Part shown: in pieces, positions 1 to 64,000 of the stretch
How the letters are laid out: each line of letters starts with the position of its first letter
Numbering within the stretch: the stretch's first letter is position 1
NCBI GenBank assembly: GCA_949358305.1
Contig: OX442315.1
Location: forward strand, 3,286,001-3,350,000
Reading direction: 5' to 3'
Length of the DNA stretch: 64,000 nucleotides
From: Strigamia acuminata
Lineage: Eukaryota > Arthropoda > Chilopoda > Geophilomorpha > Linotaeniidae
Made by a program: the position numbers and the translations under genes
Notes under the pieces: model-generated
What the model was told of the DNA's origin: nothing
The model's database searches: none
The model's input: only the letters and a program-made list of their open reading frames with translations

Positions 1-374
1 CATAATCATTTGGTGCTGTTCTTCTCACAATTTCATAAGGGCCGGAAAATTGCGGTAAAAGCTTCTCTGACAAGCCAACTTTTCTGTTGATGGTTTTCAA
101 ATAAACCAATTCACCTGGTTCAAATTCTTTGTTGACTCTATCTTCATCAAACCTTTTCTTACTCTTTGCTGATTGTTTTTCTAAACGTTCATTTGCAATT
201 TTCCTAGCTGCTCTAATGAATTTCGCTGTTCTTAAAGTAAACTCTTTCTGTGGCAAATCCAAATTTACATCTACTGTCAAATCCACATCATATCCACGAA
301 GTAAATAATGTGGTGTATATCCTGTTGTTTCGTGAACGCCCGTGTTGTATGAAAACAGGAAGAATGGAAGAAAT
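1..374 (-). CDS. GypA pol, integrase C-terminal part (downstream of the copia insertion)
   Basis: The reverse complement is open from the copia target site to the window edge. It continues the integrase interrupted at 5119. It encodes the end of the integrase core (a segment around FSYNTGVHETTGYTP, positions about 360-300), a basic helical stretch, and the C-terminal module including LVYLKTINR and a GPYEIV motif typical of the GPY/F domain of Ty3/gypsy integrases. The protein continues beyond position 1, so the stop codon is not visible. The gene is split by 4.7 kb of copia sequence and cannot be translated as one piece. Confidence 0.85.
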
Positions 375-601
375 TGTTATAATCGTGTGTGTCACCAGGC
401 CGAATATGTATAAATCCCGAATGAGGGTCTCCGACCGCTAGGGGGAGTTGGTTGTATTTTCGGGTCACGGAGGATGACGTGACGTAAACGTGACTTCCGG
501 TCACTTGTTCTTCTGGAGACGCGTGCTCTGTATATGCCGTGCGAATAAAACCCCTCATATCTTTTCATCCGAAGTTATCCAGTCTTTTCCCAAATACAAC
601 A
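375..601 (+). repeat. Copia 5' LTR
   Basis: This 227-bp terminal repeat starts TGTTATAATC and ends AATACAACA. Near 475-503 it contains two overlapping TGACGT (CRE-like) motifs and TGACTTCCGGTCA (ETS-like CTTCCGG core). AATAAA lies at about 544. I saw no difference from 4892-5118. Confidence 0.95.
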
Positions 602-603
602 AA

Positions 604-615
604 GGGTTATGGGCC
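604..615 (+). other. Copia primer-binding site (initiator tRNA-Met, internal)
   Basis: GGGTTATGGGCC lies two bases after the 5' LTR. It is complementary to the anticodon stem-loop of animal initiator tRNA-Met, the internal half-tRNA priming site known for Drosophila copia. Pairing breaks just after GGGCC, where one extra A interrupts the match. Confidence 0.75.
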
Positions 616-754
616 ACAGCATCTAACACTGCGTGAGTTTTTACATCTCGTATCGATTTTCCGGGCGTTTTGACGAAGGAGTGACCACTGACCGGACCAC
701 GAGACGTTAGGCCTAATTTCCAACGCGTGGTAGATCGCCAATCAACCTTCAAAA

Positions 755-3700
755 ATGGCGGACAGAGATGCGATGAGGATCGAAAAGCTGGAGGATGAAA
801 ACTACGCCACGTGGGCGTTCAAAATGCGAGTATTCCTGAAGAAGTCGGAATGGTGGACGGTCATCGTTGACGAAGCACCAGTGAACGGAGCAGCGGCGGC
901 GAGGAACGCGTGGCGTGGCAAGGACGAAAAAGCCATGAACGCAATCGTCCAGGCCCTGTCGCCAGCACAGACAGTGTACGTGATAAACAAAGACACGGCA
1001 CGCGAATGCTGGGAGAAATTGGAGGAAATCCACCGAGGGCGAGCGCGCCAAAGACAGACTATTTTGCGCCGAGAGCTGACCAAAACGAGGTGGGAAAAAG
1101 CTGAGACGGCCACGAAGTTCCTGCAACGTGTGGAGTCGACGGTGAACCAGTTACGAGCTGTTGGCGGCGAAATTTCGGAGCAAGAGGTGGGAACTTTAAT
1201 AATACAAAACCTGCCAAAACCATACCACAGCATCCAGAGAGCGTTTGACATGTGCGACGAAGATGAAGTGACGATGGTCAAGCTGCGGCACATGATCATA
1301 CAGGAGGAATCGCGACAAACTGGAGACGATGAAGTGGTCGAGAAACTGCATAAAGTGAACCTGTCCAGCCGCACGAAGAACAACTATCGGGGCGGCGAAC
1401 GGAACGGTGACCACGACGGAAAACGAGACCTGAAAAACGTAAGATGTTTCAATTGCCAGAAATTCGGGCACATGGCCAGAAATTGTCGCAGCCAGAAGGA
1501 GAGCGAGGGACGACGCGATAACAATTCCAAGCAGTCGAGAGGAAATGCCAAGAAGGAACAGCAGCCAGACGCCACCGCCAGGGCTGTGAAAGACAGACCA
1601 GAGTTTGCATTTCAGGTCAGAATCGACCAAACGGAAGGACGGCAGTGGAACCTCGACTCCGGAGCGACGAGGCACATGACGGCGAACAGGGACTTTCTCG
1701 AATCGTTCGTGGCAGATGACGGAAGTCGAAAGGTGACGCTGGCAGATGGGCGCCAAATCCCAATCATGGGCTGCGGAAACGTGAAATTCATTACGAACGA
1801 CGCTGACTTGATCGCGAAGGAGGTATTATACATTCCTGATTTAAATGACAATTTGATTTCGGTGCCAAAACTCGACGACGCGGGTTTACTCGTTGCTTTC
1901 GGAAGCGGGAAGTGTACGATATCGAGCGGGGACCGAGTGATAATGACTGCTACAAAGATCGGGGACGTGTATAGACTGAACGTGGAGACCGTGGTGGCCG
2001 CGCAGGCGAACACGTGCCAACAATCGACCGAGATCGATGTGTGGCACAACCGAATGTGCCACTTGAACACGGGAACACTGGCGAAAATGCACGAAACGGG
2101 TGCAGTTTACGGTTTGGGGCCAATACAGAAGGACGGGCGGGCATGCGACGAGTGTGCAGCCGGGAAGATGGCCAGAAAACCATTCAAAACGATCGTGAGC
2201 GACCAATCGACCAAAATATTGGAACTCGTGCACATGGATCTGTGCGGGCCGCTGACGGAGACGATTGGCGGCAGCCGATATTTGTTTTTGCTAATAGACG
2301 ACTTCAGTCGCAAAATGTTTGTCTATTTTATTAGGTCGAAGTCGGACGTTTTCGAGAACTTTAAGGAGTTTGTGGCGGCTGTGGAACGCGAAACCGACAC
2401 GAAACTTAAACGTATCCGATCCGACAACGGAGGCGAGTTCGTGAACCACGAAATGGGCGAGTTCATGAAGTCGAACGGCATCCACCACGAGCTTACGGTG
2501 CCATTCTCACCTGCCCAAAACGGCATCGCTGAACGCGGCAACAGAACGCTGATGGAGGCAGCACGCACGATGCTGACGGCGGCGGCTTTGCCTTCGAAAT
2601 TCTGGGCGGAGGCAGTCGCGACGGCCGCACACGTGCGCAACAGATGCTCGACAAGAGGAAACGGGGACAGGATTCCACAAGAACTTTGGAGCGGACGGAA
2701 GCAGCAAGTTGGCTATTTTCGAACATTTGGCTGTGCTGCGCAGATGTGGATCCATAATTCCAAACGAAAGAAATTGGACGCGAAGTCGAAACCTGTCATT
2801 TTTATGGGTTACTGCGTCAACAGAAAGGGCTACCGAGTCTACGACCCGAAAACTGAGAAGCTAGAGCCGACACGCGACTTGAAATTCAACGAGGCGAGAT
2901 GGGGCGGAGAAATGCTGACTTCGCCTCAGGGTTCGAATTTCGTGTCGCCGTACGACGCCGAACAAGAGACCGGGGAGCAGACAACAGACAATCCAGAGCC
3001 CAACGAAACGGACAACGGTGCCACCGAAGACGAGGAGTCCACCACTGGAAACGGAGACGGAGACGACGAAGAAGCTAACGAAAACACGACAACACGCAAA
3101 TCAAAGCGCATCAAGAGGAAGCCAGACCGACTGGTGGTGCAGCCAAGAGGCGCCACTTACTGCAAGAGCGTGAAGCACGTCGAGCCAAACACCGTGGTCC
3201 AAGCACAGGACTCTCCGGAACACAAGAAGTGGGAAAGCGCGATCCAGGAGGAACTGAAATCTCACGAGGAATTCAAGACGTGGAGACTGGTGAAAAGAGC
3301 CGTTGCAACAAATGTGCTGAGGTCAAGATGGGTTTTTAAAATCAAAAAGAACCAGCAGGGCGAGATCGAGCGTTACAAAGCCAGATTGGTGGCCGTCGGA
3401 TGCGGACAACGGCCGGGACTGGATTACGAGGACACATACTCACCTGTAATGCGACTTGCGAGCCTGCGACTACTTCTAGCCATTGCTGTCCAACAAAATT
3501 GGCGAGTACGACAATACGACGTGAAAACAGCGTACCTGCACGGGAAACTGCTTGAGAAGGTGTACATGGAGCAGCCACCCGGGAACGAGGAACGAGACCG
3601 AGAAGAGTGGGTGTGCGAGCTTCTAAAAGCCATCTACGGACTCAAACAGGCCGGACGCACATGGTACCTGACACTCGACAAAATACTCAGAAAAAATGGA

Positions 3701-4720
3701 TTTCGGCGACTATACGCGGATGAAGGCGTGTACGTGCTCAACAATCAAAGCGGGACAACAATATTGGGGATTTTCGTCGACGACATGCTGAACGTGACGT
3801 CAAATATCGGGATCGAAGATTGGACGGCGGACTTGCTGAGAAAATCGGTCGAAATCAAGGATTTAGGCACACCAACGAGAATTTTGGGGCTTGACGTGGA
3901 ATGCGACATCGAAAATGGATCGATCACCGTGTCGCAAGAAGCCTATATCGAGGAGGTGTTGGAAAGTTTCCAGATGGGGCCATGCAAACCAGTGTCGACG
4001 CCGATGGTCAAACACGACCAACCGAAGCCCGAAGACGACGTAAATCCAGACGAGGTGCCGTACCAGAGCCTGATGGGGTCGCTAATGTACCTCGTGCAGG
4101 GAACGAGACCGGACATCGCTTACGCAACTCACTACCTGTGCCGATACAATCACAGCCACGGATTGTCCCACTGGAAGATGGGAAAGAGGATTTTGCGTTA
4201 CCTGAAGGGGACGAAGGGGAAGAAGTTGCGATTCGTACGAAACGAAGAACAGATGACGGGATACGTGGACGCGAGCTGGAATTGCAACACCGAGGATGCA
4301 AAATCGACAACCGGATTTATTTTTCTACTTGCAGGGGCCGGCGTAGTATGGAAGTCATCGAAGCAAACGTGTGTCGGGATGTCGAGCTGCGAATCCGAAT
4401 TCATCGCCATTAGCGAGGCGGTAAAAGAAGGACTTTGGCTCAAGAAATTTCTGGAAGAGCTGGGGCTGAACGAATTGATGGGGGACGCTGCGAGGCTGTA
4501 CACCGACAGCGAGTCGGCCGAGATGTTGGCACGAGGACTGGCGCAGCATCAGCGGTCGAAACACATTAATTTGCGCTATTGTTTTATAAAGGACGAGGTC
4601 GAGAACGGAGAAGTGGAGTTGCTGCACGCGGGAACCGACAAGATGGTCGCGGATATGCTGACGAAGGCGGTGACTTTGCAGAAGCAGTGCTGGTGTTCAA
4701 AGATGTGTGGACTGGATTAA
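755..4720 (+). CDS. Copia Gag-Pol polyprotein (1321 aa)
   Basis: One open frame carries Gag, protease, integrase, reverse transcriptase and RNase H, in the Ty1/copia order with integrase before RT. Visible motifs: CCHC zinc knuckle at residues 231-244; aspartic protease DSGA at about 301; the His/Cys pre-integrase zinc region (WHNRMCHLN then CDECAAGK); integrase acidic residues near 494 (HMDLCGP), 556 (SDNGGEF) and 590 (GIAERGN); RT with YDVKTAYLHG near 920 and FVDDM near 1007, an F in place of the usual Y; RNase H with VDASWN near 1172 and the terminal RSKHI/DMLTK motifs. No stop or frameshift interrupts it. The ATG at 755 is the first in frame after the LTR. Gag and Pol share one frame, as usual for copia. 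Confidence 0.95.
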   Translation: MADRDAMRIEKLEDENYATWAFKMRVFLKKSEWWTVIVDEAPVNGAAAARNAWRGKDEKAMNAIVQALSPAQTVYVINKDTARECWEKLEEIHRGRARQRQTILRRELTKTRWEKAETATKFLQRVESTVNQLRAVGGEISEQEVGTLIIQNLPKPYHSIQRAFDMCDEDEVTMVKLRHMIIQEESRQTGDDEVVEKLHKVNLSSRTKNNYRGGERNGDHDGKRDLKNVRCFNCQKFGHMARNCRSQKESEGRRDNNSKQSRGNAKKEQQPDATARAVKDRPEFAFQVRIDQTEGRQWNLDSGATRHMTANRDFLESFVADDGSRKVTLADGRQIPIMGCGNVKFITNDADLIAKEVLYIPDLNDNLISVPKLDDAGLLVAFGSGKCTISSGDRVIMTATKIGDVYRLNVETVVAAQANTCQQSTEIDVWHNRMCHLNTGTLAKMHETGAVYGLGPIQKDGRACDECAAGKMARKPFKTIVSDQSTKILELVHMDLCGPLTETIGGSRYLFLLIDDFSRKMFVYFIRSKSDVFENFKEFVAAVERETDTKLKRIRSDNGGEFVNHEMGEFMKSNGIHHELTVPFSPAQNGIAERGNRTLMEAARTMLTAAALPSKFWAEAVATAAHVRNRCSTRGNGDRIPQELWSGRKQQVGYFRTFGCAAQMWIHNSKRKKLDAKSKPVIFMGYCVNRKGYRVYDPKTEKLEPTRDLKFNEARWGGEMLTSPQGSNFVSPYDAEQETGEQTTDNPEPNETDNGATEDEESTTGNGDGDDEEANENTTTRKSKRIKRKPDRLVVQPRGATYCKSVKHVEPNTVVQAQDSPEHKKWESAIQEELKSHEEFKTWRLVKRAVATNVLRSRWVFKIKKNQQGEIERYKARLVAVGCGQRPGLDYEDTYSPVMRLASLRLLLAIAVQQNWRVRQYDVKTAYLHGKLLEKVYMEQPPGNEERDREEWVCELLKAIYGLKQAGRTWYLTLDKILRKNGFRRLYADEGVYVLNNQSGTTILGIFVDDMLNVTSNIGIEDWTADLLRKSVEIKDLGTPTRILGLDVECDIENGSITVSQEAYIEEVLESFQMGPCKPVSTPMVKHDQPKPEDDVNPDEVPYQSLMGSLMYLVQGTRPDIAYATHYLCRYNHSHGLSHWKMGKRILRYLKGTKGKKLRFVRNEEQMTGYVDASWNCNTEDAKSTTGFIFLLAGAGVVWKSSKQTCVGMSSCESEFIAISEAVKEGLWLKKFLEELGLNELMGDAARLYTDSESAEMLARGLAQHQRSKHINLRYCFIKDEVENGEVELLHAGTDKMVADMLTKAVTLQKQCWCSKMCGLD

Positions 4721-4891
4721 TATTTTTCGTATTTCATATGTCTTGCAGCAATGTTATATTCCTTGATCTTTTATTATTCGATTGTATTAGTGTATTTCTG
4801 TTATTACTTGCCCATTTTTAGTTTTTAGTAATGTCATTCATTGATTTTGTATTTGTTTGTTTTTACACATTGACCAGGTGAAGAAGGTGTA
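4721..4891 (+). other. Copia 3' untranslated stretch with polypurine tract
   Basis: This T-rich non-coding stretch follows the gag-pol stop. The purine-rich run AGGTGAAGAAGGTGTA at 4876-4891 abuts the 3' LTR and is the likely plus-strand primer. Confidence 0.75.
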
Positions 4892-5118
4892 TGTTATAAT
4901 CGTGTGTGTCACCAGGCCGAATATGTATAAATCCCGAATGAGGGTCTCCGACCGCTAGGGGGAGTTGGTTGTATTTTCGGGTCACGGAGGATGACGTGAC
5001 GTAAACGTGACTTCCGGTCACTTGTTCTTCTGGAGACGCGTGCTCTGTATATGCCGTGCGAATAAAACCCCTCATATCTTTTCATCCGAAGTTATCCAGT
5101 CTTTTCCCAAATACAACA
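4892..5118 (+). repeat. Copia 3' LTR
   Basis: This is the second 227-bp copy, matching 375-601 at every base I compared. The target duplicate GAAAT follows at 5119-5123. Confidence 0.95.
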
Positions 5119-8100
5119 GAAATTCGTCCCAGTCAGTGTGTTCGTCGTTGACGTAACTTTGCAACATTTTTGCGAATGTTGCGTTAAATCTCTCAGTCAA
5201 CCCGTTTGTCCTTGGGTGATATCCTGACGTTGTTTTGTGCAAACTTTTAAACATATTTGAGACTTCTTCAACCATTTTATTCCTGTATTCGGTTCCACGG
5301 TCGCTTAGGATTTCTCTCGGACTGCCTTCTTTCAGAATAACTTCATACAGCAATGTTTTCGCTGCTTCTAACGCTGTAGCTGCTGCTGCTGGTCTAGCTA
5401 TTGCATTTCTAGAAAGATAATCAGTTACAACAAAAACATGTTTATTTCCAAGTCGTGACAATGGAAATGGTCCAAGTGTGTCTATTCCAATTCGCTCAAA
5501 AGGTTTTGAGACTGTTGACCATGGCTGCATTAATCCTTTAGCTGGCGTTGTCATTGTTTTTGCTTTTGCGCAATGTTGGCAGGACAAGACGTAATTTCTG
5601 ACATCTTTGTAGATTCTTGTCCAGAAGAATCGTGTTCTTATCCGTTTCCACGTTTTTGCCAATCCCAAATGAGCTCCTAGTAATCCATCGTGCATTTCAT
5701 ACAATACATCTTTTTGAAGTTGTTTTGGAACTACTAGTAGTAAATCTTCCATGTTCAGGGAACTGTTAAGTTTTTTCTTCCTGAACAACGTTTTATTCTG
5801 AAGAACGAACTGCTTTAGAGGTCGTCTTCTTTTTCTTGGAAGTTGCTCTTGGCTTTCTAGCGCTGTTATTAGGTCCAGTAGTTTGGGATCCTTCCTCTGT
5901 TCACCAGGGAGGTCCAAATTTTCTAAGAAAAGCGAAGGTAATTTTTCTATTTCTTCTTCACTTAATTCCTCCTGGATCCTACTTAAAGCATCGGCATCTG
6001 TATGTTTCTTGCCGCTTTTATGAAATATTTCAAAATCATACTCAGCTAGTTGCAGCGCCCACCTGGCTAGACATCCATTTGGATTTCGGACTCCTCTCAG
6101 CCATTGGAGGGCAGAATGGTCGGTGATAATTTGGAATTTCTGTCCATACAAGTACGGTCTAAATTTCTCTATTGCAAAAATGATGGCTAACATTTCTCTA
6201 TCAGTTGCAGTGTAGTTCTGTTCAGCTGTGCTCATTAAACGACTTGCATAAGCGATAACACGCTCTTGGTTGTTGACTTTTTGTTTTAGGATTGCTCCTA
6301 AACCATATGCGCTTGCATCAGTTGAAACCATAAAGGGCTGAGCGAAGTTTGGATGCGCTAACACCGGCACTGTTATTAATGCTGTTCGGAGAGTGTTGAA
6401 TGCTTTCTCATGGGGCGGTCCCCAATCAAACTTTTCATCTTTTTTAGTTAAATTCACCAGAGGTTTGGAAATGTCCGCAAAACCTTTGATAAACTTCCGG
6501 TAATACGAGCATAATCCAAGAAAACCACGTAGTTGTTTAACGTTCACAGGAATTGGAAACTTGGCCACAGAATCCAGGTTCCTGGGATCCGGTGAAATAC
6601 CTTCTGCATCAACCACATGTCCGAGATATCGGATGGTGTGTGTCGCAAACGTACATTTGCTCAGCTTAACTTTGAGATTCGCTATTCTAAGCTTCTGGAA
6701 AACTGCCTCCAAATCAACGAGGTGCTGGTCGAAAGTCTTTGAAAACACTATCAAATCGTCAAGATATGCAATACATACTTTTCCCAGGAGGTTACCAAGT
6801 ACTTTGTTCATCAATTTTTGAAAGGCGGCTGGGCTGTTACATAATCCCATTCCGAGGACATTAAACTCATAATGTCCGCTAGACGTGGTGAACGCTGTCT
6901 TTTCACGATCTTGTTCGTCTATTTCGACTTGGTGATATCCCTGAATGAGATCCATCATTGAAAAATACTTTGCACCCGCTAATTGATCTAGGGTGTCGTC
7001 AATACGTGGTAAGGGATAAACCATTTTCTTTGTTACTGCGTTTAAACGTCTCCAATCAACGCAAAATCTCCATTTGCCGTCTCTTTTCTTGATGAGCAAT
7101 ACTGGTGCACTCCACGGGCTCTCGGATTCTCTAATTACTCCTTGCTCAAGTAACTTCTTTGTTTCAGCATCCTCAATTTCTTTTTCCTTAATTGATCGTC
7201 TATAAGGTTGTAAATGGATTGGAGGAGAATCTCCAGTATCAATTCGATGCCTAATCGTGTGAGCTCTGCCTAAATCATTGTCAGTTTTTGCAAATCTATC
7301 AGAATTCTTCGCCAGCAACTGCACCATTAGCCCTCGTTGTGATGGCGTCATGTTGTCATTCGCCATAGCCGTGCTAAAGTCAAATTGATTATCTCTATTT
7401 TCATCAAGCACGCCAGACTCAATTACATAAAAAGCTTTTGCAATTGCTGAGTTTTTTCCTGAATAGATTGTCTTTTTTGTTGGATTCGCAACACGCAGAA
7501 CTCCTTCACCTTTTCTGAATTTAGTCAATGTTTTGCAACAAATTACTCCAAAGCGATCAATTACTCCACTGAGTGGTTCTATAAATAGCTCATCATCTAC
7601 TTTCTTTGCAATCTTTATTGGTACAATACATTCATGTAACGCTGGAATTGTTATTGGCTTTAAAACTCGGGCTATGTAATTTACATCAGTATGATTCTTT
7701 GACATTGGGAAAACTTCTTGTTGTTCATCTTTTGGGCCTACAAAGATCTTCTGTTGGTCATAATCGAGTTTACACTTTGCAGATCTTAAGAAATTATCTC
7801 CCAGTAGTAAGTGGCGTCCAAATCCATTAACGATCAATACGTCGATGGTGTGTTGTTGTTGTCCAACATCAATGGTAATCCTGGTTTTTCCTTCTGGGAC
7901 TATCAATGAGCCATCCACAACTCTCAATCGAACACCTGGACAGGGCTGATATTTGAGCTGCAGAGTTCTCACCAAATCTTCACTAATGATGTTGCGAAAA
8001 CCTCCAGAATCCAAGACACCAGTGATTTCCATCCCATTTAATACTACTGGAATCTGCAAAAGTTCGTCCATAGCGTGTAACTCGATGATTTCTAATTTTC

Positions 8101-8146
8101 TCTTTCTTCTTTTCTTCTTGTTATTTCGTCTTTGTGGCCATTCTAG
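5119..8146 (-). CDS. GypA Pol (protease, RT, RNase H, integrase N-terminal part), interrupted
   Basis: The pol frame is -1 relative to gag and open from the frameshift site at 8146; its first ATG is at 8071. Domains in order: aspartic protease with an unusual LDSGGF active-site sequence (DSGG rather than DSGA or DTGA) about 21 residues after that ATG; RT with DLIQGYHQVE and the catalytic YLDD; RNase H with TDASAYGLG and TDHSALQWL; integrase zinc region (H-x-H then CQHCAKA); and integrase core residues in IDTLGPF, SDRGTEY and GLTERFN. The frame then runs into the copia LTR, and the remainder is at 374-1. The rest of the ORF is open. Confidence 0.93.
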
Positions 8147-9534
8147 TTTCCCAATGCATTAGGTGGTCCACCACGTGGGGCTCCTCGATTTCCTCGGCCT
8201 CGGTAATTTTCAATAAAATTTTTACCTTTATAATTTGGATTTTTAGGATGGCCTTGGTTATTTGGATTCCCCTGTGATCTTTGTCCTTGTGGTGGGTTCC
8301 ATTGCTGTTGTGGTTGTTGTTGTTGTTGTTGGAATCCTTGACCTTGATTATTCCACTGATCATTCCAATTGCCTCTGTTTTGACCTTTGTTGTTATTCCA
8401 TCCTCTTCCTTGGTTCCACCATCCCCGTTGTTGTCCAGATCGTCCTCTAAAGTTGCCTCTATTGTAGAACTGGGCCTGGTTCGGATGTGGTGTATACCAT
8501 TGGTTTTGGTAGAAGACGGGAGTAACCTCTGCATATTGAACTTCCCCAAACTGCTGCTGTTGTCTTAGCACTTTGACCTCTGCTAACAACTCGTCTTTTG
8601 ACTTATTGACGTCGCTCGGTTCAACTAACAAACTTGGTTTCACCTCGCCTGTTGTATCAACAGCTTTTTGCAGTAGGGTTAGCAAAACTTCTGCAGGGTC
8701 CTCACTGAATACATGAGCTTCCAATAGTCCAAGTTGAGATGTTAACTGATCCAATGTCTTTGGAAAATTGACTACCAATTTATCTCTAGTCACCTTTTTA
8801 AGTCCTTGAAACACATGAAATATCTTTTGTTCTTCAGTAAATGCTGGTCTCGCAAAAGAACATTCTTTTAATATTTTCTGCATATGTTCCAAAGCTGTCC
8901 CATCTTTGTGCTGCATTGCCTGTAATTTCGACAAAATTGTTGTTATTTGTCGTCTGAATTTTGCCTTCAACGCATCTTTCCATTGAATCCATGTTCTAGT
9001 CGGATGTTGTGGAAGTTGGTCTAGATACCACGATGATGCGGAGGATTTCAGCACAATTGATAGATGTTTAATTCTCTCGGTGTCATCGGCTATTGTATCT
9101 TCATAACCGATTAACCATGTGTCAATATTCCCTGTAGCCGGATCAAAGTCAACTGGGTTTCTTCTATTGACCACTAAATTTTGTAATACCGTCTGTATTG
9201 CTACTAGTTCTGGTGAAGCATTTGCCATTTTAATTGGTGATTGTTCTTTATTAATACACAAATATGAAAGTTTTAAATTTGGTTGCTCCTCAACGTCTTG
9301 GAAAATGTCCTTCTCGTCTGCGTCGTCCCGATCACCCTGTTCTCGTATCAATAATTCTCCTAATTGCTCCACCTCGTGTGGGAACAATTCAGCTTGAAGA
9401 TCAGCACTAACAACTCGTATTCGGTGCTGTTGCGGGGTTTCACCTTCCCTTTTTTGAGTTTTAAGTCCCTCTTTGGGTTTTGGCCCCCTCTTTCGCTCAG
9501 TCACCTTGTCACTCAATGCTGTCTCTTCTTCCAA
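8143..9534 (-). CDS. GypA Gag (start uncertain)
   Basis: This is the capsid-like protein of GypA. The middle contains a retrotransposon-gag fold signature (WLIGYEDTIADD, then SSASSWYLDQLP and WIQWKDALKAKFR). The C-terminal tail is rich in Gly, Arg, Asn and Gln with RGN/RGR repeats and a run of Gln. It has no CCHC zinc knuckle, so the RG-rich tail probably binds RNA. The codon at 9534 is TTG, not ATG, and I found no ATG in the open frame upstream back to the stop near 9625. The first in-frame ATG is at 9228 (MANASPEL, good Kozak context), giving 361 aa. The roughly 100 residues before it look coding, so a non-AUG start or a spliced upstream exon is possible. The stop TAG is at 8145-8143. Confidence 0.85.
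   Translation of the reverse strand: MEEETALSDKVTERKRGPKPKEGLKTQKREGETPQQHRIRVVSADLQAELFPHEVEQLGELLIREQGDRDDADEKDIFQDVEEQPNLKLSYLCINKEQSPIKMANASPELVAIQTVLQNLVVNRRNPVDFDPATGNIDTWLIGYEDTIADDTERIKHLSIVLKSSASSWYLDQLPQHPTRTWIQWKDALKAKFRRQITTILSKLQAMQHKDGTALEHMQKILKECSFARPAFTEEQKIFHVFQGLKKVTRDKLVVNFPKTLDQLTSQLGLLEAHVFSEDPAEVLLTLLQKAVDTTGEVKPSLLVEPSDVNKSKDELLAEVKVLRQQQQFGEVQYAEVTPVFYQNQWYTPHPNQAQFYNRGNFRGRSGQQRGWWNQGRGWNNNKGQNRGNWNDQWNNQGQGFQQQQQQPQQQWNPPQGQRSQGNPNNQGHPKNPNYKGKNFIENYRGRGNRGAPRGGPPNALGN
8146..8152 (-). promoter_or_regulatory. GypA gag-pol -1 frameshift heptamer
   Basis: On the minus strand the last two gag codons and the preceding base read G GGA AAC, followed directly by the gag stop TAG. 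This is a canonical X XXY YYZ slippery heptamer of the type used in retroviral -1 frameshifting. A -1 slip leads into the pol frame, which is open across the junction. Confidence 0.8.
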
Positions 9535-10472
9535 CTCTTCTTCTTTCTTACTACCTGAGAGCAGGTAATCCGTTACGTATTTTGAAAACGCGTAACGTCT
9601 AGAGTCCGCAATGATTTATTAATTGTAGAGAAGACACAATCCTTTGACTTGAAGCGCTTTTAATTCACCTATCCATTTATAAATAACACTATAACTCTTT
9701 AGCACACAGAACACTTTTCACTTTCTGTAAAATAACTCAGTGATTAAACACTTCAATTCAATCTTCACAATCAAATCTCATAAATTTTAACAACAGAATT
9801 CAAGAAAGAAAAACATTTTCACGGTCATTTTCTACAAAAATATCAAAACAATTCATTTTCACGGTCATAATTACAAAATTTTATCAAAACTATTCAAGGA
9901 AAAATTTCTTATTAATAACACCTTACAAAAATGCTCTGGAAAGAAAACAAATTCATTAATAAATATAAACAATATATTTTCTATTATTATTCAATTTTAT
10001 CTTAACATCACAATTAAATTCCTCATTACTATACAATTTCATTAAATTTTATCAAAATTCAATCAATAACACTATATTAATTCAATTCAAAGTCAAATAT
10101 CACAGTAAATATCAATCAAATGCAAATTTATCCAATTTAAACATTCAAAACTTCTATTCTATTCTATTTTATTTTTTAGACTTTGCCAATTTTTCAATCT
10201 AATTGACCTATTTATTCTCTAGCAATGACTCACTCTCACTTTCCTATCAATTTCACAAATGAATCACTCATATTCAAATTAGGTTGGGATTTCTCTAAAT
10301 TTTATATGATTTTCAAAGCTATTTTTAAGCTAAATTTGCCAATTTTATGTGATTTTAATTCTAATTTCACTCATTCTACTCTAAATTTTACGATTTTAAT
10401 GATTTTTAACTCTAATTTCGGGGTTTTTTATTCTAATTTTGGTCCCGGGGAAAGAACCGCATCTCCACCATT
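9535..10472 (-). other. GypA untranslated leader with tRNA-Ala type primer site
   Basis: This is about 0.9 kb of AT-rich leader between the 5' LTR and gag, with no supported gene. The minus-strand primer site TGGTGGAGATGC at 10470-10459 lies two bases inside the LTR end. It is complementary to the 3' end of animal tRNA-Ala (GCATCTCCACCA). Confidence 0.75.
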
Positions 10473-10713
10473 TGTTACGTGGATTCCGGGCCTGATCAGG
10501 TTTCCACGCAACGTTATTTTATTTGGGGTTTTAGTGAGTGTGACAGGAAAGGATGAGATTGGTTTTATGTTTAAATTCAATTCAGTCTTTATTCGACCGG
10601 ACAAACAAAGTTTGTTCGATCCCTTTTAGATTCTAATACATTTACACTCAAGAAACAGTTGGAATGCTATCCGGATAAACTATCATTTTTCATTCTTATT
10701 AAATTGTACAACT
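10473..10713 (-). repeat. GypA 5' LTR, inner segment
   Basis: This is the LTR end next to the primer site; on the plus strand it begins TGTTACGTGG. GypB (10714-15031 plus its 4-bp duplication) separates it from the outer segment at 15036-15370. Confidence 0.78.
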
Positions 10714-11343
10714 TGTGGTGATTCCGAATCACCTGAAGATAAATTGATAAGATTTATCGTGTTGATGAATCCGACCGCCAGGAGCGCTACTAGAAATAGA
10801 CTAGATTGACTAGTCTCGCATTTCTGCGGATCTGAATAATCAGAATAATCTATATATGACGTCACTTCCGGTCAGTATATAAGACCGAAGCTTGACCGGA
10901 AATGACACTACAGTTACCACATTTCAGCAAGAGCACCATTTACCTCACCTTTCAGGCCGTTTCACGGATTGATCGAGGACCGGTGCCCGCTGACCATCTC
11001 AACTGTACAACAGCCACATTTATTTAGCGTAGCCAATCTACGCTAGAATAAATATTCGAACGATATTCGTTTAATTCGCACGAGAAAGCGAATTCTCGCG
11101 TGTTCATAATAACACGTGGAAATACCCTAGACAACAAACATAGACCACGCGTAGGACTAAACAATTGGATCCGCCATTGTTTAGCGGCAACTCGTATTCG
11201 CAGCCGAATCCGAGGACCAACACAGGAAACATCTTGACTTATATTTGTATTAGTAAGCGTGTTTTAATAAAGCAGTATTTGAAATATATTGTATTCCCGA
11301 GTGTATTATTTATTATCTTTAACCACAAAGTCGAATCACGACA
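10714..11343 (+). repeat. GypB 5' LTR
   Basis: A CRE (TGACGTCA, 10857-10864) is followed at once by CTTCCGGTCA. TATATAA lies at 10876-10882, flanked by the inverted pair TTCCGGTCA (10866-10874) and TGACCGGAA (10893-10901). AATAAA signals occur near 11046 and 11266. Confidence 0.93.
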
Positions 11344-11345
11344 CG

Positions 11346-11363
11346 TGGGGGTCTGTCCGGGAT
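11346..11363 (+). other. GypB primer-binding site, tRNA-Pro-like
   Basis: TGGGGGTCTGTCCGGGAT starts two bases after the LTR. It resembles the tRNA-Pro primer site TGGGGGCTCGTCCGGGAT with a few differences in the middle. The GypC site differs from it by one base. The tRNA identity is tentative. Confidence 0.6.
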
Positions 11364-11435
11364 AGATTTGCTAACCTTAAGACAATACTTTAAATAATAA
11401 CCGGGATCTTTCGATCGATCATTATATCGTAAGAA

Positions 11436-14108
11436 ATGACAAAAACTACCGCAAAGGATAGAAAAGAAGCCGAAGAAATCGAACGCCAAAAAGCGGAAGA
11501 AGCGAACCACGTGGAACCAGAAGTCGAGACTAACTCGACTAAAGTTTCAACGGAATCACCAAGTGAAAGCCTTCCCCTTGCAAGACAACTTCCGTTTACG
11601 GGAGGCGAATTCGAAGGATCAGGAAGCTCTCACGAAGAAAACGGACTAAATAAATCGTTCGAAAACCCTCGATTCGGATTGAAAAGCCCAAGACCTGTCG
11701 AAAAGGATCCCAGTGAAATGGATCTAATGACTCTTCTAAATAAAGCGGCAAACACAAGTGCCGCAATGATCAACGAGGCTGCCCGCGCAGACCAAGCAAG
11801 AACAGTCGCGTTAGAGAAGAAGAAAAACAAATTGATGGAAGATTTAGCCAGAGAGCATCGCGAGAAATTAGCTGCCATGGAACAGAGCTTGGCACAAGAA
11901 CACCAAGCTAAACAAATGGCACTGGAGCGCGAGCTGGCTCGAGAATTGCTCGCGAAGCAGAAAATAATCGAACGAGAAATGGCAAAGGACTGCCAGATCC
12001 GGCCGCCAAGCAACGGGTTAAGCCAGCATTCGGAGCCAAACTCCGTACAGAGCTCCCCAGAACGGTCTCACACAGCTAAGGAGCTGGTAGCCAAAGCAAT
12101 AGAAGTAACTCGGGTAGCTTGCGCACACGGCATCGAGATCGACCAGGACAAGGATCCCTACGCAGAGCTAAGCCGAGTAATCGACCTAGTAAATCAGAGG
12201 ACTGAAAAACGATCGGCAGATAACACGGCCAGACGCGGAGAGAAACGACGTCGGGTCGGAGCAGATCGACAACAGTCCGAGACAGGCGGCGAAGAAACTT
12301 CAGACAGCGAAAGCATCGACTCTCTGACATCTCACCTCAGTATCCGAGTCACCGGACTAGACAGTATCGTAAACGAATCGGACGAAGTCAAGAAGGAACT
12401 CTACGAGGCGTTTATACAAGATAGAAGAAATAATCAGGGTGCTGAATCATGGGCAATGAAAAACTCATTCGCAATGAAAACTGGCCAAACCAGTAATACT
12501 AACCCAAGCGACCCTAACGCCGAACTAATCAGATGTATAAATCAAAAGAACCAGATACGAAACGAAGCAGGTCGTAATAAACTAGCCATGCCGACGCTCG
12601 AGGAGATTAATGCCGTTAAAAACCACCTCGAAAAGAAACACGCCGCCGAAGCATATGCTGGGAGAGACTCCTACGTTTTTACCAAAAAAGTGGACGGAGC
12701 CCTCACGGGGACCCGACTGGACGATCTGATACCGCCCGGAACAAAGTTGAGCCGAACCTCCGCTCCAGAGAAAGCGAACCCCGATAACTCAACCATAGCG
12801 CAAGACCTCGCGAATAACCCGAACACCGCGGGATCATCAGGACAAACGTCGTTCCAACACAATCAATTCGGACTGACGGGCAACGGTACGCATTACCCAA
12901 GCCTCCCTTCCGACAATCCACGATCATCACCGCTGCTTAGTGAGACTGACTCGCTAAGCAACCAACTACGGACGATGAAAGACGAACTCCTTCGGGCCAT
13001 GGACCAAAAACTTCAACAAAGCCGTGGCCAAGAGATCGAGGAAGACGATCGAAGCGAAGTATTGTTGAAACGTTACTCCGCGGACCGATGGCTGTATTCT
13101 CGCAAGGATAACAACATCAAGTGGACGACCCTGAGACTAATTAAGTTCGACGGATCCTGGAACGCCGGCAACTTGTTTTTGGACGAAGTCGCCCTGACGA
13201 TTAATCGTTTGGGAGCGGAACCCGACGAAATGGTTTCACGCGGGATACCAGAAATGCTGATAAATCGAGCCCGAAACTGGTACGCTGATGTCCAACCCCG
13301 AAACTGGGAAGACTTCGTCATAAAGTTCCACAACCAATATGGCGAGACGAGCCAGGAAATCCAGAAAAGAGTAAGCTCTATGAAGCAAGCTCCCGGGGAA
13401 ACTCTGAGAGAGTACGTACAACGAGCCGACAGCCTGTTCCGTGAAATGGACAAACCATTTGACCAACACGCTCAGAAAGCTCTCTTCGAACAAGGACTAA
13501 ACGAAACCGCAACCAAAGTCCTACGAGAAATGAACGCTCCTAAAGGAGATAATTTCAAAGCCATCCTAGCTTTCGTCGAGAAAAAACACACCGAAGTAAA
13601 TGCTCGGTATAACGAAAATCTGACAAAAGAAGAACGAGCTCTAGGAGTGGCTCGACAGCAACGAATACAGGAGCGCAGCATAGACTCAACTAAGCTGCTC
13701 CAATCACGGAATTACCTAAACGGAAATATCGAACCACTTCTATCAAAAAGGAATAATAGCGGGTCAAACCCCATACCGCCTCCTGGGAACGCTTACCAAA
13801 CAAAGACGTCTAGTGCTGAGGATAGATCGGAAGACCATTTAGATTTGATCTCGTCTTCTTGTTACAGAGAGTACACGAAGGGACCAGTCAACCGAGAGGG
13901 AGGAAAGAGCGGTCCCTGCAACTTCTGCCGGGAGGACGGCCATTGGCGACAGGATTGTCCTGAACGAGCAAAGCAAAAAGTCAACGAAAAAGTTGCAGAG
14001 CGAGAAGAATTGCTGAAAATGCTCGGTAAAGAACAAGAGAGAATCATGAAGGAATTCACCGCTAAATTTGACAACATGGCAAAAAACTGGCGTTCGCAGG
14101 CGGAATAA
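11436..14108 (+). CDS. GypB Gag (890 aa)
   Basis: This large structural protein has no enzymatic domain. Order: acidic N-terminus; a strongly charged coiled-coil region at about residues 105-190 (repeated EHREKLAAMEQ-like heptads); a long hydrophilic linker; a retrotransposon-gag capsid region near residues 560-690 (RLIKFDGSWNAG, INRARNWYADVQ, PGETLREYVQRADS); and one CCHC knuckle, CNFCREDGHWRQDC, at 828-841. The capsid region aligns by eye with GypC gag (FDGSW, AREWYQG, MPGETIMDY). The ATG at 11436 follows AAGAA, the same context as GypC gag. The frame ends TAA without interruption, at almost twice the length of GypA gag. Confidence 0.9.
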   Translation: MTKTTAKDRKEAEEIERQKAEEANHVEPEVETNSTKVSTESPSESLPLARQLPFTGGEFEGSGSSHEENGLNKSFENPRFGLKSPRPVEKDPSEMDLMTLLNKAANTSAAMINEAARADQARTVALEKKKNKLMEDLAREHREKLAAMEQSLAQEHQAKQMALERELARELLAKQKIIEREMAKDCQIRPPSNGLSQHSEPNSVQSSPERSHTAKELVAKAIEVTRVACAHGIEIDQDKDPYAELSRVIDLVNQRTEKRSADNTARRGEKRRRVGADRQQSETGGEETSDSESIDSLTSHLSIRVTGLDSIVNESDEVKKELYEAFIQDRRNNQGAESWAMKNSFAMKTGQTSNTNPSDPNAELIRCINQKNQIRNEAGRNKLAMPTLEEINAVKNHLEKKHAAEAYAGRDSYVFTKKVDGALTGTRLDDLIPPGTKLSRTSAPEKANPDNSTIAQDLANNPNTAGSSGQTSFQHNQFGLTGNGTHYPSLPSDNPRSSPLLSETDSLSNQLRTMKDELLRAMDQKLQQSRGQEIEEDDRSEVLLKRYSADRWLYSRKDNNIKWTTLRLIKFDGSWNAGNLFLDEVALTINRLGAEPDEMVSRGIPEMLINRARNWYADVQPRNWEDFVIKFHNQYGETSQEIQKRVSSMKQAPGETLREYVQRADSLFREMDKPFDQHAQKALFEQGLNETATKVLREMNAPKGDNFKAILAFVEKKHTEVNARYNENLTKEERALGVARQQRIQERSIDSTKLLQSRNYLNGNIEPLLSKRNNSGSNPIPPPGNAYQTKTSSAEDRSEDHLDLISSSCYREYTKGPVNREGGKSGPCNFCREDGHWRQDCPERAKQKVNEKVAEREELLKMLGKEQERIMKEFTAKFDNMAKNWRSQAE
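14081..14087 (+). promoter_or_regulatory. GypB vestigial -1 frameshift heptamer
   Basis: A AAA AAC stands in the gag frame 21 bases before the gag stop codon, at the same place as the GypC heptamers. The -1 frame that follows encodes AGGIKITPSA, matching GypC AGGEEITSRPSA, the pol leader. The enzyme domains are gone. Confidence 0.7.
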
Positions 14109-14401
14109 AGATAACTCCGTCTGCGCAAATCTCGTCACCCATAGATTTCGAACTAATCAAAAAACTAATCACCAAGCTGAGAAAAAACTCAGCAGTCCAG
14201 CGATACTGGAATAACCAGTTATCCCCAAGACTAAGGCCAGTTATGTTGACCTATTTTAAAAATTTGAGTATCTCTCGTTCTCATTTTAAATTCATCACAA
14301 AAAGTTTATTCAGATGTAAATTATTTCATAAAATAAGTAGTTTTCTTGGCCAACCTGCAAACGTTGGTTTGGTCCCGATAGTTTATTCTTGGGGAGGGAC
14401 G
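14109..14401 (+). other. GypB 3' untranslated stretch with polypurine tract
   Basis: There is no gene with its own start here. After the short pol-leader remnant the sequence is AT-rich, with a purine tract GGGGAGGGACG at 14391-14401 against the 3' LTR. The -1 frame from 14087 stays open to the stop at 14495-14497. Confidence 0.7.
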
Positions 14402-15031
14402 TGTGGTGATTCCGAATCACCTGAAGATAAATTGATAAGATTTATCGTGTTGATGAATCCGACCGCCAGGAGCGCTACTAGAAATAGACTAGATTGACTA
14501 GTCTCGCATTTCTGCGGATCTGAATAATCAGAATAATCTATATATGACGTCACTTCCGGTCAGTATATAAGACCGAAGCTTGACCGGAAATGACACTACA
14601 GTTACCACATTTCAGCAAGAGCACCATTTACCTCACCTTTCAGGCCGTTTCACGGATTGATCGAGGACCGGTGCCCGCTGACCATCTCAACTGTACAACA
14701 GCCACATTTATTTAGCGTAGCCAATCTACGCTAGAATAAATATTCGAACGATATTCGTTTAATTCGCACGAGAAAGCGAATTCTCGCGTGTTCATAATAA
14801 CACGTGGAAATACCCTAGACAACAAACATAGACCACGCGTAGGACTAAACAATTGGATCCGCCATTGTTTAGCGGCAACTCGTATTCGCAGCCGAATCCG
14901 AGGACCAACACAGGAAACATCTTGACTTATATTTGTATTAGTAAGCGTGTTTTAATAAAGCAGTATTTGAAATATATTGTATTCCCGAGTGTATTATTTA
15001 TTATCTTTAACCACAAAGTCGAATCACGACA
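14402..15031 (+). repeat. GypB 3' LTR
   Basis: This is the second 630-bp copy, with the same CRE, CTTCCGG, TATA and AATAAA layout shifted by 3688 bp. It is followed by the duplicate AACT. Confidence 0.93.
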
Positions 15032-15035
15032 AACT

Positions 15036-15370
15036 TTTATAAATTGGGTTATTAAACAACTGTGTGATAATCTAAATCGTGTTTAACTGTTGCAGTTTAT
15101 AGTCGGCAGCCGCTCTCTTTATTGAGGCGACATTAGACTCTCTAGATTCTGAAAAGCAAAGTGATTAGAGACCTGTCTTAGTGCGGGCTCCGTATTTATA
15201 GCAAATCTGCCATAAACCCCATAATTGAATTGATCGGTCCATCACATGGCGATGACGGTGTCCAACCGTCCGCGCCATCTGTGGCCGAAATTTAGCAACA
15301 TTTAAGTAATAATAGTTCGAATTACGTGCTACGAATCGCGCATTAATTGGCACGGTTCGTACACGTGACA
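15036..15370 (-). repeat. GypA 5' LTR, outer segment
   Basis: On the minus strand this LTR begins TGTCACGTGT, matching as an inverted end the ACGTAACA that closes the inner segment at 10473. It holds TATAAATA at 15200-15193 and AATAAA at 15123-15118. Joined to 10473-10713 the LTR is about 576 bp. The partner LTR is outside the window, so the outer boundary is inferred from the terminal inverted bases. Confidence 0.72.
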
Positions 15371-15756
15371 GTATGAAGAAGAAGCGAACACAGCAGTTCT
15401 CTATTCATTTATCCATTGCATAAAATATTTTATTATGTGATTCTGCAATTTTATGTCACTAACCAATTTTCAATGTACAGAAACACGTTAAGAACTTAAC
15501 TCATATTCTTCTTTCATTAACTGTGTACATTTCCGAATTGTTTTAGACTGTAATTTGAAAGGATGTAATAATACTGCAATATGTTGGTATTTTAACTTAT
15601 GCATTGCTAAAAAATGTGATTTACACCTATCGTTAAAAATTCTTGCTTTAGCTTATGTCACAATAAAAAGTTAAGAAATCTTGATTACTATCTGTCTTCC
15701 TTTCTCATTCTCTTTTTTCACAGATGCAAGAGTGTCGTAGGTCTGAAATATGCATA
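15371..15756. other. Intergenic, no gene seen
   Basis: AT-rich sequence between the GypA LTR and the tRNA gene. I see no ORF, repeat or element end that I can support. Confidence 0.5.
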
Positions 15757-15870
15757 GTCAGGATGGCCGAGCGGTCTAAGGCGCCAGACTCAAGTTTGCT
15801 TGCCAACCAGGTTGGTCATGTGATTTCTGGTCCACGATTGTGGGCGTGGGTTCAAATTTCACTTCTGACA
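15757..15870 (+). tRNA. tRNA-Leu(CAA) with a 30-nt intron
   Basis: The 5' half GTCAGGATGGCCGAGCGG is a typical A-box and D-arm for animal tRNA-Leu. The anticodon stem pairs CCAGA with TCTGG around the loop CTCAAGT, giving anticodon CAA at 15791-15793. The intron is 15795-15824, directly after position 37, where tRNA-Leu(CAA) genes usually carry one. The variable arm is long, the B-box is GGTTCAAATTT, and the acceptor closes GTCAGGA with TTCTGAC. A T-rich terminator follows at about 15876. The T-stem (GTGGG with TTCAC) depends on two G-U pairs, so slight decay is possible. Confidence 0.88.
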
Positions 15871-17023
15871 ATATATTTTATTTTTATTTTTACTATTTAT
15901 TTATTTTTTATTTAACATTCAGCCGTCGAGTTGATAATTCGGTTAAATTATACAACTTTTAATTTGTTTTGTGTTTTAAATTTATCGTCATATGCAAATT
16001 TTCTAAGTTTTTAACGACCTATGACCTCATATCCATGTGAGAAATTGTTTAACTCTCCATTAGGCCACTAAATGGCGCTACAGTCAAACAAAACAAACCG
16101 AAACAAACCCACTTTGTAATTCGATCAAATTACTCAGTGCAACCTTGGAGGATTCCCAAATGTATCGGCCGGCATTCCTGGACTTTTTCCGAATTTGTAA
16201 CCATAAATTGGTTAATTTTCGAAATAGTTTTGTTTTAATTAATTTTATTCTCGCCACCAGAGGTACTTGTAGGATTGGAAGCAAGATGGCGGTATAAGAT
16301 GTTCGTTGCGCTTAGCTCGACAGTTGTGGTTCTTGGACTTTGATAATGATAATAAGGTTAGTGGACCATACGTTTTTTAAATTTAAAAATGATCCTCTTT
16401 TGCTCCAAAATAAATTGTCATTTATGAATTCGCAAATTTCAGACATTTTTGACAATTGCTGAAAAATATCAAATTTCAATTTTTTTTCTTTATGTTATTT
16501 ATTGCTCAGGGTGACATGTCCTATGGTATTCATCCAAGTTGAGATCATGATATATTCATTTTATTTTCTTCGTATGATCTACAATACAATTGTGATAGAG
16601 CAAGACAATTAAACAGATGATTACACTGTTAAGTTTACACAGCTGTTTGCGAGCACAGAATTAAAACTAACCTATGGTAGCATGTTGAATAAAGATATTT
16701 TTGTTCTGTAATGGACCTAAAATAGAACTACATCGTACAATGTTGAAATCCCACACCGTGCATTAAATGTGTAGATTAATGTTACATAACTTCCTAATGT
16801 GTTTCTATACATTGAAAACAGATTGGTGAGATAAAGTTGAACTATTTCCTGAAACAATAGTCTTATACTCATATATTTCAGGTATATATTTCATATTTTA
16901 TATTTTGTATTTTATATTTTTTTGTATTTTATATTTTATATTTTGTATTTTATATTTTTTTGTATTTTATATTTTATATTTTGTATTTTATATTTCATAT
17001 TTTATATTTTATATTCGTCTATT
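15871..17023. other. Intergenic, with AT-rich minisatellite and distal end of the segmental duplication
   Basis: No gene seen. From about 16767 short stretches match sequence downstream of gene C near 41810 (for example TTAATGTTACATAACTT), so the duplication that made genes A and C reaches here. From 16888 to about 17022 there is a tandem array of TATTTTATATTTTGTATTTT-like units with a period of roughly 45 bp. Confidence 0.6.
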
Positions 17024-20000
17024 TTATTTCTTTTGTGGTATTCTTTGTTGTTTGTATTTGTGGAATAGCAAAATGTCGTGTAAAAATTCCATAACCGACA
17101 CACCAAGAATAAAAGATACGGTAGAACCCACATCACAAAGAAGTTTGACAAAGGGGAATGACAACTTTTCCTCAATAACTTCTTGCAAATTATGAAAAAC
17201 TTTAACAATTACTAAATATGTGCCTAACTGGGAATCCGCCAACACATTAAAGTCAAGATTGTAGATTGAAACGACACAAGGTTTGGTGCAATTGCAGTCG
17301 CTTGTCGGATCGGTTTTCAGCATGATAGAAAGGTATTGTGATTTGACCAGTTTGGCTGATTCTGCATTTGGACACATTTCCAAAGATGAATTCATAAAAG
17401 GCAATCTAAAAAGACAACATCTTTTTTTCTCAACGGATGACGGCATTTAGGAAGATAGGACCAGCTCCAGAATAATTGCTTTCACTTGATCCACCAGATG
17501 GAGCAAAAATTCATTGATTTTTTAAGACATCACTCATGTGGTGTCACAAATAAGCCATAAATCTTTATTTTTTGATGTGTGTAAAGTAAAATAAACTTTT
17601 CCGGAACTGGCAAGAAAAGATTTGTAAGTAACTGCATACTTGCAAGAAAATTGGGCCGCCATTTTTTTATCTAAGCAGTTTTGGACACATTGCAAGTGTT
17701 CTGTTCTTCCAACACATCGACTGTTTGGTGTATTTGTTCTGACTAACTGCAAAAATGAGCAACCATTAGACATATTATTCGTAGTTTGCAATGTCATATA
17801 CTTTTTGCATTGTGTAGAGAAGTGTATACATTCCAGTTTCTTGCATGTGTAGATATGTTTTCAAATCGAATTCGTTGCCAGGAAATATTTGAAATATCTT
17901 TTTCAAAGGCAAAATGAATTAATAATAAAATAAATTTTAAAAATTTTTATTTTTTAACTTTTGCTTTCATTAGACAGTTGCCAAACTTTGGTAAAATGGC
18001 TACCATATAACCAGAAAAAGATGGAAAATATTTAGTAATTCCTGAAAAAAAAATACTTAATTTTATTGAAAACAACTTTATTATATTGCCATTATAAATA
18101 CTTATAAGTGTTCTTACCCGGATTAAATTTTGTACAGAAACCGAAAACCATTGAAAAAGGTTCAGTAGTTACTGGAACTGGAATATTTTTAGCAAAATCC
18201 TACAGATAATAAATTAGACATTAACCATATTAAACATATTAAACATATTAAAGGTTCCATAATTTTACCAATTCTGGCACAATCATAAATTTTAGACCCT
18301 TTGCAGATGATGACCACAATTGATCAAAAGACATTTCAGCATTCACCATATTTAGCATATCAAAATCATCCACACAACCAGAGATGTTATTCAGCTTCAT
18401 ATACTTCTGCTTTTGATACACCAGTTTACTACTGTCCAAGCATAAAACTACCGATGGAAGTTCAATGTTTTCAATTCCCACCATTCTTACAGATATGGTT
18501 TTCGGATAAGACAAGTAATACACAAAGGGATCGTAAATCTTAAAACCGCAGACAAAAGTTAGAAGTATTGTGAGAAAAATCCACAAATACTTTCTCTTGT
18601 AGTTTTGTTTGGTCAAAATGTACTTCAAACCAGTTAGTTGGAAACTATCAAGCAAATGTTCTTCGTTTTCATCCACATATTTCTTAAGACATTTCTTAGC
18701 TCTGCATTCTAGTACAGAAAACTGATGTGATTTCTGCTTGGATCTCTTCACATTGTGAATAATCAGAGTAATTAGAATAATGATTATTTCAGCAATCATG
18801 AGACAAGACACTCCGAGAGTGAGTCCCATGTTTCCTCCTAAATCGCAGAAGAGCGCAATCAAATCGTAAACTGCAACTTCTTTTGCGATTCTTATGGAAT
18901 CCATCACTTTGACTCTCACAGTCGATCCTGATTCTTCCTCAACGATTAAACTATTCGAAATAATTTGATGTTTGCAAGATGTGGTGCACTTGCAAGTATT
19001 TGAATCATTGCTGGCTTTCCAAAGTCCCAAGTAAGCTGTTCTGGCTTCTGTGTACATCAAATCGTAATCTTGTTGGCACTCTGGCAAATGCTCAAAGTTT
19101 CGCATAAATGGCAACCTAAGCAGAAGAAAAAATTAACTTTATGTTTTACTGCTAGTCTTTAAATATATCTTGATCATACAAACCTGCAATCCACATTTCT
19201 TTTTTGTATTTGCTGCCTTATGCACTTTTCTTCGCACATTTCAAAATCTGCGATTGAACTGCATACGTGTTTGGATCTGTTCAGGAATTCGTACTACAAC
19301 ACAATAAAATGATCAGATTGATTACACAACGTCTACAGTTCTTAAATAATTATAATCACTTTTTGAATAGACGCAATACTTAGTGCTGTACGTTTAGATG
19401 GCAAGGGAAGTCTCCAATGAAGTGTGAAATTTTCGTTATCTGCTAATATAAACTACTCCATAGAGAAATTAAAATACTCTGAGAATAAAGACGACTTTTT
19501 GTGCCTATTACACTTACAGCAATCTCTGGATTTAAACATCTGTTTCCAAGCTTAGATTTATCAAATTTAAACACTAATTGATTTTTTGGATTTGACAGTC
19601 GAACTCGTTGACCTGTCGACAAAAGTGAACATCACTGATAATTCCAAAAAAAACCAATTGTATTTTCTCACCAAGTGTCAAAACAATGCACAATCCAATA
19701 GGAGAGAATGCATGTTTTACTTTATATTTTAGATTTACCGATTTATCCTAATAGAAGAGAAATGTAATTTCAGTTTATTAAGAAACAGATCTAGCATTTA
19801 CTTGTAGAGTTTGGATGCTGTCAACAATGTGACTTGTGTTAAACATGGACCAAAATTTCATTGCGCTCACGTTGCATCCACGACTGTACATAAACAGAGG
19901 ATCTACGCAACCCAAAGACCCATCTTTTGAACTCACACCATTACTAGTATCAGTCTTTAAGGCATATTCTGTTAATTCGGGAGTGGAGGTTGTGCACAAC

Positions 20001-20284
20001 ACAACAGTGGGAAACTGAACGATGTTGTCTACTTGCGTGTATATGTTGACCACCGATGGTTCAGACATGTAGTAGGCTAATCGGTCGTACGTCAATGCAG
20101 TGCAGAGAAGTAGGCTCACTGTCAGAGTGGCGCCCCACAAGATGCGCACAAGCCAATTGGATTTCCCGTCGTTTATCTTCGCCATGATACTCAAGAAAGC
20201 ATCGTCACTATTTCTAGATAAATTGTGGTTTCGCACCAATTGAAGGACTCTCTTGCGAAAACGAGGTTTAAGTTTGCAAACCAT
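17024..20284 (-). CDS. DEG/ENaC gene A: two channel subunits fused in tandem (817 aa, 11 exons)
   Basis: Proposed exons (minus): 20284-19802, 19747-19672, 19612-19518, 19452-19360, 19293-19184, 19115-18269, 18199-18118, 18041-17959, 17897-17802, 17746-17640, 17405-17024. All introns are GT-AG. The total is 2454 nt, exactly 818 codons. The family is sodium-permeable plasma-membrane channels (degenerin/ENaC/pickpocket). Unit 1: TM1 at residues 45-67, FPTVVLC just after it, GLCIVLTLGQ, a Cys-rich ectodomain, and TM2 at 377-405 with the selectivity-filter type GVS at 387-389. A cytosolic linker of about 55 residues leads to unit 2: TM1 at about 462-480, LPSVVLC, GFCTKFN, FPGNEFDL, CxC pairs, and TM2 near 782-806 with GVS at 792-794. 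Exon 6 spans TM2 of unit 1 through TM1 of unit 2 without a stop. The weakest splice site is the exon 8 donor (GTTAAA). Gene C is a paralogue with the same structure. Confidence 0.82.
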
Positions 20285-21536
20285 AATGTCATTGGTGTAA
20301 CAAACAATCGCAAATTAAATGCCTTTCATAACACATGAAATTCCAAATTGTAAAATTTCTCTCGACCAAACTGTACAAGATGTGTTGATAAATTTTCTTA
20401 AGAAATGTAATGGCTCATGGAAAAGAAATGACTGCAAAAGTTAATTGTAGAAGGAAAGAATTGAAGAGCTCTTGCTTTGAATGTTCACTCTAGTGTGTGT
20501 GAACGATTTCTACGTCTTTTTGATACGTTTCAAATAACTTTGCTTTGAAAACACCTATTGTGGAAACAAATCAATTTTCAACATCGTTCTCAAGGTTTTG
20601 CTAAATAATTAAATGAGCGCTTTCAGCAATGGACAAAAACCTTTTATGTACTTTCTGAATGGTTAAACCCTTTAGACTCTGTACATGCATAATCACGATT
20701 GATTCCAACAACAAAGCCAACACTTTATCGCATAAATTAAAATGCAGAAAACTTCGTATCACGCCCAGTACAACGATGAATGAATAATGAATATTGATTT
20801 AGATCAGTTAGTGCACACAAGCCACAAGCTGCAAAATCTAAAATAACTGCATAGCTGTATACAGTGTATTGTAGCTTGCATAGCTCACTACATGTACATA
20901 CAGTAATTAAAAAATAAAACTGGCTACAACGGATTGCTTCACTGAAGAATTACGTGTTGGAAACACTAAAGGAAAACTAATGTTTCTCAAAACAACACAA
21001 TACTTTTATTTCTTGTTTTGCAAATAATAAATACTTTATATTAAATGAATGCACATACCTGTAATATAAAATCGGGAAACGCAAAAGATGTTCTAATTGG
21101 AACATTTGGCATACCCTGTGAGTAGTAAAGGGTGTTCCAAAATTAACGCATGATTTGAATTTGACGAGGCGATGACAAAACCAAACGCCAACGCCGTCTG
21201 TTGACGAAATTTAGCAACTTTAACATTTAATTTAGCCAAATGGCGCGCTATGGAGGTCCGAACGCGTATCAGCATTACTGTTAAACAAATTTTCAGAACG
21301 TTCAATTGGTGTGATATTTCAGATAGAGAACTTGAAAGCATGAAGGAAATGGTGAGTCAAATCTTGCTTCTAAACCAAATGATTTCCGACATGAATGCCA
21401 CTTTGGCGAATCACAGAAAAAGGTAAATCTAAAAATCTAGACAGTAAAATTGAAATTAAAGCACAATACTCAATCATTATATTTAGGTTGACGGCAATCA
21501 TGTGAAAACTGTATAACTGGATTACATTAAAATGTG
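20285..21536. other. Upstream region of gene A, shared with gene C
   Basis: About 600 bp next to the start codon (to about 20870) is clearly similar to 59933-60540 upstream of gene C, so promoter sequence was duplicated with the gene. Between about 21110 and 21420 the sequence looks transposon-derived (GGGTGTTCCAAAATTAA) but I cannot assign a family. No other gene seen. Confidence 0.55.
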
Positions 21537-22553
21537 TGTGGTGACCCGACTGGACCGGGGTCAACGAAGAGTTTCTCTCGTGACCTCGTTTCGGGTGTAA
21601 GGGGAGCCGCAAGCGCGTCTCCCTTCCCTCAGTGCATTGACATCTAGTCAATGGACAGGCGTCTGCCCTGAGGGAGTGGGGATGGCTTGTCCACCCCACC
21701 ATTGGGTGATTCCGGTCACCTGTCAACCCCGCTTTGTGCAAAGGAATGTGCCTTGCACTGAGCGGGCAGAACCAACACAACCATCAAACGAGAAACACAC
21801 GTAAAACCCGTCGTCCTACAAGATCAGGCCCAAGTAAATATACTGGGATTGACCAAGGACAAAGGACAATTTACCGTGAGTACGTTTGGTCAGTGTCAAA
21901 CTCCGCAGAGTAACCTGCGAGATAAGATTACCACACTATTTTAGCACACCAGCTAGAAATAGTAAAAGCCACTCCAGTTTAGCGAGTTGTGCAGACAAAC
22001 GGTCGCACAAGCCTAAACTGCAGTAAAACCACGACGAGCGTTCCCGCCGCTGTGTGACCGCCGGGAGCCAGAAGAGTCCGCCGCTGTGTGATCGCCGGAC
22101 ACCACACAAAAACCTAGACAACAGACCGAAGTAAGCCTTTTAACTAAGCATTCACTCGCGCCTGACCAGCGTGAGCCCGAAGGACCAGCCAGAGACGAGC
22201 CGAGGACGCCATATTGCCACGCCGGCCCAAGACGACATCACGTTGCCACAACGAGGACGCCATCTTGGACACGAACGAGACAACAGACGACCTCGCCGAT
22301 TCCAGCCAGCTTTCATCTTACCTTTACCTTTCCATTCCCAGCACCCATTCCGATTAACCTTTTACTTACCTTTCATATATATATATATAAGATATATCTG
22401 TACATTGTCCCACAGAATAAATCTATATTATATTTTACCTTTTATATCTGTGTAATCATTTCTTTGGGTAAACCGCTTGAGCAAAGCGGTAGTGAGTTAG
22501 TCGAATTAAGTAATCAACCCACGAGTCAGCGAGAGCGAAGTAGGGGCGCGACA
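21537..22553 (+). repeat. GypC 5' LTR
   Basis: This 1017-bp LTR has an alternating TA run near 22377-22391 and AATAAA near 22415. It shares a general plan with the solo LTR at 39783-40999 (TGTGGTGACCC start, ACGCCATCTTG block near the end). Confidence 0.92.
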
Positions 22554-22555
22554 CG

Positions 22556-22573
22556 TGGGGGCCTGTCCGGGAT
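22556..22573 (+). other. GypC primer-binding site, tRNA-Pro-like
   Basis: TGGGGGCCTGTCCGGGAT lies two bases after the LTR. It is one base different from the GypB site and close to the tRNA-Pro primer site of gammaretroviruses. The tRNA identity is tentative. Confidence 0.6.
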
Positions 22574-22625
22574 CAAGTTGAATAACTGATTCTAACCTGT
22601 GATTACATCATACCCAAAGCAAGAA

Positions 22626-25600
22626 ATGGCAGATAATACTCGAGTAACAGACTCCGACTCAGACGTTAACAAACGAGCCGGTAGTCGCAAAGGAACCGAC
22701 TATCATTTGAGGTCGGGAGGTCCTTTGCCCAAAGCCTCAGCGCACGAGTCTAGGCAAAAACGCCGCAAGGCCAAGCCAGACCGACGAAGCGCTTCGGAGG
22801 CATCGCACCCGTCTCACGCCGAGACGAGGCAGCGATTAGACGAGACGGAGCGGAGTGAGGATCCGTCCCACCCCAAACCGCCGCGTCCCAATCGTGACGG
22901 CGAGACGAGCGGAAACGAGGTTTTATCCCGTAACCAATCGCCTCGTCTAACGCACGATACCGAGGTGAGCGATCCGAGAGCGACGTCTTCGATACAAAGG
23001 ACGGCGTCCGACACGACAGCGAATTCAGCGCTAAACACGCCAATTACGCACAGTCGACCAGCCTCGATAATGTCTGAAGGGCACAAGTCCAACTCATCCT
23101 CTGTCAAGCGTGTTTCGAGCCAGCCTTACAGCGTCTCGGGCACCTTGATTGATGCGATGCAGTTGGCACAAGCGGAGGGAGTGAGATACACCCTTCCGAC
23201 GGGAAAGATTACAGTGTACGAAACGTTACAAATCGTACGTGCAGCTTTAAAAGCGCACAGTGTATCCCCACAAATCACCATTGTTGAAGGTGCACACGCT
23301 CAACAATTGGTTGATTCCGCTCAATTTGAAGCGGATGCAGAGAATGAGGCTCGACAAGCCATTCGCGAGAGACGGAGGAAGCTGGCGGAAAGAGAAGCGC
23401 AAGCTCTCGAGTACGGCAGAACCCAGCCCAATCCGACTACTCCCGAGGAGGTAGAAATAGTTGACCGAGCCCTGAGAGCACATCGATATGCTTTCCACTC
23501 GCAACAAGAAGCAGAGCGAGCATTTATGGCCAGATTGCGACGAGATGACCCGAAATCCGTTCGCAAACCAGAGATCAGTTCATCCGAGCTGTCCGACGAG
23601 AGCCTAGAGGGAGACCCAAAGCGCACGCCGAAGGCCAAACCCAAACCCCAGCCGGAGAGGGCAACACCAGCTACTCCGCGCAAGAGAGATGCTTCGGCCA
23701 GAGAACAACAAACTCGGCCCCGCATGCAAGCTCTCGATTCAGCCACAAATAATGCGATAACGCGGTTAATCAACGCTAATAATGCTAGGCGAAATGAAGA
23801 GCAAGCTCTCACAAGCCAACAGCATGATGATCCGCAAGGGACTGAGTGGCAACAACCAGTGCCCATCCTTAAAGACGACGAGTCGTCAAGGAGACAATCG
23901 CATGATCGCACCTCTTCGCGAGAAGAAGGCAAACGCGATGAAAGACCGAAATATTTTCACTACGGAAATAGTGATTCGTCGTCAGATGGGCTGGAGTCAA
24001 ATGCACCCAGTCATCACGATTCGGAGAGAGGTTCCGGAGAAAGACGAAGGGAAAGAGAACGCGATGAACGCAGGGAAAGGGAACGTGACGACCGTCGTAG
24101 GGGCCGGAAAGAGTCAAACTCTTCACGGCGCAACTCGCCACGCCGCTCACCGTCTCCCGACCCCAGCTCCGACCCCTCATCCAACGACGACAGACGAAAG
24201 GATAAATCAAATAATCGCCGGAAGAGATCCAACTCTCCGCGCGATAGAGAGAAACGACGTCGATTGGAAAATAGCGACCACCGACGGGAGGAGTTTCAGG
24301 ACCTTCCCCGACAAAGCGCGTTTACCGATTCGACGGGTCGGCAGTATACGATGGGAGAGCTTGGAAGAGCCCTACTCGGCTCGTTAAAAGCCGAGGGAAT
24401 CGATCTGAGCAAACGAAACGATCGTAATCGTAGCACTGGTGACCGCGTAAAGAAAAAATACGCTGTCTCCCGACGTGACACCATGAGTGTTACCGGGAAT
24501 ATTAGGTGGCAATTTTATATTCAGAACCGTTTCGACGGGTCATGGAAAGCGGGAGATCGCTTCCTTGACAAAGTAATTCGAATTAAGACTGCCACTAAAG
24601 CCACCGTAGGAGACATGCTCACCCACGGTATTGTCGAGCTAATGACAGGCTCGGCACGTGAGTGGTACCAAGGATTGAAAGGCGTCAATTGGGACGACTT
24701 TTTAATGAGATTCGACCTGCGCTACGGCGAGACACCCGAAGAGGTGAGCCGAAAGATGCGAGGTCTTCGCCAGATGCCTGGTGAAACCATAATGGATTAC
24801 GACATTCGCGCCAGATTGTTGTTCGAAAAGGCCCCGATGGAATTTCACGCCACGGGATTCAACCTTTTCTTTCTCGGCGGTTTGTCGGAATACTCGCAAA
24901 GGGTGCTACTTGAAGAAAGGGCACCGACAGGAGGTAGCTACGAGGAGATGAGCGCCTTCCTGTTCGAGAACACGATAGATATCGAGAAGAGGTATTATTC
25001 CGCTTTACCAGAAGCGGAGAAAGCAGCGACCGCGAACCGTCTCAAATTGAGTGCGGAAAGATATGGGGCGACAGATAAGATTATGCGCCCTACTGAATAT
25101 CTTAGCGGTATAATGGAGCTGGCAGAAGCTAGCGTTGGTTTGCAAATAAAAAATAAACTGACATCCACGCTGCCTTCCAACCCTTTGGCCGCCCCTCAAG
25201 GAGGGGGAGGAAGCCGGACAAGATGCCGGAAAATTAGACGAAAAAGAAGAAAAAGACGATTATTCAACGGACGAAGAAATACGAAGCTATCGCGATACCT
25301 TATCAACGGGTTGCGATGAAGAAGGACCGCTAGTACATCTCATCCATCGAGATAGAGCGGTAGAAGAATTTCGCGCCAGGTTAAAACCAAATGCCGGCCG
25401 AATTCCGAAGTATTTTCGAAAAAATTACACGTCACCGTCGAAAGCAGACCCTGAAAAGAAAAAATCGACTGAAGCCCCAAGAGACAAATCAAATATTCGT
25501 TGTTTCAAGTGTAACCAACCGGGTCACTATTCCAATGAGTGCCCAAGAACAGCGAAAGAAGACGCTAAGTTTGACGCGATAATGAAGCAGATGGCAGAGA

Positions 25601-25661
25601 TTAAACTCGCCATGGCAAAAAACGAGTCAAAAAACGAGTCAGCGCAGGCGGCGAAGAAATA
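22626..25661 (+). CDS. GypC Gag, with a frame break near 25200
   Basis: The first ATG is at 22626 (AAGAAATGGC). The frame stays open to a stop at 25317-25319, giving an Arg/Ser/Asp-rich protein: long hydrophilic N-terminus, RS/RD/ER-rich stretch at about 24010-24290, then a capsid region (FDGSWKAG, GSAREWYQG, MPGETIMDY). At about 25200-25207 the coding signal moves to the +1 frame inside the purine run GGAGGGGGAGG. That second frame encodes an acidic stretch, then a CCHC knuckle CFKCNQPGHYSNEC at 25501-25542, and ends TAA at 25659-25661. In GypB the capsid and knuckle share one frame, so this copy has probably gained one base, or the homopolymer was misread. I assume no restored product. Confidence 0.8.
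25617..25635 (+). promoter_or_regulatory. GypC tandem -1 frameshift heptamers
   Basis: Two canonical A AAA AAC heptamers (25617-25623 and 25629-25635) sit in the knuckle frame of gag, separated by GAGTC and 23-36 nt before the gag stop. A -1 slip enters the pol frame, open from 25320 to 29753. Confidence 0.78.
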
Positions 25662-25685
25662 ACTTCTCGACCGTCTGCGCCATTC

Positions 25686-28600
25686 ATGAAGAAGAAGGGG
25701 TTTAACAAAGGGTTCGATAAGCCGCCACCAGTCAAAGAAATGGGTAGTGACATAGCTAACGCCCAAATTCAAGACAGGGCCAACAACGCTTTGCAGGTAA
25801 TTACCGCAAACGCTGAGGCTGAGGCGGAAGAACCGAACCTACTGCTTGAAGAATTACCTCAAGTAGTCGAAGAGACAGAAGAATTTCGTGTTTTCATGTG
25901 CAACGTGGCGGTCGAATACACCAGCCGCCTATGTATGCTGCCCATGACAATAGAACGCGAAAAAATTATGGGACTATTAGACTCGGGAGCAGATCGCTCG
26001 TTCGTTTCCGAAGACATAGTAGCATCATTGGGTCTCACCGATAAGATAAAAGGCGTTAATAAAAATATACGTCTAAAAACCGCCAACGGAATGGCGCGTC
26101 CAAAAGGAGTTATATTATTGACCATGGAGTGGCTCGGAGGGGTAGAACAGCACCCTTTCCTGGTCCTGCCCACATGCGACAGAATTTTTCTGTTGGGCTT
26201 AGACCTCATGGCGTCAATGGAAATACAACCAAATCGAATAACGAAATCTTGGAATTATATCAGAAATGATAAGGAAAGACCCGCAATTGTCGTGCCACCA
26301 GCTCTTGTAAAAGAAGCGGCCGACAAGACACAGTGGGAGAAAGGCCTAAAGAAATTCGTTCAAGACTACGATTTTAAAGCATTCGTAACAGAATTGCGAC
26401 GGGACAATGTAGTGGAAACGCTTGTCGCCGACGCCGCTTTAGAATTAAACGAAGCGGCAGCCCTACGAAGGGTCCTACTTAAATATGAGGGGATCCTGTC
26501 GAAAAAACCGGGCCGAACGAATAAGGCTATTCACGAAATTAAATTGACGGATAATAAACCTATACGAGTTGCGTATAAGGGAATGAACCCGCAAAAACGT
26601 GAAATAGTGCAAAAAATGTGCCAAGAAATGCTAGACAGTGGCATTGTCTCCGAGGCCCAGGGAGAATACGCGACGCGAGTTGTGCTCGTGATGCGCCCGG
26701 GCTCGGACCCACGCCTATGCATTGATTACCGCCCATTATACGCGGTGACAGAGATAGATCCCATACAGATGCCGTCTATCGAATCCATTTTGAGAGAGCT
26801 TAGCCCCTTTTCTTGGGTTACGACGATGGATCTGTCGAAGGGATACTGGCAAGTTGAGATGAGGCCAGAGGATAAGATAAAAACAGCATTTTACTCGCCA
26901 ATTGGACGGTTGATGTTCAACGTTATGCCATTTGGTTTAGTGAACGCTCCCAGTACCTTTCAGAGACTAATCGAAAGCGTATTGGGTGATATCCTGCATC
27001 AGTTTGTGTGGGCTTACCTAGATGACATAGTTATTGCCTACAAAACATTCGAAGAGCACATTGAGCACATCGACCAAGTGCTCACCCGGCTGGCAAAAGC
27101 TGGGTTACACGTTCACCCGGGCAAGAGCAAGTTCTGTCGAAAGGAGCTTGCCTTCCTGGGTTATCGCATTGGAGTCAATGGTTTAGCTATTGGCCCCGAA
27201 AAAATCGATGCGATTAATCGTTTCCCACCACCCGAGGACGTTAAAGGTGTCCAACGGTTTATGGGAATGATAAACTTCTTCGGCAGGTTGCTACCGGGTC
27301 TAGCTGAAGTGGCAGCCCCAGTTACCGACCTCCTGAAGAATGAAAACGAATTTGTATGGTCAAATGAGTGCAACATCGCATTTAATGCGATAAAGAGGAT
27401 GCTGACGGAAGTCGGCGTAATGCCTCTACCCGACTTAAACCGGCCGTTCATATTACATACGGACGCCAGCAGAGTTGGGTTAGGAGCGGCGTTGCTCCAA
27501 ACACACGTGCGCGACGGAGTCGAACAAGACCTGCCGTGCATGTTTATAAGTCGCAAACTCCAAGGCGCTGAAAAAAATTACAATGCCACAGAGTTGGAGT
27601 GTTTGGCAGTTGTGTGGGCCATAAGGAAATTCAGAGATTATCTCGAATATACCAAATTTGTAGTCCACACAGATCATCAAGCGTTACAATGGCTGATGAA
27701 ATTAAAGGAGCCAGCCGGTCGACTAGCCAGATGGCAGTTAGAACTGATGGCATGCGACTTGACCATTCAATACAAGCCCGGCAAATATAACGTCGTGGCT
27801 GACGCTCTGTCACGGGCACCAGTGTCAGATCCAATCGACGCTGACGATGATGGCGAGGATGACTCCCGCATCATTTATTGCCCTACGAGTTGTCACCGTT
27901 GGGATTTAAGGAAAATGAATGAAATTCCCACCGCGTCTCCGGCAGATGTAAAATTCTGTGGATTCTGGACGCGGTTATACCAACCAACTGCTGACAATTA
28001 CCCAGATGCAAAGAAGGAATTTAAGCTAGAGCGGAGAATAAATGACCCGCTTCTAAGCGCCTTCCACGCTCGTGTCGGCAAGCAAATGAAAAGCAATCCC
28101 CCAACAAGGGAGGAAATAATTGTGCAACAAAAATTAGACAAAAAATGTCAGGACAGAGCTAGATTCGTACTGACAGGAAAATATCCGCCCAACTTAACCA
28201 GAAGGCAGAAGCGTCGTTATGCACACGAATCCATAGATTACTTATTGGATGACGGCCTTTTGGTGAAACATCACCCAAATCACCAAGATGACTTGAGTGA
28301 ATCGGACACCGCAGTAAAGGTAGTAATACCTGCTTCCTTAATCGGTCGCGTGCTGTGGTTGTTACACGGGCACCCGCTTGCGAGCCATGCGGGAGTAAGC
28401 AGAACACTCTATCGCGCTACACAGCTTTTTCACTGGACAGGGATGAAAAAAGATATTGCTCTTTTTGTCCACCAATGTCAGCGATGTCAAGCGTGCAAGC
28501 CGAGGAGTAAATCACCATTCGAAACTATCTTCTTAGGGCCTTACGCGCCTTTTGATTGTTTAAGTGTCGATGTGATGGGCCCAAAACCCGTTACGGGAAA

Positions 28601-29753
28601 TAAAAATGCGTACATTATCGTTATAATGGACGTAGCAACTCGTTGGCCCGAGTTGTACGCCGTCGCTAGACCTTCAGCAGAAAAAATCGTCGAATGTATC
28701 TACGACGTAGCGTTACGTTATGGATTTCCACGTAAAATAATATCCGATAACGGACCCCAATTTATCTCGAAAATTTGGGGTAAGTTTTGTAAAAAATTCG
28801 GGATTGTGGCGTCACATACTTCGACCTACAATCCTAGAACAAATCCCGTTGAGCGACTCAACAGGGATATTAAATATGCATTAAGTATATTCACTGACAT
28901 CCACAATAGGTGGGATGAATACTTGAGGGAGATCGCGTTCAGCATACGAACAACAGTCTCGAGGACGAGAGATTTTTCTCCGGCCTACCTCAACTTCGCC
29001 CGAGAGCTACGAGTGCCTTGGGACCCACGAGTGGCAGAGTCGGTAAATGTGGTGGACCCCGAGAAACCACATGAGTACGTGTATAAATTGGAACAAACAA
29101 TTTCGAGCACATACAAGCATATGATGGCGCACATTTTTAACATGCGCGACCGCATTTTACAAGATAAAAGCGGTAGAAAATTCGTGAATTTCGAGATCAA
29201 TGATTTGGTGTGGAAAGATGCACACACCCTCTCAAATGCAGCGAGAGGGATCACCGCCAGCTTGGCCGACAAGAGAGATGGTCCGTATGTGATCATCGGC
29301 AAGCATGGCGGTAACGCGTATAAATTACGTAAGCTCGAGGACAATACCGAGCATAAATCGATCCAGGTACGAGAGTTAACTCCGTACATTCCGGAATTCC
29401 CGCAAGAAATGTGGGCCAAGGGCCAAGTCAAGTCTAAAACTGACGGCCAAATCGTCGATATGTTCGCTGGCGAGTCGGAAAAAGCACCGCCAAGTGACAA
29501 CGAGGAGTATTTTGACGCCCCTTCACCTCCGGTCAACGAGATCGTTGAATCCGTTCCGGATCCAATTTTGGTCGGGGGGGAAACAGGAGAAACTCCTGAA
29601 ACAAACATAAAAAACACGGATAAAAAAGAAAACAATAATGAGGAGGTACAGACACTAAAAACAAAAAACGTCGTACCTGTCTCGACTCATCACCTGCGGC
29701 CCCGTAGAAGTAATCCGTTTATAAAAGACGGAAAGGTCGTAGGAAAGGAGTAG
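25686..29753 (+). CDS. GypC Pol (1355 aa from first ATG)
   Basis: Enzymatic polyprotein of Ty3/gypsy type, uninterrupted. Protease DSGADRSF near residue 99; RT with DLSKGYWQVEM and YLDD near 444; RNase H with TDASRVGLGA near 593 and TDHQALQWL; integrase zinc region from H-x3-H near 895 (HPLASH then CQRCQACK); integrase catalytic residues in VDVMGP (about 962), SDNGPQF (about 1021) and NPVERLN (about 1056); C-terminal GPY/F module (DGPYVIIGKHGG). A Ser/Pro/Glu-rich tail follows. The true N-terminus is probably set by -1 frameshifting from gag. The ATG at 25686 is simply the first in the frame. Confidence 0.94.
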   Translation: MKKKGFNKGFDKPPPVKEMGSDIANAQIQDRANNALQVITANAEAEAEEPNLLLEELPQVVEETEEFRVFMCNVAVEYTSRLCMLPMTIEREKIMGLLDSGADRSFVSEDIVASLGLTDKIKGVNKNIRLKTANGMARPKGVILLTMEWLGGVEQHPFLVLPTCDRIFLLGLDLMASMEIQPNRITKSWNYIRNDKERPAIVVPPALVKEAADKTQWEKGLKKFVQDYDFKAFVTELRRDNVVETLVADAALELNEAAALRRVLLKYEGILSKKPGRTNKAIHEIKLTDNKPIRVAYKGMNPQKREIVQKMCQEMLDSGIVSEAQGEYATRVVLVMRPGSDPRLCIDYRPLYAVTEIDPIQMPSIESILRELSPFSWVTTMDLSKGYWQVEMRPEDKIKTAFYSPIGRLMFNVMPFGLVNAPSTFQRLIESVLGDILHQFVWAYLDDIVIAYKTFEEHIEHIDQVLTRLAKAGLHVHPGKSKFCRKELAFLGYRIGVNGLAIGPEKIDAINRFPPPEDVKGVQRFMGMINFFGRLLPGLAEVAAPVTDLLKNENEFVWSNECNIAFNAIKRMLTEVGVMPLPDLNRPFILHTDASRVGLGAALLQTHVRDGVEQDLPCMFISRKLQGAEKNYNATELECLAVVWAIRKFRDYLEYTKFVVHTDHQALQWLMKLKEPAGRLARWQLELMACDLTIQYKPGKYNVVADALSRAPVSDPIDADDDGEDDSRIIYCPTSCHRWDLRKMNEIPTASPADVKFCGFWTRLYQPTADNYPDAKKEFKLERRINDPLLSAFHARVGKQMKSNPPTREEIIVQQKLDKKCQDRARFVLTGKYPPNLTRRQKRRYAHESIDYLLDDGLLVKHHPNHQDDLSESDTAVKVVIPASLIGRVLWLLHGHPLASHAGVSRTLYRATQLFHWTGMKKDIALFVHQCQRCQACKPRSKSPFETIFLGPYAPFDCLSVDVMGPKPVTGNKNAYIIVIMDVATRWPELYAVARPSAEKIVECIYDVALRYGFPRKIISDNGPQFISKIWGKFCKKFGIVASHTSTYNPRTNPVERLNRDIKYALSIFTDIHNRWDEYLREIAFSIRTTVSRTRDFSPAYLNFARELRVPWDPRVAESVNVVDPEKPHEYVYKLEQTISSTYKHMMAHIFNMRDRILQDKSGRKFVNFEINDLVWKDAHTLSNAARGITASLADKRDGPYVIIGKHGGNAYKLRKLEDNTEHKSIQVRELTPYIPEFPQEMWAKGQVKSKTDGQIVDMFAGESEKAPPSDNEEYFDAPSPPVNEIVESVPDPILVGGETGETPETNIKNTDKKENNNEEVQTLKTKNVVPVSTHHLRPRRSNPFIKDGKVVGKE

Positions 29754-31177
29754 AAAACGTTACGAGTCGATGGCGACGCTGAAAAACAAAAAAATGATCG
29801 ATCGACAGCGCTAGCCATCAAAATCCGAGACTCTGAAAAATTTCGCTAAGTCCAACAAGCGATGTCGGTCGAATTCACGTCACAAGATGGCGTGGAAACG
29901 CGGGACCCGTAGCAAAATTATCGGCACGGGTCGGATACCGCGTGCAAAAGACCCCGTAGCAGCAATCGCGCACGGGAGTGAAAACAAAGGAGACCCGTAG
30001 CGTAACATGCGCACGGGTAGGTGCGCACTAATCTCAAACACCCGGGTTCTGGAGTATATTACCCAGAATCCATCGCGATTACCTCGTGTTCACACGGACT
30101 TCCGCTTTTCACAGCTGATCGCTGCGTCCGTGCGTGATCCTCGTTTTTAACATTTTTACCGAGTTTTTACCGAGTTTTTTGAGATAGTTTTATCATCCTT
30201 TTTCAATCGTGATTGAACTTTTTGTGCGCGCTCCTCGCCATGGACGAGGAAGAGAACGACGTGCTTGCCATCGAGCACGAGGACGAGGCAAACTGGGACC
30301 ACGATGTAAACCAAGTCCCACCCGATCAGGTAGAAGTCGGCATCGGCACATGAGAATTAGTTCCGTGCTGCTGAAGAAGAAATTTTGTTTGACTAATACC
30401 TGACATGAGTGCTTTGCACTCACAATAGCGTATAATTAATTATTAACCGCGATCGCTCACACGATCGTATTTTTTCCTTGTTAATTTGTTTTCGGGGTGC
30501 GATCGCAGACTTCACGTCGCCTCGCGTCTCGAAAATTCCTCATGACATGAGTCACGAGCGAGACAATGGGCTCAAGCCATAAATAATTTTATGACAAGGG
30601 GAGAATATTCTGTAAAAGAATATTTTTCTCCACAAGTAATTTGACGCATCAAATTGATGCAACTTAACATTCGTACGATGAATTTTTCGATGTGTTAGAT
30701 AAATTTAATTTGACTTTAACTTCTTTTAAAAAAAAATTAGACAAAGTCCGACTTCGGAATAATTCTTTATTAGATTTATTTATTTAATACAATTTCGACA
30801 AGCACATTTATTGTGCAATTTTAGTAATAATTTACACCCGACGAATTCTTTTTACGAATGACTGATAATTATTAATTTAATTATTAGTAATGTCCTAATT
30901 AACGTTAGAATTAATTTGAAGTAAAATCTGATGATAAGAATCCAGATTAAAGGCTCGATTCCGTCTCGCTGTGCGTTTTGGACATGAGACAGATTTTTAC
31001 GTGATGACTTCTCTTTTTCTATCCGACGAGGGACAATTCGTCCTACGTTTGCACCGATAGACAGGAATCGGTCTCGACGGACGGCTGCACGTATCGGCAA
31101 CGTCCCTCGAAACCAACCATTTATCTACGTATTTAATATTAACTTTTTATTAATTGTTTATTTCTCCATCCTTCCAG
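29754..31177 (+). other. GypC pol-ORF3 spacer with a predicted leader exon and intron
   Basis: A 37-codon acidic ORF begins at 30240 in a strong start context (GCCATGG). After 30 codons it meets a possible donor, CAG/GTAGAA (exon end 30329). A good acceptor (TTTCTCCATCCTTCCAG) ends at 31177, directly before the ORF3 ATG. Joining them leaves the frame open. The 848-bp stretch between is AT-rich and non-coding. Upstream, 29870-30060 holds several short 'GACCCGTAGC'-like repeats. Confidence 0.55.
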
Positions 31178-33943
31178 ATGGCATTACGTAGAACATGGGG
31201 ACCATTAGACCCCGCTTGCATCGCTCGTGGCGGGATATTTCGAGGCGCGCTGCCCGAATTTTACCGACGATGTTTCGGCGAGGACGCCGACCCTTGGCGC
31301 CTGCGAATACTACATTCCCGATGCATCGCCCGACGTTGGGTACGAGACTGCACGCTCCTGGACACGTTCCCGGAGGGGATGCGCGAAGGCATCGCCACAG
31401 AGTTAGCTCGTGACGATGACCCGAAATCGCCAATTTTCCACCCCGGATTGTCAAGTCAGTACACTGGCAACCCGGCGGAGGAACACGTGCTGCATGCGTG
31501 GCGAGCAGCCGAGACAGAAGAGGCCCGTGAGGCCATCTATCAGCAGTATAGGCAACAGCTGGTGGATACCGCTACGGCAGTGGCCGAGCGCATCCTCCAA
31601 AACGAGGGGATGACCGCGGATGATATTCATCTGTGGTTTGAGAGACTGCGATTGGGGGAGAGTACGCCCCAGTGGAGACCTCGGATGGGAATTTTAACGT
31701 CCCAAGCCGAGATGTGGCAGCTCCACCACCTGGGGATTTTGGGGCCCAAGAGCAGCTACCCGCGGAAGCGCAAGCGCTCCAAAGGCGCCGGGAACAGCCA
31801 GTCGCGTTCCCCGGTGACAACCAAGAAGCAGCGTGTCACTCAAAACACGACTGAAGGCAACGAAGCTGGGCCATCCACTAGTACGGTGCGTGACCCTTCG
31901 CAGTATTCCCGACCGCGAATTTTCGTAAACCGTCAGATTAAAGACGGTAAGGAGTGCAAGGAGGTTTGGATGTCTGGTGACGAAGAGCGAGTCTCTCGTC
32001 CCAGCACTTCTAGACGTCCGCTGACTCATCGCGAGCAGCGGAAAAGAGATCGCAAGGAGCGATACTTCGCGAGGTGCGAAGCTCGGGGCCGTCCCATCCC
32101 CGAACCCGCCTACATCTCCAAGAGAGCGGGTCGACGAAGTGGTAGCCAGTCAGGTGAGCGAAACGTCCCAGCGGCAGATACGCGGGACCTTCGCGAGATT
32201 CTGACTCAGATGAAGCGGACGAAACTGACACGTTTCGATCCCGCGATGAAACACGCCAGGAAGATGGGTGTTGTCACCGACGGAATGGTGACCCCACACG
32301 AGGTGGCAAGGTGGCTCGCAGACTACATAAATTCGCGACCGCGACCCGAGGGCATGCCAACCGCCATCGTGCAGCCCTCAAGCTCCGAACAACATCTCCC
32401 GGCGCCCCAAGTCGCAATGACTGGGGTGCAGACGACGGAGACGCCACCACCGCCGACGCAGCCACCACCACCGCTGCCGACGCCAACGCTGCCGACCAAG
32501 ACGCAGCCGCCTCCGAACCTGCCGCCGCCGTCGTTGCTGAATTCGAGCGATCCGCCGGATTTACCCACCGACCGCTCAGTCCTTCTCCCCGCTGGACAGA
32601 GCATTATGCAGGAATGTCGAGCCAATTTGACCGACATTTACAGGCCGAGCCGACCCCGACCCGGTTCCTCGGCCCTGTTCTTCGAGAGGCGAGACGAAGA
32701 AGCGCGACTCGCGAGAGAAGCCGCCAACCTGACTATCTCCGAGCTCTCAGCGTTTCGCTTCGTGATGGAAGACCCAAGAGTCTCCACGCCCGCCTTGCGA
32801 GGTGTGGATCAAACACAGCGATATTTTATCGAATGGGCAATCGCGATGATGAGTAAGCTCTCGCGTGCCTTCACTGCGGATTCAGAGCGATCGAATCCAG
32901 TGAATCGTCGCAGCCTACAGTTATCATTGACCAAGGTCATGATGCAGCTGCTAACCCCAGCACTCTTCGGAGAAGGGCGTCAGTCGATGGCCGCATGGTC
33001 TGTCGTGGACAGAGAGGGTGTACAGGTTCCCCGTGCACTCCTCGCAGAGTGGAGCTCCATTCTGCCCGACCCTGTGTTGACTCGCTACGAGCTAACCAGG
33101 GATGTGGTAAACCCAGAATTTGAAGGGTACAAGTTGCGAAGCACGGCGTTTCGTTACACCTCCGCCACCTGGACAGCGGCGCCTACCCAACAACTGCGCG
33201 CCTTGACCACCCAGACGGAAGAATCGGCAGAGGATGTAGACATGGTGATCTCGCCGACGAGTGGAGTTCCGATTCCGCCACCGATGCCTGCGGAGATATC
33301 CCCGCAAGGACCCGCCCTGTTCGAAGTGGCGGGTAAACCAAAGCGCTTGCTGTGCCGAACGCCACCCGTCAGGTCCGTCGAGCAAACGAAGCCGACACCG
33401 CCCGGGACCCCACCGGCCCGAGCGGCGACAACAACGCAAGCAGTGATTCCCGCGGCCACCCAGAAGCCGAAGCCGGCACCGCCTCCACCAGACTATTATG
33501 GGCGAATCATCGACGAGTTTCCCCATCTTTCGATGACGACGGCGACCAGGAGGTTTATCCTCGCGCAGCGGGACAAAGGCAAATCGGTCTTCATCTGGCT
33601 TAACAACCAGATCCGGAAGACTAAAGACCTCATCTTCCACCAGAGGTTGCTGAGAGCCCACCGTGCGCCAGTGACGCCAGCGGAAGCCAATGCCATCCGG
33701 CATACGAACACCGGCTTCTCCGCCTACATCCCGAGCGTTTGGTTACACGAGAGGACGCGTGCCCCGCATGAGCCAGTTGACGGCCATGCATTATGTTTCA
33801 TTACGGAGCATGAGGACCCTCGTGATCGGTCCTCGGCGCTAGTAGGCGATCTACCCGCGCCACCCGGCACTCAACCGCCTGTCCCTGGAGTGAGTTACGC
33901 CCAGGTGACGGACTCAGTGTCGGGTTCCCCAGAAAAGAAGTGA
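31178..33943 (+). CDS. GypC third ORF (921 aa), unknown, env position
   Basis: I do not recognise the family. The first ATG is at 31178, immediately after a strong splice acceptor; the open frame starts slightly upstream without an ATG. N-terminal 150 residues: compact and mixed-charge, with many Arg, Trp and Cys (RRCFGEDADPWRLR). Middle: basic (PRKRKRSK), then a Pro/Thr-rich linker with poly-Pro near 32445-32560. C-terminal third: helical segments (ERRDEEARLAREAANL, RYFIEWAIAMMSKL) and a final domain around YYGRIIDEFPHLS and FIWLNNQIRKTKDL. I see no signal peptide, furin-like site or membrane span, so it is unlikely to be an envelope protein. The basic patches suggest nuclear or RNA binding, which is inference. 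Confidence 0.8.
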   Translation: MALRRTWGPLDPACIARGGIFRGALPEFYRRCFGEDADPWRLRILHSRCIARRWVRDCTLLDTFPEGMREGIATELARDDDPKSPIFHPGLSSQYTGNPAEEHVLHAWRAAETEEAREAIYQQYRQQLVDTATAVAERILQNEGMTADDIHLWFERLRLGESTPQWRPRMGILTSQAEMWQLHHLGILGPKSSYPRKRKRSKGAGNSQSRSPVTTKKQRVTQNTTEGNEAGPSTSTVRDPSQYSRPRIFVNRQIKDGKECKEVWMSGDEERVSRPSTSRRPLTHREQRKRDRKERYFARCEARGRPIPEPAYISKRAGRRSGSQSGERNVPAADTRDLREILTQMKRTKLTRFDPAMKHARKMGVVTDGMVTPHEVARWLADYINSRPRPEGMPTAIVQPSSSEQHLPAPQVAMTGVQTTETPPPPTQPPPPLPTPTLPTKTQPPPNLPPPSLLNSSDPPDLPTDRSVLLPAGQSIMQECRANLTDIYRPSRPRPGSSALFFERRDEEARLAREAANLTISELSAFRFVMEDPRVSTPALRGVDQTQRYFIEWAIAMMSKLSRAFTADSERSNPVNRRSLQLSLTKVMMQLLTPALFGEGRQSMAAWSVVDREGVQVPRALLAEWSSILPDPVLTRYELTRDVVNPEFEGYKLRSTAFRYTSATWTAAPTQQLRALTTQTEESAEDVDMVISPTSGVPIPPPMPAEISPQGPALFEVAGKPKRLLCRTPPVRSVEQTKPTPPGTPPARAATTTQAVIPAATQKPKPAPPPPDYYGRIIDEFPHLSMTTATRRFILAQRDKGKSVFIWLNNQIRKTKDLIFHQRLLRAHRAPVTPAEANAIRHTNTGFSAYIPSVWLHERTRAPHEPVDGHALCFITEHEDPRDRSSALVGDLPAPPGTQPPVPGVSYAQVTDSVSGSPEKK

Positions 33944-33968
33944 TCGCTCAGCCCCACGGTCTGAGCTC

Positions 33969-33979
33969 GGAGGGGGAAG
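33969..33979 (+). other. GypC polypurine tract
   Basis: GGAGGGGGAAG directly precedes the 3' LTR. Confidence 0.85.
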
Positions 33980-34994
33980 TGTGGTGACCCGACTGGACCG
34001 GGGTCAACGAAGAGTTTCTCTCGTGACCTCGTTTCGGGTGTAAGGGGAGCCGCAAGCGCGTCTCCCTTCCCTCAGTGCATTGACATCTAGTCAATGGACA
34101 GGCGTCTGCCCTGAGGGAGTGGGGATGGCTCGTCCACCCCACCATTGGGTGATTCCGGTCACCTGTCAACCCCGCTTTGTGCAAAGGAATGTGCCTTGCA
34201 CTGAGCGGGCAGAACCAACACAACCATCAAACGAGAAACACACGTAAAACCCGTCGTCCTACAAGATCAGGCCCAAGTAAATATACTGGGATTGACCAAG
34301 GACAAAGGACAATTTACCGTGAGTACGTTTGGTCAGTGTCAAACTCCGCAGAGTAACCTGCGAGATAAGATTACCACACTATTTTAGCACACCAGCTAGA
34401 AATAGTAAAAACCACTCCAGTTTAGCGAGTTGTGCAGACAAACGGTCGCACAAGCCTAAACTGCAGTAAAACCACGACGAGCGTTCCCGCCGCTGTGTGA
34501 CCGCCGGGAGCCAGAAGAGTCCGCCGCTGTGTGATCGCCGGACACCACACAAAAACCTAGACAACAGACCGAAGTAAGCCTTTTAACTAAGCATTCACTC
34601 GCGCCTGACCAGCGTGAGCCCGAAGGACCAGCCAGAGACGAGCCGAGGACGCCATATTGCCCCGCCGGCCCAAGACGACATCACGTTGCCACAACGAGGA
34701 CGCCATCTTGGACACGAACGAGACAACAGACGACCTCGCCGATTCCAGCCAGCTTTCATCTTACCTTTACCTTTCCATTCCCAGCACCCATTCCGATTAA
34801 CCTTTTACTTACCTTTCATATATATATATAAGATATATCTGTACATTGTCCCACAGAATAAATCTATATTATATTTTACCTTTTATATCTGTGTAATCAT
34901 TTCTTTGGGTAAACCGCTTGAGCAAAGCGGTAGTGAGTTAGTCGAATTAAGTAATCAACCCACGAGTCAGCGAGAGCGAAGTAGGGGCGCGACA
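33980..34994 (+). repeat. GypC 3' LTR
   Basis: This 1015-bp partner of 21537-22553 differs from it by three substitutions that I could see and a 2-bp shorter TA run. The target duplicate TGTG follows. Confidence 0.93.
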
Positions 34995-34998
34995 TGTG

Positions 34999-36000
34999 TT
35001 GTACTACAAGCTGAAATAAAATCTTACTCGTCTAACACCAATTTCTTATTTTCGTTGAAAATAGCGATGGGAAATCGTTTGGTAAACGTTATTAGTAACG
35101 TTGGGCGCTCGTGGCTGTTTGTATGAAGGAAAAACCTGTCAATTTATGCATCGAAAAATCGAAATAACGACTCGAAAGTATTTGAATGAAGCGGAGAGAA
35201 AGATTGAAGCGGGTGGCAAAGACGTTTGGCGTCCGAGGGCTCGAGCGCCGCTGCGGTTTCGACCGTTGGGTCAAGTTACGTGCTTTAAGTGCCGTGTTAA
35301 AGGTCATTATGCCGATAAATGTCCGAATGGTCAGTGGTGTTTGTAGGAATTTCATTCTGCGTTGACGAAATTGGCACCGTGTTTGTTTGTTTGCATTAAT
35401 TGATTGACATTCCGTTGTCATATGTACCGTCACTAGGTGAACTTTGTTTAGAAAATTACACAACACAATTCATTTCATCTCGTCTGTTATCACTGACAGT
35501 TTGATACTGATAGTCGTCATCATCTTTTTATTAATGGGATATTGTAGTGAGTTTATTATTATTACTATTATTATTTTTAACAATGTCTTCACCAAATATA
35601 TTACAACAGTGAATGTCATTAATTGTTCAGTAAATATCATTTCTGAATACAAAAAAAGTTTTGTAAAGACTAAAATATTTGTCAGCTAAATATACACCCG
35701 GGCATGAACGTTTTCAATAAAAAATAATTGGATTTGGTTAAATGAGAGCCAAAATACGCGAAAAAATTTTAATCGGTTTTTGGTTCAATATTAAGGAGTG
35801 TGCTTTTGATAATGATGTGTTGTTATTATAAACGTGTTAAGGTCCAAAAGGATCAATAGACATTTCCCTTCTTCCGTTGTCATATGTACTGTCACCATGT
35901 ACACTTTGTTTACAAAATTGTAAAGCAGAGTTTATTTTATCTCGACAGTTGTGACTGTACTTTTGGAGTTTGGAGGTAACGTTGAGAAGTCGTCCTTTTC
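34999..36000 (+). pseudogene. Zinc-knuckle fragment, probable old gag or host-exon remnant, and flanking AT-rich DNA
   Basis: The frame at about 35086-35346 encodes GCLYEGKTCQFMHR followed by a CCHC knuckle, CFKCRVKGHYADKC, near 35280-35322, and then a stop. It has no ATG of its own near the start and no flanking domains, so I read it as a fragment. It could be the end of an old gag or a lone exon of a CCHC/CCCH zinc-finger gene. The rest of the stretch to 36000 shows no gene. Confidence 0.45.
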
Positions 36001-36029
36001 TTTCTAATGATGACATATTCTGGTGAGTT

Positions 36030-36172
36030 GTTTATTATTATTATTCTTATTGTTATAATTATTATTCTTATTCTTATTATTATTATTATTATTATTATTG
36101 TTATTATTATTATTCTTATTGTTATTATTATTATTATCCTTATTGTTATTATTATTATTAACGAGAATGGTG
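36030..36172. repeat. TTA/TTC trinucleotide microsatellite
   Basis: This is an imperfect (TTA)n array with interspersed CTT and GTT units. Read on the minus strand it gives an artificial Asn/Lys run, which is not a gene. Confidence 0.9.
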
Positions 36173-36640
36173 AGTGCAGTTAAATAAACCACATTGTGTG
36201 CACCAAATACAAGTAGATTACAGTATTGAATGTAATTAATTGTGTATACACAATTTAAAGTGGGGTCTTGGTGGGGTCGTGGAATGTAATGATGATAAGA
36301 ATGAAATTTCTGCGTACATAAAAAGTCGTTCTGTATAGACTAGAACATTTGCCAGCTAAATATACATTTTTTTGGCCACCCGGCCACTCTATTTTTTATG
36401 AAAAATAATTATTCAACCCATCAGATTCAGTTAAATGAGAAGCAAAACATGTGCGCAAATTGTTTGATTGATTTTTGGTTCAATGTTAAAGTGGTGACAA
36501 GTGGCCACGTATTAAGGTCAAAAAGGATGAATAGACATTTCTTTTCTTCACGACTGCATGCTTTTATTTTATTTTTTTGATTTAATTTTCAAATCAAATT
36601 TTATTCATTTACATTTGTAAATTTGTTTTATTGCAGTCCA

Positions 36641-36835
36641 AAACTCTATTCCGAAAAGTACTTGAAATACTCCCATTAGTTGGGAATAGTTTGTCAGCAG
36701 CCATTTTGTGTATTTGTTGTGTGTTTGCATAGTGACGCACCAGGAGTGGTTGACTCAGTTATGTGATTGTAGTCATCCGCAATGTGAATCTCCCAACCAA
36801 TGGGAGTATTTCAAGTACTTTTCGGAATAGAGTTT
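36641..36835. mobile_element. 195-bp MITE with about 45-bp terminal inverted repeats
   Basis: The left end AAACTCTATTCCGAAAAG (continuing to about 36687) reappears inverted at 36791-36835, ending CGGAATAGAGTTT. Only a few mismatches are visible in the arms. The centre has no ORF. I could not define a convincing target duplication, so the superfamily is unassigned. Confidence 0.75.
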
Positions 36836-37007
36836 AGTGACTTTTTGTCACTATTCTTGTCACTTTTAGTCACTATTACTAACACTTATACCATTTATTT
36901 TAGCATTGATTTGAACATTAGTTCAAGTCTAATAGGCTAATAGTTAATATTATCACAAGAGGTAGAATCGTCACAGCGGTAACAGACTTAGTGAATTAAT
37001 AGGACTA

Positions 37008-39400
37008 ATGGCTAGCCCACCAGCACACCGTATTTGCGTATTGACGCAAACTCAAGGGAAAAACGAAAAAAAACAAACACACCCATGTTGGCGAACTAAA
37101 CCGTACAAAATTGCATTTCAAGCAATTCGTCTTAGCTTGTGTTGTCTCTCCGTTCTCGTGTGCGTCTGGCAAGTGTCAAACTGTTTAAATCGCTATTTGC
37201 TGCAGCCAATCAGCACTATTGTTGTCATGGAATACAATATTGATAATTACACTTTTCCCACAATCGTCGTTTGTCCCAATGAGTTTATCATCAAGACCAT
37301 TCAGGAATTAAAAATGGGAAAATCCAACTTATCCTTTGATTTCGAATCCTGGAATAAAAACGATTTGGATGGCTCGATGATTGGGCATAAGGTATTCGAG
37401 TCTCGTGCCGTAAAACGATACATAATATTGTAATACATTTCAGTGCTCCGAAGCAATTAACATCAAATGTGTTGAAGGCAAGGTACTGGGAGTTCCCATC
37501 GACTTGGTGGAAGGTCATTGCTACAAATACGTTAATGGTAGGATTAAATTTGAAAAAAAATGTTGACAAATGTGAATTGTAGATTTGTTTTAACCGTTTA
37601 GATAATGTTTATCGTTTTACCGGAACTGATTATTGGCAGTCGTACTTAGTTTTTCCAAAGATGAACGACTCAGCATCGGCTCAGGTTAGTTTGTGATTTG
37701 AAGAAATAGATTTTGATGCGGTTTGTCAAATGTTTATTTTTCCAGATATTTCTTTCATCCAAAGTGGTGTACGAATACAATCTGCAAAATATGAAACTTG
37801 GTCGGCAAATGTTGAATTCCCTTTTTTTCAGAATTACTGAGGTAAATCTTATAGCACATTGACATTAGCAAAATGTTTTCATGTCTAGAGTTATAGAAAG
37901 CAATAATAATAATAAAGTGGAAGTCAGAATTCAGAATTCTTTACAGTGAAGCGAGTGTGTTTGATACAAGTGAGAGTGCTGTACAGAGAAGTTAGTGTGC
38001 TTTACAGAGAAGTGAGTGTTTTACAGAGAAGTGAGATTGTTTTTCAGAGAAGTGAAAGTGTTTTACAGAGAAGTGAAAGTGCTTTACAGAAAAGTCAGAG
38101 TGCTTTCAATTGACAAATCCAAAACTCATGATATTTGCAAAACATTTAATCCACAAATTTCTGCATAGGCAGTTGCTTAAATTAAATGCAATATTTTACT
38201 CAGTTTCAGAATATCAATACAAATCGCAATCCGTGCTGGTCCGAAGACAATGTCACTAATTGCATGAATTTATGCATGGATAATATACTTTTTCACACAA
38301 ATATGACTTGCGTGGTATGATAAGTTTATAGTACAGAGAGAGAAACCTGATGCCTTTGAAACCCTCTAACTAATTCAAATTATCATTTGAAATGCCATTT
38401 TTATATCTGGAAAACTATTTCATTTGGGTGCTCCCCTTGTGAGCTAGAATGACCTCAATATTTTTGTCTTTAGCCACTATTTTGACTAGAGTAGTCATTT
38501 TTGGGGAAAGCAATGCAAGCACTTCCACCAACGCCTTTTCAGTGGTCACGAAGCAATATACAAAGCAAGGAACGCATGTGAGTGATATAATTTTCCAGAC
38601 AAAAAAATGGCTTTTTTTAGTTTTAAAAAAAAATGTTAATTATTAGCTACAGTGTAATCACATTTTCAAAATCATGAAGTCTCTCTGGATCACCTTGTAT
38701 GAGCAAAGTATATACCAGGTGGTCCAAATAAAATTTTCCTTGACAATGCAAGGATGGTCACTAAGGATGTCTCAAAAATGTATATATAAGATATTGCCAT
38801 TTTTACCGATCTTTCGTTTTGATTATCCAAGCTTTCGTTTTCGAGATATTTGCATTCCTAATCAATTTTTGTCCCAATTCGCCGATTAAAGTATATTTAA
38901 TTGAACAATGTACACATTTTTTCGAGACACCGTGTATTGTCGGTCCGGTTTTATTTGGTCCACGGGTATAATTTTTTAATATTTAAAAACGAAATTTAAA
39001 AATAATCATTGTGTGGCTTCCGTAGTTACCTTTCATGAAGGCAGAACTTCCTTTTTGTTCAACTTGGGAGGAAGTTTCTAATTTTTACGACCAAATCTTG
39101 AATGAGGCGTACATGGAACGCCATGCGTGCAAATGCAGACGGCCATGCAATTCAGCCACTTATACGACAGTGGTGCAGGGAAGTTCAGATTTTAAAACAA
39201 CTGAAAAAACACTCTACATTTTCATTATAACTCCAAAAACAGCTGTAATTGAAGTTTTGTCTTATCCTTTTTCTTCACTCATGGCTGACGTATTGAGCAA
39301 TGTGGGTTTTTTCATTGGCATCTCAATGCTGAGTATATTCGATTTTGTTTTGAAAACTGTAAAAGAAATTGTATTGCGCATTAAAAGGATGAAAATATGA
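37008..39400 (+). CDS. DEG/ENaC gene B: single-unit channel (378 aa, 6 exons)
   Basis: Proposed exons: 37008-37391, 37444-37537, 37602-37684, 37746-37841, 38210-38314, 39026-39400. All introns are GT-AG. The total is 1137 nt, 379 codons including stop. TM1 is at about residues 39-60, followed by FPTIVVCP; a conserved GHCYKYVN segment (family G-x-C-Y); a Cys-rich stretch (CWSEDNVTNCMNLC); LPFM and the CKCRRPC pair; and TM2 at about 342-366 with filter-like GIS at 352-354. It acts as a plasma-membrane cation channel subunit by family membership. The ectodomain is shorter than in most DEG/ENaC proteins (total length usually 450 or more), so either domains are reduced or an exon was missed. Intron 4 carries a 21-bp minisatellite and intron 5 a MITE. 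It runs opposite to genes A and C. Confidence 0.78.
37944..38105 (+). repeat. Minisatellite of about 21 bp units in intron 4 of gene B
   Basis: Roughly eight imperfect units of the form GTGCTTTACAGAGAAGTGAGA are in tandem. Confidence 0.85.
38711..38970. mobile_element. About 260-bp TIR element (MITE-like) in intron 5 of gene B
   Basis: The left end TATACCAGGTGGTCCAAATA and right end TTTTATTTGGTCCACGGG with TATA are imperfect inverted repeats (13 of 14 in the core). The TA at the borders would fit a Tc1/mariner-type target. No transposase ORF. Confidence 0.6.
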
Positions 39401-39782
39401 TTTGAAATAAATAAAAAATGTGTCTACATGTTGGAAAACGTTAGAAGGGATTCGTCACGATTGTTTTTGATTCAAGCGGTTTATTTCATCCGCACGTATC
39501 ACACGACCTGCACGCGTTGCTGGTCCCATATCACGTTCTGTGGTTGCGAGATTACAATATCACTCCCCCTGGCGGTAGAGACCCTCAGACGGGATTTTAC
39601 AACATTGGAGCCACACACCTTCTTCACCTGATCAATACATACAATCAAAAATTTCCCAAATTGTAATCTCAAAAATTTCGCAACATCAATAAAATACATT
39701 CATAAAATTAACAATGAAATTAATTATTAAAATAAACACACAGTTTCAAAACAATACACTTTAACTATTAATCCAATCCACT
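39401..39782 (-). repeat. Copia-like solo LTR remnant (39429-39604) and flank
   Basis: On the minus strand 39604-39429 starts TGTTGTAAAATCCCG and ends CCAACA. It shares with the intact copia LTR the block around TGAGGGTCTC, ACCGC and AGGGGGAGT, plus an AATAAA. I could not find a matching target duplication, so the borders may be eroded. The rest of the interval is AT-rich without a gene. Confidence 0.55.
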
Positions 39783-40999
39783 TGTGGTGACCCAGTGGGA
39801 TAAATGTCCCCCCCCCAAAGCTGATATTTTCCCCCTGAGTCACTATGATAGACAGGTCGTTTCCCTTGCGTTGGCTCCACCTCCCCCTGAGCAGGTGTGG
39901 GCCCTGAGGGGAGTGAGGTGGCTGGTGGTCAGCCCCCATTGGCTGCCGCTGGCCCCTCATCCCACTGCATAAAAGGCGGAGTTTCCCGCCTAAAAGCACC
40001 AAGAACACCAAGAACACCAAGAACACAGCAAATACCTCACCGTAGGGCCAACTTCAAATATAAGTTACGATTGATCGAGGACCACTGTGTGAAAACTAGT
40101 GTTTTATTAAAATAATTGATTTTGATTTGTTATTGAATTTCTGTTAAATTGGTGTTGGGAATATTTGGATTTTTGTTATAATCTGTTTTTAATTGCCTTC
40201 TGCGAAATTTTGAAGGAAAAACCCGAGTTTTGTTGTTTCTAATTTTCACCAGATGTGGTGACGCTTTTGCATTGTTTTGGGTCTGTGACCTTTTTTTACT
40301 TTTTGTTCTCATTTTCCGAGAACTAATTATTTTTGTATGTTTTGTTCTTGTTTCCAAGAACCAATTATCTCATGTATTTTACATCGTTTTTCAACGAAAA
40401 TAAACCAGTACAACATTTTCACTTTACCCAAGCAGAGCTGCTCTTGCTGAGCAGTTAGAATTTATTTTGTATTCACACACTGAAAAAGAACTTAGAAATT
40501 TCCGAAACCTGAACCAACTGAATTTACATCAAAAAGAGAACTTTCAACATTTATAATTTGGGATTTTCACACACTGAGTAAAGTGCAACTATAACTCTCA
40601 CAAATTTACTTGAGAGCTATTCTGGCGAAAGCAAGCGAATAGCCCTTGTGAAATCACACCGAATAATCGCCCCCGACGATTATTCCACCTAGTCAGTGTC
40701 CGAGCGCTTTGTAAAGAATCCCCAGTTCCCAAACAAAGCTTCTGCGACGCTAAACATAACCCCTAGACAACAGGCCCGGATAGAAGACTCTTTGAGCATT
40801 CCATCGCATCCGTAACGACGAATCCGTGACGAATTAACGACAACTCGAGACGCCACCATTGTTCCTGCGACCACGCGGAACTGAGGACGCCATCTTGAGA
40901 AATCCTTTGTTCGACTCTGGCCAAGTCGACTCTAGAGATAATAATAGTTATTGTATTGTAAGGCATTAGCCACTTGAATAAATTACTTGTTCATTTACA
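39783..40999 (+). repeat. Solo LTR of a GypC-related element (1217 bp)
   Basis: It begins TGTGGTGACCC like the GypC LTR and ends TTTACA. The 4-bp target duplication CACT is at 39779-39782 and 41000-41003. Near the end it contains a block similar to GypC (CTAGACAACAG, then GAGGACGCCATCTTG, then GAATAAA). There is no internal region, so it arose by LTR-LTR recombination. Confidence 0.82.
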
Positions 41000-41003
41000 C
41001 ACT

Positions 41004-41977
41004 TTGCATATTTATTTGGGTATTGGGTATTGGGTATTGCGCGCATGCCATTTTCTATTTTTTATCATCCCTAGTTTAGTATTTATGATTCCACTGTATT
41101 TAACCCGAATAAATTTTTTCATTAATTACCATTGTACAGTACTCCTTTCTTTAACCTTAATTACCCCTAGACATTTTACAGGCCAGATAAAGTCCCAATG
41201 GCATTCAACCTGTGATTTGCATTGACTTATTTAGTGGGGTTGTTAAGTGCAAGACCCGGATTGCAGCAGCAGGAAGTGCTTCCTGCCTGCCTGTAAATGT
41301 GTTCAGAAGTAGGAAATGGTACACACGTGTTGGTCGAGTTTGTCTAACTGACTTTATTCAAGAGAAATACAAAATGGCCGAAGCCCAAAAGGATTAAAGT
41401 AGCAGCATGATTGGTTGGGCGAGGGGGGAGGGGGTGGTGGCGCCACCACAAGGCGAAGCCTAACACTGCCATAAGGGCTCAAAGCTAGTTTGCCCATGAC
41501 AACAACTTGTTATTAGAGCAAAAATAAAAACTTCAAATAGAAAACTCAAAATAAATCCTGGAAAATATTTCAAATGTCTCTAGTGACATACTGGTCACTA
41601 CAACAGTGTACACTGTAGAGTATACATAATAACTTAACCATAAATTTTCTGTCCTAGTATAGTGACATAATGTTGTATCAATATTCATTCAGCTTGAGAA
41701 ATAGTACTAACACACAAAATTTAAATAACATAAACAAGTTATATTTAATAAATCAATTGACACAGAATTTATGTGCAAATACAAATTTAGACATGTGTTT
41801 AAGCAATTTAAATGTGTAAATTAATGTTACATAACTTAGATAGATAGAGGTTTGTGTAAAAACAGCAAATACGTTGGCAATGTACCGTATTGCTTAAAAT
41901 ACTTATACATTGAAGTGTTGTTTACTCCAATGCACATCACATGTTGCTTGTTAATTATGACACTGGTCAATAATGTT
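41004..41977. other. Intergenic between solo LTR and gene C, with possible second solo LTR
   Basis: 41241-41465 begins TGTTAAGTGC and ends CCTAACA; on the minus strand it carries AATAAA and could be a 225-bp copia-type solo LTR, but its flanks do not match. A short GGGTATT triplication lies near 41020-41040. From about 41810 the sequence is similar to 16767 onward, the 3' flank of gene A. No gene seen. Confidence 0.4.
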
Positions 41978-44900
41978 TTAACCAGCTAGTTGTTTGTATT
42001 TGTGGAATAGCAAAATGTCGTGTAAACATTCCATAACCGACAAACCAAGAATAAAAGATACGGTAGAACCCACATCGCAAAGAAATTTGACGAAGGGGAA
42101 TGACAAGTTTTCTTCAATGACTTCTTGCAAGTTATGTAAAACTTTAACTATGAGTACATTAGTCATTTTAAATCCGAAACCCACCATCACATTAACTTCA
42201 GGATGGTAGATTGTATCAACACAAGATTTGGTGCAGTTGCAGGCGTCTATGGGGTTGGTTTTCAGCATGATAGAAAGGTATTGTGATTTGACCAGTTTGG
42301 CTGATTCTGCATTTGGACACATTTCCAAAGATGAATTCATAAAAGGCAATCTAAAATGACATACGGTAACATCACAATTTATGGCACAGCTCCAGAATAA
42401 ATTTTATCACTTGATCCACCAGATGGAGCAAAAATTCATTGATTTTTTTATGACATCATTTGATGATATCACAAAAAGTTAATGAATTTTTATTTTTTAT
42501 GTGTATAAAGTAAAATTATTCGGCCCGGGCGTAAGTGTCAATATTTTTTCCAAAAAAATGTAATTTCTTAATTAAAGTCACTGATTTTTTGAAAAAAATC
42601 AGCGATTTTTTGGGCAAGCGCTAATACCCTAATCGTCGCTGACCCCGTGTGACGTCGTTCCCATTGAATAACATAGAAATGACGTCACACGTACAAACAC
42701 GAAACGACAGAAACAAGGCGTTTTAGAGTTTTTGAATGCAGCTAGTGCAGGGTCGGCAACCTGCGGACCACGAGCCACAGGCGGCTCTTTCAATGTCAAG
42801 ATGCGGCTGTATGGGACCTAATTTAATACTGTAGTGGCTCTTTAACAACTGGAAAATTTTGTAAATTGTAACTTTTGGCTCTTCCGTCTCAAAAGGTTGC
42901 CGACCCCTGAGCTAGTGCAATTGCGTACTTGCAAGAAAATTTTGCCATCATTTTTCGATCTACGCAGTTTTTCACACATTGCAAGTGTTCCGCTTCTCCA
43001 ACGCATCGACTCTGAGGTGTGTTTATTCTGACTAACTGCAAAAATGAGACAACATTAGAAATTTTACTCTTTGTTTGCAATTTCATTTACTTTTTGCATT
43101 GAGTAACGAAGTGTATACGTTCCAGCTTCTGTCATGTGCAGATATGTTTTCAAATCGAATTCTTTGCCAGGAAATATTTGAAAAATCTTTATTCGAAGTA
43201 AATGCAAAAGAAATTAATACACTAATAATAACTTTTAAAAAAGGCGTTTTTTTAATTACTTTTGTTTTCATGACACAATTTTTATTCCCTGCTGAACCAC
43301 CGGTAGATATCATATATCCAGGAAAAGATGGAAAATATTTTGTAATATCTGAAAATATTAAAATTGAAACAACTCGTAGAATAGAAGGATAGAAGTGTTC
43401 TTACTCGAATTAGATTTTTTACAGAAACCGAAAATTGTAGAAAAAAAATCAAGTGTTACTGGAACTTGAGTATCCTTAGCAGCATCCTACGTTGACACCA
43501 GAAAAAATTAGAAATCATTTACAGAAACACATAATAGGTTTCATAGTCATACCATTGGTGCCACAACCATAAATTTTTGACCAGTCTTAGACCATTTCCA
43601 CAATTCTTCAACAGATATGTTATCATCCATCATTTTCAACATATCAATATTATCGAGACAACCAGAGACATTATGTCGTTCCATGTATCTTCTCTTTTGC
43701 AACGCCAGTTTACCACTGTCCGAGCACAAAACTAACGAGGGCAATTCAATGTATTCAATTTCCACCATTCTTACAGATATGGTTTTCGGATAGGACAAGT
43801 AATACGCAAAACGATCATAAATCTTAAAAGCGCAGGCAAAACTGAAGAGCATTGTGACAAAAATCCAAAAATACTTTCTTCCGTAGTTTTGTTTCGCCAA
43901 AATGTACTTCAAACCAGTTAGTTGGAAACTATCAAGCAAATGTTCTTCGCTTTCATCCACATATTTCTTAAGACATTTCTTAGCTCTGTATTCTAGTAGA
44001 GAAAACTGAAGTGATTTCTGCTTGGATCTCTTCACATTTTGAATAATCAGAGTGATTAGAATGATGATTATCTCAGCTATCATGAGACAAGACACTCCGA
44101 GAGCGAGTCCGATGTTTCCTCCTAAATCGCAGATCAGTGCTATTATGTCGTAAGTTGCGACTTCTTTTGCGATTCTTATCGAATCCATCACTATGACTCT
44201 CAAAGTCCATCCAATTTCTTCCTTCAGCATGAAACGATTCGAAATAATTTCTTTTTTACAAGGCGTGCTGCACTTGCAAGTATTTGAGGCATTGCCCTTC
44301 CAATATCCCAAGTAAGCCGATTTGGCTTCAGTGTACACCTCACCATAATCTCCTTGGCACTCTGGCAAATGTTCAAAATTTCGCATGAATGGCAACCTAA
44401 GCAGAAGAAAATATTTACTCAATGTACTTGTATACCATTTTACAATACAAAAGAAATATGAATAAAGAAAAAGAAATTAATTTTTTGATTTTTTGAAAGC
44501 CGGGTCTGTGACAACTTCACGTTCATACCAACCTGCAATGCACTTTACTTTTTTCTATTTGTTGTTGCATACATTTTTCTTCGCACAATTCAAAATCTGC
44601 AATTGAACTGCACACTTGTTTGGTTTTGTTTAGAAATTCGTACTACAATAAAATAATGATACAATAACTACAATAGTTGTCACGGGCACGTCTACCCGCC
44701 TATTTTTATTTTAGAATAACCCAATCTTATTTCTTATAATATTTTCTTGTTTCTCTCACTCGTGATGATTCATCTCGCTTACTCATCTTCAGTTAATGAA
44801 TGCGCGATCTGGATGATGCGCATATCATTATTCTTAACAATCGAACTCCTATTTTCACCTTTCCACCCCCTTCTTTAATTGATCTGACCAGTCACATGAC

Positions 44901-47900
44901 TGAGTCTTCTTCTTTCCAATCATCCTAAGTTTAATCACTTCTTCTTATGCTCTCTACTGGATAACACCATTCTCCTTTAGTAACATCTAGATTTAGTCCT
45001 CTATTATTTGCGCCTTCAATAAGCGCTCCTACATCTAACCCTATTGCGCTATTTTCCAAGCCGACATCTTTTATATTATCACTGCCCGATGATATCCCCT
45101 TCCCACTTTAGGTTTATATCATCGTGCTTCCATTCTTTTATGCCTACAAACACCCGTCGTAAGCAAGGAACTGTCCAATATAAATTATGTTAGTCAAACG
45201 CGAGTATTAGGTTTCCTGAGTTTCTGGATGTCCACATTTGAAGGAAACAACGTTTAGGGAAATCTACGAACTTTGCCCATTACTATTGCGCGAATTAGTT
45301 TTTGCGCGATATTGTTTAGAATTAATTATACCAACAGAATTAATCGTGACAACATGGCGAGCCTGACAGGATTCTCGCTTATTTAGGCTGAAAACGCGCA
45401 AGAAAGTTAAGTTTTCGTTTAAATTATTAATCATTCTCATTATTTTTTCATCATGTCGAATGAGTTGGGAAACGGTGAGGAAAACCCCACTGTACGAGAC
45501 CCCTTTGATTTGGACGAGCTGGCTTCGTCTCTCGACTGGCAGCGTTATGAGCGTTTAAGGCGAGCACGAGCGGAGCAAAGTGAGTTATTGATAACCATTG
45601 CAAATTCAATGCCGCCAACATTTCGTGACAACATGTCGGCTCAAATACCTGGCGTAAACATTTCTGCGCCAACGACAGTTGCCACGTCAACACCAGCATA
45701 TCAGCTCGTGCCTCCAGCTTTCTTCACTCCTGGCACGTCAGGAATATCAATGAATCCGACGATTTTACATTCCGAAGCTTTATTGATGTGTGATATTCGT
45801 AATCAGTTTTTCGTTCAGGCACAGGGATTACTCAAAGAAATGCGAAGCATTTACCAACAAGGCACCAGCCCTCCACATCCAACGACACCCCCGTCAGAGG
45901 ATGGTGGGTCCTCTCATGGATCCATAAGGGTAAAAGGCAATTCGGCACCATTAGGAAATGAACTTTCCACGGAAGTTCCTCATTGTGGAGGAGCAAGCCA
46001 CCAACAACAGTTTGCGCCCACCACCATCACTGCGCAACCGACGTTTACAACCACAACGCCACCGGTAATGACGCAGGCCACTACTTTTACTCAATGTCCG
46101 TCCGTGGCATCACAAATTATGGATTCAACAAAAGCCAATCAGCAGGTGATGAATTCTTTATTATGTGCCAAAATTAACAACACAGGGCACCCATCCGGAG
46201 TAAGGGCCCAATTGTCTCTACCATCAATACGAGTAAGACGAGAAGACTCTTCCCGAGGATACAACAATAATAAGGAAAAACTCCCACGTTTCGACCCTGA
46301 GAAGGCCACACTTGACTCTGTTAATTTGTTTCTTGCGCAATTATTCGCGCATATGTATTCCACCCGTATGCCCGAGGAAGAGTATTTAAAAGTGAATATA
46401 ATTCAAGCAACCCGCAACAAGGCGCAACGTTGGTGGCTCGCATTAAAACCAAAACCCAAAACATGGATTGAGTTCGAGGTATTGTTTCGTAAGGCATTCT
46501 CCATGAATTCAGCGGCAGCTAATGTGAAAATTGCAAATCGAAAGCAACGCAGTGGAGAGTCCACCATGACTTTCCTCAGCGAAATAATATATTATTTAGA
46601 AATTGCAGGCTACACAGACCCTGGATTGCAATGGGAGAAGGCCCAGAACATGTTACTGTCTGACGTCGTCCAACTTTTGAGAACAATGCACGTCAAAACA
46701 ATTGACGAAGCAATCCAAATAGGAAACGACGTAGACAATCGACTACTACTCGACTCTCATCGCAAAACTGAGTATAAACATTTGGGTCTCGTTGATCAAT
46801 TTGCACCCCTTTCAGAGGTAAACCCTTCGTCTCCCACCGTGTTGAAATCCGTGGACAAGTCCAGAGGTGAAGCCGAATCTAAAACCTCCACGTCCCACGA
46901 CGCCAAACGTTTTACGCGCTATCGTAAACAACAGCTTATGTTAGAACTAGCTGCGTTGGAAGCCCGACCCGAGCAACCTTCGCCGCCACAGGAGCCGAGT
47001 TCAAGTAGCAGCAGTGAGTCGGAATCGGAAGTGGAAACCAAAAAGAGTTCTGTCGCCGGAGCCGCGCAAAAGGTGAACATTTCAGTAAATTCAACCACAA
47101 TTGCGCCCCCTGCAGATCTCCCAAAGGACCATGTCTGTTCTACCTCTGTTGTTACATTTGCGCCATCACCAAAACCTCCAACAAGCGTCAAGTTTCCCGA
47201 AAAAGGTGCAGCTTGGCGCAAAACGAGAAAGGATTGGTGGTACATGATTGATAACACGACTTGGCGCCCCATTTGTCCTGTGTGCTACAAAGTTTTCGAG
47301 AGGCAGGAAAACTCCGACGGCCTGAAGTTCCCACGACCGGCGGAACCAGGCCGCAAGTAAATCAACCGGTCTCCACTAGCGTAAAACGTGTGGAATCAAC
47401 AAGACGTGCTTCACCCGACATCATCCTTGACGAGAACATTTCCGATAGGATAATTCCAACAACAACTACTTCTTCTACCACTCCTAGTGAGTCTAAACCA
47501 GGAATTAGTATTGTATCGTCCACACCTCCATCTTCATCACCGATAGTGACGAATCAACGGAAAACTTCAGTTTTGCAACCTGTGGCTTTCCAATTAGCAT
47601 CTGGACCTGTTTCAAAGTCGACAGCCTTGCAAGCTGCGACTGCACAGAAACAAATCACCAAGAATGTGAGTAAAAACTTTAAAATACCCATTATTAAGCC
47701 TACTTCCAGTGTCAAATCAGCGGAAGCACCCAAGGAAGTGATCGCTCCAATGAAGGTATCTTTTGTCATGTTGACATCGGAGGAGCTTAAAGAATCTCAA
47801 GAGCCAATTATTGAGATAACACGCGCCGATAGATTGCGCAGAGAAGCTCCATGCGTAAAAATATCTTGGGCAAATGTGTCATTTACCGCGCTTTTAGATT

Positions 47901-50900
47901 CAGGTGCTCAAACTTGTATCATGAGCGAGGAATTATTTCAACAACTTCACGAAAAAATGGGACTCGAATTTATTAATTTACATGAAAAGGTACAGGTCGC
48001 ATCCGGACACGTAGTTACTGCTTCAAAATCAGTGACGCTTGCGTTGCGAGCGCCGTTAGGAGTGGTGAAATTCGTGTGTTTAGTGTTGCCTGATGCCAAA
48101 AATGACTTGATCCTCGGACGAGACTTTAACCAAGCAGTCGGAGCTACCATCGATCATGGAAGGAGCCAGTGGAGCTTGGCTGGCTCAGACGAAATTCGTA
48201 AATTCGTGACCTATGAAGACGCCAAAAAATCCGAGTCCATTCTCGTATTTCCAATGGCACCGGAGGAACTGGATAAATCAGCCACTCCGCCAGTTAAAAT
48301 AAGTGAGATTGTTCCAAATAAAATACTCAAAAAGCCTGCGCCACCCAGTGACATTAACTGTGTGCTGCTGTTACACCAACCATTGAAAAATGAGGTTTTT
48401 GAGTATCCAAACGACGACTCACAAAGACAAGTAAAAACAATTAGGCATCGCAGTCGAACAACGTGGTCGAACATCTGGTCACCGAAACGAAAGGAAATTT
48501 CGAGGACTTCGAGTAAAGTAAAAAAGACAATTTCTCGTAAGTTAACGATAAGTCAATTTCGTCGATTGCGCCGCCTTCGTCATAAATTGAATGTTATTCG
48601 TCCCATCGCCAAACAATTGATTGCGCAACGAGCCAAAGACATTAACGACAAAAAGAAGTTAATTAACGACTCCAGAACAACTGCGCAACCTACTAATGGT
48701 GAGAACGACTCAAATTCAAGTGTTTACAACATCAACTTTTTGCAGTACCAGCCCAGTGAGAATCCGACCGATCTCGATTGGATTTATCACCAGTTATGGA
48801 ACCATCTGACTGTTACGCAAATCAAACTACTAATTGAAACTTTACAGCCAATCTCACAGATTTTCCGAGAGGAAGTCGGTTTATGTAATAATACGGAATA
48901 TGAAGTTAATCTAAAACCGGATTTTCGTCCGATCCATGTTCCAGTACGACCCGTAAACCCTGCGAAAAAGGCAATTATTGACAAGTACATTGACAAGAAA
49001 CTTCAACAAGGCATAATTCGCCGTTCACAAAGTGATTGTGCCGTCGCTCCAGTGGTCGTGCCCAAAAAGACCGGGGAATGGAGGACAGCAATGGACTTCA
49101 GACCCATTAATGCGCAAACAATTCCGGATGTGTATCCACTTCCGGACATAGACAATATATTTGCGTATTTAGGTGGTGCACATTGGTTCTCGATAATCGA
49201 CGGGCGCGAGGCCTTTCACCAAATTGGAGTGCGCAAGGGAGATGAGCGATTCTTGGCCTTCATAACACACCGAGGACTGTTCGAATACGTTCGTATGCCC
49301 TTTGGCCCCATCAACGGTCCTGCAACACTCCAAAGAGCGATGAATAAGACCTTGGCCAAATATTTATATAAATTCGTATTTGTATACATTGATGATGTTA
49401 TTATTTTTAGCAAAACGTTTGAGGAGCATGTTCAACATTTGCGCCTCGTTTTGGAGGAATTATTTAATGCCGATTTCACCATGAACGCCAACAAGACCGA
49501 GCTCTGTCAACAGCGCCTCGAAGTTTTGGGCCACATCGTGGAATCTGGTCAGATTTCTCCAAATCCGAAAAAAGTGTCAGCTATCCAAAACTATCCTGCG
49601 CCAACAAATTTGCGCGAGTTACAACGTTTCAAAGGTATGGTGGGTTATTATCAATCTTTTATTGCGAACTTTTCCAAGACAAGTGAGGTATTCCGACCAC
49701 TACTCAAAAAAGATGCTGTTTGGCATTGGAACGAAGCGCAACAGGAAGCTTTTGATTATCTTAAAGATCAAATAGCGACTCCAACGCTGAAGAGACGTTT
49801 TCCCAGCTGGAAAAAGCCATTCATCCTTCAAACAGATGCAAGCTACTCCGGTTTGGGGTCGGCTTTAATGCAATTAAATGACGCAGGAGAAAGGATACCA
49901 ATAGCTTTCGCTTCTCGTGCGCTTAACAGTGCTGAAAAAAACTATAATGTGACTGAAATTGAGTGCCTAGCAGCCGTGTGGGCGGTGAAACGTTTCCGCG
50001 CTTATTTAGAAATGATGCCATTTTATTTAGAGAGTGATCATCGTTCTTTGAAGTGGTTATTTCAACAAAGAGAACCAACTGGCCGACTTGCTCGTTGGGT
50101 ACTCTCACTAAGCGAATACAAATTCACTTTCCTGCACTGCTCAGGATGCAAAAATCGAGTGGCCGACGCACTAAGCAGAGCACCAGTCGATCCACCTGAA
50201 CACGACGAGGAAGATGACAGTCCACTCGTCGATGAAGCCTGCTACACAGCATATTTTGATGACTGTAACCAATGGCCAGGATTGTCCATCATTACTGAGT
50301 TGCCAAAAGACATTAATAGACAATTTAAGAAAATGTTCAAAGATAAATTCATTAAATCAACTTTAATTTCAGCCATATCTCCAACTAAACAAAAGAAAGG
50401 AAAAAGGAAATCCCTCATTCCTCGTCGAATTACAACGACCACTACACCATCCAATGCGCCAACTCAAATTGCGCAACCCACTTCAACAGCTGCGTCAACT
50501 CCAGTTGCGCAACCAACTCAACAAACAACTCCAGTAACACCACCTTTAATTTCACCTAATACTCCACCAGTTCGTGTTTCAGTGCCACTTCGAGCGCGCA
50601 GACAACATTCGTTGATTCCAATATTGACGAAGAAAAGAGGACGACCACGTAAAATCATGATGATTCCAGTGCTCTCCCCTCGCGCCAAACGTGCTATTGC
50701 GACAAGAACTCGAGCTAGATTAAGGGATCCCACTTTGGTTCCGAAAGTATCTCCAAAACTACCGAGATATGGAGCTAATATAAAGAAATGGACATTTCCT
50801 AAGCTGCTGAAAGCACAGAGAGTTGGAAAAGGCAAAAGGACGCCGAAAGCACCTCGTTCAGTGGTTTCACCCATTCCCACGGCACTTCCCAGTCCTATTC

Positions 50901-52989
50901 CTGTTCCCATTCCTACACCAATTCCCATTCCTCCGGCTCCAACTCTTCCTACTTCGCAACCAAGAGGAATACCCAGAAAATCGTCTGGAATCCCCTCTCA
51001 TATTTTACCTCCTCGTAAAAAACCTATTCCCACACCAATTCCTATTTCCAAAATACCAACTCCACCAATTCCTAAACTTAAAGGACGACCCCGAAAGTCA
51101 GCTGGAATTCCCTCTCATATTTTGCCACCAAAACCAAAACCTACCCCAAAATCAACGCCTATCCAAATTCCCAATTTTCCTACACCTTCTCCCACACAAT
51201 CCATTCCAATATCGCAATCTCCTATTCCTCCAACCTCTCCTATGTCTTCGCCGTCAACGACAACTGATACAGCACCAACTGTGCCACCAGTGTTTGACCC
51301 CGGACCAGGGCCTTCTGGACACCAACTCCCCGATGGATACCCTTCCGAGCCGGACTCCGACACGTCGTCATCCGACACGGACAGTTTTAGCCCAATTCGG
51401 GACTTTCCTTCGTCGGTGGAGTATCCAGTGCCAAGAGGTGGAATGCCTCGAACTCCGACAAGACTGCGCCCGAGATCTGAACGAACATTTACAGAATCAG
51501 ACAGAAGGCTCACTGAAGCGGAGCAACAGGCTGAATTGGAACACGATCCACCTATTGAACATCCACCATTTGAAATGCTTCCAGACGCCGCTGAAATAAT
51601 AGCCGCACAGAGACAAGATCCGTGGTCGCGTGAGTTGATATACTACTTAACTGCTCAAATGCTGCCGGTCGATCCAGTCGAAGCTGCGCAAATTCAAAAA
51701 GGCGCGCAAAATTTTGGTATGCATAAAGATATGTTGTGTCGTTTTCCACCAGTTCATATTAATGAAATACGCAAGAGGCGTCAAATTTATCTCCCCTTGG
51801 AATTGCGCGAACGATATTTCCGCGCAATGCATTACCCTCCAGTAGTGGGACACATGGGAAGAGAAAAAACACTCCATCGTTTAAAGACGCGTGTATATTG
51901 GCCCAAAATGAGAGAAGATGTTCAAACTTGGATTCAAGTTTGCGAGGCTTGTCAACGCGCGAAACCATTAAATCGCTTGCCTTATGGCAAAATGATAATG
52001 TCGAGAGCGCGCCACTTGTTCTCTGCAATTTACATTGATTATTATGGCAAGAAACCACGTTCAGTGGGCGGCCATTGCTACGCCTTTGTAATGGTCGACT
52101 CAGCAAGTCGTTGGTTAGACGTAAGACTAACAGAAGATTCGACTATCGCAACTTCAGTTGCGCAAATTCAGAAATTTACGAAACGCTGGGGTTTTCCCAA
52201 AATCATTATCAGCGACAATGCCCCCGCGTTCAGGTCACCTGAGTTTCGCAGCCAAATCCAGCAATTAGGTGCAGTAAACCGCTACACTGCAGCGTACCAC
52301 CCCCAAGGCAACATTGCCGAACGCCTGAACCAATCCTTAAAAAACTGCATTTTAGCTTACATAGACGACCACGATAGGTGGGATGTAAATATCGGCTATT
52401 TTGTTTTGGCAATCAATTCGGCGTACCAAATTTCATTAAAGTATTTTCCATTTAAGTTAGTTACAGGCCAAGAAGCCAGATTCCCTGGTGATATTGATAG
52501 TGACACAGATGACGGGGAACCTTTACCACCATCTGAGGCTGAAAACCTCCATGAGCAAATGCGCACCATGCGAGAAAGGGCGATGAACAATTTGCGCGAA
52601 TCCCAGATCCGCCACAAAAAATGGTTCGATTTAAAACGTCGCGCTCATGACTTTCGCCCTGGCGATTGGGTGGCGTTGCGCAATCGACAACCCTCTTCCG
52701 CCGACAAACAGTTTGCAGCAGGCTTACGCCAGCGAACTGAAGGAGTCTATATCATTCACAAATTGGTGGGCCCCAATACTGTCATCTTAATGAACCAAAA
52801 TGGCAGAAAAACACAACCATACAACGTTGTTGAACTTCGCCATTGGCATTTTGCGCAAGTTAATTTCCTAACCCTGAAAGATGTCGAAATCATCGACAAG
52901 CATGTCGAAAATTATACGGCTAACACACTAGATATTTTCACTGCTTATTTTCTTTCTTTTAAATAATTTCTCTATTTATTTTTCAAAAA

Positions 52990-53021
<32 letters not shown>

Positions 53022-56000
53022 CAAAAAAAAAAACCAAAGTAATCCGGTGTAATTCCATCGTTACTTTAAAGAAAAATTTCATTTATGTTTTTATGTTTCT
53101 TTATTCTTAAATATTTTATGTTTTATGTTATTCGTTTTACGTTTCATATTTGTTCATTTCAAAATTGACTAAGTCCATTTCCAGTGAGGACAAAATTGCC
53201 CACTAGAGTGTGACACTTTTAATTGCATTTTCAAAACACCACGTGTTTAGATTATTTATTTTCCCAATTTATTATTTTCATTTAGTTATATGTACCTATG
53301 TGTGTTTAGATTTGCATATGCTAAACTTTCTCATTGAAGATCAATGTTAAAATTGACTATTCCTTCTAGAACATTCATTTACAATCTTTCGTTAACTTCC
53401 AATTCTTCACACTAGAGTACGTCGTTCTATTAAAACAGTTACGACTATAGTCTCTAACACCCACACCTTATACCCATGTGCTCATATGACACCTGTGTGA
53501 GAAAGTTCTCGAAGCGTTTGACACTTGTGCATTCTTCTCCTATGGATTAACTTCATGTGTTGACTTTCGTGTGTTGTGTTGTGTGCGCGTTCATAATTTG
53601 CGCAATTCTAATTGTAAGTAACGTTTGTGATATGTTCATTGTTTCAATTTGTGTATATAACCCCAATGATTGAAATCAATTAGGCACAATTACATCTCGT
53701 TGAGACAACATGGCCGACAAGCATGTGTGTCGTTGCAAAGAGGATTTTCCGGGCGAACCTTACCCGAAGAACTTTGCCGAACCGCTACTCCACGCAGTCG
53801 GGCCGCCCAAATTTCCATGCTGGCATCCGAACAATCCACGTGAACACAGCTATCCCAACTTCGAGATATGCCCGGTTTGTTCCGGATACGGGTACGAACT
53901 GGTTGTTTCAGGCTTGGATAAGATTTGCCGAGCGTGTGACGGGCGGGGCGATCTTCGACGCGGATTTCATCGTGTGTGGATGCGCCAGATTTATGGCTGG
54001 TGCCTGTTTCGTCGTGTGCAGGACAAAGTATACCTAATCGGGGTGGAGTTTCCACAATTTCGGCCACCAAACGGTACACCAGCCATGGTGCAAAGATTCC
54101 GCGCCGGTCATTTCAAATATTGGCATCGACTCCAGCGAGAGGCGCGACAAGTGAGGATCGTGCCCAGAAGTTGGATTTACCCGACAGCCGAGTTAATGCG
54201 CGTTACATTTGCGCAAGTGCCGAATTTGCTCGCCGACGAGATCGCCGGTTTGGACCCGATGGACCAGGAGCAGCGGGAAGTTGACGAGGCACAACCGACG
54301 TTGCCCCAATTCTTCCACAGCTTTCCTGGGACCGATGCGAGTCTTCAAGAGCAAATCAGCATTGCATTGGAGTCGCTGGGAGACCTCACCACTATCGACG
54401 ACAACTCTGATACCGCGCTGCCATATTTTTACCAACGCAGGCCACCATGCTCGATAAATCGAAATCCAAATCGAGAACAACAATTAGCCATTAAGGTGCG
54501 CAACACTTTGGCAATCTCGTCATCGGCGCTCCCGCACGATCCAACTCGCGACACGGAGACGGAACAATTTGTGCCCAGACCTTCGGCCGAGACGATCGCC
54601 AAAGCAGCTGAGAAGATGGCGACACTCAGCATTACCACCAAAGAGGACACCGAAAGTTTGTACTCTAATTCCACTGTGTCTAATGTTGAATTCTCCACTC
54701 CACCAACAGAAACGGCGCTACGACCAGTGCCACAACTGCAATTCATCCCTGAATCACCTGTGTTAGCGGACGATTCTGCGCAAGAAACATTGCGCAAAGA
54801 GAACATGGACGATTCTCAACAATCTGTTGTGACCGCTAGACCTACAGAATTTGACGTGCAATCCACCATGAGTGTGACCCCGTCGATTCTGGACATCACC
54901 AACGAAATTCGTGGTAGTGTTCCCACCGCCAAAATAAGTGATGTGCGCAGACTGGAACGAAAGATGATTGACATTCGTGACATCGACTTTCCGTCTGCCA
55001 AAACTGATTTTTCTCGGCCACGCGGACCGCCGATGAGCGCTAGACTGACACCAGCCGTAAACGCACCGTCATCAGCGTCAACGCCGAATTTACAAATTAA
55101 CCCTGATATTGACAATTTAAATATTAATTTATCTGCCGATCTTTTTCCAGCTTCGACCGTCTCTGCTGCTTCGGCCGATGTATTTTCACAAACGTACACG
55201 ATCTCGCCAATTGCACCAGCAACCGAAGTTCCAGTGTGTCAGCAGGCAAAACCTTCAAAAGTTCCAACTTTGCCAGTGACGCCGATTACTTATGCGCAAT
55301 TTCCAGGGCGCAATGTAACTACGACAACGACGTCCGGCGCCAACTTTAACATGTCAACCACCACGGCTGCCACCGCCAAGATTCCCGTAACCTCGACTAG
55401 CGTTTCGAGCACATCATCTTACCGGTCCCGACTCGATTGCGCAATTCCAAACATCGGAACTGGACTCTCGTTTAAAAAAGTCGCTTCTCGTTGCGATTTG
55501 GCTTTCGATAAGTATGGAGTAACCCAAAAACCCGCCAACTCATTCGAAGTCATTGAAGAATTTCTACGAAAATACGAGGTTCAGATCTCCATTGAGGGAC
55601 CCGGAGTGTCTCAAACTCGTTTCCAAATTCCATGGAAGGCCTGGAATGCGCTTATCACCTTCATGATGGTGGAGGATTTCAGTATTTACCAGGGAGACTT
55701 CCGCATAACCCAGAAAGAGATGATGGACAGGCGGCCCCACATCGCGCGCCAAGTTGCAAAACGAATGTCCGAATGTGGCACGTACGATTCCGAGACAGCA
55801 ATCGAGATGCTCGTGTGGATTTTGCATCGAGAGATCTCCGTCCATCTCTACAAAGTCCAGGACACCAGGGACTACCACAACATGATGGAGGAGAAGAGAC
55901 GCCAAGAACGAGACGCGGAACACGAGTTAGAAAAAGCCCGAGTTGCCGAAGCCCACCGCCAAGCAGACGAACGTGAAGCTCGTGAGCAAGCGGAAAAAGA

Positions 56001-59000
56001 GGAAGAAAAGAGACGGTCGGACGAATTGCGCCTTCAAGAATTGCGCAATCTGATGACAGATTCAGGATTTTACCCGATGACCGCACCATCTATCCCACCG
56101 GCCCAAGGATCACAAATTTGGGATGACACGCCTCCTCGCATCACCTTGGAACTGCTCCCCAGTTTGTTGCCACCAGCTGCGGTCGAGTGTAATTTCGCAA
56201 ATGCCAATGGACCATGTCTCCAGTTTGGGATGTCTGCTGCATCGGTCCGCCAACTTTTTCAATCCCTTGCGTCAGCCGACCTCCGTATGCGACCAGAAGA
56301 GGCCAAACCCCTCCTCCATTCCCTGTATCTCCGATACGGGGAACTCTTTTTAGATCACTGCAAAAATGAAATTAACAGGCAAGGTGCCACAAACTACCGG
56401 GACGCAATGAGAGTTGTGGTTAACGTGGCTCTCAACATGATCAAATCATTTCGGATGCCGGCCCCGTGTAGAACCTTGTCAGGTAATCCTTAATAAACAA
56501 TAACAATTTCTTCAAATTAGATATTCTACGGTGACAACAACATCACTCGGAAAACCGTAGGACCACCTATTTTGCGCCACCATTCTCTTTGCGCAATTAA
56601 ACCAACAAATCACCACCAACAGTGTCTTTCATCATTTCTGCTCATCAGACGGTATGGGAATATTTCCTTACAGCGCCCGTGTAAAATTTCTCATCTGAGT
56701 TACGGAACTGGTCTTATTCTCATCCTCACATATGAGCTGGAAATTAAAAGTATTTCATCTCAGCTATTCGTTCAAGTGCCCCGAGAACAACTCCTTATAG
56801 CGCCCGCCTAAAATTTCTCTACGGAGTTGCGGAACTGGTTTTGTTTCTCGCCACCATGATGGATGCGAGTGAAATATTTCATCATAAAAATTCATCTCAC
56901 ACGTCCTAGAGCATCAATTTCTTATAGCGCCCTCCTAAAATTTCTCTACGGAGTTGAGGAACTGATTTTGTGTTCTAGCCGTTGTATTTGTGTTTCTCAT
57001 CATCATCATTTTGTGTTAAGTGTTTTTCAACAAGTGTAGTATTCCACGGACTGCTGGAAACATTTATTGCGCAAATTTATCTGATCTTCATCACCGCTGG
57101 ATAAGTGCTCCAAAAAGTGAAGTGTTTTCATTTAGTTATATTTTATTTTTGACGTTTTAGACCAGACTGTTAGCCGAACAATTAGTGACTTTTAGTGTCT
57201 AAAGTGCCTTTATTCTTATTATTTTTCATTATTATAATTTTCTTATATTGTGATATTTTTTGAATTTAAATCCTGACTTATTCCAGAAATTATTCTAATT
57301 TTTAAATTCCCTCAAGACTGAGATGATTATGTTTAGTTTTAGTTTGTATCATTTGAATTACTGGAATGAGTCATGATAGTGATAATTATTTGTGATATTC
57401 ATAATTGTGATATGTTATTGTGATTTTTTCAAATTTAGTATTTATTCAATTTTCATAATACCTAATATTTCTAACTGTGATAATTTTCCTGTGGCAACCG
57501 GTCCGGTTGTGCATGAGGATACCTTAATCCCCATTTTTATTATTTCCCTTTAATGATTCCAAATAGTGTCATGTTTATATTTTTTGTTTATCGCGCTAAC
57601 ATTGCGCAATTTTCATATTTTATGTTTATTTCCCCTATCATTCCTTATATACCTACCTGATGTTAAGTCTACATACATGTATGGTATCCCTTACCTTGTT
57701 TTGTTTTGCGCATTCATTTGTGCCATTTTCCTAAAAAAAGGTATCCAATCCGAATAAAACCCCCTGTTCGTAAGATAAACTCTCTTGTGACGTTCTTTAT
57801 TTGTATTATTTTTCGTGTTTAAAATTTATCCGCGTAGAAATTTATTGCTTCGTTTTACAAAGCAAATGGGTAAAATATTTTTATTGTGATGACTTAAATT
57901 GAAAGTGTATAGCCTCAAGTCCGTCCTATCCTAAAAAATTTAGTCCATGTCCTCCCGTGAGTGTCGCGTGTTTAGTTAGTCTTGTCTTCGTCCTTCAAAA
58001 TTGTTTAATCTTTATTCGATGAGTTTTATACGATTTATTTAAAAAGTTTGTTTATTTTTTGATTTATAATTTTCATTTACAAGTCGGTCGGTAGATTTAT
58101 TCTCAAGCTTCCTGATGAGTTAATTTTTGTTATTATTATTTATCTGGTGACGACCCCTAAATTCTCATAATCATCTTATTTAATCAAGAGTATGTTAGTC
58201 TAGACATTTGTTTCACATATTTAACCAAGATTGTATTTGTTGTTGTATTGTTTTGAGTGAGTCTCTCTCTCTTTGCCTTTATTTCAACAACTATAATAAA
58301 GGTTTAAGGGGAGGGGGATGTCACGGGCACGTCTACCCGCCTATTTTTATTTTAGAATAACCCAATCTTATTTCTTATAATATTTTCTTGTTTCTCTCAC
58401 TCGTGATGATTCATCTCGCTTACTCATCTTCAGTTAATGAATGCGCGATCTGGATGATGCGCATATCATTATTCTTAACAATCGAACTCCTATTTTCACC
58501 TTTCCACCCCCTTCTTTAATTGATCTGACCAATCACATGACTGAGTCTTCTTCTTTCCAATCATCCTAAGTTTAATCACTTCTTCTTATGCTCTCTACTG
58601 GATAACACCATTCTCCTTTAGTAACATCTAGATTTAGTCCTCTATTATTTGCGCCTTCAATAAGCGCTCCTACATCTAACCCTATTGCGCTATTTTCCAA
58701 GCCGACATCTTTTATATTATCACTGCCCGATGATATCCCCTTCCCACTTTAGGTTTATATCATCGTGCTTCCATTCTTTTATGCCTACAAACACCCGTCG
58801 TAAGCAAGGAACTGTCCAATATAAATTATGTTAGTCAAACGCGAGTATTAGGTTTCCTGAGTTTCTGGATGTCCACATTTGAAGGAAACAACGTTTAGGG
58901 AAATCTACGAACTTTGCCCATTACTATTGCGCGAATTAGTTTTTGCGCGATATTGTTTAGAATTAATTATACCAACAGAATTAATCGTGACATAGTCTAT

Positions 59001-59932
59001 AATAATAATTACTATACTTTTTGAATAGTATATAAACTTAGAGTCGTGTGTATGGATGGTAAACCAACATTTTTTTCGACTGAGAAGTTTTCTTTATCTG
59101 CCAACAGAAACTAATACAAAAGAAATAGAATGACTTAAGAGTTAGGTGTATACTAGTACTTACCCTAATAAATGGACCTGAACATCTAGTTCTAATCTTG
59201 GATTCGTTAAATTTAAAAACCAATTGATTTTTTGGATTCGATAGTCGAACTTGTTCATCTATTGACAAAAGTGAACGTCACCGACAGTTGTAAAAAAGTG
59301 AAAACAATTGTATTTTCTTACCAAGTGTCAAAACAACACACAATCCCATAAAAGTGAATGCATAGTTCACTTTAGTGTTTAGATTTACAGATTTACTCTA
59401 ATAAAAGAGAAATACAATTCCATTTTGCGAAGAGACAAATTTAATAAAAACGTACTTGCAGAGTGTGAATGCTGTCGACAACGTGACTAGTGTTCAACAT
59501 GGACCAAAGTTTCAATGCGCTCGTATTGGATTCTAGACTGAACCAAAACAGAGGCTCCATGCAAGACGTGGACATGACTCCTGGCTTGGCACCTTTATCA
59601 ATCTTTAAGGCATACTCTGCAAACTCGGGAGTGGAGGTTGTGCACAACACAACAGTGGGAAAATGAACGATGTTGTCTACTTGCGTGTATACGTTGACAA
59701 CCGATGGTTCAGACATGTAGTAGGCTAATCGGTCGTAGGTCAATGCGGTGCAGAGTAGTACGCTCACGACGAGGACTACAACCCACAAGATGCGTAGAAT
59801 CCAATTGGATTTCCCGTTGTTTATCTTCGACATGATACTCAGGATAGCGTCGTCACTATTTCTAGATAAATTATAGTTTCGCACCAATTGAAGGACCATC
59901 TTGCGGAACCGAGGTTTAAGTTTGCAAACCAT
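41978..59932 (-). CDS. DEG/ENaC gene C: two channel subunits fused in tandem (813 aa, 11 exons), intron 4 carries GypD
   Basis: Proposed exons (minus): 59932-59456, 59397-59322, 59258-59164, 59110-59018, 44642-44533, 44396-43553, 43486-43405, 43348-43260, 43186-43091, 43035-42929, 42350-41978. The total is 2442 nt, 814 codons. Every intron phase matches gene A, and most exon lengths are the same (76, 95, 93, 110, 82, 96, 107). Unit 1 has TM1, FPTVVLC, GLCVVLTL and TM2 with GVS. Exon 6 runs through TM2, the linker and TM1 of unit 2 with no stop. Unit 2 ends with TM2 carrying GLS. Gene C is clearly a recent duplicate of gene A (N-terminus MVCKLKPRFRK in both). The coding parts are open. Expression depends on splicing across a 14.4-kb intron that was about 60 bp before GypD inserted. 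Intron 10 has a hAT-type MITE. Confidence 0.82.
42647..42690. repeat. Inverted repeat GTGTGACGTC / GACGTCACAC
   Basis: Perfect 10-bp arms lie at 42647-42656 and 42681-42690 in intron 10 of gene C. Each arm contains a CRE half-site. The function is unknown. Confidence 0.6.
42748..42909. mobile_element. 162-bp hAT-type MITE in intron 10 of gene C
   Basis: The ends CAGGGTCGGCAACC and GGTTGCCGACCCCTG are inverted repeats typical of hAT elements. A perfect 8-bp target duplication, AGCTAGTG, is at 42740-42747 and 42910-42917. There is no coding capacity. Gene A lacks it at the same site. Confidence 0.9.
44678..45351 (+). repeat. GypD 5' LTR
   Basis: Starts TGTCACGGGCACG, ends TCGTGACA. It differs from the 3' LTR by one substitution seen near 44891 (G against A). 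Confidence 0.95.
45355..45372 (+). other. GypD primer-binding site, tRNA-Arg-like
   Basis: TGGCGAGCCTGACAGGAT lies three bases after the LTR. It resembles the tRNA-Arg class of primer sites (TGGCGA, then a GACAGGAT core). The assignment is tentative. Confidence 0.55.
45453..47360 (+). CDS. GypD Gag (635 aa)
   Basis: The ATG at 45453 is the first after the primer site. The N-terminal third is Thr/Pro-rich. The capsid region is at about residues 275-430 (LPRFDPEKATLD, NKAQRWWLALKP, TWIEFEVLFRKAF, GESTMTFLSEIIYYLE), matching the retrotransposon-gag pattern. An acidic Ser/Glu cluster lies near 515-530. The C-terminus contains a single CPVC pair and no CCHC knuckle, so nucleic-acid binding must work differently from copia and GypB. 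The stop is TAA at 47358. Pol overlaps in the -1 frame from 47255. Confidence 0.9.
   Translation: MSNELGNGEENPTVRDPFDLDELASSLDWQRYERLRRARAEQSELLITIANSMPPTFRDNMSAQIPGVNISAPTTVATSTPAYQLVPPAFFTPGTSGISMNPTILHSEALLMCDIRNQFFVQAQGLLKEMRSIYQQGTSPPHPTTPPSEDGGSSHGSIRVKGNSAPLGNELSTEVPHCGGASHQQQFAPTTITAQPTFTTTTPPVMTQATTFTQCPSVASQIMDSTKANQQVMNSLLCAKINNTGHPSGVRAQLSLPSIRVRREDSSRGYNNNKEKLPRFDPEKATLDSVNLFLAQLFAHMYSTRMPEEEYLKVNIIQATRNKAQRWWLALKPKPKTWIEFEVLFRKAFSMNSAAANVKIANRKQRSGESTMTFLSEIIYYLEIAGYTDPGLQWEKAQNMLLSDVVQLLRTMHVKTIDEAIQIGNDVDNRLLLDSHRKTEYKHLGLVDQFAPLSEVNPSSPTVLKSVDKSRGEAESKTSTSHDAKRFTRYRKQQLMLELAALEARPEQPSPPQEPSSSSSSESESEVETKKSSVAGAAQKVNISVNSTTIAPPADLPKDHVCSTSVVTFAPSPKPPTSVKFPEKGAAWRKTRKDWWYMIDNTTWRPICPVCYKVFERQENSDGLKFPRPAEPGRK
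47255..52966 (+). CDS. GypD Pol (about 1900 aa) with a large Pro-rich spacer
   Basis: The frame is -1 to gag and open from 47255; it has no ATG near its start, so it is made by frameshifting or a similar recoding event. Protease LLDSGAQTC near residue 212; RT with IDGREAFHQIG and YIDD near 709; RNase H with QTDASYSGLGSA and SDHRSLKWLF, ending about 975; then about 500 residues of low-complexity Pro/Thr/Ile/Lys-rich sequence with AT-hook-like RGRPRK near 1124 and KGRPRKS near 1274 and a repeated GIPSHILPP motif. Integrase follows: zinc region from about 1525 (HYPP-x3-H then CEACQRAK), core residues in IYIDYYG, SDNAPAF and NIAERLN, and a C-terminal module. Total length exceeds the usual 1000-1300 aa because of the spacer. 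Confidence 0.93.
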   Translation, partial: HDLAPHLSCVLQSFREAGKLRRPEVPTTGGTRPQVNQPVSTSVKRVESTRRASPDIILDENISDRIIPTTTTSSTTPSESKPGISIVSSTPPSSSPIVTNQRKTSVLQPVAFQLASGPVSKSTALQAATAQKQITKNVSKNFKIPIIKPTSSVKSAEAPKEVIAPMKVSFVMLTSEELKESQEPIIEITRADRLRREAPCVKISWANVSFTALLDSGAQTCIMSEELFQQLHEKMGLEFINLHEKVQVASGHVVTASKSVTLALRAPLGVVKFVCLVLPDAKNDLILGRDFNQAVGATIDHGRSQWSLAGSDEIRKFVTYEDAKKSESILVFPMAPEELDKSATPPVKISEIVPNKILKKPAPPSDINCVLLLHQPLKNEVFEYPNDDSQRQVKTIRHRSRTTWSNIWSPKRKEISRTSSKVKKTISRKLTISQFRRLRRLRHKLNVIRPIAKQLIAQRAKDINDKKKLINDSRTTAQPTNGENDSNSSVYNINFLQYQPSENPTDLDWIYHQLWNHLTVTQIKLLIETLQPISQIFREEVGLCNNTEYEVNLKPDFRPIHVPVRPVNPAKKAIIDKYIDKKLQQGIIRRSQSDCAVAPVVVPKKTGEWRTAMDFRPINAQTIPDVYPLPDIDNIFAYLGGAHWFSIIDGREAFHQIGVRKGDERFLAFITHRGLFEYVRMPFGPINGPATLQRAMNKTLAKYLYKFVFVYIDDVIIFSKTFEEHVQHLRLVLEELFNADFTMNANKTELCQQRLEVLGHIVESGQISPNPKKVSAIQNYPAPTNLRELQRFKGMVGYYQSFIANFSKTSEVFRPLLKKDAVWHWNEAQQEAFDYLKDQIATPTLKRRFPSWKKPFILQTDASYSGLGSALMQLNDAGERIPIAFASRALNSAEKNYNVTEIECLAAVWAVKRFRAYLEMMPFYLESDHRSLKWLFQQREPTGRLARWVLSLSEYKFTFLHCSGCKNRVADALSRAPVDPPEHDEEDDSPLVDEACYTAYFDDCNQWPGLSIITELPKDINRQFKKMFKDKFIKSTLISAISPTKQKKGKRKSLIPRRITTTTTPSNAPTQIAQPTSTAASTPVAQPTQQTTPVTPPLISPNTPPVRVSVPLRARRQHSLIPILTKKRGRPRKIMMIPVLSPRAKRAIATRTRARLRDPTLVPKVSPKLPRYGANIKKWTFPKLLKAQRVGKGKRTPKAPRSVVSPIPTALPSPIPVPIPTPIPIPPAPTLPTSQPRGIPRKSSGIPSHILPPRKKPIPTPIPISKIPTPPIPKLKGRPRKSAGIPSHILPPKPKPTPKSTPIQIPNFPTPSPTQSIPISQSPIPPTSPMSSPSTTTDTAPTVPPVFDPGPGPSGHQLPDGYPSEPDSDTSSSDTDSFSPIRDFPSSVEYPVPRGGMPRTPTRLRPRSERTFTESDRRLTEAEQQAELEHDPPIEHPPFEMLPDAAEIIAAQRQDPWSRELIYYLTAQMLPVDPVEAAQIQKGAQNFGMHKDMLCRFPPVHINEIRKRRQIYLPLELRERYFRAMHYPPVVGHMGREKTLHRLKTRVYWPKMREDVQTWIQVCEACQRAKPLNRLPYGKMIMSRARHLFSAIYIDYYGKKPRSVGGHCYAFVMVDSASRWLDVRLTEDSTIATSVAQIQKFTKRWGFPKIIISDNAPAFRSPEFRSQIQQLGAVNRYTAAYHPQGNIAERLNQSLKNCILAYIDDHDRWDVNIGYFVLAINSAYQISLKYFPFKLVTGQEARFPGDIDSDTDDGEPLPPSEAENLHEQMRTMRERAMNNLRESQIRHKKWFDLKRRAHDFRPGDWVALRNRQPSSADKQFAAGLRQRTEGVYIIHKLVGPNTVILMNQNGRKTQPYNVVELRHWHFAQVNFLTLKDVEIIDKHVENYTANTLDIFTAYFLSFK
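52967..53709 (+). promoter_or_regulatory. GypD pol-ORF3 spacer with A28 run and candidate internal promoter
   Basis: Eighteen bases after the pol stop is a run of 28 A (52985-53012), then AT-rich non-coding DNA. A TATATAA at 53654-53660 lies 50 bp before the ORF3 ATG, with TCAATT at 53676 as a possible initiator. This would suit a subgenomic ORF3 transcript, which is inference. Confidence 0.5.
53710..56493 (+). CDS. GypD third ORF (927 aa): zinc-motif protein, env position
   Basis: Starts ATGGCC at 53710. Near the N-terminus is a DnaJ-like paired Cys motif, CPVCSGYG at residues 54-61 and CRACDGRG at 73-80, with further Cys at 7, 9 and 37. The middle is Ser/Thr/Pro-rich and probably disordered. 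Residues about 615-700 form a compact domain (RFQIPWKAWNALITFMM, DFRITQKEM). A charged coiled coil (MMEEKRRQERDAEHELEK) follows near 720-775, then a C-terminal helical domain. There is no signal peptide or membrane span. The GypE third ORF has the same type of zinc motif. I do not recognise a known family; a nucleic-acid-binding or regulatory role is inference. Confidence 0.85.
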   Translation: MADKHVCRCKEDFPGEPYPKNFAEPLLHAVGPPKFPCWHPNNPREHSYPNFEICPVCSGYGYELVVSGLDKICRACDGRGDLRRGFHRVWMRQIYGWCLFRRVQDKVYLIGVEFPQFRPPNGTPAMVQRFRAGHFKYWHRLQREARQVRIVPRSWIYPTAELMRVTFAQVPNLLADEIAGLDPMDQEQREVDEAQPTLPQFFHSFPGTDASLQEQISIALESLGDLTTIDDNSDTALPYFYQRRPPCSINRNPNREQQLAIKVRNTLAISSSALPHDPTRDTETEQFVPRPSAETIAKAAEKMATLSITTKEDTESLYSNSTVSNVEFSTPPTETALRPVPQLQFIPESPVLADDSAQETLRKENMDDSQQSVVTARPTEFDVQSTMSVTPSILDITNEIRGSVPTAKISDVRRLERKMIDIRDIDFPSAKTDFSRPRGPPMSARLTPAVNAPSSASTPNLQINPDIDNLNINLSADLFPASTVSAASADVFSQTYTISPIAPATEVPVCQQAKPSKVPTLPVTPITYAQFPGRNVTTTTTSGANFNMSTTTAATAKIPVTSTSVSSTSSYRSRLDCAIPNIGTGLSFKKVASRCDLAFDKYGVTQKPANSFEVIEEFLRKYEVQISIEGPGVSQTRFQIPWKAWNALITFMMVEDFSIYQGDFRITQKEMMDRRPHIARQVAKRMSECGTYDSETAIEMLVWILHREISVHLYKVQDTRDYHNMMEEKRRQERDAEHELEKARVAEAHRQADEREAREQAEKEEEKRRSDELRLQELRNLMTDSGFYPMTAPSIPPAQGSQIWDDTPPRITLELLPSLLPPAAVECNFANANGPCLQFGMSAASVRQLFQSLASADLRMRPEEAKPLLHSLYLRYGELFLDHCKNEINRQGATNYRDAMRVVVNVALNMIKSFRMPAPCRTLSGNP
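56494..58318 (+). other. GypD 3' region with three tandem hairpins and polypurine tract
   Basis: A tandem repeat of about 127 bp carries a 40-nt hairpin at 56671-56710, 56798-56837 and 56926-56965. The stem halves are CCGT/ACGG, CCGC/GCGG and CCTC/GAGG respectively, so pairing is kept while the bases change. Each has an inner CTC/GAG stem and an outer AG/CT closing pair. After about 57000 the DNA is AT-rich with no gene. The polypurine tract AAGGGGAGGGGGA ends at 58318. Confidence 0.75.
58319..58992 (+). repeat. GypD 3' LTR
   Basis: The 674-bp partner of 44678-45351. Its end is 4 bp (TAGT) plus about 20 bp from the exon 4 donor of gene C. Confidence 0.95.
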
Positions 59933-60679
59933 AATGTCATTGGTTTAACAAACAATCGCAAATTAAATGGTTTTTTCAGAATATATGATTTTCCAAATTG
60001 TAAAATTTCTATCCACTAAACTGTAGATGGTGTGTTGATAAATTGTCTTGAGCAATGCAATGACTTATGAAAAAGAAATGACTGAAAAAGTTCATTGCTT
60101 TGCTACAAAATACATAAAGAAAGAAAGAATTGTAGAGCTCTGGCTTGAAATGTTCACTCTAGTGTGTCTGAACGATTTCTAAAGTCTTTTTGATGCATTT
60201 CAATTAACTTTGCTTTGAAAACACCTATTGTGGGGAAAAAATCAATTTTCAACAAATTCTCAAGGTTTTGCTAAATAATTAAATGAGCTCTTTCAGCTAT
60301 GGACAAAAACCTTTTGTGTACTTTGTGAATAATTAAACCCTTTAGACTCTGTAAATCATTACCTCGCTTTCATAATCACGATTGATTTTAGGAACAGAGC
60401 CAACACTTATTTATCATATGAATTTAAATGCGGAAAAGTTTGTATCACACCCATTACAACGATAAATGAATAATGAATAATGATTTGGACAAGTTCGTGC
60501 ACACGTGTATCAAGTTACAAGCAGTAGAACGAAATTATAGAAAAATAAGAATTTTGATTTTAACCGAGTAGTGATACAACGTCATACCGTATTACCCCGC
60601 TTATTGCCACATGCCGGTGTAGTGCGAGTTATACCGGCATGCCGATAAACCCCGTTTTTAATGGCATGCCGGTGTAAGT
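59933..60679. other. Upstream region of gene C and short repeat cluster
   Basis: 59933 to about 60540 is similar to the upstream region of gene A. Beyond it, CATGCCGGTGTA occurs at 60610-60621 and 60665-60676, with an inverted partner ACCGGCATG at 60633-60641, forming a 9-bp-arm palindrome. No gene seen. Confidence 0.6.
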
Positions 60680-62268
60680 TGTGACGATTACCTTCTGGAG
60701 ATAGCAATTGCTAAACTAAAGTGTGAACTATCCGTGTGAAAATGTAAAATATGCAAACCTGATGTTTTCTCAAAACATACAACATTTATTCCGGTTTGAA
60801 CCTTATATAAATACTATGCCTACAAGTGGCTAAAATGACGATAAGTTAAACTATACAGTTATTTGGCAAAAGCCCTGAAATAATATCATTTGAAGGCTTC
60901 AGTCATGCAATAAGAATTTGTAACGGTCTTATTGCTGTGACGTAAAAGATGTCATCTATGAATGGCTTTGGCTTCTAAATGGTCCGGGGTTTGGTTCTAA
61001 AAGGCGTGTAAATGGTTAGGCTGGGTGGGTTATATCCGAGAGGTGCGGTTGACTTTTCTGTATCGTCACACACATCGCATCGCAGATAATTATTGTAATC
61101 AATAATTATTGCGAGATGTAACAATGTGAGAATAAATATTCATATTAATTCTATGGAATTAATCATGATATTTTAGAGTCACAAACTTAACTAAAACTAT
61201 GAAAATAAGTAAAATATATTAAAATAGCGCCGAGCTATTTTTGCCCCGAGTGCAATCAACATCTAAGTTAGACTTAAATGTTCCGTCAAACCAATAACGA
61301 ATTGAATCGAAATATCTCGCAGGAAAGGTTATCCATCGCCGGGAAATTACTCCACTCGGTCCTGGCTGGCGGGAGAGTAACCGGGAAATTACTCCGCGTC
61401 GATCACTCTGATAATGCGTCTGTGAAATATAAATACTCCACTCTAGATTCTACATTACCAATGCGTCTGTGAATTTTACTCCACTCTAGATTCTGCACTC
61501 TACAACGGAATGTTGGCATGAAGCTGGAGGGAGTGCGTCTGTGGGTTGTACCCCACTCTAGATACTACACTTAAATGTGTCTGTGAATTACTCACTCTAG
61601 TTACTACATTTCTACAACGGAATGTTGGCATGAAGAGGCGGGCAGTGTGTCTGTGAGTCTTCTACCCACTCTAGATACTTACACTAAATACAAAGTATTT
61701 CTACAACGGATTGTCGGAACGCAGAGAAGTATAGTATGTGCTCAAGTAATATCAGTATCAAACAAAAACAGAACAAGAGCGAGCTATATCCGTTTTGCAG
61801 GGGGATATATACTCGGTGAGGAGAATAGCTGTTCAGTGATCCAATGGGATCACTGGGCAGTCAAATCCATCCAATCCCAGATCACAGGAAGTGGATACTC
61901 AGGACATAGTCTTCTACTAGGTCCACTACAGGAACTGGATACACAGGACACACTTTGGATTAAGTCCCTTTGACTATAATCCGAAAGGAGTCCAACTCAC
62001 AGTGGGTGATGAAGGGTGACTTCACCAGGTGTAAAGTTTGCACATAATTCAATAGAATTATGTGACAAATAAATCAACTAGTTTCTAAACATCCAAAAGT
62101 ATTTAAAAGTGTCTAAAGTTGCAGTGGAATAAAATATAAATAGTAATTTATATTTTATTCACTCAAAAATTGTCGAAATTTGAATTTACCGCTAAAACGC
62201 ATCAGCGCCATCTATTGGTGAAATAATCGTCCTATACTAACAAAGTGTATGACAGTGTAACCGTCACA
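60680..62268 (-). repeat. GypE 3' LTR (1589 bp) with internal tandem repeats
   Basis: On the minus strand it begins TGTGACGGTTAC and ends GTAATCGTCACA, near-perfect inverted ends. Inside, about 61390-61720, units containing CACTCTAGATTCTACA and TCTGTGAATT alternate, and CTACAACGGAATGTTGG recurs at 61499, 61612 and (diverged) 61701. An AATAAA lies near 61135 on the minus strand. Confidence 0.72.
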
Positions 62269-62928
62269 AGTCCCCCTTAAATATATGTTAATACCTGTAT
62301 TAACATACTATTTATTCCGAATATCTTGAGGATCAAGACCACACTGTCATCTATGGAACTGGAGCTGTAATCCTTGGTAAGTAAAAACCTTTATTTTATA
62401 TCTTAATAGTATAAATAAAGCGTATTTCTTAATCAAATGCTTCAAAAAATATTTATTAGGGTTATAAAACTTCTAATTATCAATAATAACTTCCATCTCT
62501 CTTTACAGGTGGACTTACAACTGTATCAAGAAAAGGCGATAACTTAAACTAACATCAAACTCTTGTATCAAACAAATGATTAATAAAATTTAACAATTAT
62601 TTTCACAAACTTAACTTCTTACTGGAAATATAATGATTTGCAAAATAACACTTTACACGTTAAAATTCAAGTATTAAAATTAGTATTCATATAAACAAAC
62701 TCACATTGACTCGTAATCAAATTTTAACAGAATTGTTAGTTTAAATATTAAAGATCTTTGAATTATTCACAAAAAAAAACGGCATAAAATACACCTGAAC
62801 CTGACTAAATTTTTGCTTCATCTCGGGTCAAGCAATGGAGATGGAGAAGATGGACTCGTTACTTCTGGTCTTGCCTAAAAGGGAAAGATATCGGGAAAGT
62901 AACGGATCCCGACATCGTTGACGCTTTT
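62269..62928 (-). other. GypE 3' untranslated region with polypurine tract
   Basis: The minus strand reads TTAAGGGGGACT immediately before the LTR (62280-62269). The rest is AT-rich with no gene. Confidence 0.7.
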
Positions 62929-63996
62929 CTAGTCCAACTCTTCATCCTCAATAAATCCCTCCATGGATGTAACAACTTCCGAGACGGCTGCGGGTGGAGA
63001 ATCAAGTTGAATAGCTACCAATTCCGGTACTACATCTGGCTCAACGTCATGGGCCAGTGGATTCAGGAGCATTCTGTGTTGTTCCTCGGTGAATACTTCC
63101 AGGGGATCAGGCCCTCCTAACGGAATGGTGTTAGCGCTGGTTGGCTCGGAGAAAACCAAGTGATGGTCGGGTAAGCCAGAGTGCCATCCCTCACGAATCA
63201 AAGGGTGTGCTGCTGTTGAGACCTGTTGCAAAATCTTACACCAAATAAAAGAGCGAGTTTGAAAAGATTCCGGCCGGGAGGGATGGAAAATCCATTGGAT
63301 CACGGCCAGTGGCACGCTCAAATCTGGAATTCGGTCGTTTGAAATCGACACGCTAATACGCTTGGCTGCTTCCAATAAAATTGGGAAATAATGTTCCACT
63401 TCTGCCTTAGTTTGTTCCGTGAGCGACATGTTTGGTCTCGGCATATATGGGTGGACCAGTAAAATAACCGGTTCAGCAGCGTCGTTTACTTCAGGGAGCG
63501 GAATGGTCGCTACAATCATGTTGTTAGCCGATGTTCCCTCTGGAGAAGCGGCGGCTTGCGGACCAGAATCGGATGCAACCAGCGGAGAATCAGACGCAGT
63601 AACTGACGTTGGTTCGTTCGTTGGGGGGTTTTCCGCCGAGACAACTGGAGTCCCATCAATCACCTTGGCGGAGGTAGCCGGCTCGGGTTGTGGCTCCGTA
63701 AATCCTCCTCGTGGAGTCGAGTTGCTGGACATTTGCGCCGGGTCTAAATAAATAGCTTGCTCCGGGCCCTGGTGGATGAGGCCACATTCGCGACACATCG
63801 CCCAATTGCGTGCTGTCGGCGTACTTAGCCCCTTGACGATAAAAGGAAGAATTTCTTCATTCCACATGCTGGATATGGCAACGCGCTTACCACCGTGACA
63901 GTTCACGCAGACTACGGCGTGAATGCCGGATAAAAGGGAGGATAGCCACCCGCATCCTGCGCACAATGGGCAGAACATAAGCTTGGACTTTGGCAT
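62929..63996 (-). CDS. GypE third ORF (355 aa): zinc-motif protein
   Basis: The ATG at 63996 starts a protein with CPLCAGCG at residues 9-16 and CVNCHGGK at 30-37, the same paired-Cys layout as the GypD third ORF, plus a later CREC pair (MCRECGLIH). A Pro/Ser/Ala/Thr-rich linker follows, then a helical domain (MSLTEQTKAEVEHYFPILLEAAKR, IRPW-like basic-aromatic segments) and an acidic tail ending DEELD. There is no signal peptide or membrane span. It is far shorter than the GypD version. The ORF begins at the window edge, so an upstream in-frame extension cannot be excluded. Confidence 0.75.
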   Translation of the reverse strand: MPKSKLMFCPLCAGCGWLSSLLSGIHAVVCVNCHGGKRVAISSMWNEEILPFIVKGLSTPTARNWAMCRECGLIHQGPEQAIYLDPAQMSSNSTPRGGFTEPQPEPATSAKVIDGTPVVSAENPPTNEPTSVTASDSPLVASDSGPQAAASPEGTSANNMIVATIPLPEVNDAAEPVILLVHPYMPRPNMSLTEQTKAEVEHYFPILLEAAKRISVSISNDRIPDLSVPLAVIQWIFHPSRPESFQTRSFIWCKILQQVSTAAHPLIREGWHSGLPDHHLVFSEPTSANTIPLGGPDPLEVFTEEQHRMLLNPLAHDVEPDVVPELVAIQLDSPPAAVSEVVTSMEGFIEDEELD

Positions 63997-64000
63997 GATG

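Follow-up and report, generated by a model that had tools for sequence, protein, structure and literature searches.

The window considered here, a stretch of 64,000 nucleotides from the centipede Strigamia acuminata, carries two related genes on the minus strand (genes A and B), each of which encodes two complete DEG/ENaC units in a single reading frame. A single-unit DEG/ENaC gene lies between them on the plus strand. The mitochondrial contig of the same assembly has the gene order cox1-cox2-cox3-nad6-nad2, with nad5-nad4-nad4L on the opposite strand, which matches S. maritima (PMC4368715); genes other than cox1 were assigned by eye, as was an atp6-like frame that led to the rejection of chaetognaths as a source. 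The coordinates of these genes and their exons, together with the loci elsewhere in the genome that share their organisation, are collected in Table 1.

Table 1. Positions of the two-unit genes, their parts and neighbouring features in the window, with further loci of the same organisation
Feature	Position	Strand	Description
Gene A	17024..20284	-	11 exons; 817-residue reading frame with two DEG/ENaC units
Gene A, exons 1-5 with introns	19115..20284	-	Unit 1: N terminus, TM1, up to the thumb region
Gene A, exons 1-5 singly	20284-19802, 19747-19672, 19612-19518, 19452-19360, 19293-19184	-	
Gene A, exon 6 (fused exon)	18269..19115	-	Unit 1 palm, GVS filter and TM2; linker; unit 2 TM1 and start of the extracellular domain
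Gene A, linker	18590..18757	-	Predicted cytosolic, from TM2 of unit 1 to TM1 of unit 2; HNVK...KRK, about 55 residues (56 codons counted)
Gene A, exons 7-11 with introns	17024..18199	-	Remainder of unit 2, GVS filter, TM2, stop
Gene A, exons 7-11 singly	18199-18118, 18041-17959, 17897-17802, 17746-17640, 17405-17024	-	
Single-unit DEG/ENaC gene between A and B	37008..39400	+	ATG 37008, TGA 39398-39400
Single-unit gene, TM1 exon	37116-37334	+	Search match; the gene model covers the TM1 and TM2 exons
Single-unit gene, TM2 exon	39026-39364	+	Search match
Gene B	41978..59932	-	Paralogue of A; 11 exons as in A, 814 codons, open throughout
Gene B, exons 1-5	59932-59456, 59397-59322, 59258-59164, 59110-59018, 44642-44533	-	
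Gene B, exons 6-11	44396-43553, 43486-43405, 43348-43260, 43186-43091, 43035-42929, 42350-41978	-	
Gene B, fused exon	43553..44396	-	L017 in the selection analysis
LTR retrotransposon in intron 4 of gene B	44678..58992	-	14.3 kb; ACTA on each side; limits and flanks read by eye
L010, L019, L021	C3		TM1, fused TM2-TM1 and TM2, besides A and B
L031, L033-L035	C5		TM1-[TM2-TM1]-TM2 order
L064	C1		TM1-[TM2-TM1]-TM2 order
L065	C6		TM1-[TM2-TM1]-TM2 order
L066	C3, 10.48 Mb		TM1-[TM2-TM1]-TM2 order

Spliced, gene A amounts to 818 codons including the stop, with GT-AG limits at all ten introns, which reproduces to the codon the 11-exon model proposed in a preliminary description of this DNA. The exon limits are based on splice signals and on the comparison of A with B; the donor of exon 8 (GTTAAA) is poor. 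A model of 804 codons, using another acceptor for exon 4, was rejected because the 818-codon frame is conserved in gene B. Exon 6 is open over 294 aa from stop to stop and leads, as had been claimed, from TM2 of unit 1 through the linker into TM1 of unit 2. When the units were searched separately against PF00858 (the one residue at the joint falling in neither piece), each alone exceeded the cut-off of 23.6 bits, unit 1 with 51.4 bits over profile positions 15-454 and unit 2 with 65.3 bits over positions 4-447 of 455. The assignment of the upstream exons to one unit and of the downstream exons to the other stands.

Each unit comprises TM1, a large Cys-rich extracellular domain and TM2 (ordered TM1 and TM2 matches; alignment to PDB chains), along with a GxS selectivity filter, which reads GVS in both units of A and GVS and GLS in units 1 and 2 of B, respectively. 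The two units of gene A share 23% identity (E 1e-14, computed on the 804-codon model) and the intron phases 0,1,0,0,2; exon 6 is the counterpart of a last exon fused to a first one. Between an in-frame ATG inside TM2 of unit 1 and another past TM1 of unit 2, gene A has none, in line with the earlier statement that no ATG-led restart is needed between the units, and a second unit that includes its TM1 therefore cannot be initiated at an AUG there. The linker of gene A itself contains neither an ATG nor a poly(A) signal. A poly(A) site in the linker had been named as an observation that would speak against a joint product; AATAAA and ATTAAA are absent from exon 6 of both A and B.

Gene B is a second fused copy in the window and does not appear in the preliminary description. 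It differs from A by dN 0.168 and dS 0.343, and the splice sites are kept in both genes. Intron 4 of gene B, which would be about 14.4 kb long if spliced, harbours an LTR retrotransposon; its insertion looks recent, since 300 nt of the two LTRs are identical. Two open frames of 891 and 907 aa on the plus strand of the window (11433-14108 and 22596-25319) appear, by eye, to be retrotransposon gag-like.

Whether the linker is maintained as protein can be judged from its pattern of substitution. Genes A and B are by themselves uninformative in this respect, because their linkers (18590-18757 and its counterpart in 43553-44396) differ at just 2 of 31.8 silent sites although dS between the genes as a whole is 0.343, which hints at gene conversion. 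Among 20 close copies fetched from the genome, the fused exon is open in 19. The exception, L026 (C3:4409532-4413377), has six stops in the fused exon, with its first-exon frame and its unit-2 TM1 frame open, and was left out of the dN/dS analysis on account of these stops. Across 16 copies (L009-L024, including A and B; 120 pairs), the linker shows pS 0.263, pN 0.094 and dN/dS 0.31, as compared to 0.39 for the unit-1 part and 0.46 for the unit-2 part of exon 6, and its insertions and deletions are whole codons. Such a dN/dS, together with whole-codon indels, is not expected of an untranslated linker, and on this sequence evidence the linker is kept as protein by purifying selection. As the linker is both open and under purifying selection, there is good support for the view that one chain is made from both units.

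The fused exon is not confined to the window. Whole-genome searches with two fused exons as queries, exon 6 of gene A and a distant one on C5, located at least 200 distinct places, on 10 contigs, at which one match spans the filter and the linker and runs past TM1; this number is a lower bound, only the best candidates having been scored (138 of 1682 and 148 of 1610), and counts matches instead of complete genes, while a few of the places, some on small contigs, may be duplicates of others in the count. It draws on 123 of the 149 matches to exon 6 (the remaining 26 match one half only) and on all 148 matches to the C5 query. No stop occurs within the match at 197 of the 200 places, and at least three places carry stops. 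The full order TM1-[TM2-TM1]-TM2 was found in five gene groups on four chromosomes (C1, C3, C5 and C6); at the remaining loci, the fetched flank yielded one outer exon at most. A three-unit gene was not seen, the closest same-strand fused exons among the matches listed being 4983 bp apart, and in L031, whose C5 sequence was read throughout, two fused exons are separated by both a last and a first exon. Judged from these matches, the fused exon is the marker of a large family in this centipede, on a scale that was invisible from the window alone. The earlier claim that one reading frame holds two DEG/ENaC units is accordingly borne out by the gene model, the separate Pfam scores, the paralogues and the selection on the linker.

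Two side observations concern the same searches. At L064, positions 5-112 and 9306-9413 hold identical frames of 51 residues with a GS-type TM2, one of which directly follows the last exon of a two-unit gene; they may be remnants, belong to another gene or serve as an alternative last exon. A genome-wide search with PF00858 returned at least 93 matches, scored from 2095 first-look candidates, and the DEG/ENaC family of this genome is very large.

Conventional genes of the same family serve as a control. In L002, L003, L005, L007 and L008, TM1 and TM2 occupy separate frames, that of TM2 ending in a stop shortly behind it; the gene that follows in L007 carries an ATG of its own, further downstream. 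The presence of such single-unit genes indicates that the fused frame is a habit neither of the genome nor of the reading. Single-unit matches, about 2-4 kb apart, also form a tandem cluster (L007, L008 and C4:7.358-7.377 Mb). In the single-unit gene between A and B (37008-39400), the filter region lacks the usual GG, and this gene is a candidate third subunit.

The residues just before the filter bear on the origin of the fusion. They are GG in unit 1 (40 of 40) and GS in unit 2 (14 of 14), while five of six single-unit sequences have GG and the sixth has neither. A quickly built tree of the TM2 region separates units 1 by one branch (SH-aLRT 62, which is weak) and units 2 by another (SH-aLRT 89); the TM1 tree, which has long branches, requires two changes for each unit group. 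These trees omit 20 loci, namely 16 duplicates, L026, and L001, L004 and L006, for which single-unit and two-unit genes could not be told apart, as well as pieces shorter than 75 (TM2) or 60 residues (TM1). L001, L004 and L006 have GG, a short unclassified TM2 piece of L064 has GS, and at L042, L057 and L011 the terminal pieces are too short to include this place. The distinction of GG in unit 1 and GS in unit 2 across the family favours a single fusion, and modest support thus exists for one fusion followed by expansion. In the simplest history, a six-exon single-unit gene would have been duplicated in tandem and the stretch between the coding regions lost, so that the last exon of one copy and the first exon of its neighbour became one exon; multiplication of the fused gene would then have carried the fused exon to about 200 places in Strigamia acuminata.

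Taken together, the gene is most probably a natural DEG/ENaC tandem dimer, made as one chain, which arose by fusion of single-unit genes and was then multiplied. Such a chain would have four transmembrane helices and two extracellular domains, with both of its ends and the linker in the cytosol. Both termini of a DEG/ENaC subunit are cytosolic, and the linker is therefore topologically unproblematic. What tells against a simple tandem-dimer picture is stoichiometry, as two-unit chains do not go evenly into a trimer. A tentative preference is given here to a two-plus-one arrangement, in which the linked pair would occupy two places of the trimeric channel and a further subunit, perhaps the product of a single-unit gene, the third. 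This arrangement is favoured because single-unit genes are present in the genome, one of them between A and B.

In a possible though less probable arrangement, a double-barrelled channel would form from three two-unit chains: their units 1 would make up one trimer and their units 2 another, the two trimers being tethered. The trimer rule would then be satisfied without a partner, and separate pores for units 1 and units 2 would fit their family-wide distinction (GG against GS). A linker of about 55 residues in gene A, and of fewer in some groups, nevertheless limits the spacing of two trimers, and an AlphaFold2 prediction of the fused exon alone reached a mean pLDDT of 40.1, which lends this arrangement no strength.

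Assembly from two chains appears rather improbable. Three of their four units would form the trimer with the fourth left out, or all four would form a pseudo-tetramer, and in either case a partner gene would be unnecessary. Engineered tandem dimers of other trimeric channels provide a precedent, as a unit can be left out of them. A unit that is habitually left out should nevertheless decay, yet in A as in B each of the two units is complete and open, and dN/dS in exon 6 is 0.39 for the unit-1 part and 0.46 for the unit-2 part. As for a pseudo-tetramer, no tetramer is known among solved relatives.

A comparably low probability attaches to the proposal that one unit, probably unit 1, has ceased to form part of the pore and, tethered to the other, serves it as a regulator or chaperone. 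Its basis is the HG motif before TM1, which is common in DEG/ENaC proteins without being universal. Read by eye, the corresponding residues of gene A are D-A in unit 1 and T-G in unit 2, the His being absent from both; the single-unit genes L007 and L008 have I-G and L002 has T-G. Since plain single-unit members also lack the His, the motif was not counted as defining. In gene A and in the groups on C1, C5, C6 and at C3:10.48 Mb, unit 1 has no Gly at this place, and unit 2 retains it in A and in the C5 group, as a regulatory unit 1 might lead one to expect. The pattern is not clean, however, for unit 2 has also lost the Gly in three groups; moreover, it is unit 1 that keeps the canonical GG and GxS filter, and the changed GS sits in unit 2. 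Since both units of A lack the His, and unit 1 the Gly as well, a unit may gate or conduct abnormally; the HG loss in unit 1 of A and the GS change in unit 2 speak against simple pore function.

It is improbable that the units exist mostly as separate proteins, whether through cleavage of the linker or through alternative transcripts. A Met codon between TM2 and TM1, present in 18 of 40 distinct fused frames, would agree with such a division; it is missing from the other 22, and gene A has none; the lack of AATAAA and ATTAAA in exon 6 of A and B, along with the in-frame purifying selection on the linker, argues against it. An assembly error or pseudogene, as might be suspected from some broken copies such as L026, is hardly credible in view of 197 open places on 10 contigs, selection on the linker and the splice sites kept in A and B.

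The favoured two-plus-one arrangement invites a wider, speculative extension. By analogy with insect odorant receptors and their co-receptor, the approximately 200 two-unit genes might constitute a large repertoire of sensory receptors, each linked pair needing one partner drawn from the less numerous single-unit genes; this is put forward as a doubtful possibility. A sensory role as such is a guess, drawn from analogy with two studied centipede relatives.

Known DEG/ENaC channels consist of three separate subunits, and a two-unit chain kept by selection and spread over at least 200 places in one animal would depart from this plan. A natural chain of this kind would imply a fixed two-plus-one channel, paired trimers or a broken trimer rule. 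Furthermore, it would reveal a subunit order fixed by evolution, a property so far studied with engineered concatemers, and the fused exon may be the sign of an extensive family of sensory genes in geophilomorph centipedes. The preliminary description knew of no natural DEG/ENaC concatemer, and none was found in the literature searched, a scope that excludes most subscription papers and the annotated animal protein databases. The genome paper on Strigamia maritima uses none of the terms ENaC, degenerin, pickpocket, sodium channel or amiloride in its main text. Annotated two-unit models may exist unremarked. As far as these searches go, the parts are known, and the tandem chain and its multiplication are undescribed.

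Among solved structures, both units of gene A match best to BRTNaC1, the Scolopendra broad-range thermal receptor 1 (PDB 8ymr, 8ymw, 8ymx), with E values of 4e-12 for unit 1 and 1e-10 for unit 2. With 431 residues, BRTNaC1 is about as long as one unit of gene A and has one unit per chain instead of two. PDPNaC1 (PDB 9jf7) matches unit 1 over positions 31-398, nearly its whole length (E 3e-11), and is not among the solved-structure matches of unit 2. It is a proton-gated channel, found in neurons of the centipede antenna, for which a homotrimeric assembly is reported (PMC12714832). It belongs to the same subfamily of short DEG/ENaC proteins as gene A, although as a single-unit member.

More distant relatives set the two-unit chain apart in a similar manner. 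ASIC, ENaC and FaNaC share the Pfam family with gene A (ASIC and FaNaC chains give weak matches to unit 1), but they have one unit per chain, and three chains make up each channel. Laboratory concatemers of ENaC and ASIC, in which each unit's C terminus leads into the N terminus of the following one, are connected in the same way as the units of gene A, yet they are engineered and not natural. Natural joining of pore subunits or domains is established for K2P, two-pore and four-domain cation channels, all of which have tetrameric pores. In these channels the joined units fill the tetramer evenly, whereas the two units of gene A meet a trimer.
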